Assembly: GCF_004683865.2 (NCBI RefSeq)
Contig: NZ_CP040764.1
Location: 124,001-188,000 of the forward strand
Direction: 5' to 3'
DNA from: Paracoccus liaowanqingii
GTDB lineage: Bacteria > Pseudomonadota > Alphaproteobacteria > Rhodobacterales > Rhodobacteraceae
Length of the DNA: 64,000 nucleotides
A program made the position numbers and the translations under genes. Every line of letters begins with the position of its first letter. The stretch's first letter is position 1. Below, piece after piece: positions 1 to 64,000 of this stretch. The notes under the pieces were generated by a model. It did not search any database. It was not told the origin of the DNA and was given only the letters and a program-made list of their open reading frames with translations.

Positions 1-628
1 GATCCAGGCGCAGGCTCAGCTCGCGGTAGTAGCGCTCGTCATAGATGGCGCGGGCGGCGAAGGTCGATCCGCTGCGGGCCGAGATCTGCCACAGCCCGGT
101 CAGGCCCGGACGGTGCGCGGCATAGTAGGTGCCGGGATACAGCACGCGCTGTTCCAGCATCATCGGGCGGGGACCCACCAGGCTCATCGAGCCCAGCAGC
201 ACGTTGATCAGCTGCGGCAGCTCGTCCAGCGAGGTCTTGCGCAGGAAGTGGCCCACGCGGGTGATGCGGGGATCGTGGCGCAGCTTCTGGTTCATGTCCC
301 ATTCAGCCCGGGCGGCGGGATCGGCGGCCAGATGCGCCGCCAGAATGGCGTCGCCATCGGGACGCATCGTGCGGAACTTGAACAGGCGGAACCGCTGCCA
401 GCCGCGACCAAGGCGCATCTGGCTATAGATCGGCGACCCGCCGTCCAAGGCGACGACCGCCGCGACCACGATCATGATGGGAAGAAGGAAGGGCAGAGCC
501 AGCAGGATCAGCATCGTGTCCAGCAGCCGCTTGCCCCCGCTCATGTACAGGCTCTGCGGCTCGGATGCGGGCAAGTCGCACGCGTACTTGGCGCGGCCGA
601 CATTCAGCCCGTTATTATCGAACAGCAT
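1..628 (-). CDS. Sugar transferase, exopolysaccharide priming type (partial, 3' end outside window)
   Basis: About 209 codons are visible from ATG at 628, preceded by GGAG seven bases upstream. A hydrophobic segment lies at residues 33-60. After it come the bacterial sugar transferase (PF02397) motifs: KFRTMRPDG, then LRKTSLDELPQLINVL, then SLVGPRPM, and RPGLTGLWQ. Such enzymes attach the first sugar-1-phosphate to undecaprenyl phosphate at the inner membrane, starting a polysaccharide repeat unit. It heads a group with two glycosyltransferases and a Wzz-type protein, so an exopolysaccharide role is likely. The C-terminus is cut by the window edge. The donor sugar cannot be told. Confidence 0.9.
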   Translation of the reverse strand, partial: MLFDNNGLNVGRAKYACDLPASEPQSLYMSGGKRLLDTMLILLALPFLLPIMIVVAAVVALDGGSPIYSQMRLGRGWQRFRLFKFRTMRPDGDAILAAHLAADPAARAEWDMNQKLRHDPRITRVGHFLRKTSLDELPQLINVLLGSMSLVGPRPMMLEQRVLYPGTYYAAHRPGLTGLWQISARSGSTFAARAIYDERYYRELSLRLD

Positions 629-822
629 TATTAACTCCGACCACTAAATACGGATACATTGAGTAGATTTGTAAGGAAATTTTGCCGGTACCCACTCAAA
701 TCACCAGCATTTTGTCTGTGCATCCGATCTATTGGCCGATCAGAGCCGAGACAACCTGTCTAAAAAGGGGTGTGCAATGTCGCAGGGTCAGGTCAAAACA
801 GATGGAACCCGCCTGAAATGCA

Positions 823-841
823 ATTCAAAATTGTTTTGAAT
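823..841. repeat. Perfect 19-base AT-rich inverted repeat in the 629-890 intergenic gap
   Basis: ATTCAAAA at 823-830, spacer TTG, TTTTGAAT at 834-841: a perfect 8-bp dyad. It sits in the relatively AT-rich gap between the glycosyltransferase stop (891) and the sugar transferase start (628). It has no GC stem, so it looks more like a protein-binding site than an intrinsic terminator. Nothing else is recognised in this 262-base gap, which must also hold the sugar transferase promoter if that gene is not read through from upstream. Confidence 0.5.
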
Positions 842-890
842 GCCGGGAATGGGCTCATACTCAACCTGGAGGAGGGCGCAGGCCAATTGT

Positions 891-1730
891 CTATCTGGCC
901 CGTTCCCAATGATGTGAAGGACGGCGCAGCCGCACGGCCAGGCTGACGACCGCATAAGCGGCAAATCCGGCCGGATCCGCCAGTCCCAGGTGCAGCGCGC
1001 GGCGTCCCGAGGGGCGGTCGCCCGAGGCATGGCCCGCCAGGTCGGGATAGAGCCGCGCCAGCTCGGCCGTGCCGGCATCCTGCCTGCGCCGGACTCGGAT
1101 CAGGGTGGCCAGCCCCTCGCTGATCGGCCAGTGATAGGGCACCTCGACGCGCTGGCGCTCCGAGGGGGCGAAGTTGAGCCGCGCGAAGCCGTCATCCGAG
1201 ATGACCTGCGGAAAGCGCCCCCACCGGGCGCGGCCCTCGGCATTGACGGCGAAGAGCCCGGCGCCGGTGACGCCCTCGGCCACGAAGGGCAGGCGCTGCC
1301 AGAACCGCGCATAAGCGGCCGAGACCGGGCTGGCCGGGCGCGGCACGACCAGCCGGGCGCCCGCATAGCGCGCGCCCGGCCCGTCCAGCGCCGCGATCAG
1401 GGCCGCGATCATGCCCTCGCCCACCACCACGTCGGCATCCAGATACAGGCGCAGATCCCCGCGGGCGGCCTCGTCGCCCAGGTTGAGGGCACCGATCTTG
1501 CCGCCCTCGGCCGTCTCGATCACCGTCAGCGTCCAGCCCGCCGCGGCAAAGGCCGGACCTTCGGACCGGGCGCGGTCGGCGGTGGCGTCGGTGCAGCCGT
1601 TGGCGACCACGATCACCTCCTTGCCCCAGGCCTCGGCGCCGGTCTGGCGGGCGAGGGCGCGAAGGCAGCACAGTATGTGGTCCTGTTCCTGATGGGCGGG
1701 CAGGATCACGCTGAGACGGGTCTGGGTCAT
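891..1730 (-). CDS. Glycosyltransferase family 2
   Basis: This 279-residue protein starts at ATG 1730 and overlaps the stop of the upstream glycosyltransferase by four bases (ATGA), so the two are translationally coupled. The GT2 fold is shown by SVILPAHQEQDHI at the N-terminus, VVANGCTDATADRA (nucleotide-sugar pocket) near residue 45, and LYLDADVVV near residue 100, which holds the DxD metal-binding motif. No strong membrane segment is seen. It probably adds a sugar to a lipid-linked exopolysaccharide unit in the cytoplasm. Donor and acceptor are unknown. Confidence 0.88.
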   Translation of the reverse strand: MTQTRLSVILPAHQEQDHILCCLRALARQTGAEAWGKEVIVVANGCTDATADRARSEGPAFAAAGWTLTVIETAEGGKIGALNLGDEAARGDLRLYLDADVVVGEGMIAALIAALDGPGARYAGARLVVPRPASPVSAAYARFWQRLPFVAEGVTGAGLFAVNAEGRARWGRFPQVISDDGFARLNFAPSERQRVEVPYHWPISEGLATLIRVRRRQDAGTAELARLYPDLAGHASGDRPSGRRALHLGLADPAGFAAYAVVSLAVRLRRPSHHWERAR

Positions 1731-2707
1731 TTGTATTCGATCAGTGAGGCGCGGCGGTTCGTCAGCCGGTTGGCATGGAAACCGAGGGCGCCGAGGGCTT
1801 CGGGGATCTTGCCCAGCACGGTGAAGGCCGCGCGGGCGGCCCCCATGCGGGGGGTCAGGCGCAGGATCTGCGCGGGATAGGCCAGCAGCAGCAGGATCAG
1901 GGCCGGATGGACCAGCAGCGCGCCCAGAGCCGCCAGCAGCGGCAGCGCCGCACCCCAGATCAGCGCGCGGCGCGTCTCGGCCCGCCAGTGGCGTTCGGGG
2001 GGCGCGCCGTGCAGGGCCGCGCCCTCGGCGAAGGCATGGCCCGCGCGGCGGGTGCGGCGCCACCATTGCCCGAACCGGGTCATGTCGGCATCGTGAAGCG
2101 TCATCTCGACCGCCAGGCGGCGGATGGTCCAGCCCGCCGCGCGCAGGCGCACGCACATCTCGGGCTCTTCCCCGGCGATCAGGGTCGGGTTGAAGCCGCC
2201 GATCCCGGTGATGGCCGCGTGGCGCACCAGCATGTCGCCGCCCACCGCCCGGGCCGGACCCACCGGCGTGTCCCATTCCGCGTCGCAGAGCCGGTTATAG
2301 ACCGAGCGTTCGGGATGCATCTCGCGCCGCCGCCCGGCCACCGCGCCCAGGGTCGGGTCGGCCTGCATCTCTGCCCGCGCGGCAGGCAGCCAGCCAGGCT
2401 GCAGGACGCAATCGCCGTCCAGGAACTGCACGAACTCCGGCGGCGCCTCGGCCAGCGCCTGCAACCCGGCGTTGCGTGCCCGGGCGGCGGTGAAGGGCTG
2501 CGTCATGTCCAGCGCCACCAGCTGGGCGCCGATACTTTGGGCAAACGCCCCGCTGCCATCGGTCGAACCCGAATCGACATAGACGATTCGGGTCATCTGT
2601 GCCGACAATGCGGCCAGACAGGCGCGCAGACGGGCGCCTTCGTTGCGGCCGATGACCACGGCGGCGACAATACTGCCCGAGAGGACAGGTTCGGAAAGTG
2701 GGGACAT
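1727..2707 (-). CDS. Glycosyltransferase family 2, membrane-associated
   Basis: This 326-residue GT2 enzyme has an N-terminal VVIGRNEGARL strand, YVDSGSTDGSGAF, and FLDGDC as the metal-binding motif near residue 98. A long hydrophobic stretch around residues 245-280 (ALIWGAALPLLAAL and onward) suggests membrane anchoring. Its start at 2707 faces a divergent gene pair across a 73-base gap. It is followed with a 4-bp overlap by a second GT2 gene. The expected role is exopolysaccharide repeat-unit assembly. Substrate specificity cannot be read from the sequence. Confidence 0.88.
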   Translation of the reverse strand: MSPLSEPVLSGSIVAAVVIGRNEGARLRACLAALSAQMTRIVYVDSGSTDGSGAFAQSIGAQLVALDMTQPFTAARARNAGLQALAEAPPEFVQFLDGDCVLQPGWLPAARAEMQADPTLGAVAGRRREMHPERSVYNRLCDAEWDTPVGPARAVGGDMLVRHAAITGIGGFNPTLIAGEEPEMCVRLRAAGWTIRRLAVEMTLHDADMTRFGQWWRRTRRAGHAFAEGAALHGAPPERHWRAETRRALIWGAALPLLAALGALLVHPALILLLLAYPAQILRLTPRMGAARAAFTVLGKIPEALGALGFHANRLTNRRASLIEYK

Positions 2708-2720
2708 TTCATACTTCTTT

Positions 2721-2738
2721 ATGCTATCGGGCTAGCAT
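2721..2738. promoter_or_regulatory. Inverted repeat between divergent polysaccharide genes
   Basis: ATGCTA at 2721-2726, six-base spacer, TAGCAT at 2733-2738. This perfect 6-bp dyad lies in the short AT-richer gap between the divergent starts at 2707 and 2781, where a regulator could control both arms of the cluster. A similar half-site pair (ATGCTA-N4-TAGCGT) occurs near 41685 upstream of the PRC-barrel gene. No regulator is identified. Confidence 0.35.
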
Positions 2739-2780
2739 TACGATATGATTCGGTCATTGGGCGAGAGAAAAGAGTTGCGT

Positions 2781-3476
2781 ATGGACGGAGCCGTCAGCGG
2801 CTATCACGACGGGCGGCCACGGGCATGGGCAGGATTGCTGCCTTTGGCCCTGCCGCACAGGGCGGGGCTGCGCGCGGTCATTGCCGATGAAAAAAACCCT
2901 GAGCGTGCAGAAGGTTACGATTTGCTGCGGACGCGCATCCTGGCGGGCACCAGTGCCTTGGGATGGACGCGGATCGGCGTGACGCAGGCGCGGGGCACAT
3001 CCGGTGCCGCGCCCCTGACGGCACTCAACCTGGCATTGTCCGAGGCGCGTCGCCCGGACCGCCGAGTCGTGCTGGTCGATCTGGACATCGCCCGGCAGCC
3101 GATCCTGAAGATTCTGGGGGCCACCGTGCCCGCCCCCGCCCCCACGATGGCCTGGCAGGGCCATGCCCTGTCTGAACGCCTGGCGCTGCTGACCATCTCG
3201 GCCCCGGCGGTCGAGGCGGCGACGATGCTGATGTCCGACCTGTTCCAGGCGGAACTGGCGCAGCGTCTGGCCTCGCTGGACCCGGATGTGGCAATTCTGC
3301 ATCTGCCGGCGCTGCTGACCGGCGATGCGGGCCTGGCGGGACTGCCGCTGGCGCAGACCGTGCTGCTGGCGATCGACGGACGTTCCGACACCGGCGCCGA
3401 CCTGCGCGCCTGCGAGCGCCGGATCGGCGAGACCCGCCCCATCCTGGGGCTTTTCCTGCACGACGGAGAGGTGTGA
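2781..3476 (+). CDS. BY-kinase/CpsD-like P-loop protein with degenerate Walker A
   Basis: 231 residues from ATG 2781, preceded by an AAGAG Shine-Dalgarno. An in-frame ATG at 2745 would add 12 residues but has no visible RBS. The fold matches the cytoplasmic ATPase partner of polysaccharide co-polymerases: RAEGYDLLRTRIL near residue 40, a P-loop position reading TQARGTSGAAPLT, and a Walker A' strand VVLVDLDIARQP. The P-loop lysine is absent (no GxGKST), and no C-terminal tyrosine cluster is present. It probably acts as a regulatory or structural partner rather than an active kinase. One base separates it from the wzz-like gene, so the two are an operon. Confidence 0.75.
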   Translation: MDGAVSGYHDGRPRAWAGLLPLALPHRAGLRAVIADEKNPERAEGYDLLRTRILAGTSALGWTRIGVTQARGTSGAAPLTALNLALSEARRPDRRVVLVDLDIARQPILKILGATVPAPAPTMAWQGHALSERLALLTISAPAVEAATMLMSDLFQAELAQRLASLDPDVAILHLPALLTGDAGLAGLPLAQTVLLAIDGRSDTGADLRACERRIGETRPILGLFLHDGEV

Positions 3477-3477
3477 C

Positions 3478-4941
3478 ATGGGACCGATCGTCGGAGTGAG
3501 GGAATTCGTGGCCATGCTGCGCCGTCGCGGCCCGCTGATGGCCTTCGTGGCGGCGGTGGGCATCTACCTGGCCATGGCCTATGCGATGTCGCTGCCCCGC
3601 GCCTACGAGGCCATCACCGTCATCCAGATCCAGCCGACGCTGCTGTCGGGAGGCGCCACCGCGGCCGCGCAGGGGGAACCCGACACCGCCAACCGCCTGC
3701 GCCTGATCGAGCAGCGGCTGATGGCGCGCGACAACATCACCGACATGATCGAGCGCTTCAACCTGTTCGAGGACGCGCCCGAGCTGACCGATGACGAGCG
3801 CATCGCCCAGTTCCGCCAGGACGTGCGGATCGACTTCGTCCCCGCCGTGGGCGGCGTGCCGGGGGCCGAGCGCGAGATCTCGGCCATGATGATCACGGTG
3901 CGGACCGGCCGGGCCGCCGATGCCGCGAACCTGGCCAACGACATGGCCGACCAGATCATGACCGGCAACCAGGCGGGGCAGGCCCGGCGCCTGGTCGAGC
4001 TGATCGAGACGCTGGAGGCCGAGAACATGCGCGCCACCGCCGCGGTGACCGAGGTCGAGTCGGAGCTGTCGACCTTCCGCAGCCTCAATCCCGACCGCAT
4101 GCCCGAGAACCTGGACAACCTGACCGCCGAGCAGACCCGGCTGGAGAGCCAGCGCAGCGCGCTGCTGCTGACCCTGCAGTCGCTGGAACGCGAGCGGCTG
4201 GCGCTGGAGGTGGGAACCTCCGCGGACGGACCCCCGGCCTCGCTGTCCCAGCAGCTGCGCATCCTGGAGGTCGAGCTGGCCCAGGCCCGCCGCACCTTGC
4301 CGGCCGAGCACCCCGAGGTCATGCGCCTGATGCGCGAGATCGAGATGCTGCGCGACGGCACCGAACAGCAGCTGCCGCAGCGCCTGAGCCGCCAGATCGA
4401 GCTGATCCGCGACCAGGAGGCCGCGCTGAGCGCCGAGCGCGCCGAGATCGACCGCCGCCTGCCGCAGATCGAAGCCGCGATCGAGGGGATGCCCGACGTC
4501 GCCTCGGAACTGGCCGACTATCAGCGCCGCATCACCGCGCTGGAACTGCCGCGCGCGGCCATCGCCGAACGCCTGGCCGCGGCGCAGCTGGAACAGCGCC
4601 TGGCCTCGGGCAATTATGGCGAGCGGATGGTGGTGCTGGAACGCGCCACGGTCCCGGAACATCCGCTCAGCTCCGGGCGGCGCCGGGTCGCCGTGCTGGG
4701 CGCCGCGATGGCGGTGGCGATGGCGCTGGCGGCAGGCTTCGTGATGGAGCTGGCCCGCCCGGTGCTGCGCACCCCCGCCCAGGTCCGCAAGGCCCTGGGG
4801 GTCGAGCCGATCGCCTTCGCCCCCTATCGCCCCACGCCCAAGGCGCAGGTCATGGCGCGGGTGCAGGATGTGGTGGCCTTGGGGATCCTGGCCTTCGGCG
4901 CGCTGGCCGTGGTCATCCTGATCCTGCAAGGCGCCGGCTGA
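3478..4941 (+). CDS. Wzz-type polysaccharide co-polymerase / chain-length determinant
   Basis: 487 residues from ATG 3478 with GGAGAGG eight bases upstream. Membrane segment 1 is at residues 19-38 (GPLMAFVAAVGIYLAMAYAM). A long periplasmic region with coiled-coil heptads follows at roughly 165-350. Membrane segment 2 is near residues 400-425, and a third hydrophobic segment closes the protein (VVALGILAFGALAVVILIL). The kinase domain of classical Wzc proteins is missing here and is supplied in part by the upstream P-loop protein. It should control exopolysaccharide chain length or export at the inner membrane. Confidence 0.85.
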   Translation: MGPIVGVREFVAMLRRRGPLMAFVAAVGIYLAMAYAMSLPRAYEAITVIQIQPTLLSGGATAAAQGEPDTANRLRLIEQRLMARDNITDMIERFNLFEDAPELTDDERIAQFRQDVRIDFVPAVGGVPGAEREISAMMITVRTGRAADAANLANDMADQIMTGNQAGQARRLVELIETLEAENMRATAAVTEVESELSTFRSLNPDRMPENLDNLTAEQTRLESQRSALLLTLQSLERERLALEVGTSADGPPASLSQQLRILEVELAQARRTLPAEHPEVMRLMREIEMLRDGTEQQLPQRLSRQIELIRDQEAALSAERAEIDRRLPQIEAAIEGMPDVASELADYQRRITALELPRAAIAERLAAAQLEQRLASGNYGERMVVLERATVPEHPLSSGRRRVAVLGAAMAVAMALAAGFVMELARPVLRTPAQVRKALGVEPIAFAPYRPTPKAQVMARVQDVVALGILAFGALAVVILILQGAG

Positions 4942-4950
4942 CACGCTCTG

Positions 4951-4980
4951 CCCCCTGCCCGCGATCGCGCGGGCGGGGGG
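4951..4980 (+). terminator. GC-rich hairpin after the wzz-like gene
   Basis: A 13-bp stem (CCCCCTGCCCGCG paired with CGCGGGCGGGGGG, one T-G wobble) closes a 4-base loop, starting nine bases after the wzz stop. There is no clear T-tract, so termination strength is uncertain. It separates the polysaccharide genes from the dehydrogenase gene at 5102. Confidence 0.5.
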
Positions 4981-5101
4981 CCTCGGCCACGCGGGCCCTT
5001 GCGCCCGCCCGGTCGTTTCCCGATGCTGGTGCGAACATCCGCCGCATGAAGGACCGACCCATGACCCATCCCCGCCCGCCCCTGGCCCTGCCGGTCCGCG
5101 C

Positions 5102-6049
5102 ATGAAGCCCTCCGTCCTGATGCTTGCCCCCGCCCGCCCCTCGGCCATGGAACGGCTGGCGCGCGACTACGACCTGCTGCGGCTGGACGAGGCGGAGGAC
5201 CGCGACGCCTTCCTGGACCGCCACGGCGCGACCTGCCGGGCCATCGTCACCCATGGCCACAAGACCATCGACGACGCGCTGTTGGACCGCCTGCCCGCGC
5301 TGGAGATCGTCAGCTGCTCCTCGGCCGGATACGACGCCTTCGACGTGGACGCGCTGGCGCGGCGCGGCATCCGGCTGACCAACGCCTCGCCCGCGCTGGC
5401 GCAGGAGGTCGCCGACATGGCGATGCTGCTGGCCGCCGCCGGCTGGCGCCGCCTGGTCGAGGCCGATGCCTGGGTCCGCAGCGGGGACTGGGCGCGACAG
5501 GGCGAGTTCCCCCTGCGCCGGGGCCTGCGCGGCCGCACCCTGGGCATCGTCGGCATGGGCACGATCGGCCAGCGCGTCGCCGATCTGGCGGGCGCCTTCG
5601 GCGTGAACGTGGCCTACTGGAACCGCAGCGAGCGGCAGGTGGAGGCCGTCTATCACGCCGATCTGGTCGATCTGGCGCGCGCCTCCGACATCCTGATCGT
5701 CATCGTCGCGGGCGGCGAGGGGACGCGGCACCTGATCTCGGCCCCGGTCATCGCGGCGCTCGGCCCCGAGGGGCTGCTGGTCAACGTCGCGCGCGGATCT
5801 GTCGTGGACGAGGAGGCGCTGATCACCGCGCTGCAGGACGGCACCCTGGGCGCGGCGGCGCTGGACGTCTTCGCCAGCGAGCCCGAGGCCGACCCGCGCT
5901 TTGCCGCGATGGCCAATGTCACCCTGTCGCCGCATCTGGGCTCGGCCACCGTCGAATCGCGCGAGGCGATGTCGGCGCTGATGGTCGACAACCTGGATGC
6001 GCATTTCGCGGGCCGCCCGCTGCTGAGCGAGGTCGCCCTGGCGCGGTGA
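5102..6049 (+). CDS. D-2-hydroxyacid dehydrogenase (NAD(P)-dependent)
   Basis: 315 residues, the usual length for the D-isomer 2-hydroxyacid dehydrogenase family. The nucleotide-binding GMGTIG sits near residue 151. Catalytic residues are visible in order: Arg in VNVARGSVVDEEAL, Glu in DVFASEPEADP, and His in LSPHLGSAT. It probably reduces a small 2-keto acid such as glyoxylate or hydroxypyruvate in the cytoplasm. The next gene is a sensor kinase, so the pair may be part of an organic-acid response. The exact substrate is unresolved. Confidence 0.88.
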   Translation: MKPSVLMLAPARPSAMERLARDYDLLRLDEAEDRDAFLDRHGATCRAIVTHGHKTIDDALLDRLPALEIVSCSSAGYDAFDVDALARRGIRLTNASPALAQEVADMAMLLAAAGWRRLVEADAWVRSGDWARQGEFPLRRGLRGRTLGIVGMGTIGQRVADLAGAFGVNVAYWNRSERQVEAVYHADLVDLARASDILIVIVAGGEGTRHLISAPVIAALGPEGLLVNVARGSVVDEEALITALQDGTLGAAALDVFASEPEADPRFAAMANVTLSPHLGSATVESREAMSALMVDNLDAHFAGRPLLSEVALAR

Positions 6050-6096
6050 CCCCCGCCCGCCGGAGGGGGCTTTCCTTCGGCGGGAAACCTGCCACG

Positions 6097-7893
6097 ATGC
6101 GGGCCATGACGCCGCCGCGCCCCCGCCATCTTCTGCGCCTCGCCGCCCTCGTCGCGGCGATGGCGGCGCTGGCGCTGCTGGTGCTGGACGGTGCGCGCCA
6201 GGCCGGGCTGGCGCGGCTGGACGCGGATCTGCAGAACCGCCTGACCCTGACCCGCCACGCCGTCACCGCCCAGATCGAGCGCTATCGCTATCTGCCCGCG
6301 CTGATCGGGCAGGATGCGCGCATCCTGTCGCTGCTGGACCGTCCGGGCGACGACCGCAGCGCGGCCAATGCCTATCTGAAGGCCACGCGGGCCCTGTCGG
6401 GCGTCGACCAGATCTATGTGCTGGATCCGCAGGGCCGCGCGCTGGCCGCCAGCAATGCGGGCGAGCCGGGCAGCTTCGTGGGCCAGGACTATGCCTTCCG
6501 CCCGTATTTCCGGCAGGCACTGACGCGGGGGGCGGCGCGCTATTACGCGGTGGGGGTCACGACCGGCATCCCGGGCTATTTCCTGGCCTCGCGCATCGGG
6601 TCGGCCGAGGCGCCCCTGGGCGTGGCGGTGGCCAAGGTCGACATGGGCGGGCTGCAGGCCACCTGGGCCAGCGCGGACCAGTCGGTGGCGCTGGCCGACG
6701 CGGCGGGGGTGGTGTTCCTGGCGGGCCAGCCCGACTGGCTGTTCCGCCCGCTGGATCCGCTGGACGACGCCACCGCCCGGCAGCTGGACGGCGAGCAGCG
6801 CTATGCCGGGCAGGCCGTCCCCACCGCCGCCCCCCTGCGTGCCGCGCTGACCGGCCTGCGCCTGGCCGAGGTGCCGCTGCAGCCCGACGGCTGGCCCATC
6901 TTGGCCGCCGAGCCGCTGGCCCCGGTCGAACGGCAGGCGCAGCTGCTGGCGCTGCTGGCCGGGCTGTCGGGGCTGCTGGTCTCGGCCCTGGCGGTGGGCT
7001 GGCGGCAGCGGCGCCAGTTGATCCGCGTGCGCCTGAACCAGAATGCCGAGCTGGAGCGGCGCGTGGCCGAGCGGACCGAGGCGCTGGCCCATGAGATCGA
7101 CCAGCGCCGCCGCGCCCAGGACGAGCTGCGCGAGGCGCATGAAAGCCTGGTCCATGCCGCCAAGCTCGCGGTGCTGGGCCGCATGTCCACCACCATCGTC
7201 CACGAGGTCAGCCAGCCTCTGTCGGCGCTGGACAGCACGCTGGCGGCGGCGGAACTGCACCTGGGCGCCGGCCGCGAGGCGCGGGCGGTGGCCAGCCTGG
7301 CGGCGGCGCGGGCGCTGCTGATGCGGATGCAGAAGATGGTGCGCAACCTGAAATCCTTCGGCGCCCGCCAGCGTGCCGACCCGCCCGAAGCTGTGGACAT
7401 GGCCCGTGTCCTGACCGCAGGCGCCGAGGTGCTGGCCCCGCGCCTGCGCGATCTGGGCCAGCGGCTGGCCCTGACCCTGCCGCCGGGCCTGCCCGCCGTC
7501 AGCGGCCAGGCCGTGCGGCTGGAACAGGTGGTCATCAACCTGATCCTGAACGCCGCCGAGGCCGCCGCCGGCGCGGGCGCCCGCGCGCCTGTGCGCGTGG
7601 CGCTGGAGCCCGCGCCGGGCGGGCTGCGGCTGACCATCCTGGATCGCGGGGCGGGGATCGACCCGGCGCTGCAGGACCGCATCCAGGAGCCCTTCTTCAC
7701 CACCCGCGTCACCGGCGAGGGGCTGGGGCTGGGCCTGTCGATCACGCGCGGCATCCTGGACCAGATCGGCGCCACGCTGGCCTTCCACCCGCGCCCGGGC
7801 GGGGGCACGGTGACGGTGGTGGACCTGCCGCTGTATCACGATGCCGCCCATCCGGCCGCTGCCCCGCGCCTCGACGACCGGCTGGCGGGCTGA
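6097..7893 (+). CDS. Sensor histidine kinase, DctB-like
   Basis: About 598 residues from ATG 6097; GTG 6046, which overlaps the previous stop, is a possible longer start. A first membrane segment near residues 8-28 and a second near residues 285-310 enclose a periplasmic Cache-like sensor region containing DQIYVLDPQGRALAAS. The kinase core has the H-box MSTTIVHEVSQPLSALD, the N-box VINLILNAAEAA, and the G-boxes DRGAGIDP and GEGLGLGLS. It probably senses a carboxylate and phosphorylates the adjacent DctD-like regulator eight bases downstream, controlling the TRAP transporter genes that follow. Confidence 0.88.
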   Translation: MRAMTPPRPRHLLRLAALVAAMAALALLVLDGARQAGLARLDADLQNRLTLTRHAVTAQIERYRYLPALIGQDARILSLLDRPGDDRSAANAYLKATRALSGVDQIYVLDPQGRALAASNAGEPGSFVGQDYAFRPYFRQALTRGAARYYAVGVTTGIPGYFLASRIGSAEAPLGVAVAKVDMGGLQATWASADQSVALADAAGVVFLAGQPDWLFRPLDPLDDATARQLDGEQRYAGQAVPTAAPLRAALTGLRLAEVPLQPDGWPILAAEPLAPVERQAQLLALLAGLSGLLVSALAVGWRQRRQLIRVRLNQNAELERRVAERTEALAHEIDQRRRAQDELREAHESLVHAAKLAVLGRMSTTIVHEVSQPLSALDSTLAAAELHLGAGREARAVASLAAARALLMRMQKMVRNLKSFGARQRADPPEAVDMARVLTAGAEVLAPRLRDLGQRLALTLPPGLPAVSGQAVRLEQVVINLILNAAEAAAGAGARAPVRVALEPAPGGLRLTILDRGAGIDPALQDRIQEPFFTTRVTGEGLGLGLSITRGILDQIGATLAFHPRPGGGTVTVVDLPLYHDAAHPAAAPRLDDRLAG

Positions 7894-7900
7894 GGGGCGG

Positions 7901-9214
7901 ATGCGCGGCCGGATCGCCTTCATCGACGACGAGGCGCCGCTCTGCGCGGCGGCGGCGGACTGGCTGGAGGCCTCGGGCTTCGAGGTGGCGACCTTCACCG
8001 ATCCCGCCGAGGCGCTGGCGGGCATCCGGGCCGAGGCCTGCGACTGCGTGGTGACCGACCTGCGGATGCCGGGCCTGTCGGGCCAGCAGGTGCTGGACGC
8101 GCTGCGGGGCCAGGACCCCGACCTGCCGGTGATCCTGCTGTCGGGCCATGCCGACGTGCCGGTGGCGGTGGCCGCGATGCGCACCGGGGCGCATGACTTC
8201 CTGGAAAAGCCCTATCGCGCCGAGCATCTGGTCGAGGTGCTGGACCGCGCCGTCGACCTGCGCCGGATGCGGCGCGAGGCGCGGATCCGGCGGGCCTCGC
8301 CCCTGTCGGCGGGGCGGCTGGAGACGCGGCTGCCCGGCAACAGCCCCGCCCTGCACCACCTGCGCCGCGCGGTGCAGCACCTGGCCGACCTGCCGCTGGA
8401 CCTGATGCTGGTCGGAGAGCCGGGCTCGGGGCGGTCCGAGGTCGCGCGCTGCCTGCATGATCTGGGCCGCCGTGCGCGCCGCCCCTTCGTCGTCATCCAC
8501 GGTGCGGGCCTGCCCGACGGGGCGCTGGAGGCGGAATTGCTGGGCCACGAGCGCGGCCATCTGGCCGGCGTCTCGGGCGCGCGGGCGGGGCGGCTGGAAC
8601 AGGCACAGGGCGGCACGCTGTATCTGGCCGACCTGCAGGCGGTGCCGCTGTCGGTGCAGGCGCGGCTGATGCGGGTGCTGCAGGCGGGCGCGGTGGAACG
8701 CATCGGCGGGCAGACCGCGCGCCCCGTCGATCTGCGCCTGATCGCGGCGGTCGAGGGCGATCCCGCGGCGCTTGTGGCGCAGGGGCGGCTGCGGCCCGAC
8801 CTGTTCCACCGCCTGTCCGCCGGCGCGCTGCACATCCCGCCCCTGCGCGACCGGGCCGAGGACGTGCCCGCGCTGTTCACCGCCATGGCCGAGGCCGCCG
8901 CCGCGCGCTTGGGCCTGCCGATGCCCGACCTGCGCCCCGCCGATCTGGACCGCCTGTCCGCCCGGCCCTGGCCCGGCAACCTGGCCGAACTGCGCGCCAG
9001 CGCCGAGCGCGCCGTGCTGGCCCTGCCCGCCGGTCCCGCGCCCGCAGGCGACGCCCCCAGCCTGCCCGACCGCATGGCACGGGTCGAGGCTCAGATCATC
9101 GCCGAGGCGCTGGCGGTGGCCGACGGCTCCTCGGCCCGGGCCGCCGATGCCTTGGGCATCCCCCGCCGGACGCTGAACGAAAAGATCGCACGGCACGGCC
9201 TGCGCGCCGATTGA
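7901..9214 (+). CDS. DctD/NtrC-like response regulator with degenerate AAA+ domain
   Basis: 437 residues: receiver (phosphoacceptor Asp in VVTDLRMPG, Lys in FLEKPYR), AAA+ central domain, and a C-terminal Fis-type helix-turn-helix (SSARAADALGIPRRTLNEKI). The central domain has lost key residues. Walker A reads GEPGSGRSE (Lys to Arg), the GAFTGA loop that contacts sigma-54 reads GHLAGV after GHER, and Walker B reads LYLADLQ instead of LFLDE. It should bind DNA on phosphorylation, but is unlikely to open sigma-54 promoters. It starts eight bases after the kinase gene. Confidence 0.87.
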   Translation: MRGRIAFIDDEAPLCAAAADWLEASGFEVATFTDPAEALAGIRAEACDCVVTDLRMPGLSGQQVLDALRGQDPDLPVILLSGHADVPVAVAAMRTGAHDFLEKPYRAEHLVEVLDRAVDLRRMRREARIRRASPLSAGRLETRLPGNSPALHHLRRAVQHLADLPLDLMLVGEPGSGRSEVARCLHDLGRRARRPFVVIHGAGLPDGALEAELLGHERGHLAGVSGARAGRLEQAQGGTLYLADLQAVPLSVQARLMRVLQAGAVERIGGQTARPVDLRLIAAVEGDPAALVAQGRLRPDLFHRLSAGALHIPPLRDRAEDVPALFTAMAEAAAARLGLPMPDLRPADLDRLSARPWPGNLAELRASAERAVLALPAGPAPAGDAPSLPDRMARVEAQIIAEALAVADGSSARAADALGIPRRTLNEKIARHGLRAD

Positions 9215-9244
9215 GGGGCGGATTTCTGCCCGCGCCCTGGCGGG

Positions 9245-9264
9245 TCGGGCAAGAAAATGCCCGA
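9245..9264 (+). terminator. Inverted repeat after the response regulator gene
   Basis: TCGGGCA, six-base loop AGAAAA, TGCCCGA: a perfect 7-bp hairpin 31 bases after the regulator stop, without a T-run. It lies in the 197-base gap before the TAXI binding-protein gene and could be a weak terminator or an operator for the neighbouring regulator. Confidence 0.35.
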
Positions 9265-9411
9265 ACCGGTGGCGATAACAGCCGAAATTCCGACGCCATG
9301 TCAGGGAGTTGCGCCAATTCACCTTTCCGCTCGCCGGATCGTGACTCCGCCGCTGTTTCACGAACGCAATCTTGCTACTCTGCCTGCCAGAACATCATGG
9401 GAGGAAACCGC

Positions 9412-10368
9412 ATGTTCCATCGTATCGCCGCCACCGTTCCCGCCATCGCCCTGGGGGGCCTGATGGTCACGGCGCCGCAGGCGCAGGCGCAGGACTTCAT
9501 CAACGTGCTGACCGGGGGCACCTCGGGCGTCTACTACCCCCTGGGCGTCGCGCTGTCGGAAATCTATGCCGAGGGGATCGAGGGCTCGCGCACGCAGGTC
9601 CAGGCGACCAAGGCCTCGGTCGAGAACCTGAACCTTCTGGCGCAGGGCCGGGGCGAGATCGCCTTCGCCCTTGGCGACAGCGTGCAGGCCGCGTGGGACG
9701 GCAACGAGGAGGCCGGTTTCCCGCGCCCCCTGACGGAATTGCGCGCCATCGCCGCGATCTATCCCAACTACATCCAGATCGTCGCGGATGCGGCGGCGGG
9801 CGTCTCGACGCTGGAGGATCTGCGCGGCAAGACCCTGTCCGTGGGCGCCCCGGCCTCGGGGACCGAACTGAACGCGCGGGCGATCTTTGCCGCCGCCGGC
9901 ATGAGCTATGACGATCTGGCCAAGGTGGAATACCTGCCCTATGCGGAATCGGCCGAGCTGATCAAGAACCGCCAGCTGGAGGCGACGCTGCAATCCTCGG
10001 GCCTGGGCGTGGCCTTCATCCAGGATCTGTCGGCGACCCACGACATCACCATCGTGTCGATCCCCGAGGAAACCGTGACCGCCATCGGCGCGCCCTTCGC
10101 GCCCGCGATGATCCCGGCGGGCACCTATGCCGGCATCGACGAGGACATCCCGACCGCGGCCATCGGCAACATGCTGATCAGCCACGAGGGCGTGTCCGAG
10201 GAGACCGCCTATCAGATGACCAAGCTGATGTTCGACAATGTGGACCGCATGCGGTCCTCGCACGGGGCCGCCGAGGGCATCAGCCCCGAGACCGCACTGG
10301 AGGGGATCTCGATCCCGCTGCATCCGGGCGCCGAGCGGTATTACCGCGAGATCGGCCTGATCGAGTAA
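9412..10368 (+). CDS. TRAP transporter solute receptor, TAXI family
   Basis: 318 residues from ATG 9412, with GGGAGG eight bases upstream. A signal peptide ends at about residue 27 (APQAQA before QDF). The TAXI signature region FINVLTGGTSGVYYPLGVAL follows, then VQATKASVENLNLL and SVGAPASGTELNARAIF. This periplasmic protein captures a small organic anion, typically a dicarboxylate or glutamate-like solute, and delivers it to the fused permease encoded next. Control by the upstream kinase/regulator pair is inferred from position. Confidence 0.93.
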   Translation: MFHRIAATVPAIALGGLMVTAPQAQAQDFINVLTGGTSGVYYPLGVALSEIYAEGIEGSRTQVQATKASVENLNLLAQGRGEIAFALGDSVQAAWDGNEEAGFPRPLTELRAIAAIYPNYIQIVADAAAGVSTLEDLRGKTLSVGAPASGTELNARAIFAAAGMSYDDLAKVEYLPYAESAELIKNRQLEATLQSSGLGVAFIQDLSATHDITIVSIPEETVTAIGAPFAPAMIPAGTYAGIDEDIPTAAIGNMLISHEGVSEETAYQMTKLMFDNVDRMRSSHGAAEGISPETALEGISIPLHPGAERYYREIGLIE

Positions 10369-10376
10369 GCGACCCC

Positions 10377-10402
10377 GGCCTGCGCGCAGAGGCGCGCGGG
10401 CC
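10377..10402 (+). terminator. Hairpin between TRAP receptor and permease genes
   Basis: GGCCTGCGCGC and GCGCGCGGGCC form an 11-bp stem (one T-G wobble) around loop AGAG, starting eight bases after the receptor stop. No T-tract follows. In this position such a hairpin usually stabilises the receptor message or attenuates read-through, so more receptor than permease is made. That role is inferred from position. Confidence 0.5.
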
Positions 10403-10486
10403 TGCCCCTTGCGGGTCGGTCCCCGAGCGGACCCGGCCCTTCAGGCCCATCCCCCCTCAGGCCAGCCCCCCTTTCAGGAGAGTGCC

Positions 10487-12642
<2,156 letters not shown>

Positions 12643-12643
<1 letters not shown>

Positions 12644-13008
12644 TGCTGTGCGTGGCGGCGGGGGCCTTCGCGCTGTCGCTCGCCACGGAGGGCTTCACGC
12701 TGGACTGGACCCATTCGGTGGCGCGGACCGTCTGGTGGGAACGCTGGCAGATCACGGATGCGGGCCTGACCCCGGTCGAGGCCCGCATCACCGGCACGGG
12801 CGCCGGGATGGAGCCGCCGCCCGACGCCCGCCTGCGGGACGGCGTCTGGCACTATGCCCCGCAGGTGCCGCCGCAGCGGCAGGTGGTGCTGGCGGCCTCG
12901 GGCGCGACGGGCGCGGGCTGGCGGCTCTGCGCGCAAGGCACGTGCCATGCTTTGACCGAGGATCAGGGACCGCTGCGCCTGTGGTCGGCGGAACGCTGCG
13001 AAGGGTGA
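12643..13008 (+). CDS. DUF1850 family protein, TRAP-TAXI partner
   Basis: 121 residues, with the start overlapping the permease stop by one base, so it is translationally coupled. After a hydrophobic N-terminus it carries the family hallmark FTLDWTHSVARTVWWERWQI. DUF1850 proteins are a regular third gene of TAXI TRAP operons; their biochemical role is not established. Two cysteines near the C-terminus (LCAQGTCHAL) could form a disulfide in the periplasm. The assignment rests on motif and position. Confidence 0.82.
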
Positions 13009-13030
13009 CGGGGCCGCGTCTGACGGGGGC

Positions 13031-13357
13031 CTAGTCCGCGTCGTCGGACGGCAGGGCCGCGAACCAGTCCGCATAGGGGGAGTTGCGCGCCATGGTCCGG
13101 TTCAGGTCCGGCGCGCCGTCCTGCCACCAGACCGGGCCGCGTTCGCCCAAGGCGATCTTGGCCACATCGACGGCGCGGTGGGCGGCGTCCTCGGCATCCG
13201 GGTCCGCGGCGGCGCGGGCCGTCTTGACCGCGCGGCGGGCCTGCATCAGTTGCGCCACCAGATCGGCCCGCCGCGTTTCGTCCAGATTCGGGTTGGCCGC
13301 GCGCCACAGCCGCCCCCGGACGACGATGTAGCGCTGATCGGGGGTTACTGGCGGCAT
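13031..13357 (-). CDS. Small conserved protein of the type annotated 'biopolymer transporter Tol'
   Basis: 108 residues from ATG 13357. It opens with TPDQRYIVVRGRLWRAANP and ends with GERGPVWWQDGAPDLNRTMA then NSPYADW. The middle is an Ala/Arg-rich helix. I recall closely similar proteins across alphaproteobacteria carrying the inherited label 'biopolymer transporter Tol', but no TolQR-like membrane helix is present. The function is unknown. It lies 31 bases after nagA on the same strand and converges with the DUF1850 gene. Confidence 0.72.
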   Translation of the reverse strand: MPPVTPDQRYIVVRGRLWRAANPNLDETRRADLVAQLMQARRAVKTARAAADPDAEDAAHRAVDVAKIALGERGPVWWQDGAPDLNRTMARNSPYADWFAALPSDDAD

Positions 13358-13388
13358 GGTGGCAGTCCGTATCGTGGCGTGGCCCGGA

Positions 13389-14567
13389 TCAAGCCCCGGG
13401 GGCGGGGTTGCGTTCCGGGCCCCTGTCGTCGGGCGGCACGGGCCGCAGGTCACCGTCCTGCCAGATCCCTGCCAGCCTCAGGTCATCGTCCAGCAGGATC
13501 ACCTCGGCCGCCCGCCCCGGAGCCAGCGCGCCCACGCGGTCCCCGATCCGCGCCAGCCCGGCGGGCACCCGCGTCGCCATGGCCAGCGCGCGCGCCACCG
13601 GCACGCCCAGGTCGGACACCAGCAGGCGCAGGGCCCCGTCCAGCCGCAGGTCGGCCCCGGCCAGCGTGCCGTCGGGCAGGGTCAGGCGCCCGTCCTCGCG
13701 TTGCACCGTGCGGCCGTGCAGGGTCATCCGGGTCCGGTCGGTGCCCGCGAAGGCCATGCAGTCGCTGACCAGGAACAGCCCCTCGGGCCGCGCGGCCAAG
13801 GCGATGCGCAGCGCCTCGGGATGGACATGGAGGCCGTCCGCGATCAGCCCCGCGAAGGCCTGGCCCGACAGCACCGCCCCCACCAGCCCCGGCGCGCGAT
13901 GGCCCATCTGGCTCATGGCGTTGAAGAGATGCGTGGCGGCCTGCGCGCCGGCGCCAAAGGCCGCGCGGGCCGCCTCGAAGCTGCAATCGCTATGCCCCAG
14001 GCTGACGATGACGCCCGCCTGCGTCAGGGCGGCGATCTGCGCAGGGGTCGCGGCCTCGGGCGCCAGCGTCACCATCAGCACCGGCAGGGCGCGGGCCGCC
14101 GCGATCAGGCGGGCCAGATCGGCCTCCTCCATCGGGCGGATCAGGGCGGGATCATGGGCGCCCGCGCGGCGGGGGTCCAGATGCGGCCCCTCCAGATGCA
14201 GGCCCAGAAAGCCGGGGGTGCCGTCTTGCGCGGCCCGGATCCCGGCGGCGATGACACGGGCGGTGACCTCGGCCGTGTCGGTGATCAGCGTGGGCAGGAT
14301 GCCCGCACAGCCAAGCGCCCGGTGCGCGGCGCAGATCCGGCGCAGCGCGTCCGGGTCGGTGTCGCCGCCGACCATCAGCCCCGCCCCGCCATTCACCTGC
14401 AGATCGACGAAGCCCGGCGCCAGGATCCCCGCCACCTGCCGCGTCGCGGGGGGCGCCTCGGCCAACGGCGGAAGGCCCGCGATGCGCCCGTCCTCGATGA
14501 CCAGCGCATGATCCGTCAGCAGGCGGGTGCCGTCGAAGATGCGGGCGCCGGTCAGGACATGGCGCAT
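13389..14567 (-). CDS. nagA: N-acetylglucosamine-6-phosphate deacetylase
   Basis: 392 residues, about the family length. Visible features are the amidohydrolase start GILAPGFVDLQVNGGAGLMV, the metal/substrate strand GLHLEGPHLDP near residue 120, SLGHSDCSFEAA, ATHLFNAMSQMGHRAPG, and the catalytic Asp in FLVSDCMAFAG. The enzyme removes acetate from GlcNAc-6-phosphate to give glucosamine-6-phosphate in the cytoplasm. Its start overlaps the stop of the SIS-domain gene (TGATG). The kinase-SIS-NagA order gives a complete route from GlcNAc toward fructose-6-phosphate. Confidence 0.93.
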   Translation of the reverse strand: MRHVLTGARIFDGTRLLTDHALVIEDGRIAGLPPLAEAPPATRQVAGILAPGFVDLQVNGGAGLMVGGDTDPDALRRICAAHRALGCAGILPTLITDTAEVTARVIAAGIRAAQDGTPGFLGLHLEGPHLDPRRAGAHDPALIRPMEEADLARLIAAARALPVLMVTLAPEAATPAQIAALTQAGVIVSLGHSDCSFEAARAAFGAGAQAATHLFNAMSQMGHRAPGLVGAVLSGQAFAGLIADGLHVHPEALRIALAARPEGLFLVSDCMAFAGTDRTRMTLHGRTVQREDGRLTLPDGTLAGADLRLDGALRLLVSDLGVPVARALAMATRVPAGLARIGDRVGALAPGRAAEVILLDDDLRLAGIWQDGDLRPVPPDDRGPERNPAPGA

Positions 14568-15592
14568 CACAGCGTCTCCGTCACCTTGCGCAGATGCGGG
14601 GGCGTGTCGGGATCGAAGCCCCGGCGCCGGGCCAGCCCCTCGACGCAGGCGTAATGGGCGGCGATCAGCACCAGCGGCGCGACCAGGGGATGCAGGGCTG
14701 CCACATGGGGCAGGCGCGTGGCCCCTCGCGCGTCGGTGCCGGTCACGAAGACATCGGCGCCCTGCGCGGCCAGCCGGGCGGCGGTGTCGCGGACATGGGG
14801 CAGGGCCGCGTCCTCGACCCCCAGCACCAGCACCGGAAAGCGCGCCTGCACGATGGCGGCGGGGCCGTGCAGCACCTCGGCGGCGCTGTAGGCCTCGGCA
14901 TGCAGGCCGCAGGTCTCCTTCAGCTTCAGCGCGGCCTCGGCAGCGATGGCGATGGCAGGGCCGCGCCCCAGCACGAAGGCGTGCGACGCCTCGTGCAGCC
15001 GGTCCGACAGCGGCTGCCAGTCCAGCGCCACCGCCTGCGCCAAGGCCTCGGGCAGGGCATCCAGCGCGGCGCGCAGGGGGGCGTCGTCCTGCCATTCGGC
15101 CAGCAGCGCCAGCCCCGCGACGACCGAGTTCACGAAGGTCTTGGTGGCCGCGACCGAGCGTTCCTCGCCCGCCTCCAGCGGCAGGCAATGGGTGGCGGCC
15201 TGCGCCAGGGGGCTGTCGGGATGGTTGGTGATTGCCACCGACAGCGCCCCCCCCGCGACCGCCGCCGCCATCAGGTCCACGATGTCGGGGCTTTGGCCCG
15301 ATTGCGAGATGCCGATGCAGGCCCCGCCCGCCAGCCGCAGGGGCCGGCGATAGACCGAGGCGATGGACGGCCCGATCGAGGCCACGGGCAGGCCCGCCTG
15401 CAGCTCGACCGCGTATTTCAGATAGGTCGCGGCATGGTCCGAGGATCCGCGCGCCACCGTCGCCAGCAGGGCGGGATCGCGGTCGCGCAGCGCCCGGGCG
15501 GTGTCCGCCAGCGCGGGCCGGGCGCGGTCGAGGAATCGGGCGGCGGCCTGCGGGATCTCGGCCACCTCGCGGGCCATGTGGCTGGGGGTCAT
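14567..15592 (-). CDS. SIS-domain glucosamine-6-phosphate deaminase (NagB-II/AgaS type)
   Basis: 341 residues from ATG 15592, preceded by AGGAG; a 13-residue longer start at 15631 is less likely. Two SIS domains are visible: the first with VARGSSDHAATYLKYAVE and GISQSGQSPDIVDLM, the second with FVLGRGPAIAIAAEAALKLK and SAAEVLHGPAAIV. It lacks the GlmS glutaminase domain. With NagA and the kinase beside it, it probably converts glucosamine-6-phosphate to fructose-6-phosphate and ammonia. Classical NagB is absent from the window. Confidence 0.88.
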   Translation of the reverse strand: MTPSHMAREVAEIPQAAARFLDRARPALADTARALRDRDPALLATVARGSSDHAATYLKYAVELQAGLPVASIGPSIASVYRRPLRLAGGACIGISQSGQSPDIVDLMAAAVAGGALSVAITNHPDSPLAQAATHCLPLEAGEERSVAATKTFVNSVVAGLALLAEWQDDAPLRAALDALPEALAQAVALDWQPLSDRLHEASHAFVLGRGPAIAIAAEAALKLKETCGLHAEAYSAAEVLHGPAAIVQARFPVLVLGVEDAALPHVRDTAARLAAQGADVFVTGTDARGATRLPHVAALHPLVAPLVLIAAHYACVEGLARRRGFDPDTPPHLRKVTETL

Positions 15593-15685
15593 CGCGATCT
15601 CCTGTCGGGGCGGGGTGGGGAAGACGGGCACGGGGTCACGTGGACATGGGGCGTTCCGCCGCCGCCGAAAGGCCGGGCAACCCGC

Positions 15686-16528
15686 CTAGGCATCGGGCAG
15701 GCCTTCGAGGTCGCGGGCCATGGCCAGCGCCCCGTCCAGCGCAGTGCCGCGCGGGGCCTGGACGGGCAGCGCGTCGGCCAGCCGGGCGGCGTAATGGGGG
15801 CCGAGGCCGCCGGTGAAGACCACGGGCAGGGGCTGGCCGTCCCGCAGCACCGTCAGGATCTGCAGGATGTCGCGGGCGGCCTCCTGCAGGATCGCCTCGG
15901 CGGCCGGGTCGCCCTGCAGCATCTCGGGCGCCAGCCGGGCGAAGTCGCCGGGGCGGGCGCGGTTGCCGAACTCGATGATCCCCTCGATCCCGCCATGGCG
16001 GTCCAGCATGGCCTGCAGCAGCGGCGTCATCGGTGCTAGCCCGTCGCCCGCCCGCATCGCCTGCGCCAGAAGGCTGCGCCCCAGCACCGCGCCGCTGCCC
16101 TGATCGCCCATCAGGAAGCCGCGCCCGCCGACCTGGAGGACCTCGCCCGCGCGCTGGCGCACGAAGACCGATCCCGTGCCCATCGCGGCCAGCACCCCGT
16201 CGCGGTTCCCAAGCGCGCCGCGCGCCGCCGTGATCCCGTCATTGACGATGCGGATGCGGGCGAAGGGCAAGAGCCCGCGCAACTGCCGCACCGCGCCCTG
16301 CATCGCGCCGCCCGCCAGCCCCAGCACCGCGACCAGTGCCCGCGGATCGACGCCGCAGTCGCCGATGGCTTGGGCAGTCGCGGCGCGGATGCTGGCCGCC
16401 GCGCCCTCGATGTCGGTGTTGATGTTGGCGGCCCCGCCCTGGCCCTGGCCCAGCAGGCGCCCCCGGGCGTCGCACAGCGCCGCCCGGCATCCGGTCCCGC
16501 CGCCATCGATTCCCAGAAAGACCGTCAT
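15686..16528 (-). CDS. BadF/BadG-family N-acetylglucosamine kinase
   Basis: 280 residues with the ASKHA phosphate-1 motif LGIDGGGTGCRAAL at the N-terminus, GGAANINTDIEGA, VNDGITAARGAL, AAMGTGSVF (phosphate-2) and VGGRGFLMGDQGSGAVLG, as in eukaryotic-type GlcNAc kinases. It should phosphorylate an imported amino sugar and feed the deacetylase and SIS enzyme downstream (93-base gap). It is divergent from the carbohydrate ABC operon across 238 bases, where a shared regulatory region is expected. Confidence 0.85.
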   Translation of the reverse strand: MTVFLGIDGGGTGCRAALCDARGRLLGQGQGGAANINTDIEGAAASIRAATAQAIGDCGVDPRALVAVLGLAGGAMQGAVRQLRGLLPFARIRIVNDGITAARGALGNRDGVLAAMGTGSVFVRQRAGEVLQVGGRGFLMGDQGSGAVLGRSLLAQAMRAGDGLAPMTPLLQAMLDRHGGIEGIIEFGNRARPGDFARLAPEMLQGDPAAEAILQEAARDILQILTVLRDGQPLPVVFTGGLGPHYAARLADALPVQAPRGTALDGALAMARDLEGLPDA

Positions 16529-16766
16529 CGCGCACCTCTTGGCCCCGGACCCTAGCGAAGCCCGACCGGCCCGGGAAGCCGAAACCGGCGGTTCATCCCG
16601 TGCGACGAGAGGGGTTTACAGGATGCGGCGTTTTGTCATGATCACCCCCAAGCGACGCGGAGTCGGGCGAAGGGCTTGGGGACGCATGCGCCCGGGGGGA
16701 CCGGGACCGATCCGGTGCCGCGAACCAACAGCGGCCCGTCAGAGGCCCGATCACAGGGAGACCACC

Positions 16767-18038
16767 ATGACCCGAACCCTTCGCCTGGCGCTGCTGGCCA
16801 GCACGGTCCTTGCCGGCGCAAGTCTGGGAAGCGCAGCCGCGGCTCAGGACGTGACGCTGACCATCGAAAGCTGGCGCAACGACGACCTGCAGATCTGGCA
16901 GGACACCATCATCCCCGCCTTCGAGGCCGCGAACCCCGGCATCGGCGTGGTCTTCGCGCCCACCGCGCCCGCCGAATACAACGCCATCCTGAACTCCAAG
17001 CTGGATGCGGGCTCGGCGGGCGACCTGATCACCTGCCGCCCCTTCGATGCCTCGCTGGAGCTGTTCACTTCCGACAAGCTTGCCGACCTGACCGATCTGG
17101 CGGCGATGGAGAATTTCTCGGACGTGGCGAAATCGGCCTGGCAGACCGATGACGGGGCGGCGACCTTCTGCGTGCCGCTGGCCTCGGTCATTCACGGTTT
17201 CATGTACAACCGCACCGCCTTCGACGAGCTGGGGCTGGAGCCGCCCGCGACGATGGACGAGTTCTACACCCTGCTGGACGCGATCCAGGAGGACGGCACC
17301 TACATCCCCATGGCCATGGGAAGCGCCGACCAGTGGGAGGCGGCGACGATGGGCTACCAGAACATCGGCCCGACCTTCTGGAAGGGCGAGGAGGGCCGCC
17401 GCGCGCTGATCGCGGGCGAGCAGTCCCTGACCGACGAGGGCTGGGTCGAGCCTTTCCGCCATCTGGCCCGGTGGGGCGCCTATCTGGGCGAGGGGTTCGA
17501 GGCGCAGACCTATCCCGACAGCCAGAACCTGTTCACCCTCGGCCGCGCCGCCATCTATCCCGCCGGCAGCTGGGAGATCGGCGTCTTCACCCCGCAGATC
17601 GACGGCGCCTTCGAGATGGGGGCCTTTCCGCCCCCCGTCCTGGCCGAGGGCGATACCTGCTATATCAGCGATCATACCGACATCGCCCTGGGCCTGAATG
17701 CGGCCTCGCCCAATGCGGACGCGGCGCGGACCTTCCTCGAATGGGTGGGATCGGCCGAGTTCGCCACGCTCTATGCCAATGCGCTGCCGGGGTTCTTCTC
17801 GCTGAACTCGGCGCCGGTCGAGATGGAGGATCCGCTAGCGCAGGAGTTCGTGGGCTGGCGCGAGACCTGCGAGCCGACGATCCGGTCGACCTATCAGATC
17901 CTGTCGCGCGGCACCCCGAACCTGGAGAACGAGACCTGGAATGCCAGCGCCAACGTGCTGGCCGGGACCGAGACGCCCGAGGATGCGGCCGCAAGGCTGC
18001 AGGAGGGGCTGGCGTCCTGGTACGAGCCGCAGCAGTGA
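16767..18038 (+). CDS. Carbohydrate ABC transporter substrate-binding protein
   Basis: 423 residues from ATG 16767 (AGGGAG upstream). The signal peptide ends near residue 27 (AAAAQD). The family-1 (MalE-like) extracellular binding fold starts with VTLTIESWRNDDLQIW and continues with KLDAGSAGDLITCRPFDASL and the YPAGSWEIGVF strand. It delivers a sugar, probably an N-acetyl amino sugar or oligosaccharide given the divergent nag-type genes, to the two permeases encoded downstream. A hairpin and a dispersed repeat lie between it and the first permease gene. Confidence 0.92.
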   Translation: MTRTLRLALLASTVLAGASLGSAAAAQDVTLTIESWRNDDLQIWQDTIIPAFEAANPGIGVVFAPTAPAEYNAILNSKLDAGSAGDLITCRPFDASLELFTSDKLADLTDLAAMENFSDVAKSAWQTDDGAATFCVPLASVIHGFMYNRTAFDELGLEPPATMDEFYTLLDAIQEDGTYIPMAMGSADQWEAATMGYQNIGPTFWKGEEGRRALIAGEQSLTDEGWVEPFRHLARWGAYLGEGFEAQTYPDSQNLFTLGRAAIYPAGSWEIGVFTPQIDGAFEMGAFPPPVLAEGDTCYISDHTDIALGLNAASPNADAARTFLEWVGSAEFATLYANALPGFFSLNSAPVEMEDPLAQEFVGWRETCEPTIRSTYQILSRGTPNLENETWNASANVLAGTETPEDAAARLQEGLASWYEPQQ

Positions 18039-18044
18039 CCGGGG

Positions 18045-18064
18045 GCCTGCCCTGACGGGCAGGC
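18045..18064 (+). terminator. Perfect hairpin after the binding-protein gene
   Basis: GCCTGCCC, loop TGAC, GGGCAGGC: a perfect 8-bp stem starting six bases after the binding-protein stop. A second hairpin belonging to a repeat element follows at once. Together they probably protect or attenuate the message between the highly needed receptor and its permeases. Confidence 0.5.
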
Positions 18065-18070
18065 GACAAG

Positions 18071-18123
18071 CCGGGGGCTTCGCGCCCCCGGACCCCCGCG
18101 GGATATTTTCGTGAAGAAGAAAG
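18071..18123 (+). repeat. Dispersed intergenic hairpin repeat, copy 1
   Basis: The element consists of CCGGGGGC-TTCGC-GCCCCCGG (8-bp stem, 5-base loop), then ACCCCCGCGGGATATTTT, then a GAAGAAGAAAGG tail. Copy 2 at 33170-33222 has the same architecture and shares ACCCCCGC.GGATATTT. I recall similar elements scattered in Rhodobacterales genomes. The purine tail runs into the RBS position of the permease gene at 18132, so the repeat may supply that gene's ribosome binding site. Confidence 0.65.
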
Positions 18124-18131
18124 GGCTGGGC

Positions 18132-19049
18132 ATGGCGGGGCGGCGGGCGGTGCGCTGGCATATCGGGGTGTTCCTGGCGCCGGCCGTGCTGGTCTATACG
18201 GCGATCATGATCGTGCCGCTGCTGGGCACGCTGAACCTGTCGCTGTTCGCGCGCGGCGAGGAGGGGCGCGTGTTCGTGGGGCTGGCGAATTTCGCGACGC
18301 TCTTTGGGGATCCGCGCTGGTCGGGGGCGTTCTGGAACGCGCTTGGCAACAATGCCTGGTTCTTCCTGATCCACATGCTGGTGCAGAACCCGGTGGGGGT
18401 GGCGCTGGCGGCGCTGCTCTCCTCGCCCCGGCTGCGGATGGCGGCGTTCTATCGGACGGCGATCTTCATTCCGACGATCCTCAGCTTCGTGATCGTGGGA
18501 TTCGTGTGGAAGCTGATCCTGTCGCCGATCTGGGGGATCGCGCCGGGGATGCTGGACGGCATCGGGCTGCGGTCGCTGTTCGCCCCCTGGCTGGGGCGCG
18601 AGGAATATGCGCTGACGACGCTGGCGCTGATCTCGGTCTGGCAGTTCGTGGGGATCCCGATGATGCTGATCTATGCGGCCCTGCTGTCGATTCCTGACGA
18701 GGTGATCGAGGCGGCCGAGATCGACGGCATCACCGGTTGGTCGCAGTTCCGGAAGATCAAGCTGCCGCTGATCCTGCCCGCGATCGGGATCATCAGTATC
18801 CTGACCTTCGTGGGCAATTTCAACGCGTTCGATCTGCTCTATGTGAGCCAGGGGGCGCTGGCGGGGCCGGACTTCTCGACGGACATCCTGGGGACGTTCC
18901 TCTATCGGACCTTCTTCGGGTTCCAGCTGCAGCTGGGCGATCCGCATATGGGCGCGGCCATCGCCACGGCGATGTTCGGGATCATCCTGCTGGGCGTCTG
19001 CGTCTATCTGTTCGGCATCCAGCGGCGGCTGCGCCGCTATCAGTTCTGA
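18132..19049 (+). CDS. Carbohydrate ABC transporter permease (MalF type)
   Basis: 305 residues from ATG 18132. A GTG at 18111 in the same frame falls inside the repeat tail and is rejected as start. Six membrane segments are apparent, beginning VFLAPAVLVYTAIMIVPLLG. The cytoplasmic EAA loop reads EAAEIDGITGWSQFRKIKLPLILP. It forms the inner-membrane channel with the MalG-type permease ten bases downstream. Confidence 0.92.
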   Translation: MAGRRAVRWHIGVFLAPAVLVYTAIMIVPLLGTLNLSLFARGEEGRVFVGLANFATLFGDPRWSGAFWNALGNNAWFFLIHMLVQNPVGVALAALLSSPRLRMAAFYRTAIFIPTILSFVIVGFVWKLILSPIWGIAPGMLDGIGLRSLFAPWLGREEYALTTLALISVWQFVGIPMMLIYAALLSIPDEVIEAAEIDGITGWSQFRKIKLPLILPAIGIISILTFVGNFNAFDLLYVSQGALAGPDFSTDILGTFLYRTFFGFQLQLGDPHMGAAIATAMFGIILLGVCVYLFGIQRRLRRYQF

Positions 19050-19059
19050 CGGGGGCGGC

Positions 19060-19899
19060 ATGAGCCTGGCCCGCCGGTCCCTTGCGCGCAGCATCGCCGC
19101 CCATGCGGTGCTGATCACCTATACCGTGATCGCGCTGTTCCCGGTCTTCGTCATCGTGGTCAACAGCGTCAAGTCGCGCCGGGCGATCTTTGCCGATCCG
19201 CTGGCCTGGCCCACGGCCGAGACCTTCGATCCGGTCGGATACCAGACGGTGCTGCGGCAGGGCGATTTCCTGCTGTATTTCCAGAACTCGATGATCGTGA
19301 CGGTGGCCAGCCTGTTCTTCGTCCTGCTGTTCGGGGCGATGGCGGCCTTCGCGCTGTCGGAATACCGCTTCCGGGGCAACAGCCTGATGGGGCTGTATCT
19401 GGCGCTTGGGATCATGATCCCGATCCGGCTTGGCACGGTGGTGATCCTGCAGATGATGGTGGCCAGCGGGCTGGTCAACACGCTGACGGCGCTGGTGCTG
19501 GTCTATACCGCGCAGGGGCTGCCCCTGGCGGTGTTCATCCTGTCCGAGTTCATGCGCGGCGTGTCCGACGATCTGAAGAATGCGGGGCGCATCGACGGGC
19601 TGTCGGAATACGCGATCTTCTTCCGGCTGGTGCTGCCGCTGGTGCGGCCCGCGATGGCGACGGTGGCGGTCTTCACCATGATCCCGATCTGGAACGACCT
19701 GTGGTTCCCGCTGATCTTGGCGCCGTCCGAGGCGACCAAGACGATCACCTTGGGCAGCCAGGTCTTCATCGGGCAGTTCGTCACCAACTGGAACGCGGTG
19801 CTGGCGGCGCTGAGCCTTGCCATCCTGCCGGTTCTGGTGATGTATCTGATCTTCTCGCGCCAGCTGATCCGGGGCATCACCGCAGGAGCCGTCAAATGA
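19060..19899 (+). CDS. Carbohydrate ABC transporter permease (MalG type)
   Basis: 279 residues, six membrane segments, starting ITYTVIALFPVFVIVVNSVK. The EAA-type loop reads NAGRIDGLSEYAIFFRLVLP before the C-terminal helices. It pairs with the preceding permease. The stop overlaps the oxidoreductase start by four bases (ATGA), so the sugar-processing enzyme is coupled to the transporter. Confidence 0.92.
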   Translation: MSLARRSLARSIAAHAVLITYTVIALFPVFVIVVNSVKSRRAIFADPLAWPTAETFDPVGYQTVLRQGDFLLYFQNSMIVTVASLFFVLLFGAMAAFALSEYRFRGNSLMGLYLALGIMIPIRLGTVVILQMMVASGLVNTLTALVLVYTAQGLPLAVFILSEFMRGVSDDLKNAGRIDGLSEYAIFFRLVLPLVRPAMATVAVFTMIPIWNDLWFPLILAPSEATKTITLGSQVFIGQFVTNWNAVLAALSLAILPVLVMYLIFSRQLIRGITAGAVK

Positions 19900-20918
19900 T
19901 CAGGGTGCTTGTCGTGGGCCTGGGGAACATGGGGATCAGCCATGCGCTGGCCTATCACCACAGCCCCGAGTTTGAGATCGTGGGGCTGGTCAACCGCAGC
20001 GCGCCCGATCTGCCCGAGGCACTGGCGGGCTATCCGGCCGGCACCGATTTTGCCGAGGCGCTGGCGCGGCTGGCCCCCGATCTGGTCTGCGTGGCGACCT
20101 ATTCCGACAGCCATGCCGACCTGGCGGTGGCCGCGATGCGGGCGGGGGCGCATGTGTTTGTCGAGAAGCCGCTGGCGACCTCGGTCGCCGATGCGCGGCG
20201 GGTGGTGGAGTGCGCGGCCGAGACCGGGCGCAAGCTGGTCGTGGGATACATCCTGCGCCACCATCCCAGCTGGCAGCGGCTGATCGCCGAGGCGCGGGCC
20301 TTGGGCGGGCCCTATGTGTTCCGGCTGAACCTGAACCAGCAGTCGTCAGGCCCCACATGGGAGGTGCACAAGGCGCTGATGCGCACCACGCCGCCCATCG
20401 TCGATTGCGGCGTCCATTATGTCGACGTGATGTGCCAGATCACCGATGCCGCACCGATCGAGGTGCGCGGCATGGGCCTGCGCCTGTCGGACGAGATCGC
20501 GCCCGACATGTACAATTACGGCCATTTCCAAGTGATCTTCGAGGACGGGTCCTGCGGCTGGTACGAGGCCGGGTGGGGGCCGATGATGTCGGACACCGCC
20601 TTCTTCGTGAAGGACGTGATCAGCCCGCGCGGCGCCGTCTCGATCCGCATGGCCGAGGATGCGCGCTCGGACGACATCGACACGCATACGCGCACGGCCC
20701 GCCTGCGGGTGCATCGCGCCGGCATCGGCACGCAGGATCTGGACATGACGGACGAGCCCGGCCACCAGCAGCTCTGCGACGCGCAGGCGGGTTTCGTGGC
20801 CCGCGCCATCGGAGGTGATCTGGACCTGACGCGGCACATGGGCGATGCGGTGGCCTCGCTGGCCGTCTGTCTGGCGGCGGATGAAAGCGTGCGATCCGGC
20901 CAGCCGGTGCGCCTGTGA
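19896..20918 (+). CDS. Gfo/Idh/MocA family oxidoreductase
   Basis: 340 residues. The NAD(P)-binding Rossmann start [17 protein letters not shown] carries GxGxxG. The family hallmark EKP in [15 protein letters not shown] lies near residue 95, and [14 protein letters not shown] near residue 170 holds the catalytic-type Asp/His. Such enzymes oxidise or epimerise sugars or sugar derivatives. It is embedded between permease and ATPase genes of a sugar ABC operon, so it probably acts on the imported compound. Its stop lies 12 bases before the ATPase start. Confidence 0.9.
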
Positions 20919-20929
20919 CGGAGGATGCG

Positions 20930-21931
<1,002 letters not shown>

Positions 21932-22015
21932 ACCGCCTTCCGGTTGTGTAAACCTTGTAGTTTAGCCCGAAACTTTGCACAGTGCCCCGAGGGAAGCCAT
22001 CGGCGGGGTGTCGGA

Positions 22016-22992
22016 ATGTATGACGAAGCGAAGCTGGAGGACGAGGCGGGACGGCTGGCCGCGCTGCGGCGCTATCACGCGCTGGACACGGCGCCCGAGA
22101 CCGAGTTCTCGCAGATCGTCGGGCTGGTGCGCGACATCTTCCAGGTCGATCAGGCGGCGGTCACCCTGATCGACCGCAAGCGGCAGTGGATGATGGCTTC
22201 GGCGGGCGGACCCCGGGCCGAATGCCGCCGCGAGGATGCCTTCTGCAACCACACGATCCGGTCCGCGAAGCCGATGGCAATCCCCAACCTGCTGGAGGAC
22301 GACCGCTTCCGCGACAACCCCTTCGTGCAGGGCGATACGCATATGCGCGCCTATCTGGGCGTGCCGCTGACCTCGCCCGAGGGCTACAATGTCGGCGCGC
22401 TCTGCCTGCTGCACAGCGCGCCGCGCCCGTTCACGGCCACCGATGCGGATATTCTGGTGCGGTTTTCCGAACTCGTCGTCTCGCAATTGGAGATGCGGCT
22501 GATCGCGCAGCAGGACGAGCTGACCGGCACCCTGTCGCGCCGCGCCTTCCTGCAACGGCTGGACGGGGCACTGGCCTCGCCGGATCCCTTCGCGCTGGTG
22601 GTGATGGATCTGGACCTGTTCAAGGCGATCAACGACGGGTTCGGCCATCCCGTGGGCGACATCGTGCTGAATCCACGGCCCAGATGATCGGCGGCCAGGT
22701 CCGGTCGGGCGACGCCTTCGGCCGCTTGGGCGGCGAGGAATTCGGGCTGCTGCTGGCGGGCGCCGACAGCCGCGATGCGATGGCCCTGGCCGACCGCATC
22801 CGCGCCCATGTCGGCGCGCAGGTCATCGCCGAGACGGGCCGCCCGGTGACGCTGAGCCTGGGGGTGGCGATGCGCATGGCCGCCGACGACCGCATCTCGA
22901 TGCTGCGGCGCGCGGATCTGGCGCTCTACGAGGCCAAGCATGACGGGCGCAACCGCACGGTCCTGGCCCGTGCGGGCGAGGCCGCCTGCTGA
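22016..22992 (+). CDS. GAF-GGDEF diguanylate cyclase, reading frame interrupted
   Basis: From ATG 22016 a GAF domain (about residues 20-160, with DQAAVTLIDRKRQWM and FCNHTIRSAKPM) leads into a GGDEF domain (DLDLFKAINDGFGHPVGDIVL). The frame ends at 22687, but the rest of the domain continues at once in another frame: RSGDAFGRLGGEEFGLLLAG to 22992. One missing base near 22670 (in GAATCC) explains it. Restored, the protein has about 325 residues and an intact GGEEF active site for making cyclic di-GMP. It could be a true mutation or a sequence error. Confidence 0.8.
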
Positions 22993-23027
22993 CGGGGCGA
23001 TCCCCGATCCTCCGAGTCTTTCAGGCG

Positions 23028-23052
23028 GGAACAAAGCGCCCCTCCACCGGTT
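23028..23052 (+). promoter_or_regulatory. EcfG-type general stress promoter for manganese catalase
   Basis: GGAAC at 23028-23032, 16-base spacer, GGTT at 23049-23052, ending 105 bases before the catalase start. It matches exactly the pattern found in front of genes in the 33-46 kb stress island. The published alphaproteobacterial general stress consensus is close to GGAAC-N16/17-CGTT. That it is used by the EcfG-like factor encoded at 35108 is inference. Confidence 0.75.
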
Positions 23053-23157
23053 CAGGCGCCCGATGACCGACACCCTGCCCAAGCGGCCGCGTCATTGCCC
23101 GGTCGGGACATCTTGTCCCACGGCCGGGCCGCCGCCTGACAGCAACCGGAGACAGAC

Positions 23158-23982
23158 ATGTTCTATACCGACAACAAGCTGCAATTCCCCGTCCGCGTCG
23201 ACAGCCCCGATCCCCTCTTCGCGCGGGCCCTCCAGCAGGCCATCGGCGGCGTCGAGGGCGAGATCCGCGTCGCCATGCAGTATTTCTTCCAGGCCTGCGG
23301 CGCGCGCGGCGATGTCCGCTTCCGCGACCTCTTGATGAACACCGCCGCCGAGGAGCTGGGCCATATCGAGATGCTGGCCACCGCCGTGGCGCTGAACCTG
23401 GAAGGCGCGCCCTTGGCCCTGCAGGAAGAGGGCGCCCGCGACAAGGCGGTCGAGGCCGTGATGGGTGGCATGAACCTCAAGAACCTGCTCTCGGCGGGCA
23501 TGTCGGCCATGCCGGTGGACAGCGACGGCGTACCGTTCAACATGTCCCACATCTATGCCAGCGGGAACATCGCCGCCGACATGACCGCCAATATCGCGGC
23601 GGAATCGACCGGTCGCATCCTGGCCGTGCGCCTGTACAACATGACGCCCGATGCCGGGATGAAGGAGATGCTGTCCTATCTGATCGCCCGCGACACCATG
23701 CACCAGAACCAGTGGATGGCCGCATTGGAGGAACTGGGCGGCGCGCGGGGCGTCTTCCCGATCCCCAACAGCTTCCCGCAGGAGCAGGAAAACCAGGACT
23801 TCAGCTATGCCTATCTGGGCTTCCAGGCGGATGGCAGCGCACCCGCACCGGGCCGCTGGTCCGAGGGTCCCTCGGTCGACGGCAAGGGCACCTTCGTGAC
23901 GCAGCCGATGGGCGCGCTTGGCGAACAGCCCGATCTGGGCCCGGCCAAGCCGAACAGCGGCGCGCAGGTCGAACAGATGTGA
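23158..23982 (+). CDS. Manganese catalase
   Basis: 274 residues, opening MFYTDNKLQFPVRVDSPDP as is typical of the family. Dimanganese ligands are expected in GGVEGEIRVAMQYFFQ (Glu), AAEELGHIEMLATAV (Glu and His), NIAAESTGRILAV (Glu) and ARDTMHQNQWMAALE (His). It destroys hydrogen peroxide without heme in the cytoplasm. An exact EcfG-type promoter precedes it and a strong terminator follows it, so it forms a single-gene stress transcription unit. Confidence 0.95.
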   Translation: MFYTDNKLQFPVRVDSPDPLFARALQQAIGGVEGEIRVAMQYFFQACGARGDVRFRDLLMNTAAEELGHIEMLATAVALNLEGAPLALQEEGARDKAVEAVMGGMNLKNLLSAGMSAMPVDSDGVPFNMSHIYASGNIAADMTANIAAESTGRILAVRLYNMTPDAGMKEMLSYLIARDTMHQNQWMAALEELGGARGVFPIPNSFPQEQENQDFSYAYLGFQADGSAPAPGRWSEGPSVDGKGTFVTQPMGALGEQPDLGPAKPNSGAQVEQM

Positions 23983-24009
23983 TCCAAGGCCCCGGGGCCG
24001 AACTGACGG

Positions 24010-24041
24010 GGGCGGACCCGGCATTGCGCCGGGCCCGCCCT
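24010..24041 (+). terminator. Intrinsic terminator after manganese catalase
   Basis: GGGCGGACCCGGC pairs with GCCGGGCCCGCCC (one mismatch) around a short loop, followed by TTTCTC. It lies 28 bases after the catalase stop. Confidence 0.75.
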
Positions 24042-24082
24042 TTCTCGTGCCGGGGATCCGATGCCCCTTGGCTGCGCCCGCA

Positions 24083-24844
24083 TCAGGTCGGGCTGCGGTC
24101 GGCCCATCCGGCGAAGATCCGTTCCAGCGCCACCACGATGTAATAAAGGACGATCCCCAGCCCGGCCAGGGCCAGCAGCACCGCAAACATCAGCGGATAG
24201 TCGGAATTGGTGCGCCCGCTGTCGAACAGCGCGCCCAGGCCCCGCCCGTGGGGCGAGACGATCTCCATCAGGTTGGTGCCGATGAAGGCCAGCGTGACCG
24301 CGACCTTCAGCGCGCCGAAGAACTCGGGCAGGGTCTTGGGCAGGGCGATCTTGCGAAAGATCGTCAGCTTGGACGCGCCGAGCGAGCGCAGGATGTCGCG
24401 GTATTCCGGCTCCAGCGTGGACAGCCCGATTGAGACCGACACCGCGATGGGAAAGAAGCTGATCATGAAGGCGATCAGCACCGTGTTGAAGTCATGCGCG
24501 CCCACGAACATCAGCGCCACGATGGGCACCACGGTCGCCTTGGGCACGGCATTGAACCCCACCAGCAGCGGATAGAGCGCGTCGCGCATGGTGCGCGAGA
24601 AGCCCATGACCATGCCGAGCGCGGTGCCGAAGACCACCGCCAGCAGCAGCCCCGCCACGGTGCGCCACAGCGTCTGCCAGCCCATCACCACGAACAGCTC
24701 GGCATAGCGGACATAGGCCGGACCCAGATCCGAGGGCGAGGCCATGCGATAGTTGGGCCACTGGTTCCACCAGACCAGAGCCTCCCACAGGCCGAGGAAG
24801 ATCAGGATGGCCAGGACGGGGATGGCGATGCGGCGCAGGCTCAT
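24083..24844 (-). CDS. ABC transporter permease (SsuC/TauC/ThiX-like)
   Basis: 253 residues with about six membrane segments, beginning IAIPVLAILIFLGLWEALVWW. The EAA-like cytoplasmic loop is RDILRSLGASKLTIFRKIALP. This is the single-subunit permease style of nitrate/sulfonate/taurine/thiamine-precursor systems. Its start overlaps the ATPase stop by four bases. Substrate is unknown; the binding protein at 25639 is of the NMT1/TauA class. Confidence 0.9.
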   Translation of the reverse strand: MSLRRIAIPVLAILIFLGLWEALVWWNQWPNYRMASPSDLGPAYVRYAELFVVMGWQTLWRTVAGLLLAVVFGTALGMVMGFSRTMRDALYPLLVGFNAVPKATVVPIVALMFVGAHDFNTVLIAFMISFFPIAVSVSIGLSTLEPEYRDILRSLGASKLTIFRKIALPKTLPEFFGALKVAVTLAFIGTNLMEIVSPHGRGLGALFDSGRTNSDYPLMFAVLLALAGLGIVLYYIVVALERIFAGWADRSPT

Positions 24845-25629
24845 GCGGGGACCTCGGCCCGGCCTTGGGCGATCTGGATCTGGTGGCGCAGCAGGTTCAG
24901 GCGTTCGGCCGCGTCGGGGGTGTAGAGGTCGTCCAGCGTCCGGGCGGTGCCGCCCGGCACGGCCATGCGGTATTGCGCCGTGGCCGGGCGGCCCGACAGC
25001 ACCACCACCTCGTCGGCCAGGAACAGCGATTCCCGCAGGTCATGGGTGATGAGCAGAGTGGTGAACGGCTCCTGCCGGCGCAGCGCGTGCATGGTCTGCC
25101 ACAGATCCTCGCGGGTGAAGGCGTCCAGCGCGCCGAAGGGCTCGTCCAGGATCAGCACCTCGGGCTTGTGGACGATGGCGCGGCACAGCGAGGCGCGCTG
25201 GCGCATGCCGCCCGACAGCTCGGACGGGCGCTTGTCCTCGAACCCCTCCAGACCCACCAGCGCCAGCAGTTCGCGGGCGCGGGCCACGCGGTCGCGCCGC
25301 GGCATGCGCGGGGTCACGATCTCCAGCGGCAGGATCACGTTGTCCAGGATCGACCGCCATTCCAGCAGGACCGGGTTCTGGAAGGCCATGCCCACCGTGC
25401 TGCGCGGGCCGCGCACGGCCTCGCCATGCAGGAAGACCTCGCCCCGGTCGGGCTTCATCAGCCCCGCGATCAGCCGCGTCAGGGTGGATTTCCCGCAGCC
25501 CGAGGGGCCGACGACGGCGCAGAACGCGCCCTCGGGGATGGCCAGCGACAGATCGTCCAGAACCGGCAGCGGGCCGTTGGGCGTCTTGTAGGCATGGGTG
25601 ACATGCCGGATCTCGACGGTGTTGGTCAT
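24841..25629 (-). CDS. ABC transporter ATP-binding protein (SsuB/TauB-like)
   Basis: 262 residues. Walker A is GPSGCGKST, the Q-loop MAFQNPVLLEWRSILDN, the signature LSGGMRQRASLCRA, Walker B VLILDEPFGALD, and the switch His in LITHDLRESLFLAD. It powers the neighbouring permease. It lies nine bases downstream of the binding-protein gene in the operon binding protein-ATPase-permease. Confidence 0.92.
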   Translation of the reverse strand: MTNTVEIRHVTHAYKTPNGPLPVLDDLSLAIPEGAFCAVVGPSGCGKSTLTRLIAGLMKPDRGEVFLHGEAVRGPRSTVGMAFQNPVLLEWRSILDNVILPLEIVTPRMPRRDRVARARELLALVGLEGFEDKRPSELSGGMRQRASLCRAIVHKPEVLILDEPFGALDAFTREDLWQTMHALRRQEPFTTLLITHDLRESLFLADEVVVLSGRPATAQYRMAVPGGTARTLDDLYTPDAAERLNLLRHQIQIAQGRAEVPA

Positions 25630-25638
25630 GCGCGCGGA

Positions 25639-26646
25639 TCAGTCCATCGTCAGGCTGCCGTCATCGGGCAGCCAGGCGTCGCTGAAATAGAGCGCGGGGT
25701 CGGGCTCGTTCTGGAACTCGTAGGTCAGCTTGATCTGTTCGACCGCATTGGCGAGCCGGTCCGGATCGACATTGCCCATGCCGTTCTCCGTGACCCACTC
25801 GGTCATCACGTTCTGCTCCATCGCCAGGGTCAGGCGCTGCAGTTCCAGATCCGCATCCATCCCTGGATTGCGCGAGCCGAGCGCCGCGATCGCGGCCTCG
25901 GGGTCGGCGGCGGTGTCCTTCCACCCGGCGGCAACCGCGCGCAGGAAGCCGGTCACGGCCTCGGGGTTCTCGGCGGCGAAGTCGGTGTTCACGATCACCG
26001 CATTGCCGTACAGATCCACGCCGTGATCGGCCATCAGGATCACCGACAGATCGTCGCCGTCCACGCCAAGCCGCATGGTGTTCAGATAGGACGTGAACGA
26101 GAACCCGGTGACCGCCGCCACCTTGCCCTCGGCCAGCATCGGCTCGCGCGTGGGGAAACCCACCGGCTCGATGGTGATGCGGTCCATGTCCAGGTCGTTC
26201 TCGGCGGCGAAGATCGGGAACTGCGCCCAGGCCCCGTCCGGGGGCGGGGCGCCCAGGACCTTGTCCATCAGGTCGGCGGGTTCGCTGACGCCAAGCGACT
26301 TGCGCCCGATCACCGCGAAGGCGGGCTTGTCATAGACCATCATCGCCGCGATCACCGGGGCGCCGGGGTTCTGGTCCAGGAAGCGGACCAGGCTGTTGAT
26401 GTCGGCAAAGCCCACCGGGAAGGCGCCGGTCGCCACCTTGGGGATCGCGTCCAGCGAGCCCTCGCCCGCCGTCACCTCGACCTCCAGCCCCTCGGCCTCG
26501 AAATGGCCCTGATCGACGGCCACGAAATAGGGCGCGGCGGGGCCTTCGAAGCGCCAGTCCAGCGCGAAGGGCATCGAGGTCTGGGCCGCCGCCGCCCCGG
26601 TCATCAGAAGGGTGGCGGCAAGCGGGGCGAGGGAGCGGTGGAACAT
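25639..26646 (-). CDS. ABC transporter substrate-binding protein, NMT1/THI5-TauA class
   Basis: 335 residues from ATG 26646. The signal peptide ends near residue 21 (GAAAAQT). The mature protein starts MPFALDWRFEGPAAPYFVA then GHFEAEGLEVEV, the typical opening of NMT1-like receptors, followed by VGFADINSLVRFL. It binds a small ligand in the periplasm. A histone-deacetylase-like amidohydrolase, a FAD dehydrogenase and an exporter lie just upstream on the same strand, which suggests uptake of an amide or hydroxy-acid compound. The ligand is not identifiable. Confidence 0.88.
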   Translation of the reverse strand: MFHRSLAPLAATLLMTGAAAAQTSMPFALDWRFEGPAAPYFVAVDQGHFEAEGLEVEVTAGEGSLDAIPKVATGAFPVGFADINSLVRFLDQNPGAPVIAAMMVYDKPAFAVIGRKSLGVSEPADLMDKVLGAPPPDGAWAQFPIFAAENDLDMDRITIEPVGFPTREPMLAEGKVAAVTGFSFTSYLNTMRLGVDGDDLSVILMADHGVDLYGNAVIVNTDFAAENPEAVTGFLRAVAAGWKDTAADPEAAIAALGSRNPGMDADLELQRLTLAMEQNVMTEWVTENGMGNVDPDRLANAVEQIKLTYEFQNEPDPALYFSDAWLPDDGSLTMD

Positions 26647-26760
26647 GGGTCGGCAACCTTCCTGACGGGCGATGGGTGCCGCGACTTTGGGCAGCAACGC
26701 CGGGGCGGTCAAGCGACAGGTCGCGGGGCGAAGCCGTCGGTCCGGGTTGCTGCCCGAAAA

Positions 26761-27792
26761 TCAGGCAGACACGCCGCCGCGCAGGCCGGTCAGATAGCTG
26801 GCCAGATTGTCGCCCAGCACGGGCTGCAGATAGCCGCCCTCCTGCACGTTCAGGACCGGCAGGCCAGCCGCCGCGATGGCCGCAGCGATCCGCGCGAAGC
26901 CCTGGGTCGTGACGGTCATCCCTTGGAACGGGTCGCCCTCATGCGCGTCCAGCCCCAGGGCCACGACGATGACCGAGGCGCCGAAGGCCGCGATCTGGTC
27001 CAGCGCGCCCGCCAGCGCCTGCAGATAGGCCGCGTCCCCGCTGCCCCGCGCCAGAGGCAGGTTCAGGGTATAGCCCGTGCCCCGCCCGATCCCGCATTCC
27101 TGCGCCCCGCCCGCGTAGAAGGGATAGAACTCGGCCGGATCGACATGGATCGAGACGGTCAGCACGTCGTCGCGATCCTCGAAGATGCCCTGCGTGCCGT
27201 TGCCGTGATGCACGTCGATGTCCAGGATCGCGGGCCGGTGCCCCGCCGCGCGCAGATGCTGCGCCGCGATGGCGGTGTTGTTGAGAAAGCAGAACCCCCC
27301 CGCCACCTCGCGATAGGCATGGTGCCCCGAGGGACGGCACAGCGCATAGGCCCACCGCTCGCCGCGCAGGATCGCATCCGCCGCCGTCAGGGCCGATTGC
27401 GCCGACCAGTAGACCGCGTCCCAGGTCGCGGCCGAGACGGGGCAGGAGGTGTCGGCGTTGTGAAAGCCGATCTGCGCCTCGGTGCCGGTCGCGTAATGGA
27501 CGTTGCGGTCGGGCGCAATGCGGCTTGGCACGACCTCGTCCAGGCCCGGCACCTCGGCGGCGCGGCGCGCGTGGATGCCGCGCAGATAGGTCAGGTAGCG
27601 CGGCGTGTGGATCGCGGCCAAGGGCGCCATACCGTGATCGACGGGCGGGACAGGCTGCAGCCCCGCGCGGGCCACGCCTGCCAGCAGCGCCTCGACCCGG
27701 GCGGGGCGGTCGGGGTTCTGCACGATCTTGCCATCCACCAGCCGGAAGCGGGGATCGTGCAGGCGCTGGCGGTCGTCGAAGATCACGGTCAT
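26761..27792 (-). CDS. Histone deacetylase family protein / acetylpolyamine amidohydrolase
   Basis: 343 residues. The zinc-hydrolase motifs are all present: RPSGHHAYREVAGGFCFLNN (tandem His), AILDIDVHHGNGTQGIF (Asp-x-His metal ligands) and VVALGLDAHEGDPFQGM (third metal Asp). The family removes acetyl groups from amines, including acetylated polyamines in bacteria. Its start overlaps the FAD dehydrogenase stop by four bases. The ABC binding-protein gene is 114 bases downstream. A role in opening an imported acetylated amine is plausible but unproven. Confidence 0.9.
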   Translation of the reverse strand: MTVIFDDRQRLHDPRFRLVDGKIVQNPDRPARVEALLAGVARAGLQPVPPVDHGMAPLAAIHTPRYLTYLRGIHARRAAEVPGLDEVVPSRIAPDRNVHYATGTEAQIGFHNADTSCPVSAATWDAVYWSAQSALTAADAILRGERWAYALCRPSGHHAYREVAGGFCFLNNTAIAAQHLRAAGHRPAILDIDVHHGNGTQGIFEDRDDVLTVSIHVDPAEFYPFYAGGAQECGIGRGTGYTLNLPLARGSGDAAYLQALAGALDQIAAFGASVIVVALGLDAHEGDPFQGMTVTTQGFARIAAAIAAAGLPVLNVQEGGYLQPVLGDNLASYLTGLRGGVSA

Positions 27793-29180
27793 GGGGTCGT
27801 CCTTGGAATGGTCTTGCCGGGGTTGAGGATGCCTTGGGGGTCCAGCGCGTCCTTGATGGCACGCATCACCTCCAGCGCGACGGGGTCCTTGTGCCGCGCC
27901 ATCGGCGCCAGCTTCGAGATGCCGACCCCGTGCTCGGCCGAGAAGGTGCCCGCCATCCCGACCGCCAGCGCGTCGATCTGCGCCCTGAGCGCGAATTTCA
28001 GCGCCGGATCGTCGCGCGAGGGCCAGCAGGTGTAATGGATGTTGCCGTCGCCCAGATGCGCGACCGACAGCACCTCGCATCCGGGGTCGATCTCGCGCAG
28101 CAGCGGCTCGATCCGGCGCAGGAAGTCGGGGACCACGTCGCGGGGCAGGGCGATGTCGGTGTCCAGCACCGGGCGGCGGGCGAAGGCGATCTCGGCCGCC
28201 GCCTCGCGCCGCGCCCACATGGCACGCCGCTGCGCCTCGCTGGCGGCGATGACGGCATCCGCGATGATCCCGGCCTCCAGCTGGGTCGTCAGGATCTGCT
28301 CGACGCGCTCGGCCAGATCGCCCGCGCGGGTGGCGGCCAGCTCGACCAGCAGGTTGACGGGATGGGACGCGTCGAAGGGCTCGCGCGCGCCGGGATGCAG
28401 GGCCAGATGCCCCTCGATGAAGGCGCGGGGCATGAACTCGAAGGCCACGACCGCATCGCCCGAGGCGTCCTGGATGGTGTTCAGCAGATCGGTCGCGGCA
28501 TCCAGCGAGGCCATGGCGACCATCGCCGTCACCCGTTCGGCCGGGCGGGGATGCAGCTTCATCACGGCGGCGGTGATGATGCCCAGCTGCCCCTCGGCCC
28601 CGATCATCAGGTCGCGCAGGTCCAGGCCGGAATTGTCCTTGTGCAGCGCCTGCATCAGGTCCAGCACCCGCCCGTCGGCCAGCACCACCTCCAGCCCCAG
28701 GCACAGCTCGCGCGTGTTGCCATAGCGCAGCACGTTGGCGCCGCCCGCATTGGTCGACAGCACGCCGCCGATCATCGCCGATCCCGCCGCCCCGAAGGAC
28801 AGGGGAAAGATCAGCCCGTGATCGTCCGCCGCCGCATCCAGGGCGGCGACGATCACCCCGGCCTCGACCACCGCGACGCGGGACCGGGGGTTGATCTCGC
28901 GGATGCGGTTCATGCGGTCCAGCGACAGCACGATCGCGTCCTGCCCCATCGCCCCGCCGTTGAGCCCGGTCTTGCCCGAGACCGGCACCACCGGCAGGCC
29001 CCGCGCACCCGCCAGCCGCAGGACCGCCGCCACCTGATCGCGGTCGGCGGGGCGGGCGACGGCCAGCGGCTCGCCGTGATACTGGCCGGTCCAGTCGCTG
29101 ATCCAGGGAGCCATGTCCGCGCCGGTCAGGACATGCGGCGCCCCCAGGATCTGGGACAGGTCTGCGGTCAGGTCGGTCAT
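27789..29180 (-). CDS. FAD-binding oxidoreductase, GlcD / D-2-hydroxyglutarate dehydrogenase-like
   Basis: 463 residues. The FAD-binding type 4 (PCMH) domain covers about residues 35-215, with LPVVPVSGKTGLNGGAM and FPLSFGAAGSAMIGGVLSTN then GGANVLRYGN. The FAD-linked oxidase C-terminal domain ends with VAHLGDGNIHYTCW and FSAEHGVGISKL, the metal/substrate histidine region. It oxidises a D-2-hydroxy acid. It is coupled by a 4-bp overlap to the amidohydrolase gene. The substrate is not determined. Confidence 0.9.
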   Translation of the reverse strand: MTDLTADLSQILGAPHVLTGADMAPWISDWTGQYHGEPLAVARPADRDQVAAVLRLAGARGLPVVPVSGKTGLNGGAMGQDAIVLSLDRMNRIREINPRSRVAVVEAGVIVAALDAAADDHGLIFPLSFGAAGSAMIGGVLSTNAGGANVLRYGNTRELCLGLEVVLADGRVLDLMQALHKDNSGLDLRDLMIGAEGQLGIITAAVMKLHPRPAERVTAMVAMASLDAATDLLNTIQDASGDAVVAFEFMPRAFIEGHLALHPGAREPFDASHPVNLLVELAATRAGDLAERVEQILTTQLEAGIIADAVIAASEAQRRAMWARREAAAEIAFARRPVLDTDIALPRDVVPDFLRRIEPLLREIDPGCEVLSVAHLGDGNIHYTCWPSRDDPALKFALRAQIDALAVGMAGTFSAEHGVGISKLAPMARHKDPVALEVMRAIKDALDPQGILNPGKTIPRTTP

Positions 29181-29261
29181 GGGGTCTTCCTCGGGCAGGG
29201 TATCGGCGGGGTCAGCCTACAGGCCCGCGCGGGGCATCGGAAGAGGGATGGGGCGACCGGC

Positions 29262-30158
29262 TCAGATCCGCCAGATGATCAGCACCACCGAGGCCCCCAG
29301 GGCCGCCATGCCCGCCAGCTCGACCGCCCGCAACCGCTCGCGAAAGACCACGACCGAGGCGAGGATCGAGAAGATCAGCTCGACCTGCCCCAGGCTGCGG
29401 ACATAGGCGGCGTTCTGCAGCGCGAAGGCGGTGAACCAGCCCAGGCTGCCCAGCACCCCGGTCACGCCCACGGGCAGCACCGCCCGCCAGCGGGTGGCGA
29501 CGCGTGACAGCTCGCCCGGTTCGCGCAGCGCCAGCCACAGGGTCATCACCAGCGTCTGGAACCCGGTCGCCGCGACCAGCGCCACCAGCGCACGGACCAG
29601 CGCCTGCGGGTGATCGACCTGCAGGGTGGCGGCGCGATAGCCGATGGCCGACAGGCCGAACAGCGCGCCCGCCGTCAGCCCCAGCATCAGCGCGCGCCGA
29701 TCCACCCCCTGCGCGGCCCAGCCCCCCGCCGGGCGCGACAGCAGCAGGACACCCGCCGTGCCCACCAGTATCGCGGCCAGCCCGTCGGGCGAGACCGGCT
29801 CGGACAGAAGCAGCGCCGAGAGGGCGGCGACCAGCAGCACCTCGGTCTTGGTGAAGGCGATGCCTACCGCGAAGGACCGGGTGGCAAACAGCGCGACCGT
29901 GGCCAGCGTCGCCACGATCTGCGCCAGCCCCCCGGCCATCGCCCACAGCCAGAAGCCGGGCGACAGTGCCGGCATCCCGTCCCCGCGTGTGATCAGCAGC
30001 GCGGCCAAGGCGACCCCCGCCAGCGGCGCGGCGAAGACGAAGCGCGCATAGGTCGCCCCGCCGGTCGACAGCCCCGCCGCCCGCAACCCCTTCTGCAGCA
30101 TGAACCGCCAGGTCTGCACGGCAGCGGCGGCTAGGGTGATGAGGACCCAGGGTTCCAT
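29262..30158 (-). CDS. EamA/DMT family transporter
   Basis: 298 residues from the MEPWVLITL start (ATG 30158; ATG 30176 would add six residues). About ten membrane helices form two five-helix repeats, as usual for drug/metabolite exporters; GIAFTKTEVLLVAALSALLL falls in the first repeat and SLGQVELIFSILASVVVFRE in the second. It lies 81 bases upstream of the FAD dehydrogenase on the same strand and may belong to that unit. The transported compound is unknown. Confidence 0.87.
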   Translation of the reverse strand: MEPWVLITLAAAAVQTWRFMLQKGLRAAGLSTGGATYARFVFAAPLAGVALAALLITRGDGMPALSPGFWLWAMAGGLAQIVATLATVALFATRSFAVGIAFTKTEVLLVAALSALLLSEPVSPDGLAAILVGTAGVLLLSRPAGGWAAQGVDRRALMLGLTAGALFGLSAIGYRAATLQVDHPQALVRALVALVAATGFQTLVMTLWLALREPGELSRVATRWRAVLPVGVTGVLGSLGWFTAFALQNAAYVRSLGQVELIFSILASVVVFRERLRAVELAGMAALGASVVLIIWRI

Positions 30159-30392
30159 CGTCGGCTCCGATCGCACGGTCCGCGCGGGGTAGCGCCGGGG
30201 AAGGGGGAGGGCAAGGGTAGCGAAGATAGGATCTGAGGTTCGTTCCGCTCAGGGCTCAACGGTCCGACAGGGTGCTGTCACGGGCGGAACAATGAAGGTG
30301 GGCTTGGCGCGCGACAGTCCGTTCAACTCTTGGCACTCGTTTGCTTCTGCAAAAGTCACCTTGGAGTAGAGCAAAATTCTCTCGGACTGCGT

Positions 30393-30725
30393 CTAGCAAC
30401 CTGTTCGGCGCGGATCGCTTGGGTCCAGAACCCATACCTCTGCCTGCGTCAGTTCTCTCCGGTCGAGTTCCAAGGCCTGTCGTTTTGCGCCTCTGTCCGT
30501 CAACAGATAGTGGCCTTCGCTATAGCCTGCCAGATGTCGCGAAAAGACGCCAAGGGCGTAACCCAGTATCAGCTTTTGCTGCGCAAACGGGGTATCGTCA
30601 TAGAGTGCCGCGACCTGAAAGATGCTCGTGAGGTTGTAAAGCGATGCGGCCTCTGCTCGCTGTCCGTGAAAGATCAGCGCGGTCAGGCCGTCATACCAGC
30701 CAAGCCGTGATTTGTAACGCTGCAT
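30393..30725 (-). CDS. Hypothetical protein in a lower-GC patch
   Basis: 110 residues from ATG 30725, with AGGTGA five bases upstream. The amphipathic central part (YNLTSIFQVAALYDDTPFAQ, then LILGYALGVFSRHL) looks protein-like, but I recognise no family. The patch 30159-30969 is visibly less GC-rich than its surroundings, and an overlapping open frame exists on the other strand, so this could be a transferred gene or a remnant. Coding status is uncertain. Confidence 0.4.
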   Translation of the reverse strand: MQRYKSRLGWYDGLTALIFHGQRAEAASLYNLTSIFQVAALYDDTPFAQQKLILGYALGVFSRHLAGYSEGHYLLTDRGAKRQALELDRRELTQAEVWVLDPSDPRRTGC

Positions 30726-30921
30726 CTGTCACCTGCATGCCTGACCCATCTTGATGGGCGAATGAACCATGGCTCCGTCCGGCATGCTACGTCAAACGAT
30801 GAGTAGTACTGGCAGCGCAGAGGTGTCGGCCATTCGCGCTCGTGGAAAAGCCGAAGGACCAGAGACCAGGTCGGTTTGGGTGAAGGTGCTTCCTTGGCGG
30901 TGCCCCATCATGGTCAAAAGA
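30726..30921. other. Intergenic stretch with no recognised gene
   Basis: Between the doubtful gene at 30393-30725 and the terminator at 30922. The base composition is more balanced than elsewhere. Short frames exist on both strands but none carries a motif or a good RBS. With 30159-30392, which likewise holds nothing recognisable, it flanks the doubtful gene. Confidence 0.4.
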
Positions 30922-30947
30922 AAAGGCCCCGCAGGTGCGGGGCCTTT
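30922..30947. terminator. Strong, probably bidirectional intrinsic terminator
   Basis: AAAGGCCCCGCA and TGCGGGGCCTTT form a perfect 12-bp stem with a 2-base loop. The A-run on one side and T-run on the other make it usable from both strands. It lies 22 bases after the stop of the DUF3618 gene read on the minus strand. Confidence 0.85.
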
Positions 30948-30969
30948 CGGGATTGCGGGGGCTGTCGGT

Positions 30970-32004
30970 TCAGACCTTGGGTGTTCCGGTCGCGTTCGGC
31001 GTTCCCGTCGTGCCCGAAGCGCCGGTCGACCCGGTCGCGGCAGGTGTTCCCGAGGGTGCCGTGCCGGCGGTCGGCTTGTCTGCCTTGTCGTCGGTCAACT
31101 CGTCCTTGGCGGCGGCGACCACGTTGGAGGCGGCGGACTTGGCTTCGTCCAGACCGGCCGAGACGGCGTTGCCGACGCGGCTCTTCTCTTCCTGGTAGAC
31201 GGCCTCGGCCTCGTCGAAGAGCTGGTCGCGATAGTCGCCCATCAGCTCGTCCTCGCGCCGGGTGCCGGGCAGCATGGCGCCCAGGGCCGCGCCGCCGATC
31301 AGGGCCAGCGCGCCGAAGAGCAGCGGCTCGCTGTCATAGCTGCGCGCGACCTTGCGGTTGGCCTGCGCCAGCTGGCGGTGGGCGGCGTCGCTGGCGTCCA
31401 GCGCCTTGCGGCGCGCGGTCTCGATCCGCTGGCGGGCCTCGTCGCCCAGGCCCTCGGTGCCTTCTCTCAGGCGGTCGCGCAGATGGCGCGCCTTGTCTTT
31501 TGCCATGTCCGTCATGCCATGCTCCTTGCTGGATCCGGTGGTCAGGCCGGAAAAAATGCCCGAGGTGCGGCTCGTCGTCCGGTCCGTCGCCTGTCCTTGG
31601 TCCGACGCCCAACCCGGGGGCTGCGCCATCGGCCGGGGCGCGCGGGCGGGGGTCGGTGCCGGGGTGGGGGTCGGCGCGAGGACCGGGGTCGCGGGGCGGT
31701 CGTGGCGCACGGGCCGGTCGTCCGAGGACGCGCCGAAGCCGTGGACCGGGTCATGGCCGCGCCCGAAGATCATCCAGGCCAGACCGATGCCGGTCAGGCC
31801 CAGGGCCACGGGATTGGCGCGGGCTGCGGCGCTGGCCGATTCGGCCCATTCCGCGCCGTTCCTGCGGACCGAGCCGGTCAGGCGGCGCGACAGGCCGTCC
31901 AGCGACAGCTCGCTCTGCAGGTCGTCGAGGGTGCGGCGCAGGGCCTCGCGGTCCTTCTCGATCTCGCGTTCGATATGGTCGGGATTGTCGGCGTCATGCG
32001 TCAT
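30970..32004 (-). CDS. DUF3618 domain membrane-associated stress protein
   Basis: 344 residues. The N-terminal DUF3618 module IEREIEKDREALRRTLDDLQ is followed by a short hydrophobic segment (ANPVALGLTGIGLAWMIFG), a Pro-rich linker at about residues 105-135, a helical segment with RDRLREGTEGLGDEARQRIE, a second hydrophobic segment (LLFGALALIGGAALGAML), and a Gly/Thr/Pro-rich tail. The cell-envelope role is unknown. It is the last gene of a three-gene unit whose promoter matches the EcfG pattern, and it overlaps the holin-like gene by 11 bases. Confidence 0.8.
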   Translation of the reverse strand: MTHDADNPDHIEREIEKDREALRRTLDDLQSELSLDGLSRRLTGSVRRNGAEWAESASAAARANPVALGLTGIGLAWMIFGRGHDPVHGFGASSDDRPVRHDRPATPVLAPTPTPAPTPARAPRPMAQPPGWASDQGQATDRTTSRTSGIFSGLTTGSSKEHGMTDMAKDKARHLRDRLREGTEGLGDEARQRIETARRKALDASDAAHRQLAQANRKVARSYDSEPLLFGALALIGGAALGAMLPGTRREDELMGDYRDQLFDEAEAVYQEEKSRVGNAVSAGLDEAKSAASNVVAAAKDELTDDKADKPTAGTAPSGTPAATGSTGASGTTGTPNATGTPKV

Positions 32005-32395
32005 GATAGGCTTCCTTCACCGCGCTTGCGTCGCGCTGGACATTCTCGGCCGTGCGCGTCGGCATGAGGTTTTCGGGCTTCAGATCGGCCATGCCCTTGC
32101 GCAGCAGCACATAGGCCAGGATCGCCAGGATCACGCCGACGATCACCGCGCTCCAGATCGGGCCGAGGTCGGTCTCGGCCAGGGCGGCGACCAGGGCGGC
32201 GGTCAGCACGTTCAGCGTGACGATGCCCAGGACGGCGGCGGCCGCGACCATGCCCAGACCCGCGCCGGCGCGGGTCAGGTTCTGGCGCATCTCGGCCTTG
32301 GCGAGGGTGATCTCCTTGCGGACCAGTTCGCCCGAGAGGCGCAGGGCGTCGGAGGCCAGCGAGGCGGGGTTCTGCGAGCGGACGGGATCAGGCAT
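31994..32395 (-). CDS. Phage holin family / DUF1469-type membrane protein
   Basis: 133 residues from ATG 32395, with GGAGG six bases upstream. An amphipathic N-terminus (SGELVRKEITLAKAEMRQNL) precedes two membrane helices: LGMVAAAAVLGIVTLNVLTA, and SAVIVGVILAILAYVLL. This is the 'putative actinobacterial holin-X' style often found beside DUF3618 genes; no lytic role is implied. It overlaps both neighbours and so is translationally coupled. Confidence 0.82.
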   Translation of the reverse strand: MPDPVRSQNPASLASDALRLSGELVRKEITLAKAEMRQNLTRAGAGLGMVAAAAVLGIVTLNVLTAALVAALAETDLGPIWSAVIVGVILAILAYVLLRKGMADLKPENLMPTRTAENVQRDASAVKEAYHDA

Positions 32396-33017
32396 GCGAG
32401 CCTCCGTCGTTGCGGCCACCGGCGCCGGGGATGGGGCCGGTCGGGGCGGGGCCAGTCGGAACGGTGCCGGTGGGGACCGCGCGAGCGGCGCTGGCGGCCG
32501 AGGGGGTGACGGTGGCGGTGCCGGCCGGGCCGACCGTCGCAGGGGCGTCCGGGGACGGGCGGCGGGTCATGCCGGCGTCGCCGAAGCCGCTGGTGTTCAT
32601 GGGGGTCGAGGACGGGACGGAGCCCGCGCGCAGGAAGCGGATCGCGGCGAAGCCCGCCAGGGCCGAGAGGCCCAGGAAGGCGCCCGGCTGGCGGCGCGCG
32701 AAGCTGCGCACGTCCTCGACCATCTGGGCCGGGTCGGTCGCGTTCAGGCTGCCCGCCAGACCGCTGACGCTGTCGGCGGCGCGGTCGAACATGGTGGCGA
32801 TGGACGAGTCCGGGTCGATCTCGGACCCAGCCTTGCGCAGGCCCGCGGCCACGCTTTCGGCGCGCTCGGCGATGCCCGAGCGCAGGTCCTTCTCGCGGCG
32901 CGTGACCTCGTCCTTGACGCTGCCCGCGAGGCGCGAGGCCTGGTCCGTGGCCTCGGACGCGATGTTGTCCTTGGCGGAGGTGCCGGTCGCCTTGGTGTGC
33001 GGATCGTCGACGGTCAT
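32388..33017 (-). CDS. Uncharacterised helical stress protein, first gene of DUF3618 operon
   Basis: 209 residues. The N-terminal half is charged and helical (SVKDEVTRREKDLRSGIAER), a short hydrophobic segment follows (PGAFLGLSALAGFAAIRFL), and the C-terminal third is Pro/Ala/Thr/Gly-rich and probably disordered. No family name can be given with confidence. It heads a unit with the holin-like and DUF3618 genes and has an exact GGAAC-N16-GGTT promoter 79 bases upstream. Confidence 0.75.
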   Translation of the reverse strand: MTVDDPHTKATGTSAKDNIASEATDQASRLAGSVKDEVTRREKDLRSGIAERAESVAAGLRKAGSEIDPDSSIATMFDRAADSVSGLAGSLNATDPAQMVEDVRSFARRQPGAFLGLSALAGFAAIRFLRAGSVPSSTPMNTSGFGDAGMTRRPSPDAPATVGPAGTATVTPSAASAARAVPTGTVPTGPAPTGPIPGAGGRNDGGSHA

Positions 33018-33095
33018 CTGGGATCTCCTTCGGTTTGGATCGGTCTTGGCCCGGGCGCGATGAACGGCTCATCGACCCCGGTTGCTGGGGGCTCC

Positions 33096-33120
33096 AACCG
33101 GCGAAGGCGGCCGATGTTCC
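33096..33120 (-). promoter_or_regulatory. EcfG-type promoter for the DUF3618 operon
   Basis: Read on the minus strand: GGAAC (33120-33116), 16-base spacer, GGTT (33099-33096). It points at the gene starting at 33017. The extended -35 reads GGAACATCGG, the same as at the SDR gene (34952). Confidence 0.78.
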
Positions 33121-33169
33121 AGGGCGGTTCCGGGAGGGGAGCCGCCGGGCCCCGGTGGCGGGCGCCGGA

Positions 33170-33222
33170 GCGGGGGTTTTGCACCCCCGCACCCCCGCAG
33201 GATATTTGGGCCAAGATGAAGG
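33170..33222 (+). repeat. Dispersed intergenic hairpin repeat, copy 2
   Basis: GCGGGGGT-TTTGC-ACCCCCGC (8-bp stem, 5-base loop), then ACCCCCGCAGGATATTTGGG, then an AAGATGAAGG tail. It is homologous in layout to 18071-18123. It lies in the gap between the divergent starts at 33017 and 33304. Confidence 0.65.
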
Positions 33223-33303
33223 GGTTGGGTGCCGTCATGGTGCAACTTCGCCAGGGCGGGGACGTTGGCGCGGGATCTTGGAGCGGCACAGGGGTTTTTG
33301 GGG

Positions 33304-33687
33304 ATGCAGCTGGACGAGGGAGTGGTGTTCTCGCTGTCGGATCACCTGGGGCGGCTGGCGGGGCCGCTGGAATGGCTGGTGGTGCTGATCGAGCTGTTCG
33401 CGATCGCCATCCTGATCCTGGGGGTCGTGCGGTTCCTGGGCTGGTTCCTGTCGGGCGAGGTCCTGCGGCGGGCGGCGCATGACCCGGGCCACCAGCTGAA
33501 CCGCGGGCGGCTTGCGCTTGGCCGGCACATCCTGTCGGCGCTGGAGGTGCTGATCGTGGCGGACCTGATCCGCACGGTGCTTCACCTGACCTTCGACAAC
33601 ATCCTGCTGCTGGGCGGGCTGGTGCTGATCCGGTCCTTCATCTCGGTGAGCCTGGACTACGAGATGCGGGCGCTGGAGACGGAGTGA
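33304..33687 (+). CDS. DUF1622 family membrane protein
   Basis: 127 residues from ATG 33304. Membrane helices lie at about residues 20-48 (WLVVLIELFAIAILILGVVR) and in the C-terminal half (IVADLIRTVLHLTF, then ILLLGGLVLIRSFISVSL). The conserved cytoplasmic stretch RLALGRHILSALEVLIVADL is typical of DUF1622. The role is unknown. It sits within the stress island and converges with the probable NepR gene; no EcfG-type site was found before it. Confidence 0.82.
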   Translation: MQLDEGVVFSLSDHLGRLAGPLEWLVVLIELFAIAILILGVVRFLGWFLSGEVLRRAAHDPGHQLNRGRLALGRHILSALEVLIVADLIRTVLHLTFDNILLLGGLVLIRSFISVSLDYEMRALETE

Positions 33688-33705
33688 CGGCCGGGGGCCG
33701 GCCGG

Positions 33706-33873
33706 TCACCTGTCGTCGGCCTCGCGCGCCCGGGCCAGGGCTTCCTGCAGGCGCAGGGCCAGTTCGCGCAGGCGCGGGGGGATGTCCTCGCGGGCGACCT
33801 CGGACATGAGATCCTGCATGGCCCGGTCCAGATGCGGATCCTCGGGCGAATTCTTGTCGTGATCGGTCATCAT
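33706..33873 (-). CDS. Probable NepR-type anti-sigma factor
   Basis: 55 residues from the ATG at 33873, with AGGAAAGGA upstream; an 11-residue longer start at 33906 is possible. The helical pattern LDRAMQDLMSEVAREDIPPR then LRELALRLQEAL resembles NepR proteins, which carry a conserved E-x-x-P-x-R-h-x-x-L core. NepR binds and inactivates EcfG until a PhyR-type anti-anti-sigma factor removes it. Such a protein is expected here because EcfG is encoded 1.2 kb away. It lies 144 bases after the SDR gene on the same strand and may be co-transcribed from that gene's EcfG-type promoter, giving negative feedback. Confidence 0.55.
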   Translation of the reverse strand: MMTDHDKNSPEDPHLDRAMQDLMSEVAREDIPPRLRELALRLQEALARAREADDR

Positions 33874-34017
33874 GTCCCCGGCTGTCCTTTCCTCGTCTGG
33901 TGGCATGCGGCCCGGCGCCTGTCACGCGATTTCATGGCTTGCGTGCGCCGGGGCATGTCACGATATGGTTGGCGGTCCGGAGCCGGGGCCGGGGCCGGGG
34001 CGTCGGTTCGGGCCGTC

Positions 34018-34875
34018 CTACATCATCGGCTTGCCGCCCGTCACGGCGATCGTGGCGCCCGAGACGTAGCTGGACATCGCCTCGGCCAGCATGACGTAGG
34101 CCGAGGCCAGCTCGACCGGCTGCGCGGGGCGGCCGATGGGATAGTCGGCGCCGAACTGCGCCACCTTCTCGGCGGGCATGCTGGCGGGGATCAGCGGGGT
34201 CCAGACCGGGCCCGGCGCCACGACATTGGCGCGGATGCCGCGATCGGCCAGCATCTGCGCCAGGCCCAGGGTGAAGTTCTGGATCGCGCCCTTGGTGGTG
34301 GCATAGGCCAGCAGCGTCGGGTTGGGCTGGTCCGAATTGATCGAGGCGGTGTTGATGATCGAGCTGCCGCGCGGCATATGCGCCACCGCCGCCTTGGTCA
34401 GATGGAACATCGCGTCAATATTGACCGCGAAGGTGTGGCGCCATTCGTCGTCGCTGATGTCCTCGATCCGGGCGAAGCTGCGCTGGTGGGCGGCGTTGTT
34501 CACCAGAATGTCGATGCGGCCGAATTCGGCCACCGTGCGGTCCACCACGTCGCGGCAGAACGCGGGCGAGGACAGATCGCCGGTCAGCACCAGGCAGCGG
34601 CGCCCGGCCTCGCGCACCAGGCGGGCGGTGTCGGCCATGTCGCGGTCCTCGTTCAGGCAGACCAGCGCCAAGTCGGCCCCCTCGCGGGCATAGGCGATGG
34701 CGACCGCCCGGCCGATGCCGCTGTCGCCGCCGGTGATCAGGGCGATGCGCTCGGGCAGGCGGTTCGCCCCGCGCCAGCTGTCCTCGCCGTGATCGGGAAG
34801 GGGGTCCATCTCGAGGAAGCTGCCGGGCAGGTCCTGCTGCTGTTCGGGAAAGGGCGGTGTGGGATGGTCGGTCAT
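34018..34875 (-). CDS. SDR family oxidoreductase, general stress type (YghA/YhxC-like)
   Basis: 285 residues from ATG 34875. An N-terminal extension rich in Pro/Gln precedes the Rossmann motif ALITGGDSGIGRAVAIAYAR near residue 45. The catalytic set is visible: NNAA in DILVNNAAHQ, Ser in IINTASINS, and Tyr/Lys in LLAYATTKGAI. The C-terminal GATIAVTGGKPMM is typical. The enzyme is a cytoplasmic NAD(P)-dependent dehydrogenase of the class often induced by osmotic or stationary stress. An exact EcfG-type promoter lies 53-77 bases upstream. Confidence 0.9.
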   Translation of the reverse strand: MTDHPTPPFPEQQQDLPGSFLEMDPLPDHGEDSWRGANRLPERIALITGGDSGIGRAVAIAYAREGADLALVCLNEDRDMADTARLVREAGRRCLVLTGDLSSPAFCRDVVDRTVAEFGRIDILVNNAAHQRSFARIEDISDDEWRHTFAVNIDAMFHLTKAAVAHMPRGSSIINTASINSDQPNPTLLAYATTKGAIQNFTLGLAQMLADRGIRANVVAPGPVWTPLIPASMPAEKVAQFGADYPIGRPAQPVELASAYVMLAEAMSSYVSGATIAVTGGKPMM

Positions 34876-34893
34876 GGCGCGTCTCCTGCAAAA

Positions 34894-34921
34894 CATCCGG
34901 ATCTGGGCATCCGGATCTGGG
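34894..34921. repeat. Perfect 14-base tandem duplication in the SDR leader
   Basis: CATCCGGATCTGGG occurs twice in direct succession (34894-34907 and 34908-34921). It spans the expected transcription start and leader between the promoter -10 (34928-34931) and the SDR start. Confidence 0.8.
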
Positions 34922-34927
34922 GCGTGC

Positions 34928-34952
34928 AACCGGCACCTGCATCCGATGTTCC
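34928..34952 (-). promoter_or_regulatory. EcfG-type promoter for the SDR gene (and possibly nepR)
   Basis: Minus strand: GGAAC (34952-34948), 16-base spacer, GGTT (34931-34928). The extended GGGAACATCGG matches the site at 33120. It is divergent from the sigma factor gene. Confidence 0.78.
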
Positions 34953-35046
34953 CGGCCTTCGGTGCCCCGGGCGCCGGCCCGCGTCGGCGCAAACCGGCCG
35001 GTCGGGGCCACGGGCTGCCCGATCGGGCCGGGATGCGCGCCGCGAT

Positions 35047-35072
35047 GGAACCCCGCCCCGGTCGGACCTGTT
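35047..35072 (+). promoter_or_regulatory. EcfG-like promoter before the sigma factor gene
   Basis: GGAAC (35047-35051), 17-base spacer, TGTT (35069-35072), 36 bases before the sigma factor ATG. The -10 and spacing differ slightly from the island consensus, but both are within the published range. It implies positive autoregulation. Confidence 0.6.
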
Positions 35073-35107
35073 GTTTCACCAGCGCAGATTGGGGGGCGCC
35101 ATCCCGC

Positions 35108-35581
35108 ATGTCCGACAATATCATGGAACACATCCCCGCCTTGCGCGCCTATGCGCGCTCGCTCTGCGGACGGGCGCATGACGCCGACGATCTGGTCCAG
35201 GAAACCCTTCTGAGGGCCATCGAATATGCCGACCGCTACAAGCCCGGCAGCTACATGCGGGCCTGGCTGTTCACGATCATGCGCAACCGCTTCTACACCA
35301 ACGTCAAGAAGGCCGCGCGCGAGCGGACCGGCGGCGCGGACTGCGTGTCGGGCACGCCCATCTCGCAGCCGGGGCAGGAATGGTATCTGCGCCATCGCGA
35401 GCTGTGCGACCAGCTGGAGCGGATGCCGGCGCATTACCGCGAGGCGCTGGTCTTGGTCTCGGTCTTGGGGGAAAGCTACATCCGCGCGGCCGAGGTGATG
35501 GACTGCGACATCGGCACGGTCAAGAGCCGGGTGAACCGGGCCCGGGGGATCCTGCGCAAGGCCTTGGAACCCGAGTTCTGA
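35108..35581 (+). CDS. ecfG: EcfG-type general stress response sigma factor
   Basis: 157 residues from ATG 35108. Region 2 includes LRAYARSLCGRAHDADDLVQ and YMRAWLFTIMRNRFYTNVKK. Region 4 reads MPAHYREALVLVSVLGESYI and CDIGTVKSRVNRARGIL, the EcfG signature end. No anti-sigma transmembrane partner is beside it; instead a NepR-like gene, a PhyR-like gene and an HWE kinase are close, as in alphaproteobacterial general stress systems. It should recognise GGAAC/GTT promoters, several of which surround it, including one before itself. Confidence 0.85.
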   Translation: MSDNIMEHIPALRAYARSLCGRAHDADDLVQETLLRAIEYADRYKPGSYMRAWLFTIMRNRFYTNVKKAARERTGGADCVSGTPISQPGQEWYLRHRELCDQLERMPAHYREALVLVSVLGESYIRAAEVMDCDIGTVKSRVNRARGILRKALEPEF

Positions 35582-35711
35582 CGTCCGGCACGCTCGTGTA
35601 CCGATCGGTTCAGTTTGAAAAAAGACCTGCGATATTCAGTGCTTCCAATGCTATGGGGAACGGCACGCGGCCAAGATGCCGCAGGTGGCCGCCGCAAATT
35701 TCTCTTTTTAA

Positions 35712-35747
35712 GAACAAATGTTCTAGAACGACACGTTCAAGTTGTTC
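35712..35747. promoter_or_regulatory. Overlapping GAAC/GTTC palindromes upstream of the PhyR-like gene
   Basis: GAACA-AA-TGTTC (35712-35723), GTTCTAGAAC (35720-35729, perfect) and GAACG-ACA-CGTTC (35726-35738) overlap, and a further GTTC follows at 35744. They lie in an AT-richer stretch 35-70 bases before ATG 35782. Such stacked dyads suggest a dimeric repressor or activator site. The spacing does not fit the GTTC-N7-GTTC LexA box of alphaproteobacteria. Confidence 0.5.
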
Positions 35748-35781
35748 CTAATGGCGGTCAGACGAAAGGAAGGCGCGCCAG

Positions 35782-36222
35782 ATGATTCAACATCCCCATT
35801 CCAATCTGACAACCTATGTTCCCGCGCTGCGGCTGTATGCGAGGGTCCTGTGCGGCAATGCCGGGACCGGCGACGGACTGGTCGCCTGGTCGCTTCATCG
35901 GGCCGACGAGCTGGCCTGCCGCGATGCGGCCCAGAGATGCCGCTTCACGTGGCTTCTGTCCACGCTGCGCGATCTGCATCGCAGCGGCATGCTGGACCGG
36001 GCCTCGAACATGCCCTGCGCGAATGACCTTCCGGGGCACGAGGATCTGGCCCTGCTGATGACGCTGCCCCCGGCAGAGCGCGAGGCCCTGACCCTGGTCC
36101 GGTTCATGGGCTGCACGCGGGTCAACGCGGCGCGGATCATGGGCGTGTCGCGGTCCAAGGTGGACCGGCTTCTGGCCATGGCGCGCCTGCGCCTGGATGG
36201 CCCGCCGATGGGATCCGCCTGA
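35782..36222 (+). CDS. Stand-alone sigma-like protein resembling the N-terminal half of PhyR
   Basis: 146 residues from ATG 35782 (AGGAAGG eight bases upstream). A region-2-like part (ALRLYARVLCGNAGTGDGLV) has lost the acidic DDLVQ-type core-binding motif seen in the true sigma factor next door and instead reads GDGLVAWSL, like PhyR. The region-4-like part reads LPPAEREALTLVRFMGCTRV then ARIMGVSRSKVDRLLAMARL. PhyR normally continues into a receiver, but this protein stops here. It may bind the NepR-like protein constitutively or with a separate receiver. A minor ECF sigma factor is the alternative. Confidence 0.6.
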   Translation: MIQHPHSNLTTYVPALRLYARVLCGNAGTGDGLVAWSLHRADELACRDAAQRCRFTWLLSTLRDLHRSGMLDRASNMPCANDLPGHEDLALLMTLPPAEREALTLVRFMGCTRVNAARIMGVSRSKVDRLLAMARLRLDGPPMGSA

Positions 36223-36229
36223 GCCGTCG

Positions 36230-36254
36230 GGAACATCGCATGCCCGGAAAGGTT
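36230..36254 (+). promoter_or_regulatory. EcfG-type promoter for the Crp/Fnr regulator
   Basis: GGAAC (36230-36234), 16-base spacer, GGTT (36251-36254), 64 bases before ATG 36318. It starts eight bases after the PhyR-like gene's stop. Confidence 0.75.
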
Positions 36255-36317
36255 CCATCCCTTGCAGCGACGACTGCACATCGGGCGCCCCACGGGGCGC
36301 CGCGGGAATGGAGACGC

Positions 36318-37061
36318 ATGACCGACAACCTACTGGCGCGGAAACTGGGACAGGTGGTCCAGTTGTCCGCCGCCGATCTGGCCCTTCTGGACGGGCTGAG
36401 CGAGCGGTCCTACACCGTCGGCTCGGGCGAGGATATCATCAAGCAGGGCGACGAGCCGCGCTATGTCCACCTGGTGCTGGACGGCATCGTCTGCCGCAAC
36501 AAGGTGCTGCCCAATGGCGACCGGGCCATCGTGGGCCTGCTGCTGCCGGGCGACCTGTGCGACCTGCACATCGCGATCCTGGGGCGGATGGACCACAACA
36601 TTTCGGCCCTGTCGGACTGCCGGATCGTCGACATCCCGCATCGCACGGTGGTGGAGATGACCTCCAGCTCGCGGCGGCTGGCGATGGCGCTGTGGTGGGC
36701 GACGCTGGTCGACGAGGCGATCCTGCGCGAATGGCTGGTGGGCCTGGGACGGCGCCGGGCGGACCGGCGCGCGGCGCATCTGCTGTGCGAGATCCTGGCG
36801 CGGCTGGAGGCGGTGGGGCGCGGTCAGGACCGGGTCGTGCCGCTTGGGCACCAGCAATTGGCCGATGTGCTGGGGATCACCTCGGTCCATCTGCACCGGG
36901 TGCTGGGAACGCTGAAATCGCAGGGGCTGATCGTGCAGCAGGATCGCCGCATCGTCGTGAACGACGTCGCGGCGCTGCGCGAATACGGTCAGTTCGATCC
37001 CGACTACCTGCACCGCGACGACAATCTCAGTCCGCTGGCCGAATGGATGCTGGCGGGCTGA
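36318..37061 (+). CDS. Crp/Fnr family transcriptional regulator
   Basis: 247 residues from ATG 36318. The cyclic-nucleotide-binding-type beta-roll covers about residues 20-130 (IIKQGDEPRYVHLVLDGIVC, LLLPGDLCDL). The C-terminal winged helix has GHQQLADVLGITSVHLHRVL. The N-terminal cysteine cluster of FNR is absent, and the Arg/Glu ligand set of true Crp is not obvious. It lies between the PhyR-like gene and the kinase genes and has its own EcfG-type promoter, so it probably extends the stress response to a second tier of targets. Confidence 0.88.
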   Translation: MTDNLLARKLGQVVQLSAADLALLDGLSERSYTVGSGEDIIKQGDEPRYVHLVLDGIVCRNKVLPNGDRAIVGLLLPGDLCDLHIAILGRMDHNISALSDCRIVDIPHRTVVEMTSSSRRLAMALWWATLVDEAILREWLVGLGRRRADRRAAHLLCEILARLEAVGRGQDRVVPLGHQQLADVLGITSVHLHRVLGTLKSQGLIVQQDRRIVVNDVAALREYGQFDPDYLHRDDNLSPLAEWMLAG

Positions 37062-37080
37062 TCGCGCGTCCGGTCCGGGT

Positions 37081-37440
37081 TCAGCCGAACAGCAGCTTGG
37101 CGCAGCGCTTCAGGTCGACGGGCTTCTCGCACAGCGGGATGTCGCGATAGGGGGCGGCGATGGTGGTGCGGTCGTATCCCGAGGCGAAGACCACCGGCAC
37201 GCCCCGCGCCCGCAGCCGGTCCACCACGTCATAGGACATGGTGCCGCCCAGGTTGATGTCCACCACCGCGCCGTCCAGCCGTTGCGTCCGCGCGATCAGG
37301 CCAAGCGCATGGTCGATGCTGGCCGCCGGCCCCACCACCTGCGCCCCCGCCGATCCGAACGAAGTCGCCAAGTCGTCGGCGGCGAAGTAGTCGTCCTCGA
37401 CCAGCAGGATATGGCGGCCCGACAGCTGCGGCGCGGTCAC
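37081..37440 (-). CDS. Single-domain response regulator (FASGY receiver)
   Basis: 119 residues from GTG 37440, which overlaps the kinase stop (GTGA), so it is coupled to the kinase. Acidic pocket HILLVEDDYFAADDLA, phosphoacceptor Asp in GAVVDINLGG, PVVFASGYD and the Lys in LCEKPVDL are all in place. No output domain is present. The FAT/FASGY style is that of receivers working with HWE/HisKA2 kinases in alphaproteobacterial stress signalling. It may act as a phosphate relay or sink. Confidence 0.85.
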   Translation of the reverse strand: MTAPQLSGRHILLVEDDYFAADDLATSFGSAGAQVVGPAASIDHALGLIARTQRLDGAVVDINLGGTMSYDVVDRLRARGVPVVFASGYDRTTIAAPYRDIPLCEKPVDLKRCAKLLFG

Positions 37441-39328
37441 GAGGCCATCTCCGCCATCCGCGGCCGGTCCAGCGGCAGGTCGATGCTGCAATCCAGGCAA
37501 TCCGCGCCCCAGGTGATAGCTGGTCAGCGCGCCCAGGCTGTAGGGCAGGGCCTTCTCGATCAGGCGCCGGCCATAGCCGCCGTCCGAGGTCTCGGCCTCG
37601 ACGGGACCGCGCAGGATGCCCTCGTCGTGCCAGTCGATCATCAGGCGGCGGCCCGTCTCGCCCTCCTCGACCCGCCAGCGGACGTTCAGCCTCCCGCCGC
37701 AGCCCGACAGCGCGCCGTATTTGCGGGCATTGGTGGCCAGCTCGTGCAGGCCCAGGGCCAGGGTCTGGACCAGCGTCGGGCGGATGCGGACCTGGGGGCC
37801 GTCCAAGCGGACCGCCTCGCCCTCCTTGGCGCCAAGCGCGTCCAGTTCCAGCCGCAGCAGGGCGCGCAGGGTGATGGGTTCCTGTTCGGCCCGCGACAGC
37901 AGGCCCTGCACCCGCGACAGCGCCGACAGGCGGTCGTTGAAGCGGTCGAGGAAGGCCGGCGTCGGGCCGGTGCCCGCCATGGTCTGGGTGGCGATGGACC
38001 GGACCACGCTGATCAGGTTGCGGGTGCGGTGCTGCAATTCGGCGACCCAGCACGCTCTGGCGTTCATGCGCTTCCTTCTGGGCCTGCACCTCGGTCGAGG
38101 TGCCCAGCCATTCGGTGATGCGGCCGGTCTTGTCGCGCACCGGGCTGGACCGGGTGCGGTGCCACAGATAGGCCTTGTCGGTGCTGCGGCGGATGCGGAA
38201 TTCGGTGTCCAGCAGGCCCTCGACCCGCGCCCGGTCCCAGGCCAGCATCGCCCGGTCGCGGTCGTCGGGATGCACGACATCCAGCCAGCCCCATTGGCAG
38301 GCCTGATCCTGCGACTGCCCGGTGAAGGACATCCATTGCGGGCTGGCCCAGATCCAGTGCCCGCGGTCATGGGACCGCCAGACCAGCTGGGGGATGCCCT
38401 CCATCAGCGTGCGCAGCGATTCGTCGGCCTTGTGGCGTTCGGTGACGTCCTGGCCGATCTTGACGAAGCCGGTCAGCATGCCCTGGCGGTCGTGCAGCGC
38501 GCGCACCACGCCCTCGATGAAGACGCGCGAGCCGTCCTTGCACAGATGCTCGCGCATGTTCAGCGCCGAGCCGTTGCGGCTGGCCGCGTCGATGTCCCGG
38601 TGCGGCTGGCCGATCTTGCGATCCTCGGGGGTATAGACCAGCGCGCCGGGCCGGCCCACCGCCTCCTCGGCGGTCCAGCCGAAGACCCTCTGGGCGCCGG
38701 GCAGCCAGTCGGTGACGATGTCGTCGGGATCGGTCACGAAGATCGCGTAGTCGGTGATCGATTCGACCGTCAGGCGAAAGCGTTCCTCGGAATGGCGCAG
38801 GGCGTTCATCTTGAACAGCCGGTCGATCAGCGGCCCCAGGATGGCGCTGTAGGTGCGCAGGAACTGGATGTCGTGTTCGGTGAAGTGATGCGGCCGGGTG
38901 TCGTCGACCTGCAGCAACCCGTAGACGACACCGCCCGGCAGCATGATCGGCACGTTGGCCAGCGCCACCACGCCCTGGTCGCGCATGAACTGCGGGACCT
39001 CGAAGCGGGTCTCCTTTGCGATGTCCGGGCTGGTGATGGGGCGGCCGCAATTGATCGAATAGCTCTCGGACGAATGGTCGGACATGGGCACGCGGACCTG
39101 TCCCACGACGTCCCGGGTCCAGCCGATCCCCGCGCGCAGGAACAGGGTGCGGCCGTCGTCCTGCAGCTCCAGCACCTTGGCGCGGCGGGTGCCCAGGGCG
39201 GCGGCGACCAGCCGGCAGGCCTCGTGCAGCACCGCGTCCAGGTCGTCGTGCAGCGTGGCGAAATCGCCGAAATCGGCCAGCGTCTTCTGGCGCGCCGCGT
39301 ATTTCCGGATGATGTCGTCTTCGGTCAT
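37437..39328 (-). CDS. GAF-PAS-PAS HWE-family histidine kinase, reading frame interrupted twice
   Basis: From ATG 39328 the frame encodes a GAF domain (about residues 15-170), two PAS domains (about 185-305 and 315-430) and then breaks. One extra G near 38046-38048 shifts the frame; in the next frame the kinase core continues as VAELQHRTRNLISVVRSIA, with an N-box HELATNARKYGAL. A second extra G near 37518 shifts the last 25 residues. Corrected, it has about 629 residues and no transmembrane segment. HWE kinases often phosphorylate PhyR-type proteins. The breaks are probably sequence errors in G runs. Confidence 0.85.
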
Positions 39329-39590
39329 GAAGGGCCGGACCCCGCTGATGAAATCGAATTGCAGTCTATGCACCCACAGGCAACTTCCGAGTGCAAAACG
39401 CAATAGTTTAATTCATGCCAGATTGTGGATGCAGACATGCAACAAATGTGCAACTCTATATGTCTAAGTCCGTCGAACCGGCAGTCTTGTCGCTTCATAA
39501 ATTTTTCGTGCGACCCGGATTAGCGCATGTCGGTCGGGGCAGAAAACCGCCCAGACCTCTGTCTGCGATCCCGGAGGGGTGAGAAAAGAC

Positions 39591-39959
39591 ATGATGTACC
39601 GAATCATGATCGTCGAGGACGAATACTGGACCGCGATGCATCTGGCCAATGAGGCCCGCGATCGCCGCGCCATCGTCCTGGGACCGATCAGCTCGATCGA
39701 GAAGGCCGTCAAGTTCCTGGAAAGCGCCGAGCCGCCGGATGTCGCGATTCTCGACATCCAGCTGCGCTTCGACGAGGTCTTTCCCTTGGCCGACATGATG
39801 CGCGAGGCGCGGATCCCGTTCATCTTCGCCACCGGCTACGAGCCCGAAGACCTGCCCGAGCGCTTCTCGGACGTCCCGCATTTCGTAAAGCCGTTCATGG
39901 GCGGCGAATGCATCGAGGCGGTGCTGGACCTGGCGGCGGCCAAGCGCGCCGCCGAATAG
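39591..39959 (+). CDS. Single-domain response regulator (FATGY receiver)
   Basis: 122 residues from ATG 39591 with GGAGGGG upstream; GTG 39579 in the same frame is too close to the RBS. Motifs are IMIVEDEYWTAMHLA, phosphoacceptor Asp in VAILDIQLRF, FIFATGYEPED and HFVKPFMGG. It is divergent from the HWE kinase. Its receiver is of the type fused to PhyR in other species, and here it stands alone. It could be the missing regulatory half of the sigma-like protein at 35782, which is a hypothesis only. Confidence 0.87.
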   Translation: MMYRIMIVEDEYWTAMHLANEARDRRAIVLGPISSIEKAVKFLESAEPPDVAILDIQLRFDEVFPLADMMREARIPFIFATGYEPEDLPERFSDVPHFVKPFMGGECIEAVLDLAAAKRAAE

Positions 39960-39986
39960 CCGCGTCAGACGCCTTGCGACATGGAA

Positions 39987-40014
39987 AAAGGCCGGGCATC
40001 GCTGCCCGGCCTTT
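39987..40014. terminator. Bidirectional intrinsic terminator
   Basis: AAAGGCCGGGCA and TGCCCGGCCTTT form a perfect 12-bp stem around a 4-base loop, between the convergent receiver gene and the gene ending at 40042. Confidence 0.88.
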
Positions 40015-40041
40015 CGTCGTTTGGTATCCCTGACTGCGGGA

Positions 40042-40530
40042 TCAGTTCGCCGGAGCGGGCTCCGGGCTTTGCAGCGGGACCGTCGTGGTCTCGGTGCCCT
40101 CGACCGGGGCGGTCGTCTCGTCGGGCTCGATGATCTCGACCGTCACGCTCTCCTCGGCGATATCCGCCGGGGCGGCATCGGCCTCGATGTCGGCCGCGGG
40201 GGCCGTGTCTGTGGCAGGCGCTGCCTCGGGCGTCACGGCGGGGGCCGGTTCGACCTCGGGCTCGGGCTCGACCGGATCGACCACGACCGGGGTGGGCGTC
40301 GTGTCGGCCTCGGCGTCGTCCATCTGCGTCTCGGCGACCGGCTCGGTCGTCTCGACCTCGTCATCCGACGACATCATGCCCAGAAGGAAATAAGCCAGGA
40401 TCGCCAGCACGATCACGCCGATGACGATCGGCAGGACCTTGGACTTCTTCTCCGTCTCGGCGGGCCGGTCGGTGGCGTAGGGATCGGTCGTGCGGGGATG
40501 GTTCGGGTCGTTGATGGGGGTCTTGGCCAT
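40042..40530 (-). CDS. Single-pass membrane protein with acidic Pro/Glu/Thr-rich tail
   Basis: 162 residues. A polar N-terminus of about 30 residues is followed by one membrane helix (VLPIVIGVIVLAILAYFLLG) and an extended tail dominated by Glu, Asp, Pro, Ala, Val and Thr. It probably projects into the periplasm. No enzymatic motif is seen. It lies 143 bases after the PRC-barrel gene on the same strand, and no separate stress promoter was found, so it may be read from that gene's promoter. Confidence 0.72.
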   Translation of the reverse strand: MAKTPINDPNHPRTTDPYATDRPAETEKKSKVLPIVIGVIVLAILAYFLLGMMSSDDEVETTEPVAETQMDDAEADTTPTPVVVDPVEPEPEVEPAPAVTPEAAPATDTAPAADIEADAAPADIAEESVTVEIIEPDETTAPVEGTETTTVPLQSPEPAPAN

Positions 40531-40673
40531 GAAAGTCTCCTGTCTGGCGGGGGGCCGCACCCGCGTCGCCGGAAGGGTGTCGGCCGGGAAAGTCGGTCGT
40601 CAAGGCCCGGCTGCCGTCCAGGGACTGCAGCCGGGCCATCGAAGCATCGTGTCAGGCGCCGTAGACGGGCGTC

Positions 40674-41660
40674 TTACTCGACTTCGTATTCCGGCATGGT
40701 CTCGATCGAAGCCGAGTCGGTGGCGATGAAGCCGCGGATCTCGTCACCATCGGTCGCCTGCTGGAAGGACACTTGGTCCATCGGCAGCGACACGTTGCGC
40801 TCGCCCATTCCCAGGAATCCGCCGACACCGACGATGACCATCTCGATCTGGCCGTCATCCGTCAGCACCAGGTCGTTGACCTGACCGATGTTTTCGTCAT
40901 CGGCGGAATAGATGGCCACGCCCTCGACGGTTTCCGCCGTCAGCATCTGCATGTCGGCGGCCTGATAGCCGTCGCGCATCTCGGTGTCCATCATCGGCGC
41001 GCCGGTCACGTCGACCTGCGGTTCGGCCTGCGTCACGTCGACATTGGCTTCGCCGCCTTCGACGACCTCGACCTCGGCTTCGGCTTCCTCGACCGAGACA
41101 TCGGCCTCGCCGCCCTCCTGGATGTTCACGTCCGGCTCGGCGGTGCGCAGATTGACCTCGGCCTGCTCGGCTGCGGCCACATCGACCTCGGCTTCGGATT
41201 CCTGCACGTTCACCTCAGCTTCGGCGTCACTGACGACGATGTTGGGCTCGGGTGCCTGGTAGCGGACAACGGGCTCGGGAGTGTCGACCATCACGGTCGG
41301 CTCGCCCTCGGCCACTTCCACGGTGGGATCGGCCATGCGGACCGCGACGCGCGGCTCGGGGATGTCCACGGTGACGGTCGGCGGAGCCTGGGTCACGGTG
41401 ATGGTCGGCGCGCACTGCTCGACAGTCACCTGCGGCGGCGCCTGCTGGACCGTCACGGTGGGCTCGGGCTGATCGACGGTCACCTCGGGGGGCGACTGGC
41501 TGACATCGACCTGGGGGGCGGGGACGGTGACGTCGACCTGCGGATCGGCCTGGTCGACGATGACCTCGCCGCCCATCGGAGTGGTGGCGGCTTCCTGTGC
41601 GACGCTGGCGGTGGCCAGCAATGCGGTGGTGGCGACGGTTCCCATAAGCTTCATGAACAT
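40674..41660 (-). CDS. Secreted PRC-barrel protein with a 9-residue PxVxV repeat
   Basis: 328 residues. A signal peptide ends near residue 21 (ATASVAQ). Residues about 31-226 consist of a 9-residue repeat whose Pro and Val recur exactly every ninth position (Pro 40, 49, 58, 67, 76, 85; Val 33, 42, 51, 60, 69, 78). The early units are Pro/Gln-rich and the later ones Glu/Ala-rich. A PRC-barrel domain follows (GVAIYSADDENIGQVNDLVL, MVIVGVGGFLGMGERNV). It is likely periplasmic or surface-bound. An EcfG-like promoter precedes it. Confidence 0.82.
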   Translation of the reverse strand: MFMKLMGTVATTALLATASVAQEAATTPMGGEVIVDQADPQVDVTVPAPQVDVSQSPPEVTVDQPEPTVTVQQAPPQVTVEQCAPTITVTQAPPTVTVDIPEPRVAVRMADPTVEVAEGEPTVMVDTPEPVVRYQAPEPNIVVSDAEAEVNVQESEAEVDVAAAEQAEVNLRTAEPDVNIQEGGEADVSVEEAEAEVEVVEGGEANVDVTQAEPQVDVTGAPMMDTEMRDGYQAADMQMLTAETVEGVAIYSADDENIGQVNDLVLTDDGQIEMVIVGVGGFLGMGERNVSLPMDQVSFQQATDGDEIRGFIATDSASIETMPEYEVE

Positions 41661-41712
41661 GAAGTATCTCCTGATTTAGATTTAATGCTATTGCTAGCGT
41701 TCCTGTCCACCC

Positions 41713-41737
41713 AACACGAGAAATGCTTTGACGTTCC
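41713..41737 (-). promoter_or_regulatory. EcfG-like promoter for the PRC-barrel gene
   Basis: Minus strand: GGAAC (41737-41733), 16-base spacer, TGTT (41716-41713), 53-77 bases before the gene start, in an AT-rich gap. One base of the -10 differs from the island consensus. Confidence 0.62.
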
Positions 41738-41882
41738 AATAATAATTAACTTCATTTAATTGGGATTATTCCGGGTTAATCCAGGAACAAACCGGCGCTT
41801 AAAAGTATAACACGGGTTTTTGAAAATCCGGGTCTGGCGCCTCGGCAATGGCCCGGCCCATCCGCCCTTTGGACATGCAAAC

Positions 41883-41905
41883 GGGCGGCGCTTTCGGCGC
41901 CGCCC
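41883..41905 (-). terminator. Hairpin downstream of the secreted-protein gene at 41924
   Basis: GGGCGGCG and CGCCGCCC form a perfect 8-bp stem with a 7-base loop, 19 bases beyond the stop on the minus strand. The following T-run is weak. Confidence 0.55.
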
Positions 41906-41923
41906 GGTCATGATGTCCCGCGA

Positions 41924-42817
41924 TCACTCGCTGCGGTCGTCCACGATGATCTCGACGCCGTTCTCGGTCCGATAGACGGCGATCACCTGGTCGGCGGCGT
42001 GGCCCTCGGCCTCCAGCATCTCGACGATGCGGGCGTCCTGCTGCAGGGCGGCCTGCAGGGCCTGGCGGCTGTCACCGGCCTCGTCCATCGCCTCGTCCAG
42101 ATCGGTGCGCGTGCCCATCGAGGTGCCCATGACCTGCGTGGTGCCCGTGGCCAGACCTTCCGAGATGCCCGCCGGGCTGGCCGTCGACTGACCCGCCGTG
42201 CCCGCGGCCGAGCCGGGCGCGCCGCCCGAGCCCTCGACCGTCTCGTTGGTCGTGCGGCCGCCGGTCATCGGGGGATTGCCCTCCTCGGCGGTGGCCATCG
42301 AGGCGCCGCCCGCCGCGTCGACCTCGCTCAGGGGCAGGATCTGCAGCCGGGTCGTGGTCTCCAGCGTCTCGACGACGTCCTGGCCGATCTGGCCCGCGCG
42401 CAGGTCGGTGGCCAGCTGGGTGCGGGTCAGCGACGCGGATTCGGCAGAGCCGCCCGAATCCGCCGCGGAGCCGGTGTTCTGGCCGCTGCCGGTGATCGTG
42501 GGCTCGGTCCCCTCGGGGGCGGGTTCGTCCGAGCCGGAATCGGCGCCGGTCACCGGCGCGTCGGTCGCGGTGCCGGTCGCCTCCATGTCCGCCGCACCGT
42601 CCATGTCCGCGGTGTCGTCCGTGCCTTGGGTGACGTCCGTCGCGGCAGGCTGCTCGCCGCCGCCGCCGACGACCGATCCGGCAGCACCCGCGCCGCCGCC
42701 CAGCTCCTGTTCGGTCTCGGCGGTGGGGGTGATTGCGGCGTCCTGCGCCCAAACCGGGGTGGCCAGGGCGGTGGCCAGAAGGGCTGCGTAGCTGGTCTGC
42801 ATCAGATGTCGTGCCAT
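41924..42817 (-). CDS. Secreted low-complexity protein, stress-island member
   Basis: 297 residues from ATG 42817. The signal peptide ends near residue 25 (ATPVWAQD). A Gly/Ala/Thr/Asp-rich region follows (about 30-130), then a short ordered segment (TRTQLATDLRAGQIGQDVVE, LQILPLSEVDAAGG), and a compact C-terminal part (LQAALQQDARIVEMLEAEGH, IAVYRTENGVEIIVDD). No known family is recognised. An exact EcfG-type promoter 53-77 bases upstream makes stress induction likely. Confidence 0.75.
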   Translation of the reverse strand: MARHLMQTSYAALLATALATPVWAQDAAITPTAETEQELGGGAGAAGSVVGGGGEQPAATDVTQGTDDTADMDGAADMEATGTATDAPVTGADSGSDEPAPEGTEPTITGSGQNTGSAADSGGSAESASLTRTQLATDLRAGQIGQDVVETLETTTRLQILPLSEVDAAGGASMATAEEGNPPMTGGRTTNETVEGSGGAPGSAAGTAGQSTASPAGISEGLATGTTQVMGTSMGTRTDLDEAMDEAGDSRQALQAALQQDARIVEMLEAEGHAADQVIAVYRTENGVEIIVDDRSE

Positions 42818-42869
42818 GTCGTGTCGTCCTTTTCCGGGGGTCCGCCGTTCGCGGGCGGTGCGGGGATCC

Positions 42870-42894
42870 AACCGGGGGCAGGGGGGAATGTTCC
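42870..42894 (-). promoter_or_regulatory. EcfG-type promoter for the secreted-protein gene
   Basis: Minus strand: GGAAC (42894-42890), 16-base spacer, GGTT (42873-42870). Confidence 0.78.
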
Positions 42895-43039
42895 GGGGCG
42901 CCGGGGGCCCTGCGCCCGATCGCCGCGCAAACCCGGTCACGTTCGCGCGTGACTGTCGTGACCCCGGGCCCGGGGACGAAAAGGACCGGCACCCTGGGCG
43001 GGGTGCCGGTCCCGGAAAGCCGATCCGCGACAGCTGGTA

Positions 43040-43489
43040 TCAGGCGGTCTCGGAGGCGCGGATCATCCACTCGCGGTGGCGCTGCTCGTCCGCCAGCGCC
43101 TTGCGGAAGAAGATCTTGGACTTCGGCAGCGCGTCGCTGTGGGTCGAGGCGCGCTCGTAGGCGGTCACGGTGTCCTCCTCGTTCGTGCGCATCGCCTTGA
43201 GGATCGCGCCGTCGCCGAAGAGGCCCGCCAAGGCGACCTTGCCGGTGGTCAGCATCTGCTTCATGTCGCCGTCCAGCGGCGCCTCGGCCCCGATCTCGGC
43301 GGCCATCTCGTTCAGGACCTCCAGATGCTGCAGGTGATCCTGGCGGAACGCCTCGACCTGCGCGACCAGGGTGTGGTCGGACAGGCGCGAGGTGGTGGAT
43401 TCGTAGGCCGCGATGGCGTCGCGTTCCAGAAGGATCAGGTTGGTGACCAGATCCGCGATCAGGTCTTCGGTTCCGACGGTGGTAACCAT
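43040..43489 (-). CDS. Ferritin-like domain protein (DUF2383-like)
   Basis: 149 residues from ATG 43489. Four-helix layout with carboxylate/His metal ligands: LERDAIAAYESTTSRL, then FRQDHLQHLEVLNEMAAEIG, then MRTNEEDTVTAYERA, then FFRKALADEQRHREWMI. This points to a di-iron or di-manganese centre used in storage or peroxide handling. It has an exact EcfG-type promoter and no downstream partner on the strand within 140 bases. Confidence 0.82.
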   Translation of the reverse strand: MVTTVGTEDLIADLVTNLILLERDAIAAYESTTSRLSDHTLVAQVEAFRQDHLQHLEVLNEMAAEIGAEAPLDGDMKQMLTTGKVALAGLFGDGAILKAMRTNEEDTVTAYERASTHSDALPKSKIFFRKALADEQRHREWMIRASETA

Positions 43490-43544
43490 GGGCAGTCTCC
43501 TTTCGGGCGCCGACCCGAAACGGGGCCGGCATCGGGGGGCGTGC

Positions 43545-43569
43545 AACCGGGCGGGGCGCGGGATGTTCC
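43545..43569 (-). promoter_or_regulatory. EcfG-type promoter for the ferritin-like gene
   Basis: Minus strand: GGAAC (43569-43565), 16-base spacer, GGTT (43548-43545), 56-80 bases before the start at 43489. It lies only 26 bases beyond the 3' end of the alcohol dehydrogenase gene. Confidence 0.78.
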
Positions 43570-43594
43570 CGGCCCGCCCGGCGGCAACGGGGCG

Positions 43595-44764
43595 TTAGGG
43601 CGTCAGCACGACCTTGGTCCATTCGTTCTGGTTGTCGGCGAAGTTGCGATAGCCGCGCGGCGCCTCTTCCAGCGAGAGGCGGTGCGAGATCAGGAAGGTC
43701 GTGTCGATCTTGCCCTCCATGATCATGTCCAGAAGCCGGCTGCCGTAGCGCTGCACATGGGTCTGGCCGCTGCGAACCTGCAGGCCCTTCTCCATCAGCG
43801 CGCCAAGCGGGAACTTGTCGGCCATGCCGCCATAGACGCCCGGGATCGACACGCGGCCGCCCTTGCGCACCGCCATCAGCGCCATGCGCAGCGCGTGGGC
43901 CCGGTCGGCGCCGATGCCGACCTTCTGCTTGGCGGTGTCCAGCAGGTTGTCGGGCGCCATGCCGTGGCTTTCCATGCCGACCGCGTCAATGACCGCGTCG
44001 GGGCCCATGCCGCCGGTCATCTCCATCAGCGCCTCCAGCACATGGGTCTGGGTATAGTCGATGACGTCGGCACCCAGGCCCCGGGCGAGGGCCAGGCGGT
44101 TCGGGTGGTGGTCGATGGCGATCACCCGCCCCGCGCCCATCAGCAGCGCGGATTGCACGGCGAACAGGCCGACCGGCCCGCAGCCCCAGACCGCGACGCT
44201 GTCGCCCGGCAGGATGTCGCAATTCTCGGCGGCCATCCAGCCGGTGGGCAGGATGTCGGACAGAAACAGCACGTCCTCGTCGGGCACGCCGTCGGGGACC
44301 ACGATCGGCCCCACGTCGGAATAGGGCACGCGCACATATTCCGCCTGACCGCCGGGATAGCCGCCGGTCATGTGCGAATAGCCGAAGAGCCCGCCGACTG
44401 CATGGCCGTACAGCAGCTCGGACGCCTCCTGCGTCTCGACCGGGTTGGCGTTGTCGCAGGCCGAGAACAGCGTGGCCTTGCAGAAGAAGCAGCTGCCGCA
44501 GGAGATGGTGAAGGGCACCACGACCCGCTGGCCCTTCTTCAGCGTCGATTTCGGGCCGGTCTCGACCACCCGGCCCATGAACTCGTGGCCCAGGATGTCG
44601 CCGCCCTGCAGCCCCGGAATGACCGCGTCATACAGGTGCAGGTCCGATCCGCAGATCGCGGTCGAGGTGACCTCGATGATCGCGTCGCGGGGGTTGACGA
44701 TCTGGGGATCGGGGACCGTGTCCATGCGGACGTCGTGCTTGCCGTGCCAGGTCAGTGCGCGCAT
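43595..44764 (-). CDS. Zinc-dependent alcohol dehydrogenase, formaldehyde dehydrogenase-like
   Basis: 389 residues from ATG 44764, overlapping the preceding stop (TGATG). Catalytic zinc ligands are in TAICGSDLHLYD and GHEFMGRVVE. The structural-zinc cysteines are CGSCFFCKATLFSACDN. The nucleotide-binding motif is AVWGCGPVGLFAVQ. The length and the SDLH/GHEF pattern fit the glutathione-independent formaldehyde dehydrogenase-like group. It is co-transcribed with an SRPBCC protein from an EcfG-type promoter, so a role in detoxifying stress-derived aldehydes is plausible. Confidence 0.9.
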   Translation of the reverse strand: MRALTWHGKHDVRMDTVPDPQIVNPRDAIIEVTSTAICGSDLHLYDAVIPGLQGGDILGHEFMGRVVETGPKSTLKKGQRVVVPFTISCGSCFFCKATLFSACDNANPVETQEASELLYGHAVGGLFGYSHMTGGYPGGQAEYVRVPYSDVGPIVVPDGVPDEDVLFLSDILPTGWMAAENCDILPGDSVAVWGCGPVGLFAVQSALLMGAGRVIAIDHHPNRLALARGLGADVIDYTQTHVLEALMEMTGGMGPDAVIDAVGMESHGMAPDNLLDTAKQKVGIGADRAHALRMALMAVRKGGRVSIPGVYGGMADKFPLGALMEKGLQVRSGQTHVQRYGSRLLDMIMEGKIDTTFLISHRLSLEEAPRGYRNFADNQNEWTKVVLTP

Positions 44765-45378
44765 CAGGTATTCCTCTGGTTCGAAGCGGTGGCGATCTCG
44801 CCGGTTTCCAGCAGCATCTTCAGCCGCTTCAGTTCCTGCCGCCCGCGGGTCTTGGGATCGATGCCGCGCAGCTTGGCGGCCCAATGGCCCAGAAGCCCGT
44901 AGGGCGGGACATAGGCGACATGGGCCTCGACCTCGGTGCCGCGCCCGGCGGGGGCGTCGCGCAGGCGGATCTTGGCCTCGACCTGGAAGTCGGCACCCTC
45001 GACCGAGCGCCAGGCCAGGGATTCGCTAGCGCGGTCCTCGACCAGCCGCGTCTCGATGCGGAAGGGGCCGTGGCCGCCGTCGATCACCCAGATGGGGCGG
45101 TCGGGCGTGCCCTCGATGGCGACCAGGTCCTGCATGAACAGGGCCAGCTGCCTGGGATCGCGCCACATGGCGTGGATGCGGTCGCGGGGCGCGTCGATGG
45201 TGACGGTGCGGCCCGTGACCTGATAGCCGCCGAACTGCAGCCGCTTGGCGGTGCGGCCCGGCGCGCTGTCGGCGGGATGGCGGGGGCCGGGCGTCATCAG
45301 GCGGGCCACCCCCACCACGCCCAAGGCCAGGACGGCCACGCCGAGGATGGGGAAAAGATCGGATCTGCGGTCGGTCAT
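44764..45378 (-). CDS. SRPBCC (START/polyketide cyclase-like) family protein
   Basis: 204 residues from ATG 45378, preceded by AAGGAGG. An N-terminal membrane helix (LFPILGVAVLALGVVGVARL) is followed by the SRPBCC fold (VTGRTVTIDAPRDRIHAMWR then DPRQLALFMQDL). Such domains bind hydrophobic ligands. It shares a transcription unit with the alcohol dehydrogenase gene and carries an exact EcfG-type promoter. Confidence 0.83.
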   Translation of the reverse strand: MTDRRSDLFPILGVAVLALGVVGVARLMTPGPRHPADSAPGRTAKRLQFGGYQVTGRTVTIDAPRDRIHAMWRDPRQLALFMQDLVAIEGTPDRPIWVIDGGHGPFRIETRLVEDRASESLAWRSVEGADFQVEAKIRLRDAPAGRGTEVEAHVAYVPPYGLLGHWAAKLRGIDPKTRGRQELKRLKMLLETGEIATASNQRNT

Positions 45379-45427
45379 GAAACCTCCTTGTCGCAGGGAG
45401 CGCCGCGTGCGGCTGCGAGGGGGCCAG

Positions 45428-45452
45428 AACCGGACCGATGGGCTTTTGTTCC
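45428..45452 (-). promoter_or_regulatory. EcfG-type promoter for SRPBCC / alcohol dehydrogenase
   Basis: Minus strand: GGAAC (45452-45448), 16-base spacer, GGTT (45431-45428), 50-74 bases before the start at 45378. Confidence 0.78.
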
Positions 45453-45473
45453 CGCCCACCCCGTCCGCGCGCC

Positions 45474-45950
45474 TCAGCGCGGGATGACGGTCATCGAGCC
45501 GTCGGTCTCCAGCACCACCGACTTTACCTGCGTCAGATCGGTCTTGCCGCTGGAGCGCAGCGCGGCGTCGATCTCGTCGCGGGTGACGCGCTGCGTCTTC
45601 ATCGCGCCCTCCAGCGGGCGGCCGTCATGGACCAGCAGCGTCGGCTCGGCCTTGATCAGCGCGCGGAAGCGATCCGAGCGGACGGAAGCCCAAGTGATCG
45701 CATATTGCAGATAGACCAGCAGGGCCAAGGCCACGACCCCCTCGACCAGGGGCACGCTGGCGGTCAGCAGCACGGTGGCCAGGGTCGAGCCCAGGGCCAC
45801 GGTCACCACCAGATCGAAGGCGTTCATCTTGCTCAGCGTCCGCTTGCCCGAGGCGCGCAGCATGACGATCAGCGCCAGATAGGCCAAGAGGCCGACGATG
45901 ACCGTGCGGATCACGCCTGCCCAGTCATCGAAGAACATCGGATCGGACAT
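45474..45950 (-). CDS. DUF421 (YetF-like) membrane protein
   Basis: 158 residues from ATG 45950; MKGRP at 45965 is an alternative start. Three membrane helices at the N-terminus (VIRTVIVGLLAYLALIVMLR, FDLVVTVALGSTLATVLL, VPLVEGVVALALLVYLQYAI) precede a cytoplasmic domain with LLVHDGRPLEGAM and RDEIDAALRSSG, typical of DUF421. The role is unknown. A near-match EcfG-type site lies 44-68 bases upstream. Confidence 0.86.
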   Translation of the reverse strand: MSDPMFFDDWAGVIRTVIVGLLAYLALIVMLRASGKRTLSKMNAFDLVVTVALGSTLATVLLTASVPLVEGVVALALLVYLQYAITWASVRSDRFRALIKAEPTLLVHDGRPLEGAMKTQRVTRDEIDAALRSSGKTDLTQVKSVVLETDGSMTVIPR

Positions 45951-45993
45951 GGGTCGGCCTTTCATCGCGGAAAGCTGTGGGGTGAGCCGGGTC

Positions 45994-46018
45994 AAGCCGC
46001 CCCGTCCCCGATGGTTCC
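45994..46018 (-). promoter_or_regulatory. Near-match EcfG-type promoter for DUF421 gene
   Basis: Minus strand: GGAAC (46018-46014), 16-base spacer, GCTT (45997-45994), one mismatch to the island consensus. Confidence 0.45.
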
Positions 46019-46026
46019 CCGCTGCC

Positions 46027-47739
46027 CTATCCCTGGTGCCACGGCAGCGCCCGGGCCCCGGCACCCCGCAGGCTGACCTGCGCCAGCGCACACAGCGCCA
46101 GCAGCAGCAGCGTCGACAGGACCGAGACGGCGGCGGCGGCGGTCGAATTGCCCTCGTATTGCAGGGAAAAGACCATGACGCCGATGGTCTCGTGCCCCGA
46201 GGACCACAGCAGCGCCGACAGGGTCAGCTCGTTCATCGCGGTCATCACGACCAGCATCCCCCCGGCCAGCGCCGCAGCCAGGACCGAGGGCGCAAAGATC
46301 CGGCCCATCCGGTCGGCCAACCCCAGCCCGGCGATGCGCGCGGCCTCGTCCAGGCCCGGGTCGGCACCCTGTGCCGCCGCCATGACGGGGCGCAGCACCA
46401 AAGGCAGGAAGCGCGCCAGATAGGCGATGAGCAGGATCGCGGCGGTCCCGTAGAGCGAGACCCCCAGCAGCGGCAAAGGCGGCAGGAAGGCCAGGATCAT
46501 CGCCAGCGCGACCACGGTGCCCGGCACGACCCACGGCGCCTCGGCCAGCAGGTCCAGCGCGGTGACGGCGGGGCTGGGGCGGCGCGTCGCCAGATAGGCC
46601 AAGGGCAGCGTCACCGCGACGCACAGGATCGCCGCCGCGCCCGACAGCATCAGCGAATTGCCGAAGGCGCGGGTGACGGCGGCATTGGCCAGCACCCGGG
46701 CGTACTGGTCCAGGCTGGCCACCTCCCTCGAGAAGGGCACCCCGATCGCGGGCACCAGCGAGGTCAGGACCAGCGCGGCCAGCGGCAGGATCGCGATGAC
46801 CGCGACCCCCGCCCAGATCAGCGCCTGAGCCCAGAGGGGGGCGCGGCGGGTGGGCGCGAAGGCGCGCCCGCCCTCGATCCGCATGCGCAGCTGCCGCATC
46901 AGGACCGCGCGCAGGGCCAGCGCCGCCACCGCGATCAGCGTCAGGATCAGCGCCAGCACCGCCACCTGCCCCGCGACCGAGGGGCCGAAGCCATTGAGCC
47001 GCTGATAGATCAGCGTGGTCAGCATCGGCACGCGGCCGGGGATGCCCAGCAGCGCCGGGATGCCGAAATTGCCCACCGCGGCGGTGAAGGCCAGCAGCGC
47101 GCCGGCCAGCGCCGAGGGCGCGACCAGCGGCAGGATCACCCGGGCCAGCACGCGGGCGGGCGGGACGCTGGCGATCCGCGCGGCCTCGACCAGATCGGCG
47201 GGCACGGATTTCAGCGCCGCGCGGATGGCGATGAAGACCAGCGGCATATGCTCGATCCCCATGACCAGCGCGATGCCCATCCGGGAATAGAGCGGATTGC
47301 CCTGCCCCGGCGCGGGCGCCAGCCCAAGGGGGCTCAGGATCGGGGATTGCGACCCCAGCAGCTCGATCCAGGACAAGGCGAGGATCTGCGAAGGGATGAT
47401 CAGCGGCATCAGGATCAGGAAGGACAGGACCGCGCGGAACGGCATCCGCATCAGCCCCACGGCCAGCGCCAGCCCCGCCCCCAGCACCACCGACACGCCG
47501 ACCGAGACCAGCGACAGGGTCAGCGTGTTCCAGAAGGCCCGGCCCGTGGCGCGCGCCGACAGCGTGTCGCGCATCGTGCCCAGCAGCTGCCCCTCGTCGC
47601 CGGGGCCGAAGGCGGTCAGCAGCAACTGCCCAAGCGGCCAGACGGTGATCAGGCCGACATAGACGCACAAGGCGAGGGCCAGCATGCGCTCGCCCCCGCC
47701 GGTCCTGCGGTCGCCGAGAAGGTGCAGGTCAGCCGCCAT
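46027..47739 (-). CDS. Fused ABC transporter permease, iron/phosphonate type
   Basis: 570 residues from ATG 47739, with about twelve membrane helices in two halves. Each half has its own EAA loop: EAARIASVPPARVLARVILP and EAARIAGLGLADRMGRIFAP. That duplicated layout is usual for FbpB/AfuB-like ferric-iron and 2-aminoethylphosphonate permeases. The start overlaps the binding-protein stop by 11 bases. It ends just inside the DUF421 promoter region. Confidence 0.9.
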   Translation of the reverse strand: MAADLHLLGDRRTGGGERMLALALCVYVGLITVWPLGQLLLTAFGPGDEGQLLGTMRDTLSARATGRAFWNTLTLSLVSVGVSVVLGAGLALAVGLMRMPFRAVLSFLILMPLIIPSQILALSWIELLGSQSPILSPLGLAPAPGQGNPLYSRMGIALVMGIEHMPLVFIAIRAALKSVPADLVEAARIASVPPARVLARVILPLVAPSALAGALLAFTAAVGNFGIPALLGIPGRVPMLTTLIYQRLNGFGPSVAGQVAVLALILTLIAVAALALRAVLMRQLRMRIEGGRAFAPTRRAPLWAQALIWAGVAVIAILPLAALVLTSLVPAIGVPFSREVASLDQYARVLANAAVTRAFGNSLMLSGAAAILCVAVTLPLAYLATRRPSPAVTALDLLAEAPWVVPGTVVALAMILAFLPPLPLLGVSLYGTAAILLIAYLARFLPLVLRPVMAAAQGADPGLDEAARIAGLGLADRMGRIFAPSVLAAALAGGMLVVMTAMNELTLSALLWSSGHETIGVMVFSLQYEGNSTAAAAVSVLSTLLLLALCALAQVSLRGAGARALPWHQG

Positions 47740-48697
47740 AGAGGTCGGCGAACTCCATCTTGACGTCCTCGCCATCCGACAGAAGCGCGGCATTGTCGGC
47801 GCCGATGATGCTGAGGCTGTCGGCCTCGGGATAGCCCTCGGGCGCGGCCATCCCGGCGACCAGCGGGAAATAGCCCTGCGCGACCGACTGCTCCTGCGCG
47901 GCCCGGCCCAGCTGCCAGTCGACGAAGGCCTTCGCGGCATCGGGCACGTCGGTCCCGGCCAGGATCGCCACCGGCTGCGTCACCGCCGTCACGCCCTCGG
48001 ACGGGAAGACGAAATCGACGGGCGAGCCCTGCGCCTTGGCATTCATCGCCATGTATTCGACCAGCACGCCATAGGCCTTCTCGCCGCGCGCGACGGCCTC
48101 CAGCACGGTGCCGTTGCCTTGGCCCGCGACGGCGCCGCCCTCCGCCAGCGTCTCGAAATACTCCCACCCGAACTCGGGCTGCTGGACCATCGTGCCGACA
48201 TGGATCGCCGCCGCCCCGGAATACAGAGGCGAAGGCATGATCGTCTGCGCGGCGGCCTCGGGGGCGGCCAGATCGGCCCAGGAGGTCGGCGCCTCGACCA
48301 TGGAGCTGTTGTAGACGATGCCGGTGGTGATCAGCTTGGTGGGAAAGAACATCGCCTCCGCATCCAGCAGGGCCGGGTCGATCCCGTCCACCGGCGCGTC
48401 GGGATGCGCCATCAGGCGGTCGTCCTGCTTCAGCTGGGTCATGGCGACGGCATCGGCGATCAGCAGCACGTCGGCGGGGGTGTCGCCCGCCGCGAACTCG
48501 GCCTGCAGCTTGGCCATCACCTCGGTCGTGCCGGACCGGAACAGCTCGACCTCGATCTCGGGGTGGTCCTCGTTGAAGGCGGCGATGACCTCGGTCATCT
48601 GCTCCTGCGGCTGCGAGGTGTAGACGGTCAGGGTCTGCGCCAGGGCGGGCAAAGCAAGGCCGGTCAGGGCGGTGGACAGCATCAGGATGCGGGTCAT
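47729..48697 (-). CDS. ABC transporter substrate-binding protein, iron/phosphonate type
   Basis: 322 residues from ATG 48697. The signal peptide ends near residue 20 (ALPALAQT). The mature start TLTVYTSQPQEQMTEVIAAF and the strand VLLIADAVAMTQL match the AfuA/FutA/PhnS-like class. Ligand (ferric iron or a phosphonate) is not resolved, since the tyrosine set of FbpA is only partly apparent. It is followed by the fused permease, and the ATPase gene lies upstream on the same strand. Confidence 0.87.
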   Translation of the reverse strand: MTRILMLSTALTGLALPALAQTLTVYTSQPQEQMTEVIAAFNEDHPEIEVELFRSGTTEVMAKLQAEFAAGDTPADVLLIADAVAMTQLKQDDRLMAHPDAPVDGIDPALLDAEAMFFPTKLITTGIVYNSSMVEAPTSWADLAAPEAAAQTIMPSPLYSGAAAIHVGTMVQQPEFGWEYFETLAEGGAVAGQGNGTVLEAVARGEKAYGVLVEYMAMNAKAQGSPVDFVFPSEGVTAVTQPVAILAGTDVPDAAKAFVDWQLGRAAQEQSVAQGYFPLVAGMAAPEGYPEADSLSIIGADNAALLSDGEDVKMEFADLYGG

Positions 48698-48781
48698 GAA
48701 AGCCTCTCGGGGGTCGGGGACAAAGGGCACGCGCAGGGCGGCAGGGCGGCCGCTGCGGGGGTGCGGAAAAGGATGGGGCGG

Positions 48782-49889
48782 TCAGGCATCGGCATCCGCC
48801 GTGGCGGCGACCGAGGGTTGGCGCAGGGGGGCGGCCTCGCCCTCGCGGGCGATGACCCAGCCCCCGGTGATGTCGATGCCGACCTCGTCCTGCGCGGGCA
48901 GGGGCTGGTCCAGCGCCAAAGTCAGCAGGTCGGTCCCGATGCCGCGCGGCAGGACATGGGTCAGATAGCGCCCGTGCTGGAAGCTTTGCGACAGGATCTG
49001 GGCGCGGAAATGGCCCGGGCCCCGCGACAGGCGCAGATCCTCGCGGTGCAGGCACAGCCAGGCGGGGCCGGGACCCGCCCCGCCGGGAACCCTCAGGGCG
49101 CCGCCGTCCAGCATCAGCGTACAGATCCCGTCCCGCCGGGCGGTCACCCCCACGGGCAGGGTCGCGCCATGGCCCACGAAGCGGGCGACCATCGCGGTGG
49201 CGGGCTGGCGGTACAGATCCTCGGGGGTGCCCACCTGCTGGATGCGCCCGCCCTCCATCACCGCGATATGGCTGGCGACCGCCATCGCCTCGTCCTGATC
49301 ATGGGTGACCAGGATGAAGGTCGTGCCGGTGGCGGCATGCAGGCGCCGGAACTCGGCCAGCATGCGGTGGCGCAGATGCGCGTCCAGATTGGCCAGCGGC
49401 TCGTCCAGCAGCAGCAGCGCCGGGCGCAGCACCAGCGACCGCGCCAGGGCGACGCGCTGCCGCTGCCCGCCCGACAGCTCGTGCGGGCGCCGCTCGGCCA
49501 GGGGCTCCAGCCCCACCGCCTGCAGCATCTGGTCGACACGCTCGCGGGCGCTCGGCCCGGGGCAGGCGGCGGGTCTTCAGCGCGAAATCGACATTGCCGC
49601 GCACGGTCATGTTGGGCCAGAGCGCATAGGACTGGAACACCATGCCCAGATCGCGCGCCTCGGGCGGCACGAAGCTGTCGGCCGAGGCGATCAGCCGGTC
49701 GTCGAAGCGCAGCTCTCCGGCATCGGGCAGCTCCAGCCCGGCGATCAGGCGCAGGAGCGTGGTCTTGCCGCAGCCCGACGGACCCAGCAGCGCCATGAAG
49801 GCGCCCTGCGGCAGGTCCAGATCGACATCGTGCAGGACCTGCTGGCCGCCGAACGACTTTCCGATCCCCTTGGCCTGGACGCGCGGCAT
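48782..49889 (-). CDS. ABC transporter ATP-binding protein (PotA/FbpC type), reading frame interrupted
   Basis: ATG 49889 opens GKSFGGQQVLHDVDLDLPQG with Walker A GPSGCGKTT and Q-loop VFQSYALWPNM. The frame then breaks near 49545-49547, where one extra C in the coding strand shifts it. The rest continues in the next frame: signature [14 protein letters not shown], Walker B LLLLDEPLANLD, switch His in LVTHDQ, and a TOBE-like tail to 48782. Corrected length is about 368 residues. It energises the downstream permease. A sequence error in a CCC run is likely. Confidence 0.87.
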
Positions 49890-49998
49890 CTGCCCTCTCT
49901 TTCAGCCGCCTGACTATCGCGGCGGCGTGACGGTTCGTCGTCGATCCGGTGACAATGGTGTAACGAACCGGACAGTCGCGGGCCAGTCCGCAGCGGCC

Positions 49999-50677
49999 CT
50001 AGCCCTGCGCCGTCGCATGTTCCAGCCGGGCGAAGGCGGTCATCACCACCCGCTCGGATCGGTCCAGATAATTCGCCAGCCGCGCGGCGGCCGCCTGTGG
50101 ATCGCCCGCCTGCAGCCGCTCGAGGATGGCGGCATTGTCCTGCAGGAAGGGCGCGTGCAGCTGTTCGGGATCGTCCAGCAGCCCGAAGGCCAGCCGCAGT
50201 TCCGCCATCGCCTGCGCGAAGAAGGCGGTCAGGCGGGGGCTGTCGGCCAAGGCCACGATGCCCGCGTGAAAGCGCATGTTGGCGCTGCCCACCCCGCGCC
50301 AGTCGCCCGCCGCCTGCGCGGCCTGCGCCTGCGCCACCTCGGCGGCCATGCGGGCGACGGCGGCGTGGCGCGGGCCAGGCCTGCGCCAGCGCCGGGATCT
50401 CGATCAGCCGGCGCAGGCGATAGATGTCCAGCACCCCGGCCATCGAGGGCACCGCGACCGACACCCCGCGATGGGGCAGGTGGGTCAGCAGCCCCTCGTG
50501 GACCAGCAGGCGGAACACCTCGCGCAGCGTGTTGCGCGAGACGGACATCTCGGCCGCCAGCCGCGCCTCGGACAGCCGCTCTCCGGGGCGCAGGCGGCCG
50601 GTGATGATCCGGTCGCGCAGCCGGGCGGCGGTCTCGGGCGCGAGGCCCGCAAAGGGGTGGGCTGAGGCGTCGGTCAT
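49999..50677 (-). CDS. GntR family regulator (FCD type), reading frame interrupted
   Basis: From ATG 50677: winged helix LRDRIITGRLRPGERLSEAR and VSRNTLREVFRLLVHEGLL, then the FCD ligand domain begins (IYRLRRLIEIPALAQA). The frame breaks near 50372-50374 (one extra base in a CCC run) and resumes as MAAEVAQAQAAQ through RFHAGIVALADSPRL to 49999. Corrected length is about 225 residues. It is divergent from the Nramp/pxp operon, with a matching palindrome in between, so it probably controls that operon in response to 5-oxoproline or a related acid. Confidence 0.85.
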
Positions 50678-50780
50678 GGCGGTCCCGCTGGTTGCGAGGC
50701 GATCATGGCGGTCCCGTCCCCGCAAGGCAAGGCGGCAGGCTGCACAGGGATGCGGCAGATGGCCGGGCATGTGGCGCCTG

Positions 50781-50793
50781 ATTGTTCAACAAT
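50781..50793. promoter_or_regulatory. Probable GntR/FCD operator overlapping the pxp operon promoter
   Basis: ATTGTTCAACAAT is a perfect 13-base palindrome around 50787. TTGT-N3-ACAA fits the T-N-G-T-N3-A-C-N-A sites of FadR-subfamily GntR regulators. A GATAAT -10-like box lies at 50810-50815. It lies between the GntR gene (start 50677) and the Nramp-like gene (start 50887). Confidence 0.65.
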
Positions 50794-50886
50794 ATGGCCA
50801 ACTCTGTCAGATAATTCTTGACGGATCACGGGACCGTGCGCCAGCCTTCGGAAAACTTCCCCGATCCCAACCGACGAGGTCCTGCC

Positions 50887-52122
50887 ATGCCCACACCATC
50901 CCCTGCCCCCTCGGTGGCGGCAGTCAGCCTTCGCGGAGGGTTGCTGGCGGCGATCTTCCTGATGGCCACCTCGGCCATCGGGCCGGGCTTCATCACCCAG
51001 ACCGCCAGCTTCACCGCGCGGATGGGATCGGCCTTCGCCTTCGCGATCCTCGCCTCGATCCTGATCGACTTCGTGGTGCAGCTGAACATCTGGCGCATCA
51101 CCGCGCTGACCGGACGGCGCGCGTCCGAGACGGCCAATGCCGCGATCCCCGGGGCGGGCTATCTGCTGACCGCGCTGGTGGTGATCGGCGGCCTGGCCTT
51201 CAACGTCGGCAACATCGCGGGCGGCGGGCTGGGGCTGAACGCGATGGTCGGGCTGGACCCCAAGATCGGCGGCGCGATCAGCGCGGCGCTGGCCATCGGC
51301 ATCTTCCTGTCGCGGCAGGCGGGCCTGCTGCTGGACCGGATGATCATCGGGCTGGGGATCGTGATGATCCTGCTGGTGCTGTTCGTGGCGCTGCAATCCA
51401 ACCCGCCGGTGGGCGAGGCTTTGCGTCAGTCGGTCTGGCCCGATTACATCGACTTTGCCGCGATCACCACCATCGTGGGCGGCACGGTCGGCGGCTACAT
51501 CACCTATTCCGGCGCGCACCGCCTGCTGGACAAGGGCCTGACCGGAGAGCGTCACCTGCCCGCCGTCACCCGCGCAGCGTTAACGGGAATCGCGGTCACG
51601 GGCGTCATGCGCTTCGTGCTGTTCCTGGCGATCCTGGGGGTCGTGGCATCCGGCGTGACGCTGGATCTGTCGAGCCAGGCCGCGAACCCGGCGGCGCAGG
51701 CCTTCCAGGCGGCGGCGGGCGATTGGGGGATGCGCGTCTTCGGCGTGGTCCTGTGGGCGGCGGCGCTGACCTCGGTCATCGGGGCGGCCTATACCTCGGT
51801 CAGCTTCCTCGACGTGATGGGGGTGCGCAGCGACGCGGCCCGCAGCCGCGCGACGGTGGTCTTCATCGCCTTCTCGCTGGCGGTCTATCTGTCCTTGGGC
51901 ACCGCGCCCGCCGCGATCCTGGTCTTCGTGGGCGGGTTCAACGGGTTGATCCTGCCGATCGGACTGACGATCTTCACCTATATCGGCTATGCCCGGTCCG
52001 ACCTGATGGGCGGGCACCGCTACAACCGGGTGCTGCTGGCGCTTGGCGCCATCGTCTGCGCGCTGACCTGGTACATGGGCGCGCGGTCGGTCAGCACCAT
52101 CTTTGCCTTTCTGGGCACGTAA
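50887..52122 (+). CDS. Nramp-like divalent metal/proton symporter homologue (YcsG type)
   Basis: 411 residues from ATG 50887, about eleven membrane helices. The first helices contain MATSAIGPGFITQTASFTAR, corresponding to the Nramp DPGN region but without the DPGN metal-binding motif. The later NVGNIAGGGLGLNAM and GGTVGGYITYSGAHRLLDKG are family-like. Homologues (Bacillus YcsG) travel with pxpA/ycsF and kipI/kipA genes. Loss of DPGN suggests an organic substrate such as 5-oxoproline rather than a metal; this is inference. It is nine bases before pxpA. Confidence 0.85.
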   Translation: MPTPSPAPSVAAVSLRGGLLAAIFLMATSAIGPGFITQTASFTARMGSAFAFAILASILIDFVVQLNIWRITALTGRRASETANAAIPGAGYLLTALVVIGGLAFNVGNIAGGGLGLNAMVGLDPKIGGAISAALAIGIFLSRQAGLLLDRMIIGLGIVMILLVLFVALQSNPPVGEALRQSVWPDYIDFAAITTIVGGTVGGYITYSGAHRLLDKGLTGERHLPAVTRAALTGIAVTGVMRFVLFLAILGVVASGVTLDLSSQAANPAAQAFQAAAGDWGMRVFGVVLWAAALTSVIGAAYTSVSFLDVMGVRSDAARSRATVVFIAFSLAVYLSLGTAPAAILVFVGGFNGLILPIGLTIFTYIGYARSDLMGGHRYNRVLLALGAIVCALTWYMGARSVSTIFAFLGT

Positions 52123-52131
52123 GGAGGCCGC

Positions 52132-52892
52132 ATGCAGATCGACCTGAACAGCGACCTGGGCGAGGGCTATGGCGCCTGGACCCTGGGCGACGACGCCGCG
52201 ATGCTGGACATCGTCAGTTCCGCCAACGTGGCCTGCGGCTTTCACGCGGGCGATCCGCGCGGGCTGCTGGAGACGCTGCGGCAAGCGGCGGCGCGCGGCG
52301 TCGCGGTGGGGGCGCATGTCAGCTATCCCGACCGCGTGGGCTTTGGCCGCCGCGCGATGGACGTGGCGTCGGACGAGCTGACGGCGGACGTCATCTATCA
52401 GATCGGCGGGCTGCAGGGCTTGGCCCGGGCGGCGGGCACGCGGGTGACCTATGTGAAACCGCACGGGCGCGCTCTACAACACCATCGCCGATGATGCGCG
52501 GCAGGCGGATGCGGTGATCGCGGGCGTGCTGGCCGCGGATCCGGCGCTGGTGCTGATGGGGCTGGCGGGCGCCCCGGTGCTGGAGCGTGCGCGGGCGGCG
52601 GGCCTGCGCGTGGTGGCCGAGGCCTTCGCCGACCGCGCCTATACGGCGGCGGGGGCGCTGGTCTCGCGCCGCCAGCCGGGCGCGGTGCTGCACGAATCCG
52701 GATCTGGTCGCGGCGCGGATGGTCCGGCTGGCCACCGAGGGCGTGATCGATGCCCAGGACGGCAGCACCCTGACCTTGCGGGTCGACAGCCTCTGCGTGC
52801 ATGGCGACAGCCCCGGCGCGGTGGCGATGGCGGCTGCCGTGCGCAGGGCGCTGAGCGATCGAGGCGTCACCGTCGCAAGTTTCGCGCCGTGA
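52132..52892 (+). CDS. pxpA: 5-oxoprolinase subunit A (LamB/YcsF family), reading frame interrupted twice
   Basis: The start [20 protein letters not shown] and [18 protein letters not shown] are diagnostic. One extra G at 52465-52467 breaks the frame inside KPHGALYN, and one extra base near 52695 breaks it again before [16 protein letters not shown] (or DPDL). With both removed the protein is about 252 residues, the family norm, ending at 52892. With PxpB and PxpC it hydrolyses 5-oxo-L-proline to glutamate using ATP. Its stop overlaps the pxpB start. Confidence 0.88.
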
Positions 52893-53529
52893 TGCGGGTC
52901 CTACCTGTCGGGCCGCGCTGCCTGCTGGTGGAACTGGCCGATCTGGAGGCCACGCTGGCCCTGTTCGACGCGCTGGCCGCCGATCCGCTGCCCGGCGTGA
53001 CCGAGATCGTGCCCGCCGCCCGCACCCTGATGATCCGTACCGCGCCGGGCGTGGCCGCCGATGCGGGCCTTGCCCGCGCACTGCGCGCCCGCCAGCCCGC
53101 CCCGGGCACCGCCCCCGCCCCCCGCGCCACCGAGACGGTCGAGATCCCGGTGACCTATGACGGCGAGGATCTGGACGAGGTCGCGCGCCTGATGGGCCTC
53201 ACTGTCGCCGAGGTGATCGCCGCCCATCGGGACGCCGCTGTGGCAGGTGGCCTTCTGCGGCTTTGCGCCGGGCTTCGCCTATATGACCTGCGAGGATGCG
53301 CGCTTCGATCTGCCGCGCCGGTCGGCGCCGGCGCACGCGCATCCCGGCGGGCTCGGTCGCGCTGGCGGGGCGGTTCTGCGGCATCTATCCGCAGGAAAGC
53401 GCCGGGCGGCTGGCAGCTGATCGGGCGGTCCGAGCTGCCGATGTTCGACCTGACCCGCGATCCCCCCGCGCTGCTGCGCCCCGGCGTGCGGGCGCGCTTC
53501 GTGGAAGGCGGCGCCAAGGTCCATCCGGC
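52892..53529 (+). CDS. pxpB: 5-oxoprolinase subunit B (KipI/AHS1 family), reading frame interrupted three times
   Basis: ATG 52892 opens [20 protein letters not shown]. The conserved core is read in shifted frames: [15 protein letters not shown] near 53240-53290, then [20 protein letters not shown] near 53345-53400, then [15 protein letters not shown] from 53404. Three extra bases (near 53237, 53330 and 53398) explain this and return to the original frame. The end is uncertain, because no stop is seen before the PxpC-like sequence, so the boundary given is approximate. Confidence 0.8.
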
Positions 53530-54450
53530 TGCTGTCCCCCCCAAGCGCCTTGCGCAGGGGCTGCGCGTCGTGCGGACGGCCTTTCCGATCCTTCTGCAGG
53601 ATGCCGGGCGGATGGGGCAGACGGGGCAGGGGGTCAGCGGCCTCGGGCGCGCTGGATCAGGGCGCGCTGCGCCGGGCCAATCGTCGCGGTGGGCAACCCG
53701 GCGGGGGTGGCGGCGCTGGAGATCACGCTTGGCCCCGTCACCCTGCGGGCCGAGGCGCCGCTGGTGTTGGCCCTGTCCGGCGCGGCCCAAGCCGAGGTCG
53801 CGGGCCACCCCGTCGCGCCGGGGGCGGCCTTCGCGCTGGATGCGGGCGACGAGGTGCGGATCGCCGCCCCGACGAAAGGCATGCGCAGCTATCTGGCCCT
53901 GCGCGGCGGTATCAAAGTGGACCCGGTGCTGGGATCTGCCTCGACCGACACGCTGGCCCATATCGGCCCGCCCGCGCTCGTGGCGGGCGACGCTCTCGTC
54001 CCGGCCCATCGCCCCGCAGGCGCGGTAACCGATCCCGGCCCCGCGCCCGACTTTCCGGCGGCGGGCGATCTGGTCACGCTGCCCGTGGTCCTGGGGCCGC
54101 GCACCGACTGGTTCGCGCCCGAGATGGTCGACCGCTTTCTGGCGCAGGACTGGCAGGTCACGGCCCAATCCTCCCGCGTGGGCATCCGGCTGGCGGGCGA
54201 TCCGATCACCCGCGACGGGGCCGAGCTGCCAAGCGAAGGCACCGCGACCGGCGCCATCCAGATCCCGCATTCCGGCCAGCCGGTGCTGTTTCTGGCCGAT
54301 CACCCTCTGACCGGGGGCTATCCCGTCATCGCCACGCTGCATCCCGACGCGCTGGACCTGGCGGGCCAGCTGCCCCCCGGCACGCGCATCCGCTTTGCGG
54401 CCCGTGCCGCCTTTGCCCCCATCGACCCGGAGGACCCCCGTGTTCCTTGA
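53530..54450 (+). CDS. pxpC: 5-oxoprolinase subunit C (KipA/AHS2 family), reading frame interrupted twice
   Basis: The PxpC-like start is [20 protein letters not shown]. Extra bases near 53639 and 53688 shift the frame through [15 protein letters not shown] to [19 protein letters not shown], after which the frame is open to 54450. It includes [20 protein letters not shown], a hallmark region, and [20 protein letters not shown]. Corrected length is about 305 residues. Start is approximate, and it may be fused to PxpB. It overlaps the biotin carboxylase start by 11 bases. Confidence 0.82.
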
Positions 54451-56191
54451 CACCCCACTGACGCCCATCCGCCGCATCCTGATCGCCAATCGCGGAGAGA
54501 TCGCGCTGCGCGTCATCCGTGCCTGTGCCGACGAAGGGATCGCCTCGATCGCCGTCTATGCCGATCCCGACCGCGACGCGCCCTTCGTGCGGCTGGCCGA
54601 CGAGGCCTGGCCGCTGGAAGGCTCCAGCCCCTCCCGGACCTATCTGGATGCGGGCAAGATCCTGGCCATCGCGGCCCGGGCCAAGGCCGACGCGATCCAT
54701 CCGGGCTACGGCTTCCTGTCCGAGAATGCGGATTTCGCCCGCGCCGTGCAGCAGGCCGGGCTGATCTGGATCGGCCCCGATTCGGACGTGATCGACGCGC
54801 TTGGCGACAAGATCCGCGCGCGCGAGATCGCGCAGGCCGTGGGCGCGCCGCTGGTCGCGGGCAGCCCCGGGCCGGTCGCCAGCGGGGCCGAGGCGCTGGC
54901 CTTTGCCCGCAACCACGGGCTGCCCATCGCCATCAAGGCGGCCTTCGGCGGCGGCGGGCGCGGCATGAAGGTCGCGTGGGATCTGGACGAGGTCGAGGAG
55001 CTGTTCGACAGCGCGACCCGAGAGGCCGTGACCGCCTTCGGGCGCGGCGAATGCTATGTGGAGCAGTTCCTGGACCGCCCCCGCCATATCGAGGCGCAGG
55101 TCCTGGGCGACCGCCACGGCACCGTCCGCGTGCTGGGCACCCGCGACTGTTCCCTGCAGCGCCGCAACCAGAAACTGGTCGAGGAGGCCCCCGCGCCGTT
55201 CCTCACCGACGACCAGCGCGCCCGCATCCATGACAGCGCGCGGGCGATCTGCGCCCATGCCGGCTACAGCGGGGCGGGGACGGTCGAATTCCTCCTGGCG
55301 TCAGACGGCAAGATCAGCTTCCTCGAAGTGAACACAAGGCTGCAGGTCGAACATCCGGTGACCGAGGAGACGACCGGCATCGACATCGTCCGCGCGATGA
55401 TCCGCGTGGCGCAGGGAGCGCGGCTGGCCCCGGGCTGCGTGCCCGAGCCCCAAGGCCATGCCATCGAGTTCCGCATCAATGCCGAGGATCCGGGGCGCGG
55501 CTTCCTGCCCACGCCGGGGCCGATCACGCTGTGGTCCCCGCCCGGCGGCATCGGCATCCGGCTGGACAGTGGCGTGGAACAGGGCGGCCAGGTCGCGGGC
55601 CAGTTCGATTCGATGATGGCCAAGCTGATCGTGCATGGTCCCGACCGCGCCACCGCCCTTGCCCGCGCGCGGCGGGCGCTGCGCGAGTTCCGGATCGAGG
55701 GCGTGGCCTCTGTCCTGCCCTTCCACCGCGCGGTGCTGGAGGCGCCGGAGTTCACGACCGACTTCGCCGTCCACACCCGCTGGATCGAGACGGATTTCGC
55801 CGACCGCCTGGCCGCCGCCGCGGGCCCCGCGCCGCGCGTCACGCCCGGTCCAGACGGCCCGATGATCCGCTTCGCCATCGAGATCGACGGCCGCCGCCAT
55901 GACATCGCCCTGCCGCCGGGCATGCTGGCCGCCGCCGCGCCGGGCGTCGCGCCCAAGGCCCCCGATGCCGCGCCCGACACGGTACCCGCCCCGGTCGCGG
56001 GCACGCTGTCGCTGTGGCAGGTCGCGGATGGCGCCGAGGTCGCGGCGGGCCAGGTCATCGCCATCGTCGAGGCGATGAAGATGGAGACCCGGGTCGAGGC
56101 CCCCCATGCCGGGCGCCTGACCCGCCTGGCCGCCGAGGGCGACATGCTGGCCCAGGACGCCCCCCTGGCCCGCATCGACCGCCCGAAGTGA
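54440..56191 (+). CDS. Biotin carboxylase fused to biotin carboxyl carrier domain
   Basis: 583 residues from GTG 54440 with GGAGG seven bases upstream. The biotin carboxylase part covers about residues 1-445: [47 protein letters not shown] (ATP lid), [14 protein letters not shown]. The C-terminal carrier domain has the biotinylation site VEAMKMET near residue 553. No carboxyltransferase of the acetyl-CoA or propionyl-CoA type is nearby. The adjacent PxpB/PxpC domains are homologous to the carboxyltransferase part of urea carboxylase, so a lactam or amide carboxylase complex is possible. Confidence 0.9.
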
Positions 56192-56280
56192 CGCAAAAGG
56201 ACAGGTTTTGCAGACTGTTCAGGGATGCCCGGCGCCGCTAGATTGACGTCGTATAAATGTAGGCGTTTCCCGAGGTTATC

Positions 56281-56505
56281 ATGATTCACCCGACCGCCCC
56301 CGAGTGTGGCGAGCCCTCGCCCGTCCTCGCGCGGGCCAGTTTCACCTTGGCGATGTTGCAGAACCTGGTCGTCATCTTCGAGGCCGCAGCCGAGAACCAC
56401 CCCATCGTCATCGAGATGACCGCGGGCGAGGTCTGGGCGGTCACCCCCGACGGAACGCGCCTGTCGATCGGCGTCACGACCCTGCCGCCGCCGACGGATG
56501 CCTGA
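56281..56505 (+). CDS. Small hypothetical protein
   Basis: 74 residues from ATG 56281 with a CGAGG-like RBS. The composition is protein-like, with a hydrophobic core (SFTLAMLQNLVVIFEAAAEN then IVIEMTAGEVWAVTPDGTRL). No family is recognised and no signal peptide is seen. It stands alone, 89 bases after the carboxylase gene and 108 before treZ. Confidence 0.6.
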   Translation: MIHPTAPECGEPSPVLARASFTLAMLQNLVVIFEAAAENHPIVIEMTAGEVWAVTPDGTRLSIGVTTLPPPTDA

Positions 56506-56613
56506 ATAACGACCCCCGCGGCTGCTTTTTATCAGATCGGGGGAACGCCCGACGCTCCCGCTCATTGAGCAGCGGCACCCGTGACCGGGGCCGCAGCCGC
56601 AAGGGAGCATCGA

Positions 56614-58332
56614 ATGACGCGCAGCAGCTATTGGGGACCCGTCCGCGGGACGGACGGATGGACCTTCCGGCTGTGGGCACCGCGCGCCGCCACGGTCGAC
56701 CTGTTGATCGACCAGGCGGCCTTGCCGATGGCGCAAGGGCAGGACGGGCTGTGGTCGCTGGACCATGCCGCCACGCCCGGCGCCACCTATCGCTTCCGCG
56801 TCGACGGCCAAGAGATGCCCGACCCCGCCAGCCGTCTGCAGGCGGGCGGCGTCAGCGATGCCTCGGTCCTGCTGGATTCGCCGCCGCCGCGCGACTGGCC
56901 GGGCCGTGACTGGTCCGAGGCGGTGATCTATGAACTGCATGTCGGCACCTTCACCCCCGAGGGCACGCTGACCGCCGCCACCGGGCATCTGGCGCATCTG
57001 GCCGCCTTGGGCTTCACCGCGATCCAGCTGATGCCGGTGGGCCAGTTCCCGGGCGACCGGGGCTGGGGCTATGACGGCGTGCTGCCCTTCGCGCCCCATC
57101 CCGCCTATGGCAGCCCGGGCGATCTGCGCCGCTTGGTCGAGGCCGCGCATCGCGAGGGGCTGATGGTCATCCTGGATCTGGTGATGAACCATTTCGGCCC
57201 CGAGGGCGCTTGGCTGCACCATTCCTCGCCCGACTTCTTCGACGAGGGCCGCCAGACCCCCTGGGGCGCGGCCATCAACTTCGACCGGCCGCAGGTGCGC
57301 GACTTCTGGTCCTCCTGCGCGCTGCACTGGCTGGAGGCCTATGGCATTGACGGGCTGCGGCTGGACGCGGTCCACCAGATCGCCGGGCCGGGGGCCGATG
57401 CCTTCATGGCCGATCTGGCCACCCAGGTGCATGCCCTGCAGCCCCGCCGCCACCTGATCACCGAGGACGAGCGCAACATCCCCGACCTGCGCGAGGCGGG
57501 CTATGACGCGACTTGGAACGACGATTTCCATCATGCGGTCCATGTCGCGCTGACCGGCGAATCCGACAGCTATTACGCGCCCTTCGCCGCCGATCCGGTG
57601 AGCGATCTGGCGCTGGCCCTGCAGCGCGGCCATGTCGAGGAGGGCCAGCCCCGCCCGCCCCGCGACGAGCTGCGCGGCGCCCCCTGCGGCCACCTGCACC
57701 CGGTGACCTTCGTGAATTCGACCCAGACCCACGATCAGGTCGGCAACCGCGCGCAGGGCGACCGCCTGCTGGCGCTGGCCGACCCGCAGGCTGTCGCTGC
57801 GGTCTATGGGCTGCTGCTGGTCGCGCCCTTCATCCCGATGGTCTTCATGGGCGAGGAACGTGGCGAGACCGCGCCCTTCCAGTTCTTCGCCGATTTTACC
57901 GGCGATCTGGCGGCGGCGGTCCGCAAGGGCCGGGCGGCCGAGTTCGCGGGGATCGCCGCGCTTGGCGACGCGGTGCCCGACCCGCTGTCGCCCGACACGA
58001 TGGCCCGGTCGCGCCTTGGCTGGGCCGAGGACGACCGCGCCCGCGACTGGATGGCACTGACCCGCCGCGCGCTGGACTTCCGCGCCGCCCATGTCGTGCC
58101 GCTGCTGAAAAGCGGCATGCCTGAGACCTCGGTGACCCGCGACGGCCCCGGCCTGATCCGCGCAACTTGGCGCTTTCCGGCGGGCGGGCTGACCCTGTCG
58201 CTGGCCCTGGGCCAGACCGACCCCGCGCCCTTGGCGGATGCCGATTTCAGCGTCGGCGCGCCTGACGCCTCTCATTCCCTGACCGTGAAGGCGCTGCCTT
58301 CGGCCCCCCTCTCCCAGAAAGACCCTGCATGA
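56614..58332 (+). CDS. treZ: Malto-oligosyltrehalose trehalohydrolase
   Basis: 572 residues from ATG 56614. An N-terminal E-set domain (WTFRLWAPRAATVDLLIDQA) precedes the GH13 barrel: YELHVGTFTPEGTL, GYDGVLPFAPHPAYGSP, the nucleophile Asp in GIDGLRLDAVHQI, the acid Glu in HLITEDERN, and the third Asp in STQTHDQVGNR. It releases trehalose from the maltooligosyl-trehalose made by TreY. Its stop overlaps treY by four bases. An imperfect GGAAC-N16-CATT lies at 56542-56566, too weak to call. Confidence 0.93.
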   Translation: MTRSSYWGPVRGTDGWTFRLWAPRAATVDLLIDQAALPMAQGQDGLWSLDHAATPGATYRFRVDGQEMPDPASRLQAGGVSDASVLLDSPPPRDWPGRDWSEAVIYELHVGTFTPEGTLTAATGHLAHLAALGFTAIQLMPVGQFPGDRGWGYDGVLPFAPHPAYGSPGDLRRLVEAAHREGLMVILDLVMNHFGPEGAWLHHSSPDFFDEGRQTPWGAAINFDRPQVRDFWSSCALHWLEAYGIDGLRLDAVHQIAGPGADAFMADLATQVHALQPRRHLITEDERNIPDLREAGYDATWNDDFHHAVHVALTGESDSYYAPFAADPVSDLALALQRGHVEEGQPRPPRDELRGAPCGHLHPVTFVNSTQTHDQVGNRAQGDRLLALADPQAVAAVYGLLLVAPFIPMVFMGEERGETAPFQFFADFTGDLAAAVRKGRAAEFAGIAALGDAVPDPLSPDTMARSRLGWAEDDRARDWMALTRRALDFRAAHVVPLLKSGMPETSVTRDGPGLIRATWRFPAGGLTLSLALGQTDPAPLADADFSVGAPDASHSLTVKALPSAPLSQKDPA

Positions 58333-60602
58333 CCCCGCGCATCCCGACTGCCACCAGCCGCATCCAGCTGCGCGAGGGGTTCGACTTCGCGGCCCTGTCC
58401 GAGCGTCTGGACCAGATCGCCGATCTGGGCGTCACGCATCTGTACCTGTCGCCGATCTTCACGGCGACCGAGGGCTCGACCCACGGCTATGACATCACCG
58501 ACCCGAGCGAGATCGACCCCGCGCTTGGCGGGCGTCGCGGCTTCGACCGGCTGGCGCGGCAGGCGCAGGCCAAGGGTCTGGGCATCATCCTGGACATCGT
58601 CCCGAACCACACCGCCTTCTCGGTCCAGAACCCCTGGCTGGCGGATGTGCTGGCGCATGGCCGGTCCAGCATGCGCGCCCGGCATTTCGACATCGACTGG
58701 CAGGCCGGGCCGCTGGTGCTGCCGTGGCTGCCCGAACCCTTCGAGAAGATGCTGCTGGGCGGCGCCTTCAAGGTCCGCGACGGGCAGTGGCAGTTCAACG
58801 GCATGTCCCTGCCGCTGTCGCCGGGCTCCGACACGACCTCGGACCTGCGCGCGCTGCACGAGGCGCAGAACTGGCGTCTGGTCCATTACGCGATGGAGCG
58901 GGATTCGATCACCCATCGCCGCTTCTTCAACGTCACCGACCTGATCGGCATGCGGGTCGAGGACCAGCGCGTCTTCGACGACACCCATGCGCTGATCATC
59001 GATCTGGTGCGCGGGGGGCAGGTGCAGGGGCTGCGCGTCGACCATGTCGACGGTCTGGCCGATCCCGCGGGCTATCTGGACCGGCTGGCGCGCGCCCTGC
59101 CCGTCACCCCCATCTGGATCGAGAAGATCCTGACCGGCGACGAGATCCTGCCCGAGGGCTGGCAGACCGTCGGCACCACCGGCTACGAGGCCGGGCGGCT
59201 GATCTCGCGCATGCTGACGCCTCAGGCGGGCCTGGACGATCTGGACGGCATCTGGCGTGAGGCCACCGGCGAGACCTCGGACTTCCACAGCGCCCTCATC
59301 CGCGCCAAGCACGACGTGCTGGACAACGAACTGGCCGCCGAGCGGCGGCAGCTGGCGCAGATGGCGGGGCAGGCGATGGCCGGATCGGTCGAGGCCGAGC
59401 CCGGCCCCGAGATGCTGCGCGAGGCGGTCACCGCCCTGCTGGTCGCGATGCCCTGCTATCGCAGCTATGTCATCCGCGACGGCGCGGGCGAGCATGACCG
59501 CGCGATGATCGGCCGCGTGGCGGACGAGGCGGCGGCGACCCTGCGCCATGACGAGGTGCTGCGCGCGCTGGCCGCGATCTGGACCGATCCGGCCAACCAT
59601 GCGCAGATGGATTTCGTGACCCGGCTTCAGCAGGTCTCGGGCGCGCTGCTGGCCAAGGCGCAGGAGGATACGGCGGGCTTCCGCTGGACCCGCTACCTGC
59701 CCGGCAACGAGGTGGGGGCCGAGCCCGACGAGGCGACCGTGACCGCCGAGGATGCGACGAAGACGCTGAACCGCCGCCGCCCCGGCGACATGGTGCTGAC
59801 CTCGTCCCATGACAGCAAGCGCTCCGAGGATGCGCGCGCCCGCCTGATCGCGGCCAGCCACCTGCCGCAGGATCTGGGCGCGCTGGACCAGGCCGCCGCC
59901 GCCATGTCCGCGGCCAAGGACGTGCCGCCCGCCTGGCGCTGGTACATGGTCCAGTCCGCCCTGGCGCTGCATGGCGCGGACGAGGCGCCCGAGCGTCTGG
60001 CCCGCCACGTGCAGAAGGCCATGCGCGAGGCCAAGGAGGACAGCTTCTGGACCAATCCCGACGAGGCGCTGGAAGAGCGCGTCGCGGCTCTGGGTGCCGC
60101 GCTGCTGGCCGAATGGGAGGGCACGCCGCCCGAGGCGCTGACCCGGCTTCTGGACCGGTCGCAGGCGCTGGTGCTGATGCAGCTTCTGCTCAAGATGATC
60201 ATGCCGGGCTTTCCCGACATCTATCAGGGCACGCAGGACCTGTTCCTGGCGCTGACCGATCCCGACAACCGCCGCCCGCCCGATTGGGACGGGCTGGCGA
60301 TGATCGGGGACCGCGATGATCTGGGCAGCCTCAAGGCGCAGTGGACGCGGAGCCTCTTGCAGATGCGCCAAGCCGAGGCGGACCTGCTGCGCGACGCCAC
60401 CTCCGAGGCACGGATCGACGCGGCGGGCGTCTCGCTGATTCGGCGTCTGGACAGCCGCCGCCTGATCGCGCGGCTGGACCTGCCGGACGCCCCGGGCGAC
60501 GATCTGCCGCAGGGCGAGACGCTGCTGGACTGGACCGGGCCGGATGGCTGCCGAGTGCGTCTGGTTGACGCCAAATCGGGCAGGGGCCGGGCTGATATTT
60601 GA
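58329..60602 (+). CDS. treY: Malto-oligosyltrehalose synthase
   Basis: 757 residues from ATG 58329. GH13 motifs are TSRIQLREGFDFAALSERLD, YLSPIFTATEGSTHGYD, DIVPNHTAF, GLRVDHVDGLADPAGYLDRL (nucleophile Asp), WIEKILTGDE (acid Glu) and TSSHDSKRSEDARARL. The enzyme turns the reducing end of a maltodextrin into a trehalosyl unit by transglycosylation. Coupled to treZ. An EcfG-type promoter for glgC begins nine bases after its stop. Confidence 0.94.
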   Translation: MTPRIPTATSRIQLREGFDFAALSERLDQIADLGVTHLYLSPIFTATEGSTHGYDITDPSEIDPALGGRRGFDRLARQAQAKGLGIILDIVPNHTAFSVQNPWLADVLAHGRSSMRARHFDIDWQAGPLVLPWLPEPFEKMLLGGAFKVRDGQWQFNGMSLPLSPGSDTTSDLRALHEAQNWRLVHYAMERDSITHRRFFNVTDLIGMRVEDQRVFDDTHALIIDLVRGGQVQGLRVDHVDGLADPAGYLDRLARALPVTPIWIEKILTGDEILPEGWQTVGTTGYEAGRLISRMLTPQAGLDDLDGIWREATGETSDFHSALIRAKHDVLDNELAAERRQLAQMAGQAMAGSVEAEPGPEMLREAVTALLVAMPCYRSYVIRDGAGEHDRAMIGRVADEAAATLRHDEVLRALAAIWTDPANHAQMDFVTRLQQVSGALLAKAQEDTAGFRWTRYLPGNEVGAEPDEATVTAEDATKTLNRRRPGDMVLTSSHDSKRSEDARARLIAASHLPQDLGALDQAAAAMSAAKDVPPAWRWYMVQSALALHGADEAPERLARHVQKAMREAKEDSFWTNPDEALEERVAALGAALLAEWEGTPPEALTRLLDRSQALVLMQLLLKMIMPGFPDIYQGTQDLFLALTDPDNRRPPDWDGLAMIGDRDDLGSLKAQWTRSLLQMRQAEADLLRDATSEARIDAAGVSLIRRLDSRRLIARLDLPDAPGDDLPQGETLLDWTGPDGCRVRLVDAKSGRGRADI

Positions 60603-60610
60603 CGGCCCCG

Positions 60611-60635
60611 GGAACATCCTGAGCGCGAGTTGGTT
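60611..60635 (+). promoter_or_regulatory. EcfG-type promoter for glgC-glgX
   Basis: GGAAC (60611-60615), 16-base spacer, GGTT (60632-60635), 74 bases before the glgC GTG. It lies in the 106-base gap after treY, so it would raise glgC and glgX independently of the treZY message. Confidence 0.76.
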
Positions 60636-60708
60636 CGGCAAGGACCAGCCCGCGTCGCGTCCCCGTGCCGCCCGCGCGGCACCACCCCCGAAGCCAGAGG
60701 AGCCGCCC

Positions 60709-61881
60709 GTGTCCGTTCTTCCTCCCCATCCGCCGGGCACGCCCGCCATGCCCCTGCGCGCGCCGATGACGCCCCGCGCGACCCCCGCGCCGGACATGGC
60801 GACGCTGCTTCTGGCGGGGGGCAAGGGCACGCGGCTGCACGATCTGACCGCGCGCGACAGCAAGCCCGCCGTGCCCTTCGCCGGGTCGAACCGGATCATC
60901 GACTTCGCCATGGCGAACGCGGTGCGCTCGGGGCTGCGGCGGATGCTGGTCGCCACGCAATACGCGCCGCGCAGCCTGCATCACCACCTTCCCACCCGGT
61001 GGGGCCACCGGTTCGAGCCGCGCGGATTGCAGACCCGCGACGGACGCGACCTGTACCAGGGCACCGCCGATGCCGCCCGCCGCTGCTGGGCGCCGATCGA
61101 GGCGATGGGCGGCGATCAGGTGCTGATCCTGGCCGCCGACCATGTCTATGACATGGATTACGGCGCGCTTCCGGCCGCGCACCGCGCCTCGGGCGCGGCG
61201 GTGACGGTCGCGGTCGACACCGTGCCGCGCGCCGAGGCGACCGAGTTCGGCGTCATGCAGGCCGATGCGACGGGGCGCATCCTGTCCTTTCGCGAAAAAC
61301 CGGCCGATCCCGCGGGCATGATCGGCGATCCAGATCGGACGTTGGTGTCGATGGGCATCTACGTCTTCGATCGCCGCTGGCTACGGGCGGCGCTGTTCGA
61401 CCGTCCCGCCCCGGCGATGGATTTCGGCCATGACGTCATTCCCGATGCCGTGACCCAGGGGCAGGCCGCCGTCTGGCAGCTGCCCGCCGGGCCCTCGGGC
61501 AAGGCCTACTGGCGCGACGTCGGCACGCTGGACGCGCTGCGCCGCGCGCAGCTGGACTTCATCGAGACCCCGCCCGCGCGCCTGCCCTTCGCCTGCCCCG
61601 TCACGGACTGGTATCTGGGGCAGGGCAGCATCGCCATGCCCGGGGCCGTCGTGCCGCAGGGCGCCCGCCTGACCAACAGCCTGGTCGCGCCCGGAACGCA
61701 GGTCCCCGCCGGACTTGTCACCGGCGACGACCCGGACGAGGATGCCCGCTGGTTCACCCGCACCGATGCGGGTACAGTTCTGATAACCCAAGCGATGCTG
61801 GACCGCCGTGCGGCACATGCCCATATCCGGCGCTCGGTCACATCGCCCGCCCCTTTCAAACGTCGAGGACTTCATGCGTGA
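60709..61881 (+). CDS. glgC: Glucose-1-phosphate adenylyltransferase
   Basis: 390 residues from GTG 60709 (GAGGAG six bases upstream); a longer frame upstream lacks an RBS and covers the promoter. The nucleotidyltransferase core shows TLLLAGGKGTRLHDLTARDS, PFAGSNRIIDFAMANAV, YQGTADAA, LILAADHVYDMDYG, FREKPADP and KAYWRDVGT. The C-terminal beta-helix is shorter than in enteric GlgC. It makes ADP-glucose for glycogen. It overlaps glgX by eight bases. No glycogen synthase or branching enzyme gene lies in the window. Confidence 0.92.
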   Translation: MSVLPPHPPGTPAMPLRAPMTPRATPAPDMATLLLAGGKGTRLHDLTARDSKPAVPFAGSNRIIDFAMANAVRSGLRRMLVATQYAPRSLHHHLPTRWGHRFEPRGLQTRDGRDLYQGTADAARRCWAPIEAMGGDQVLILAADHVYDMDYGALPAAHRASGAAVTVAVDTVPRAEATEFGVMQADATGRILSFREKPADPAGMIGDPDRTLVSMGIYVFDRRWLRAALFDRPAPAMDFGHDVIPDAVTQGQAAVWQLPAGPSGKAYWRDVGTLDALRRAQLDFIETPPARLPFACPVTDWYLGQGSIAMPGAVVPQGARLTNSLVAPGTQVPAGLVTGDDPDEDARWFTRTDAGTVLITQAMLDRRAAHAHIRRSVTSPAPFKRRGLHA

Positions 61882-63949
61882 TCAGACCCCCCCTTCCTTT
61901 GATGCCAGCCAGGCCCGATCCGATATTCTCGGGGCCGAATACGTGGGCGAGGGGACGAATTTCGCACTGTTTTCCGACCACGCCACCAAGGTCGAGCTGT
62001 GCCTGTTCGACGAGACGGGGCAGGAAGAACTGCACCGCCTGACCCTGCCCGACATGGAGGGCGGCGTCTGGTTCGGATACCTGCCCGACATCCTGCCGGG
62101 CCAGGTCTACGGCTATCGCGTCCACGGCCCCTACGAGCCCGAGAACGGCCACCGCTTCAACCCCAACAAGCTGCTGCTGGACCCCTATGCCCGCGAGTTG
62201 CGCGGCGAGATCATCTGGGACGACGCGCTGCACGGCTATACCATCGGCGAGGACGACCTGTCCTTCGACACCCGTGACAGCGCGCCCTTCATGCCCAAGG
62301 GCGTGGTCGTGGACAGCCGCTTTGACTGGGACACCGAGCGCGCGCTGCGCACGCCCTGGACCGACACGGTGATCTACGAGGCCCATGTGAAGGGCATGAC
62401 GCAGGCGCATCCCGACGTCCCCGAGGAGTTGCGCGGCACCTTCCGCGGCCTCGTGAGCGAGCCGATCATCAGCCACCTGCAGAAGATCGGCGTGACCACG
62501 GTCGAACTGCTGCCGATCCACGCCTATGCCAACGACCGCTATCTGGTCGAGAAGGACCTGTCGAACTACTGGGGCTATTCGACCCTGTCCTTCTTCGCGC
62601 CGCATGCGCCCTATCTGAAGACGGGCCAGATCCGCGAAGTGAAGGAGGCCATCCGCCGCTTCCACAAGGCGGGGATCGAGGTCATCCTGGACGTGGTCTT
62701 CAACCACACCTGCGAGGGCTCGGAACTGGGCCAGACCCTGTCCTTCCGCGGCATCGACAATGCCAGCTACTACCTGCTGTCGGACGACAAGCGCCACAGC
62801 TTCGACACCACCGGCACGGGCAACACCCTGAACGTCGCGCATCCGATGGTGCTGCGCATGGTCATGGACAGCCTGCGCTATTGGGTGCAGTCCATGCATG
62901 TGGACGGCTTCCGCTTCGACCTGGCCTCGACTCTGGGGCGCGAGACCGAAGGCTTCGAGCGCGACGGCAGCTTCTTCAACGCGATCCGCCAGGACCCGGT
63001 CCTGTCGGGCATCAAGCTGATCGCCGAGCCTTGGGACGTGGGCGACGGCGGCTATCAGGTCGGCGGCTATCGCTGGCCCTTCCGCGAGTGGAACGACCAG
63101 TTCCGCGACGACACCCGCGCCTTCTGGCGCCGCGACCCGGGCATGCTGGGCGCAATCAGCGAGCGTCTGTCGGGATCGCCCGTGCAGTTCAACCACAGCC
63201 ACCGCCCCGCGACCAGCTCGGTCAACTTCGTGGCGGCGCATGACGGCTTCACGCTGTGGGACACGGTCAGCTACAACGACAAGCACAACGACGCCAATGG
63301 CGAGGACAACCGCGACGGCCACGGGCACAACCTGTCCGACAACATGGGCGCCGAGGGTCCGACCGAGGACGCTGCCATCGACACGGCCCGCCTGCGCCGC
63401 GTGCGCGGCATGCTGGCGACGGTCTTCCTGTCGCAGGGCGTGCCGATGATCCTGGCCGGCGACGAGCTGGGCAACAGCCAGGACGGCAACAACAACGCCT
63501 ACTGCCAGGACAATGCGATCAGCTGGCTGGACTGGGACGCCGCCCGCGCCGATGTGCGCGACGCGGTGGTGGCACTGGCCGCCTTCCGGACCGAGACGGG
63601 GCTGGCCTCGACCCGCTTCGCCAGCACCGCCGAGGATGCGATCGAGGGCCATCCGATCAGCCGCTGGCTGCATCCGCGCGGCGAGGCGATGCAGGAGGGC
63701 GACTGGTCCGACGGCGAGCAGCGCGCCCTGGGCCTGCTGCTAGAGCCCGTCTCGGGCGGTGAGGTCCTGATCGTGATGAATGCGGGCGACGACACCGAGT
63801 TCGCCCTGCCCGAGGGCGAGTGGTGCCTGCGCATCGACACCGCACGTGACGACGTCGCCTGCAGCGAGATCATCTCGGGGACGTTGCCCCTGGGTTGGCA
63901 AAGCGTGGCCGCGCTGACGCGCGTGGTCCCGTCCTCCGGCGCGCATTGA
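61874..63949 (+). CDS. glgX: Glycogen debranching enzyme GlgX/TreX
   Basis: 691 residues from ATG 61874. An N-terminal CBM48 domain (EGTNFALFSDHATKVELCLF) precedes the GH13 barrel: VIYEAHVKGMTQAHPDVPEE, NYWGYSTLSFFAPHAPY, DVVFNHTCEGSE, VDGFRFDLASTLGRE (nucleophile Asp), LIAEPWDVGDGGYQVG (acid Glu) and FVAAHDGFTLWD (third Asp). It cleaves alpha-1,6 branches to supply linear maltodextrins for TreY and TreZ. Grouping with treZY makes the TreX role likely. Confidence 0.94.
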   Translation: MRDQTPPSFDASQARSDILGAEYVGEGTNFALFSDHATKVELCLFDETGQEELHRLTLPDMEGGVWFGYLPDILPGQVYGYRVHGPYEPENGHRFNPNKLLLDPYARELRGEIIWDDALHGYTIGEDDLSFDTRDSAPFMPKGVVVDSRFDWDTERALRTPWTDTVIYEAHVKGMTQAHPDVPEELRGTFRGLVSEPIISHLQKIGVTTVELLPIHAYANDRYLVEKDLSNYWGYSTLSFFAPHAPYLKTGQIREVKEAIRRFHKAGIEVILDVVFNHTCEGSELGQTLSFRGIDNASYYLLSDDKRHSFDTTGTGNTLNVAHPMVLRMVMDSLRYWVQSMHVDGFRFDLASTLGRETEGFERDGSFFNAIRQDPVLSGIKLIAEPWDVGDGGYQVGGYRWPFREWNDQFRDDTRAFWRRDPGMLGAISERLSGSPVQFNHSHRPATSSVNFVAAHDGFTLWDTVSYNDKHNDANGEDNRDGHGHNLSDNMGAEGPTEDAAIDTARLRRVRGMLATVFLSQGVPMILAGDELGNSQDGNNNAYCQDNAISWLDWDAARADVRDAVVALAAFRTETGLASTRFASTAEDAIEGHPISRWLHPRGEAMQEGDWSDGEQRALGLLLEPVSGGEVLIVMNAGDDTEFALPEGEWCLRIDTARDDVACSEIISGTLPLGWQSVAALTRVVPSSGAH

Positions 63950-63986
63950 CGCGCCGGACAGAGTTCAAGAAAAAATGGAGGACAAG

Positions 63987-64000
63987 ATGATGGACGACCG
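63987..64000 (+). CDS. Start of a further gene, cut by the window edge
   Basis: ATG at 63987 (and ATG at 63990) is preceded by GGAGGA four bases upstream, on the same strand and 37 bases after glgX. Only the first codons (Met-Met-Asp-Asp) are visible, so the product cannot be named. From context another glycogen or trehalose gene is likely. Confidence 0.5.

Follow-up and report, generated by a model that had tools for sequence, protein, structure and literature searches.

A likely accessory general-stress module in Paracoccus, centred on a non-canonical EcfG-like sigma factor and a GGAACA-type promoter class

Among the alphaproteobacterial genomes that PMC3892343 considers, approximately half are reported to have extra copies of EcfG, whose role is there called not satisfactorily explained, and the section of that paper concerned with Rhizobium etli EcfG2 states that a motif search for its targets returned nothing. 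For S. meliloti RpoE5, the parts of PMC6180224 that deal with this factor describe one target upon overexpression, and an rpoE5 promoter that was mapped, has a CATT −10 element and yields a transcript that rises with RpoE2. The EcfG consensus, as given in the relevant portion of PMC7083833, is GGAAC-N16-CGTT with a flexible −10. Herein, a factor of this kind is considered within the window, i.e. the entire 64,000 nt stretch of Paracoccus liaowanqingii DNA analysed, which lies on a 255-kb contig (C10). We think it likely that its surroundings represent a general-stress module of Paracoccus that is accessory and of plasmid type, and that would comprise a non-canonical EcfG (ECF15-like) sigma factor, a NepR-like protein as its probable restraint and clustered GGAACA-N15-GGTT target operons.

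The sites and genes concerned are listed below. GGAACA-N15-GGTT denotes GGAAC-N16-GGTT with A as the sixth base, the spacer being counted after that base, and gene starts stem from a simple codon-usage finder trained on the window, except for four plasmids with public-record annotation.

23028..23052, plus strand: putative promoter site (GGAACA-N15-GGTT) of the Mn-catalase gene, 106 bp upstream; outside 33096..46018
23158..23982, plus strand: manganese catalase, candidate target (Mn_catalase, E 3e-81)
30970-32004: DUF3618 gene (Pfam DUF3618), downstream of 32388..33017
31994-32395: Phage_holin_3_6 gene (Pfam match) in the DUF3618 operon
32388..33017, minus strand: leading gene of the DUF3618 operon (209 aa), without a Pfam match of its own
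33096..33120, minus strand: putative promoter site (GGAACA-N15-GGTT) of the DUF3618/holin-like operon, 79 bp upstream
33706..33873, minus strand: NepR-like small ORF, 55 aa, candidate anti-sigma factor, conserved near the sigma gene
34018..34875, minus strand: SDR oxidoreductase, candidate target (adh_short_C2, E 6e-56)
34928..34952, minus strand: putative promoter site (GGAACA-N15-GGTT) of the SDR gene, possibly of SDR plus the NepR-like ORF, 53 bp upstream
35047..35072, plus strand: promoter-like site of the sigma gene (GGAAC-N17-TGTT, sixth base C), 36 bp upstream
35108..35581, plus strand: ECF sigma factor, non-canonical EcfG/ECF15-like paralogue by Pfam and tree, 157 aa
35782..36222, plus strand: a further sigma-like/PhyR-SL-like protein, 146 aa, lacking a receiver and rare (NCBIfam PhyR, below cut-off)
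36230..36254, plus strand: putative promoter site (GGAACA-N15-GGTT) of the Crp/Fnr-type regulator, 64 bp upstream
36318..37061, plus strand: Crp/Fnr-type regulator, candidate target (HTH_Crp_2, cNMP_binding)
41713..41737, minus strand: variant site (GGAACG-N15-TGTT) of the PRC-barrel gene, 53 bp upstream
42870..42894, minus strand: putative promoter site (GGAACA-N15-GGTT) of a secreted-protein-like gene, 68 bp ahead of the predicted start
43040..43489, minus strand: ferritin-like DUF2383 protein, candidate target (family match)
43545..43569, minus strand: putative promoter site (GGAACA-N15-GGTT) of the ferritin-like (DUF2383) gene, 56 bp upstream
45428..45452, minus strand: putative promoter site (GGAACA-N15-GGTT) of SRPBCC/ADH, 50 bp upstream
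45994..46018, minus strand: weak variant site (GGAACC-N15-GCTT) of the DUF421 gene; found in this form before DUF421 in G031 too
60611..60635, plus strand: putative promoter site (GGAACA-N15-GGTT) of a glgC-like nucleotidyltransferase gene, 113 bp upstream; outside 33096..46018

The gene behind the last of these sites matches NTP_transferase (E 2e-49), 'glgC-like' being our own reading. The NepR-like ORF, the sites of the Mn-catalase and glgC-like genes and the differing promoter type of the sigma gene itself had escaped the initial annotation.

The window sigma has the build of an ECF factor, limited to regions 2 and 4 (Pfam Sigma70_r2, PhyR_sigma2 and Sigma70_r4_2), and GGAAC-N16/17 promoter-like sites lie near both this gene and its candidate targets. 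The possibility that it is the canonical EcfG of this genome was rejected, as it is only 40 % identical to the EcfG of the 3.27-Mb contig C1, where canonical phyR, nepR and ecfG occur together at 3.10 Mb (NepR at C1:3100604, E 1.8e-12, the sole NepR in the genome to pass the cut-off). PhyR sits beside ecfG on C1, and no full PhyR was detected among the proteins of the 33–46 kb region scanned against Pfam and NCBIfam (all but the ADH). Judged by its sequence, the window sigma is a paralogue distinct from canonical EcfG, and an extra copy besides it. In a tree from which R. etli EcfG2 and S. meliloti RpoE5 were absent, the paralogue clade, which appears separate from canonical EcfG, has a support of 97/99 and its Paracoccus members 98/94, values to be read with a long-branch warning and an unsettled bootstrap, as the clade sits on a long branch together with paralogues from other Rhodobacteraceae and Rhizobiales, those of Rhizobium and Mesorhizobium included. 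The gene has a dN/dS of about 0.05 versus G031, and was found in 43 of 125 genomes of the genus at a cut-off of 1e-45, a threshold we set within the empty interval from 5.2e-46 to 3.5e-33. Of the named genomes that bear the sigma, all 24 searched have an EcfG match, which is a separate gene in 22; in the other two (Devosia), the best EcfG match (43–45 % identical) is the paralogue itself.

Orthologues of the sigma factor occur on 157 plasmid records. A RepC match is present on C1 (3.27 Mb) and absent from C10, which makes RepC a poor guide to the plasmids among the contigs; the size of C10 and the plasmid-borne orthologues of the sigma factor suggest that C10 may be one.

The 55-aa ORF co-occurs with the paralogue sigma, being present in 36 of 43 sigma-bearing genomes and in 2 of 82 without it (Fisher p 6e-22). 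Absences, those of the seven sigma-bearing genomes that gave no match included, are soft, because a single Paracoccus member served as the query. Profile comparison (hhalign) indicates homology of the window ORF to ORFs near Rhizobiales sigma copies (98 %), whilst the relation to canonical NepR is weak, at 24 % directly and 80 % for the Rhizobiales set (the canonical set holding 40 rows, one of them, L218, poor, and the Rhizobiales set including L128). The ORF itself has no Pfam or NCBIfam match, with no family at E 0.1 and Pfam NepR (PF18557) not reached, and a comparison of its alignment to the PDB returned no NepR chain, only marginal unrelated matches. This small NepR-like protein would probably restrain the paralogue sigma. 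A GGAAC-N16/17-NGTT site lies within 350 bp of NepR-like ORFs in only 10 of 78 rows, too few for us to propose a feedback loop in general.

With regard to the promoters, the window holds eight GGAAC-N16-GGTT matches where shuffling yields a mean of 0.11, and none of 100 shuffles reaches eight. Every one has A as its sixth base and lies, correctly oriented, 50–113 bp ahead of a predicted gene, whereas only 5.2 % of strand-positions in the window count as upstream with the correct orientation. Six fall within 33096..46018, and the other two precede the Mn-catalase and glgC-like genes. All nine sites first described for this region were recovered at their positions with the spacers and −10 words given, namely six GGAAC-N16-GGTT sites (33096−, 34928−, 36230+, 42870−, 43545− and 45428−) and three variants which, counted from GGAAC, are N17-TGTT (35047+), N16-TGTT (41713−) and N16-GCTT (45994−). 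The accompanying count of seven sites with GGAACA needs correction to six, as the variants read GGAACC, GGAACG and GGAACC.

The same placement recurs beyond this genome. Equal occurrence inside genes or in the wrong orientation had been named as evidence against a promoter role, and was not encountered in 20 comparison islands taken around sigma orthologues in 18 genomes (three islands being from G009, and several named loci repeating genomes of the G series). In these, 45 of 63 GGAACA-N15-GGTT sites are upstream and correctly oriented, with the remainder within a same-strand gene (4), antisense (1), upstream in the wrong orientation (6) or elsewhere (7). Other −10 forms behave likewise (upstream in 15/16 for TGTT, 7/10 for CGTT and 2/2 for AGTT), as does GGTT with a spacer one base longer (6/6). 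For spacers of 12–15 and 18–21, counted from GGAAC with A as the sixth base and any NGTT, only 2 of 18 sites are upstream. On four named Paracoccus plasmids with public-record gene calls, 26 of 27 GGAACA-N15-NGTT sites are upstream, compared with 7.7 % of positions, although the AK26 plasmid is not independent, since it carries the same sites as island L086. Sequence thus shows the promoter class, its placement and its spacer specificity, whilst the window sigma is a candidate for the factor that reads it.

The proposal of a dense general stress regulon holds insofar as a uniform EcfG-type promoter class precedes genes of stress type that cluster about an EcfG-like sigma factor, but not in its details. 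That factor is a paralogue and not the genome's canonical EcfG. Nor is the island self-contained, as 31 of the 43 GGAACA-N15-GGTT sites in the assembly are spread over several smaller contigs (C7, C9, C10 and C11), 23 of these outside the window. The GG of the −10, taken at first for a local feature, is not one: GGTT is the commonest NGTT form in the 20 genus islands, and again in another 25 loci, most of which belong to other Rhodobacteraceae (a group including L126, L128 and L130, whose family is less certain; L108 was left out of the 80 loci in this wider grouping), and of the 20 nepR-ecfG promoters with a GGAAC site, 17 show it.

These comparisons also reveal a split in promoter type that has not been described previously: target sites carry GGAACA, whilst the promoters of the sigma gene and of nepR-ecfG are mostly GGAAC[C/T]. 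Within the islands, A is the sixth base in 45 of 47 upstream GGTT sites with a 16-base spacer, with T or A following GGAACA and often C preceding GGTT; before nepR-ecfG, it is C or T in all 20 GGAAC sites. The sigma gene itself is preceded by a GGAAC[C/T] site in 16 of 21 islands (13 of them CATT) and by GGAACA-GGTT, not C/T, in the other five; the window sigma has TGTT with N17, not CATT. GGAACY-N16-GGTT was also considered as a genome-wide signature of canonical EcfG and set aside, its enrichment in G000 (13 versus 9) not being clear.

From this, a mechanism may be envisaged in which stress would free canonical EcfG through PhyR and NepR, whereupon EcfG, or the paralogue itself, would transcribe the paralogue gene from its GGAAC[C/T]-type site. 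The paralogue would then transcribe the targets bearing GGAACA...GGTT, canonical EcfG quite possibly recognising these as well, and the NepR-like protein would supply negative control. A two-tier relay in this lineage, wherein canonical EcfG reads GGAAC[C/T], including the promoter of the paralogue, and the paralogue reads GGAACA-N15-GGTT, is offered tentatively, as an arrangement we would not presume; it would make the island a transferable stress regulon accompanied by a dedicated sigma and a NepR-like brake, and its motif the one missing for the EcfG2/RpoE5 subgroup.

Somewhat doubtful is the opposite reading, in which GGAACA-N15-GGTT sites are simply the canonical EcfG promoters of this lineage, with the window sigma a minor or redundant copy. 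The GGTT of most nepR-ecfG promoters, the flexible −10 of the published consensus (in the portion of PMC7083833 concerned) and the one target described for overexpressed RpoE5 (in that of PMC6180224) all speak in its favour, and genomes without the paralogue keep some motif excess, at 2.5 times control. However, motif density follows paralogue presence (mean of 5.18 per Mb in genomes with the sigma versus 2.94 in those without, control about 1.2; p 1e-10, with kinship ignored), nepR-ecfG sites differ from targets in their sixth base, and only 3 of 11 sites are upstream on C1 versus 23 of the 30 examined on C7, C9, C10 and C11. In genomes lacking the sigma, 4 of 24 classified sites are upstream (from 83 in G034, G046, G047 and G075). 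GGAACA-N15-CGTT is mildly above control (ratio 1.26–1.44), and so CGTT may be used too. One genome, G116, is motif-rich with the paralogue not found, and has 22 of 26 GGAAC-N16/17-NGTT sites upstream in ten fetched regions picked around known sites. It was rejected as a clean natural experiment, as its NepR-like ORF is situated close to the end of a contig and a frame that by eye resembles a transposase comes after it; for the same reason, its sigma may be lost or unassembled.

Highly improbable, to our minds, is control of the module by a split PhyR independent of the canonical switch, with the 146-aa protein (35782-36222) as NepR decoy and a stand-alone receiver (39591-39959) plus HWE kinase as input. 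The best NCBIfam match of the 146-aa protein is indeed PhyR residues 4–133, and the receiver matches PhyR 138–241, both below cut-off, with the kinase nearby. Against this, the 146-aa protein also matches sigma region 4, evolves rapidly (dN/dS of about 0.39), occurs amongst the fetched loci in G031 and retrieves two proteins at E 0.001 from a 5.8-billion set, one of them itself, whilst the HWE kinase reads in three frames relative to its G031 homologue. A motif arising by chance, or from the composition of a GC-rich genome, is scarcely credible, for although bare GGAAC-N16-GGTT numbers only 68 versus 48 reversed-pattern controls in the assembly, the count with A as sixth base is 43 versus 6, and placement, orientation and spacer specificity recur across the 20 islands and four annotated plasmids.

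The accessory module remains the likely reading, and it points to protection against general stress as something that plasmids can carry in the form of a clustered accessory regulon. With sharp spacer and sixth-base rules, and ties to both paralogue and partner ORF, the motif renders the role of extra EcfG copies directly testable.

Compared with the canonical PhyR–NepR–EcfG switch, which has its own copy on C1, the window system shares the GGAAC −35, the spacer of 16–17 and stress-type targets, but has no PhyR found alongside, a sigma that appears to fall in a separate clade and a partner only remotely NepR-like. Sphingopyxis granuli similarly possesses two EcfG paralogues (EcfG1 and EcfG2) with a flexible −10; in the sections of PMC7083833 concerned, these are divergently encoded and have a CGTT consensus, whereas here GGTT predominates and the copies are on different contigs. 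RpoE5, by the relevant parts of PMC6180224, is an ECF15 paralogue (45 % identical) on megaplasmid pSymB. A NepR-like ORF lies near the sigma gene in both cases, the S. meliloti example being a 52-aa ORF that converges on the rpoE5-like gene and matches the window small-ORF profile (33.8 bits). The rpoE5 promoter, GGAACC-N15-CATT in the same source, corresponds to a form that recurs in Paracoccus islands (13 of 21 with CATT) but differs from the TGTT/N17 of the window sigma, and the one target published there contrasts with islands rich in target-like sites. R. etli EcfG2, a second EcfG-like copy like the window sigma, belongs to a plasmid-borne subgroup according to the pertinent section of PMC3892343, which found no target motif for it, whereas the window island has both a motif and a NepR-like ORF near its sigma. 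For an R. etli plasmid relative, the neighbours include YciF/YciE and Crp-type genes, and two GGAACA-N15-GGTT sites lie nearby. Extra EcfG copies are known from related bacteria, and what would be new here is their promoter code.

The GGAAC-N16-GGTT promoter class is real and well placed, as the initial annotation correctly spotted, but the sequence comparisons made here assign it to an accessory EcfG-type module and not to the canonical EcfG locus. The 64-kb window contains eight matches where chance predicts 0.11, a number reached by none of 100 shuffles. Each is intergenic, correctly oriented and situated 50–113 bp 5′ of a predicted start, with just 5.2 % of strand-positions counting as correctly oriented upstream sequence, and each has A as its sixth base (i.e. 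GGAACA-N15-GGTT). Six are those already listed before individual genes, whilst two are additional, preceding a Mn-catalase gene (23158) and a glgC-like gene (60748). The three variant sites were borne out as first described, although GGAACA is present in six, not seven, of the nine listed sites. The Crp/Fnr site is overlapped at 36230–36256 by an opposite-strand GGAACC-N15-TGTT, forming a near-palindrome; comparable overlaps occur in other islands (regions around orthologues of the window sigma).

The sigma gene and its neighbours in the window are as follows.

33706–33873, minus strand: NepR-like ORF, 55 aa, conserved near the sigma gene in most islands
35108–35581, plus strand: window sigma
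35782–36222, plus strand: 146-aa sigma-like protein, partly PhyR-like, adjoining the sigma
37030–39328, minus strand: GAF/PAS/HWE histidine kinase, in three frames
39591–39959, plus strand: stand-alone receiver with likeness to the PhyR receiver half

The window sigma is a paralogue, 40 % identical to the sigma at C1:3100794, which is preceded by a Pfam-recognised NepR and adjoined by PhyR. A tree of 88 rows, in which the program flagged long branches and bootstraps that had not settled, places the window sigma and its relatives in a clade (97/99) distinct from the canonical copies; within it the Paracoccus members group together (98/94). Orthologues (E below 1e-45) are present in 43 of 125 genus genomes, and 157 plasmid records have a match at E 1e-30, most often those of Sinorhizobium (75), followed by Rhizobium (28) and Paracoccus (13). 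In five islands (L079, L083, L086, L088 and L090) a GGAACA-GGTT site lies 135–325 bp upstream of the sigma gene; the predicted sigma frame is longer (184–187 aa) in L079, L083 and L090, and a second, weak NepR-like match is found on the sigma strand in L079, L086, L088 and L090. For the 146-aa protein one other relative was found, and between P. liaowanqingii and the Paracoccus genome G031 its amino-acid-changing divergence is about five times that of the sigma. The kinase, intact at 630 aa in G031, is shifted in frame near 38050 and 37507, which would reflect gene decay or else errors in the sequence.

Relatives of the 55-aa ORF occur in 36 of 43 genomes with the paralogue versus 2 of 82 others. 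The window small-ORF profile matches ORFs near Rhizobiales sigma copies at 98 %, and these match canonical NepR at 80 %; the Paracoccus/Rhodobacteraceae set itself does so at just 24 %. As Pfam, NCBIfam and PDB sequence searches also returned no NepR match, the ORF is termed NepR-like and not NepR. On Sinorhizobium meliloti pSymB, the profile is matched at 33.8 bits by an ORF that converges on the rpoE5-like gene; an unannotated ORF at rpoE5 is described as similar to RsiA1/RsiA2 (PMC6180224).

Across 20 islands fetched around sigma orthologues, 45 of 63 occurrences of GGAACA-N15-GGTT are upstream, as is the same element with other −10 words in 15/16 (TGTT), 7/10 (CGTT) and 2/2 (AGTT). With GGTT and a spacer one base longer, 6/6 are upstream; with spacers of 12–15 and 18–21, 2 of 18 are. 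Alignment of 67 upstream sites reveals C two bases 5′ of GGAACA (82 %), T or A following it, and C before the −10 (66 %). Record annotation places 26 of 27 GGAACA-N15-NGTT sites upstream on four plasmids (from P. marcusii, P. aminovorans, P. yeei and Paracoccus sp. AK26), the AK26 sites duplicating those of island L086. The G form is again most frequent in 25 further loci, mostly from other Rhodobacteraceae (40/54 upstream); in 37 Rhizobiales loci the pattern is mixed.

The island had been expected to be largely self-contained; instead, the promoter class is spread across several smaller contigs. The assembly (4.93 Mb, 11 contigs), in which the window corresponds to C10:124001–188000, has 43 GGAACA-N15-GGTT sites, with 11 on C1 (3.27 Mb), one on C5 and 31 on C7, C9, C10 and C11, which combined amount to about 1.04 Mb. 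Only 3 of 11 are upstream on C1, versus 23 of the 30 examined on the four smaller contigs (one at the end of C7 being omitted). RepC matches were found on C7, C11 and also C1, and none on C10. Amongst the 125 genomes, motif density is 5.18/Mb with the paralogue versus 2.94/Mb without (control about 1.2), kinship being ignored; four genomes lacking it have 83 sites, and of the 24 that were classified, 4 are upstream. Eight GGAACA-N15-GGTT sites are also packed into about 23 kb at C11:188543–211608 (L206, L207), a second dense cluster in which four sites have no predicted gene within 250 bp downstream. One gene in L195 and one in L207 are each preceded by GGAACAGGGCGTCGTTTTATTGGTT (sites C7:183232 and C11:204801), and their first 70 residues are near-identical to those of the window 209-aa gene, first in the DUF3618 operon; judging by this likeness, that gene seems to be present on three contigs.

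Two kinds of site can be distinguished. At 20 nepR-ecfG loci with a correctly directed GGAAC site, the sixth base is invariably C or T, the spacer is 17 (17/20) or 16 (3/20), and the −10 is GGTT (17), TGTT (2) or CGTT (1); one additional locus has a GCAAC site only. Before the sigma paralogue gene, GGAAC followed by C or T occurs in 16 of 21 islands, 13 of these with CATT, and GGAACA-GGTT in five. By comparison, upstream 16-spacer GGTT sites of the islands have A as sixth base in 45 of 47. On plasmids of P. marcusii and P. aminovorans, and likewise on S. meliloti pSymB, the sigma gene is preceded by GGAACC-N15-CATT; in S. meliloti this is identical in sequence to the published rpoE5 promoter, and the rpoE5 transcript is reported to increase upon RpoE2 overexpression (PMC6180224). 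The contrast in sixth base and −10, together with the rpoE5 parallel, suggests, short of proof, that canonical EcfG would start the paralogue, which in turn would read the GGAACA class. It is also quite possible that both sigmas recognise GGAACA sites in common.

Searching by title and abstract opening, a scope outside which most subscription journals fall, found no published account of the Paracoccus module. Related arrangements have been described: several EcfG and NepR paralogues in Methylobacterium (PMC4814048), a PhyR locus of specialised function in Rhodobacter sphaeroides (PMC5830050), flexible −10 words in Sphingopyxis (PMC7083833) and, in Rhizobium etli, extra non-canonical EcfG copies that include a plasmid-borne subgroup (PMC3892343). 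For R. etli EcfG2 targets, a motif search is reported to have given nothing (PMC3892343). Around the EcfG2-like sigma of R. etli pRetIE4803c (L306), YciF, YciE and a Crp-type regulator are found in a layout resembling that of the Paracoccus islands, and, as in those islands, GGAACA-N15-GGTT sites, here two, lie nearby.
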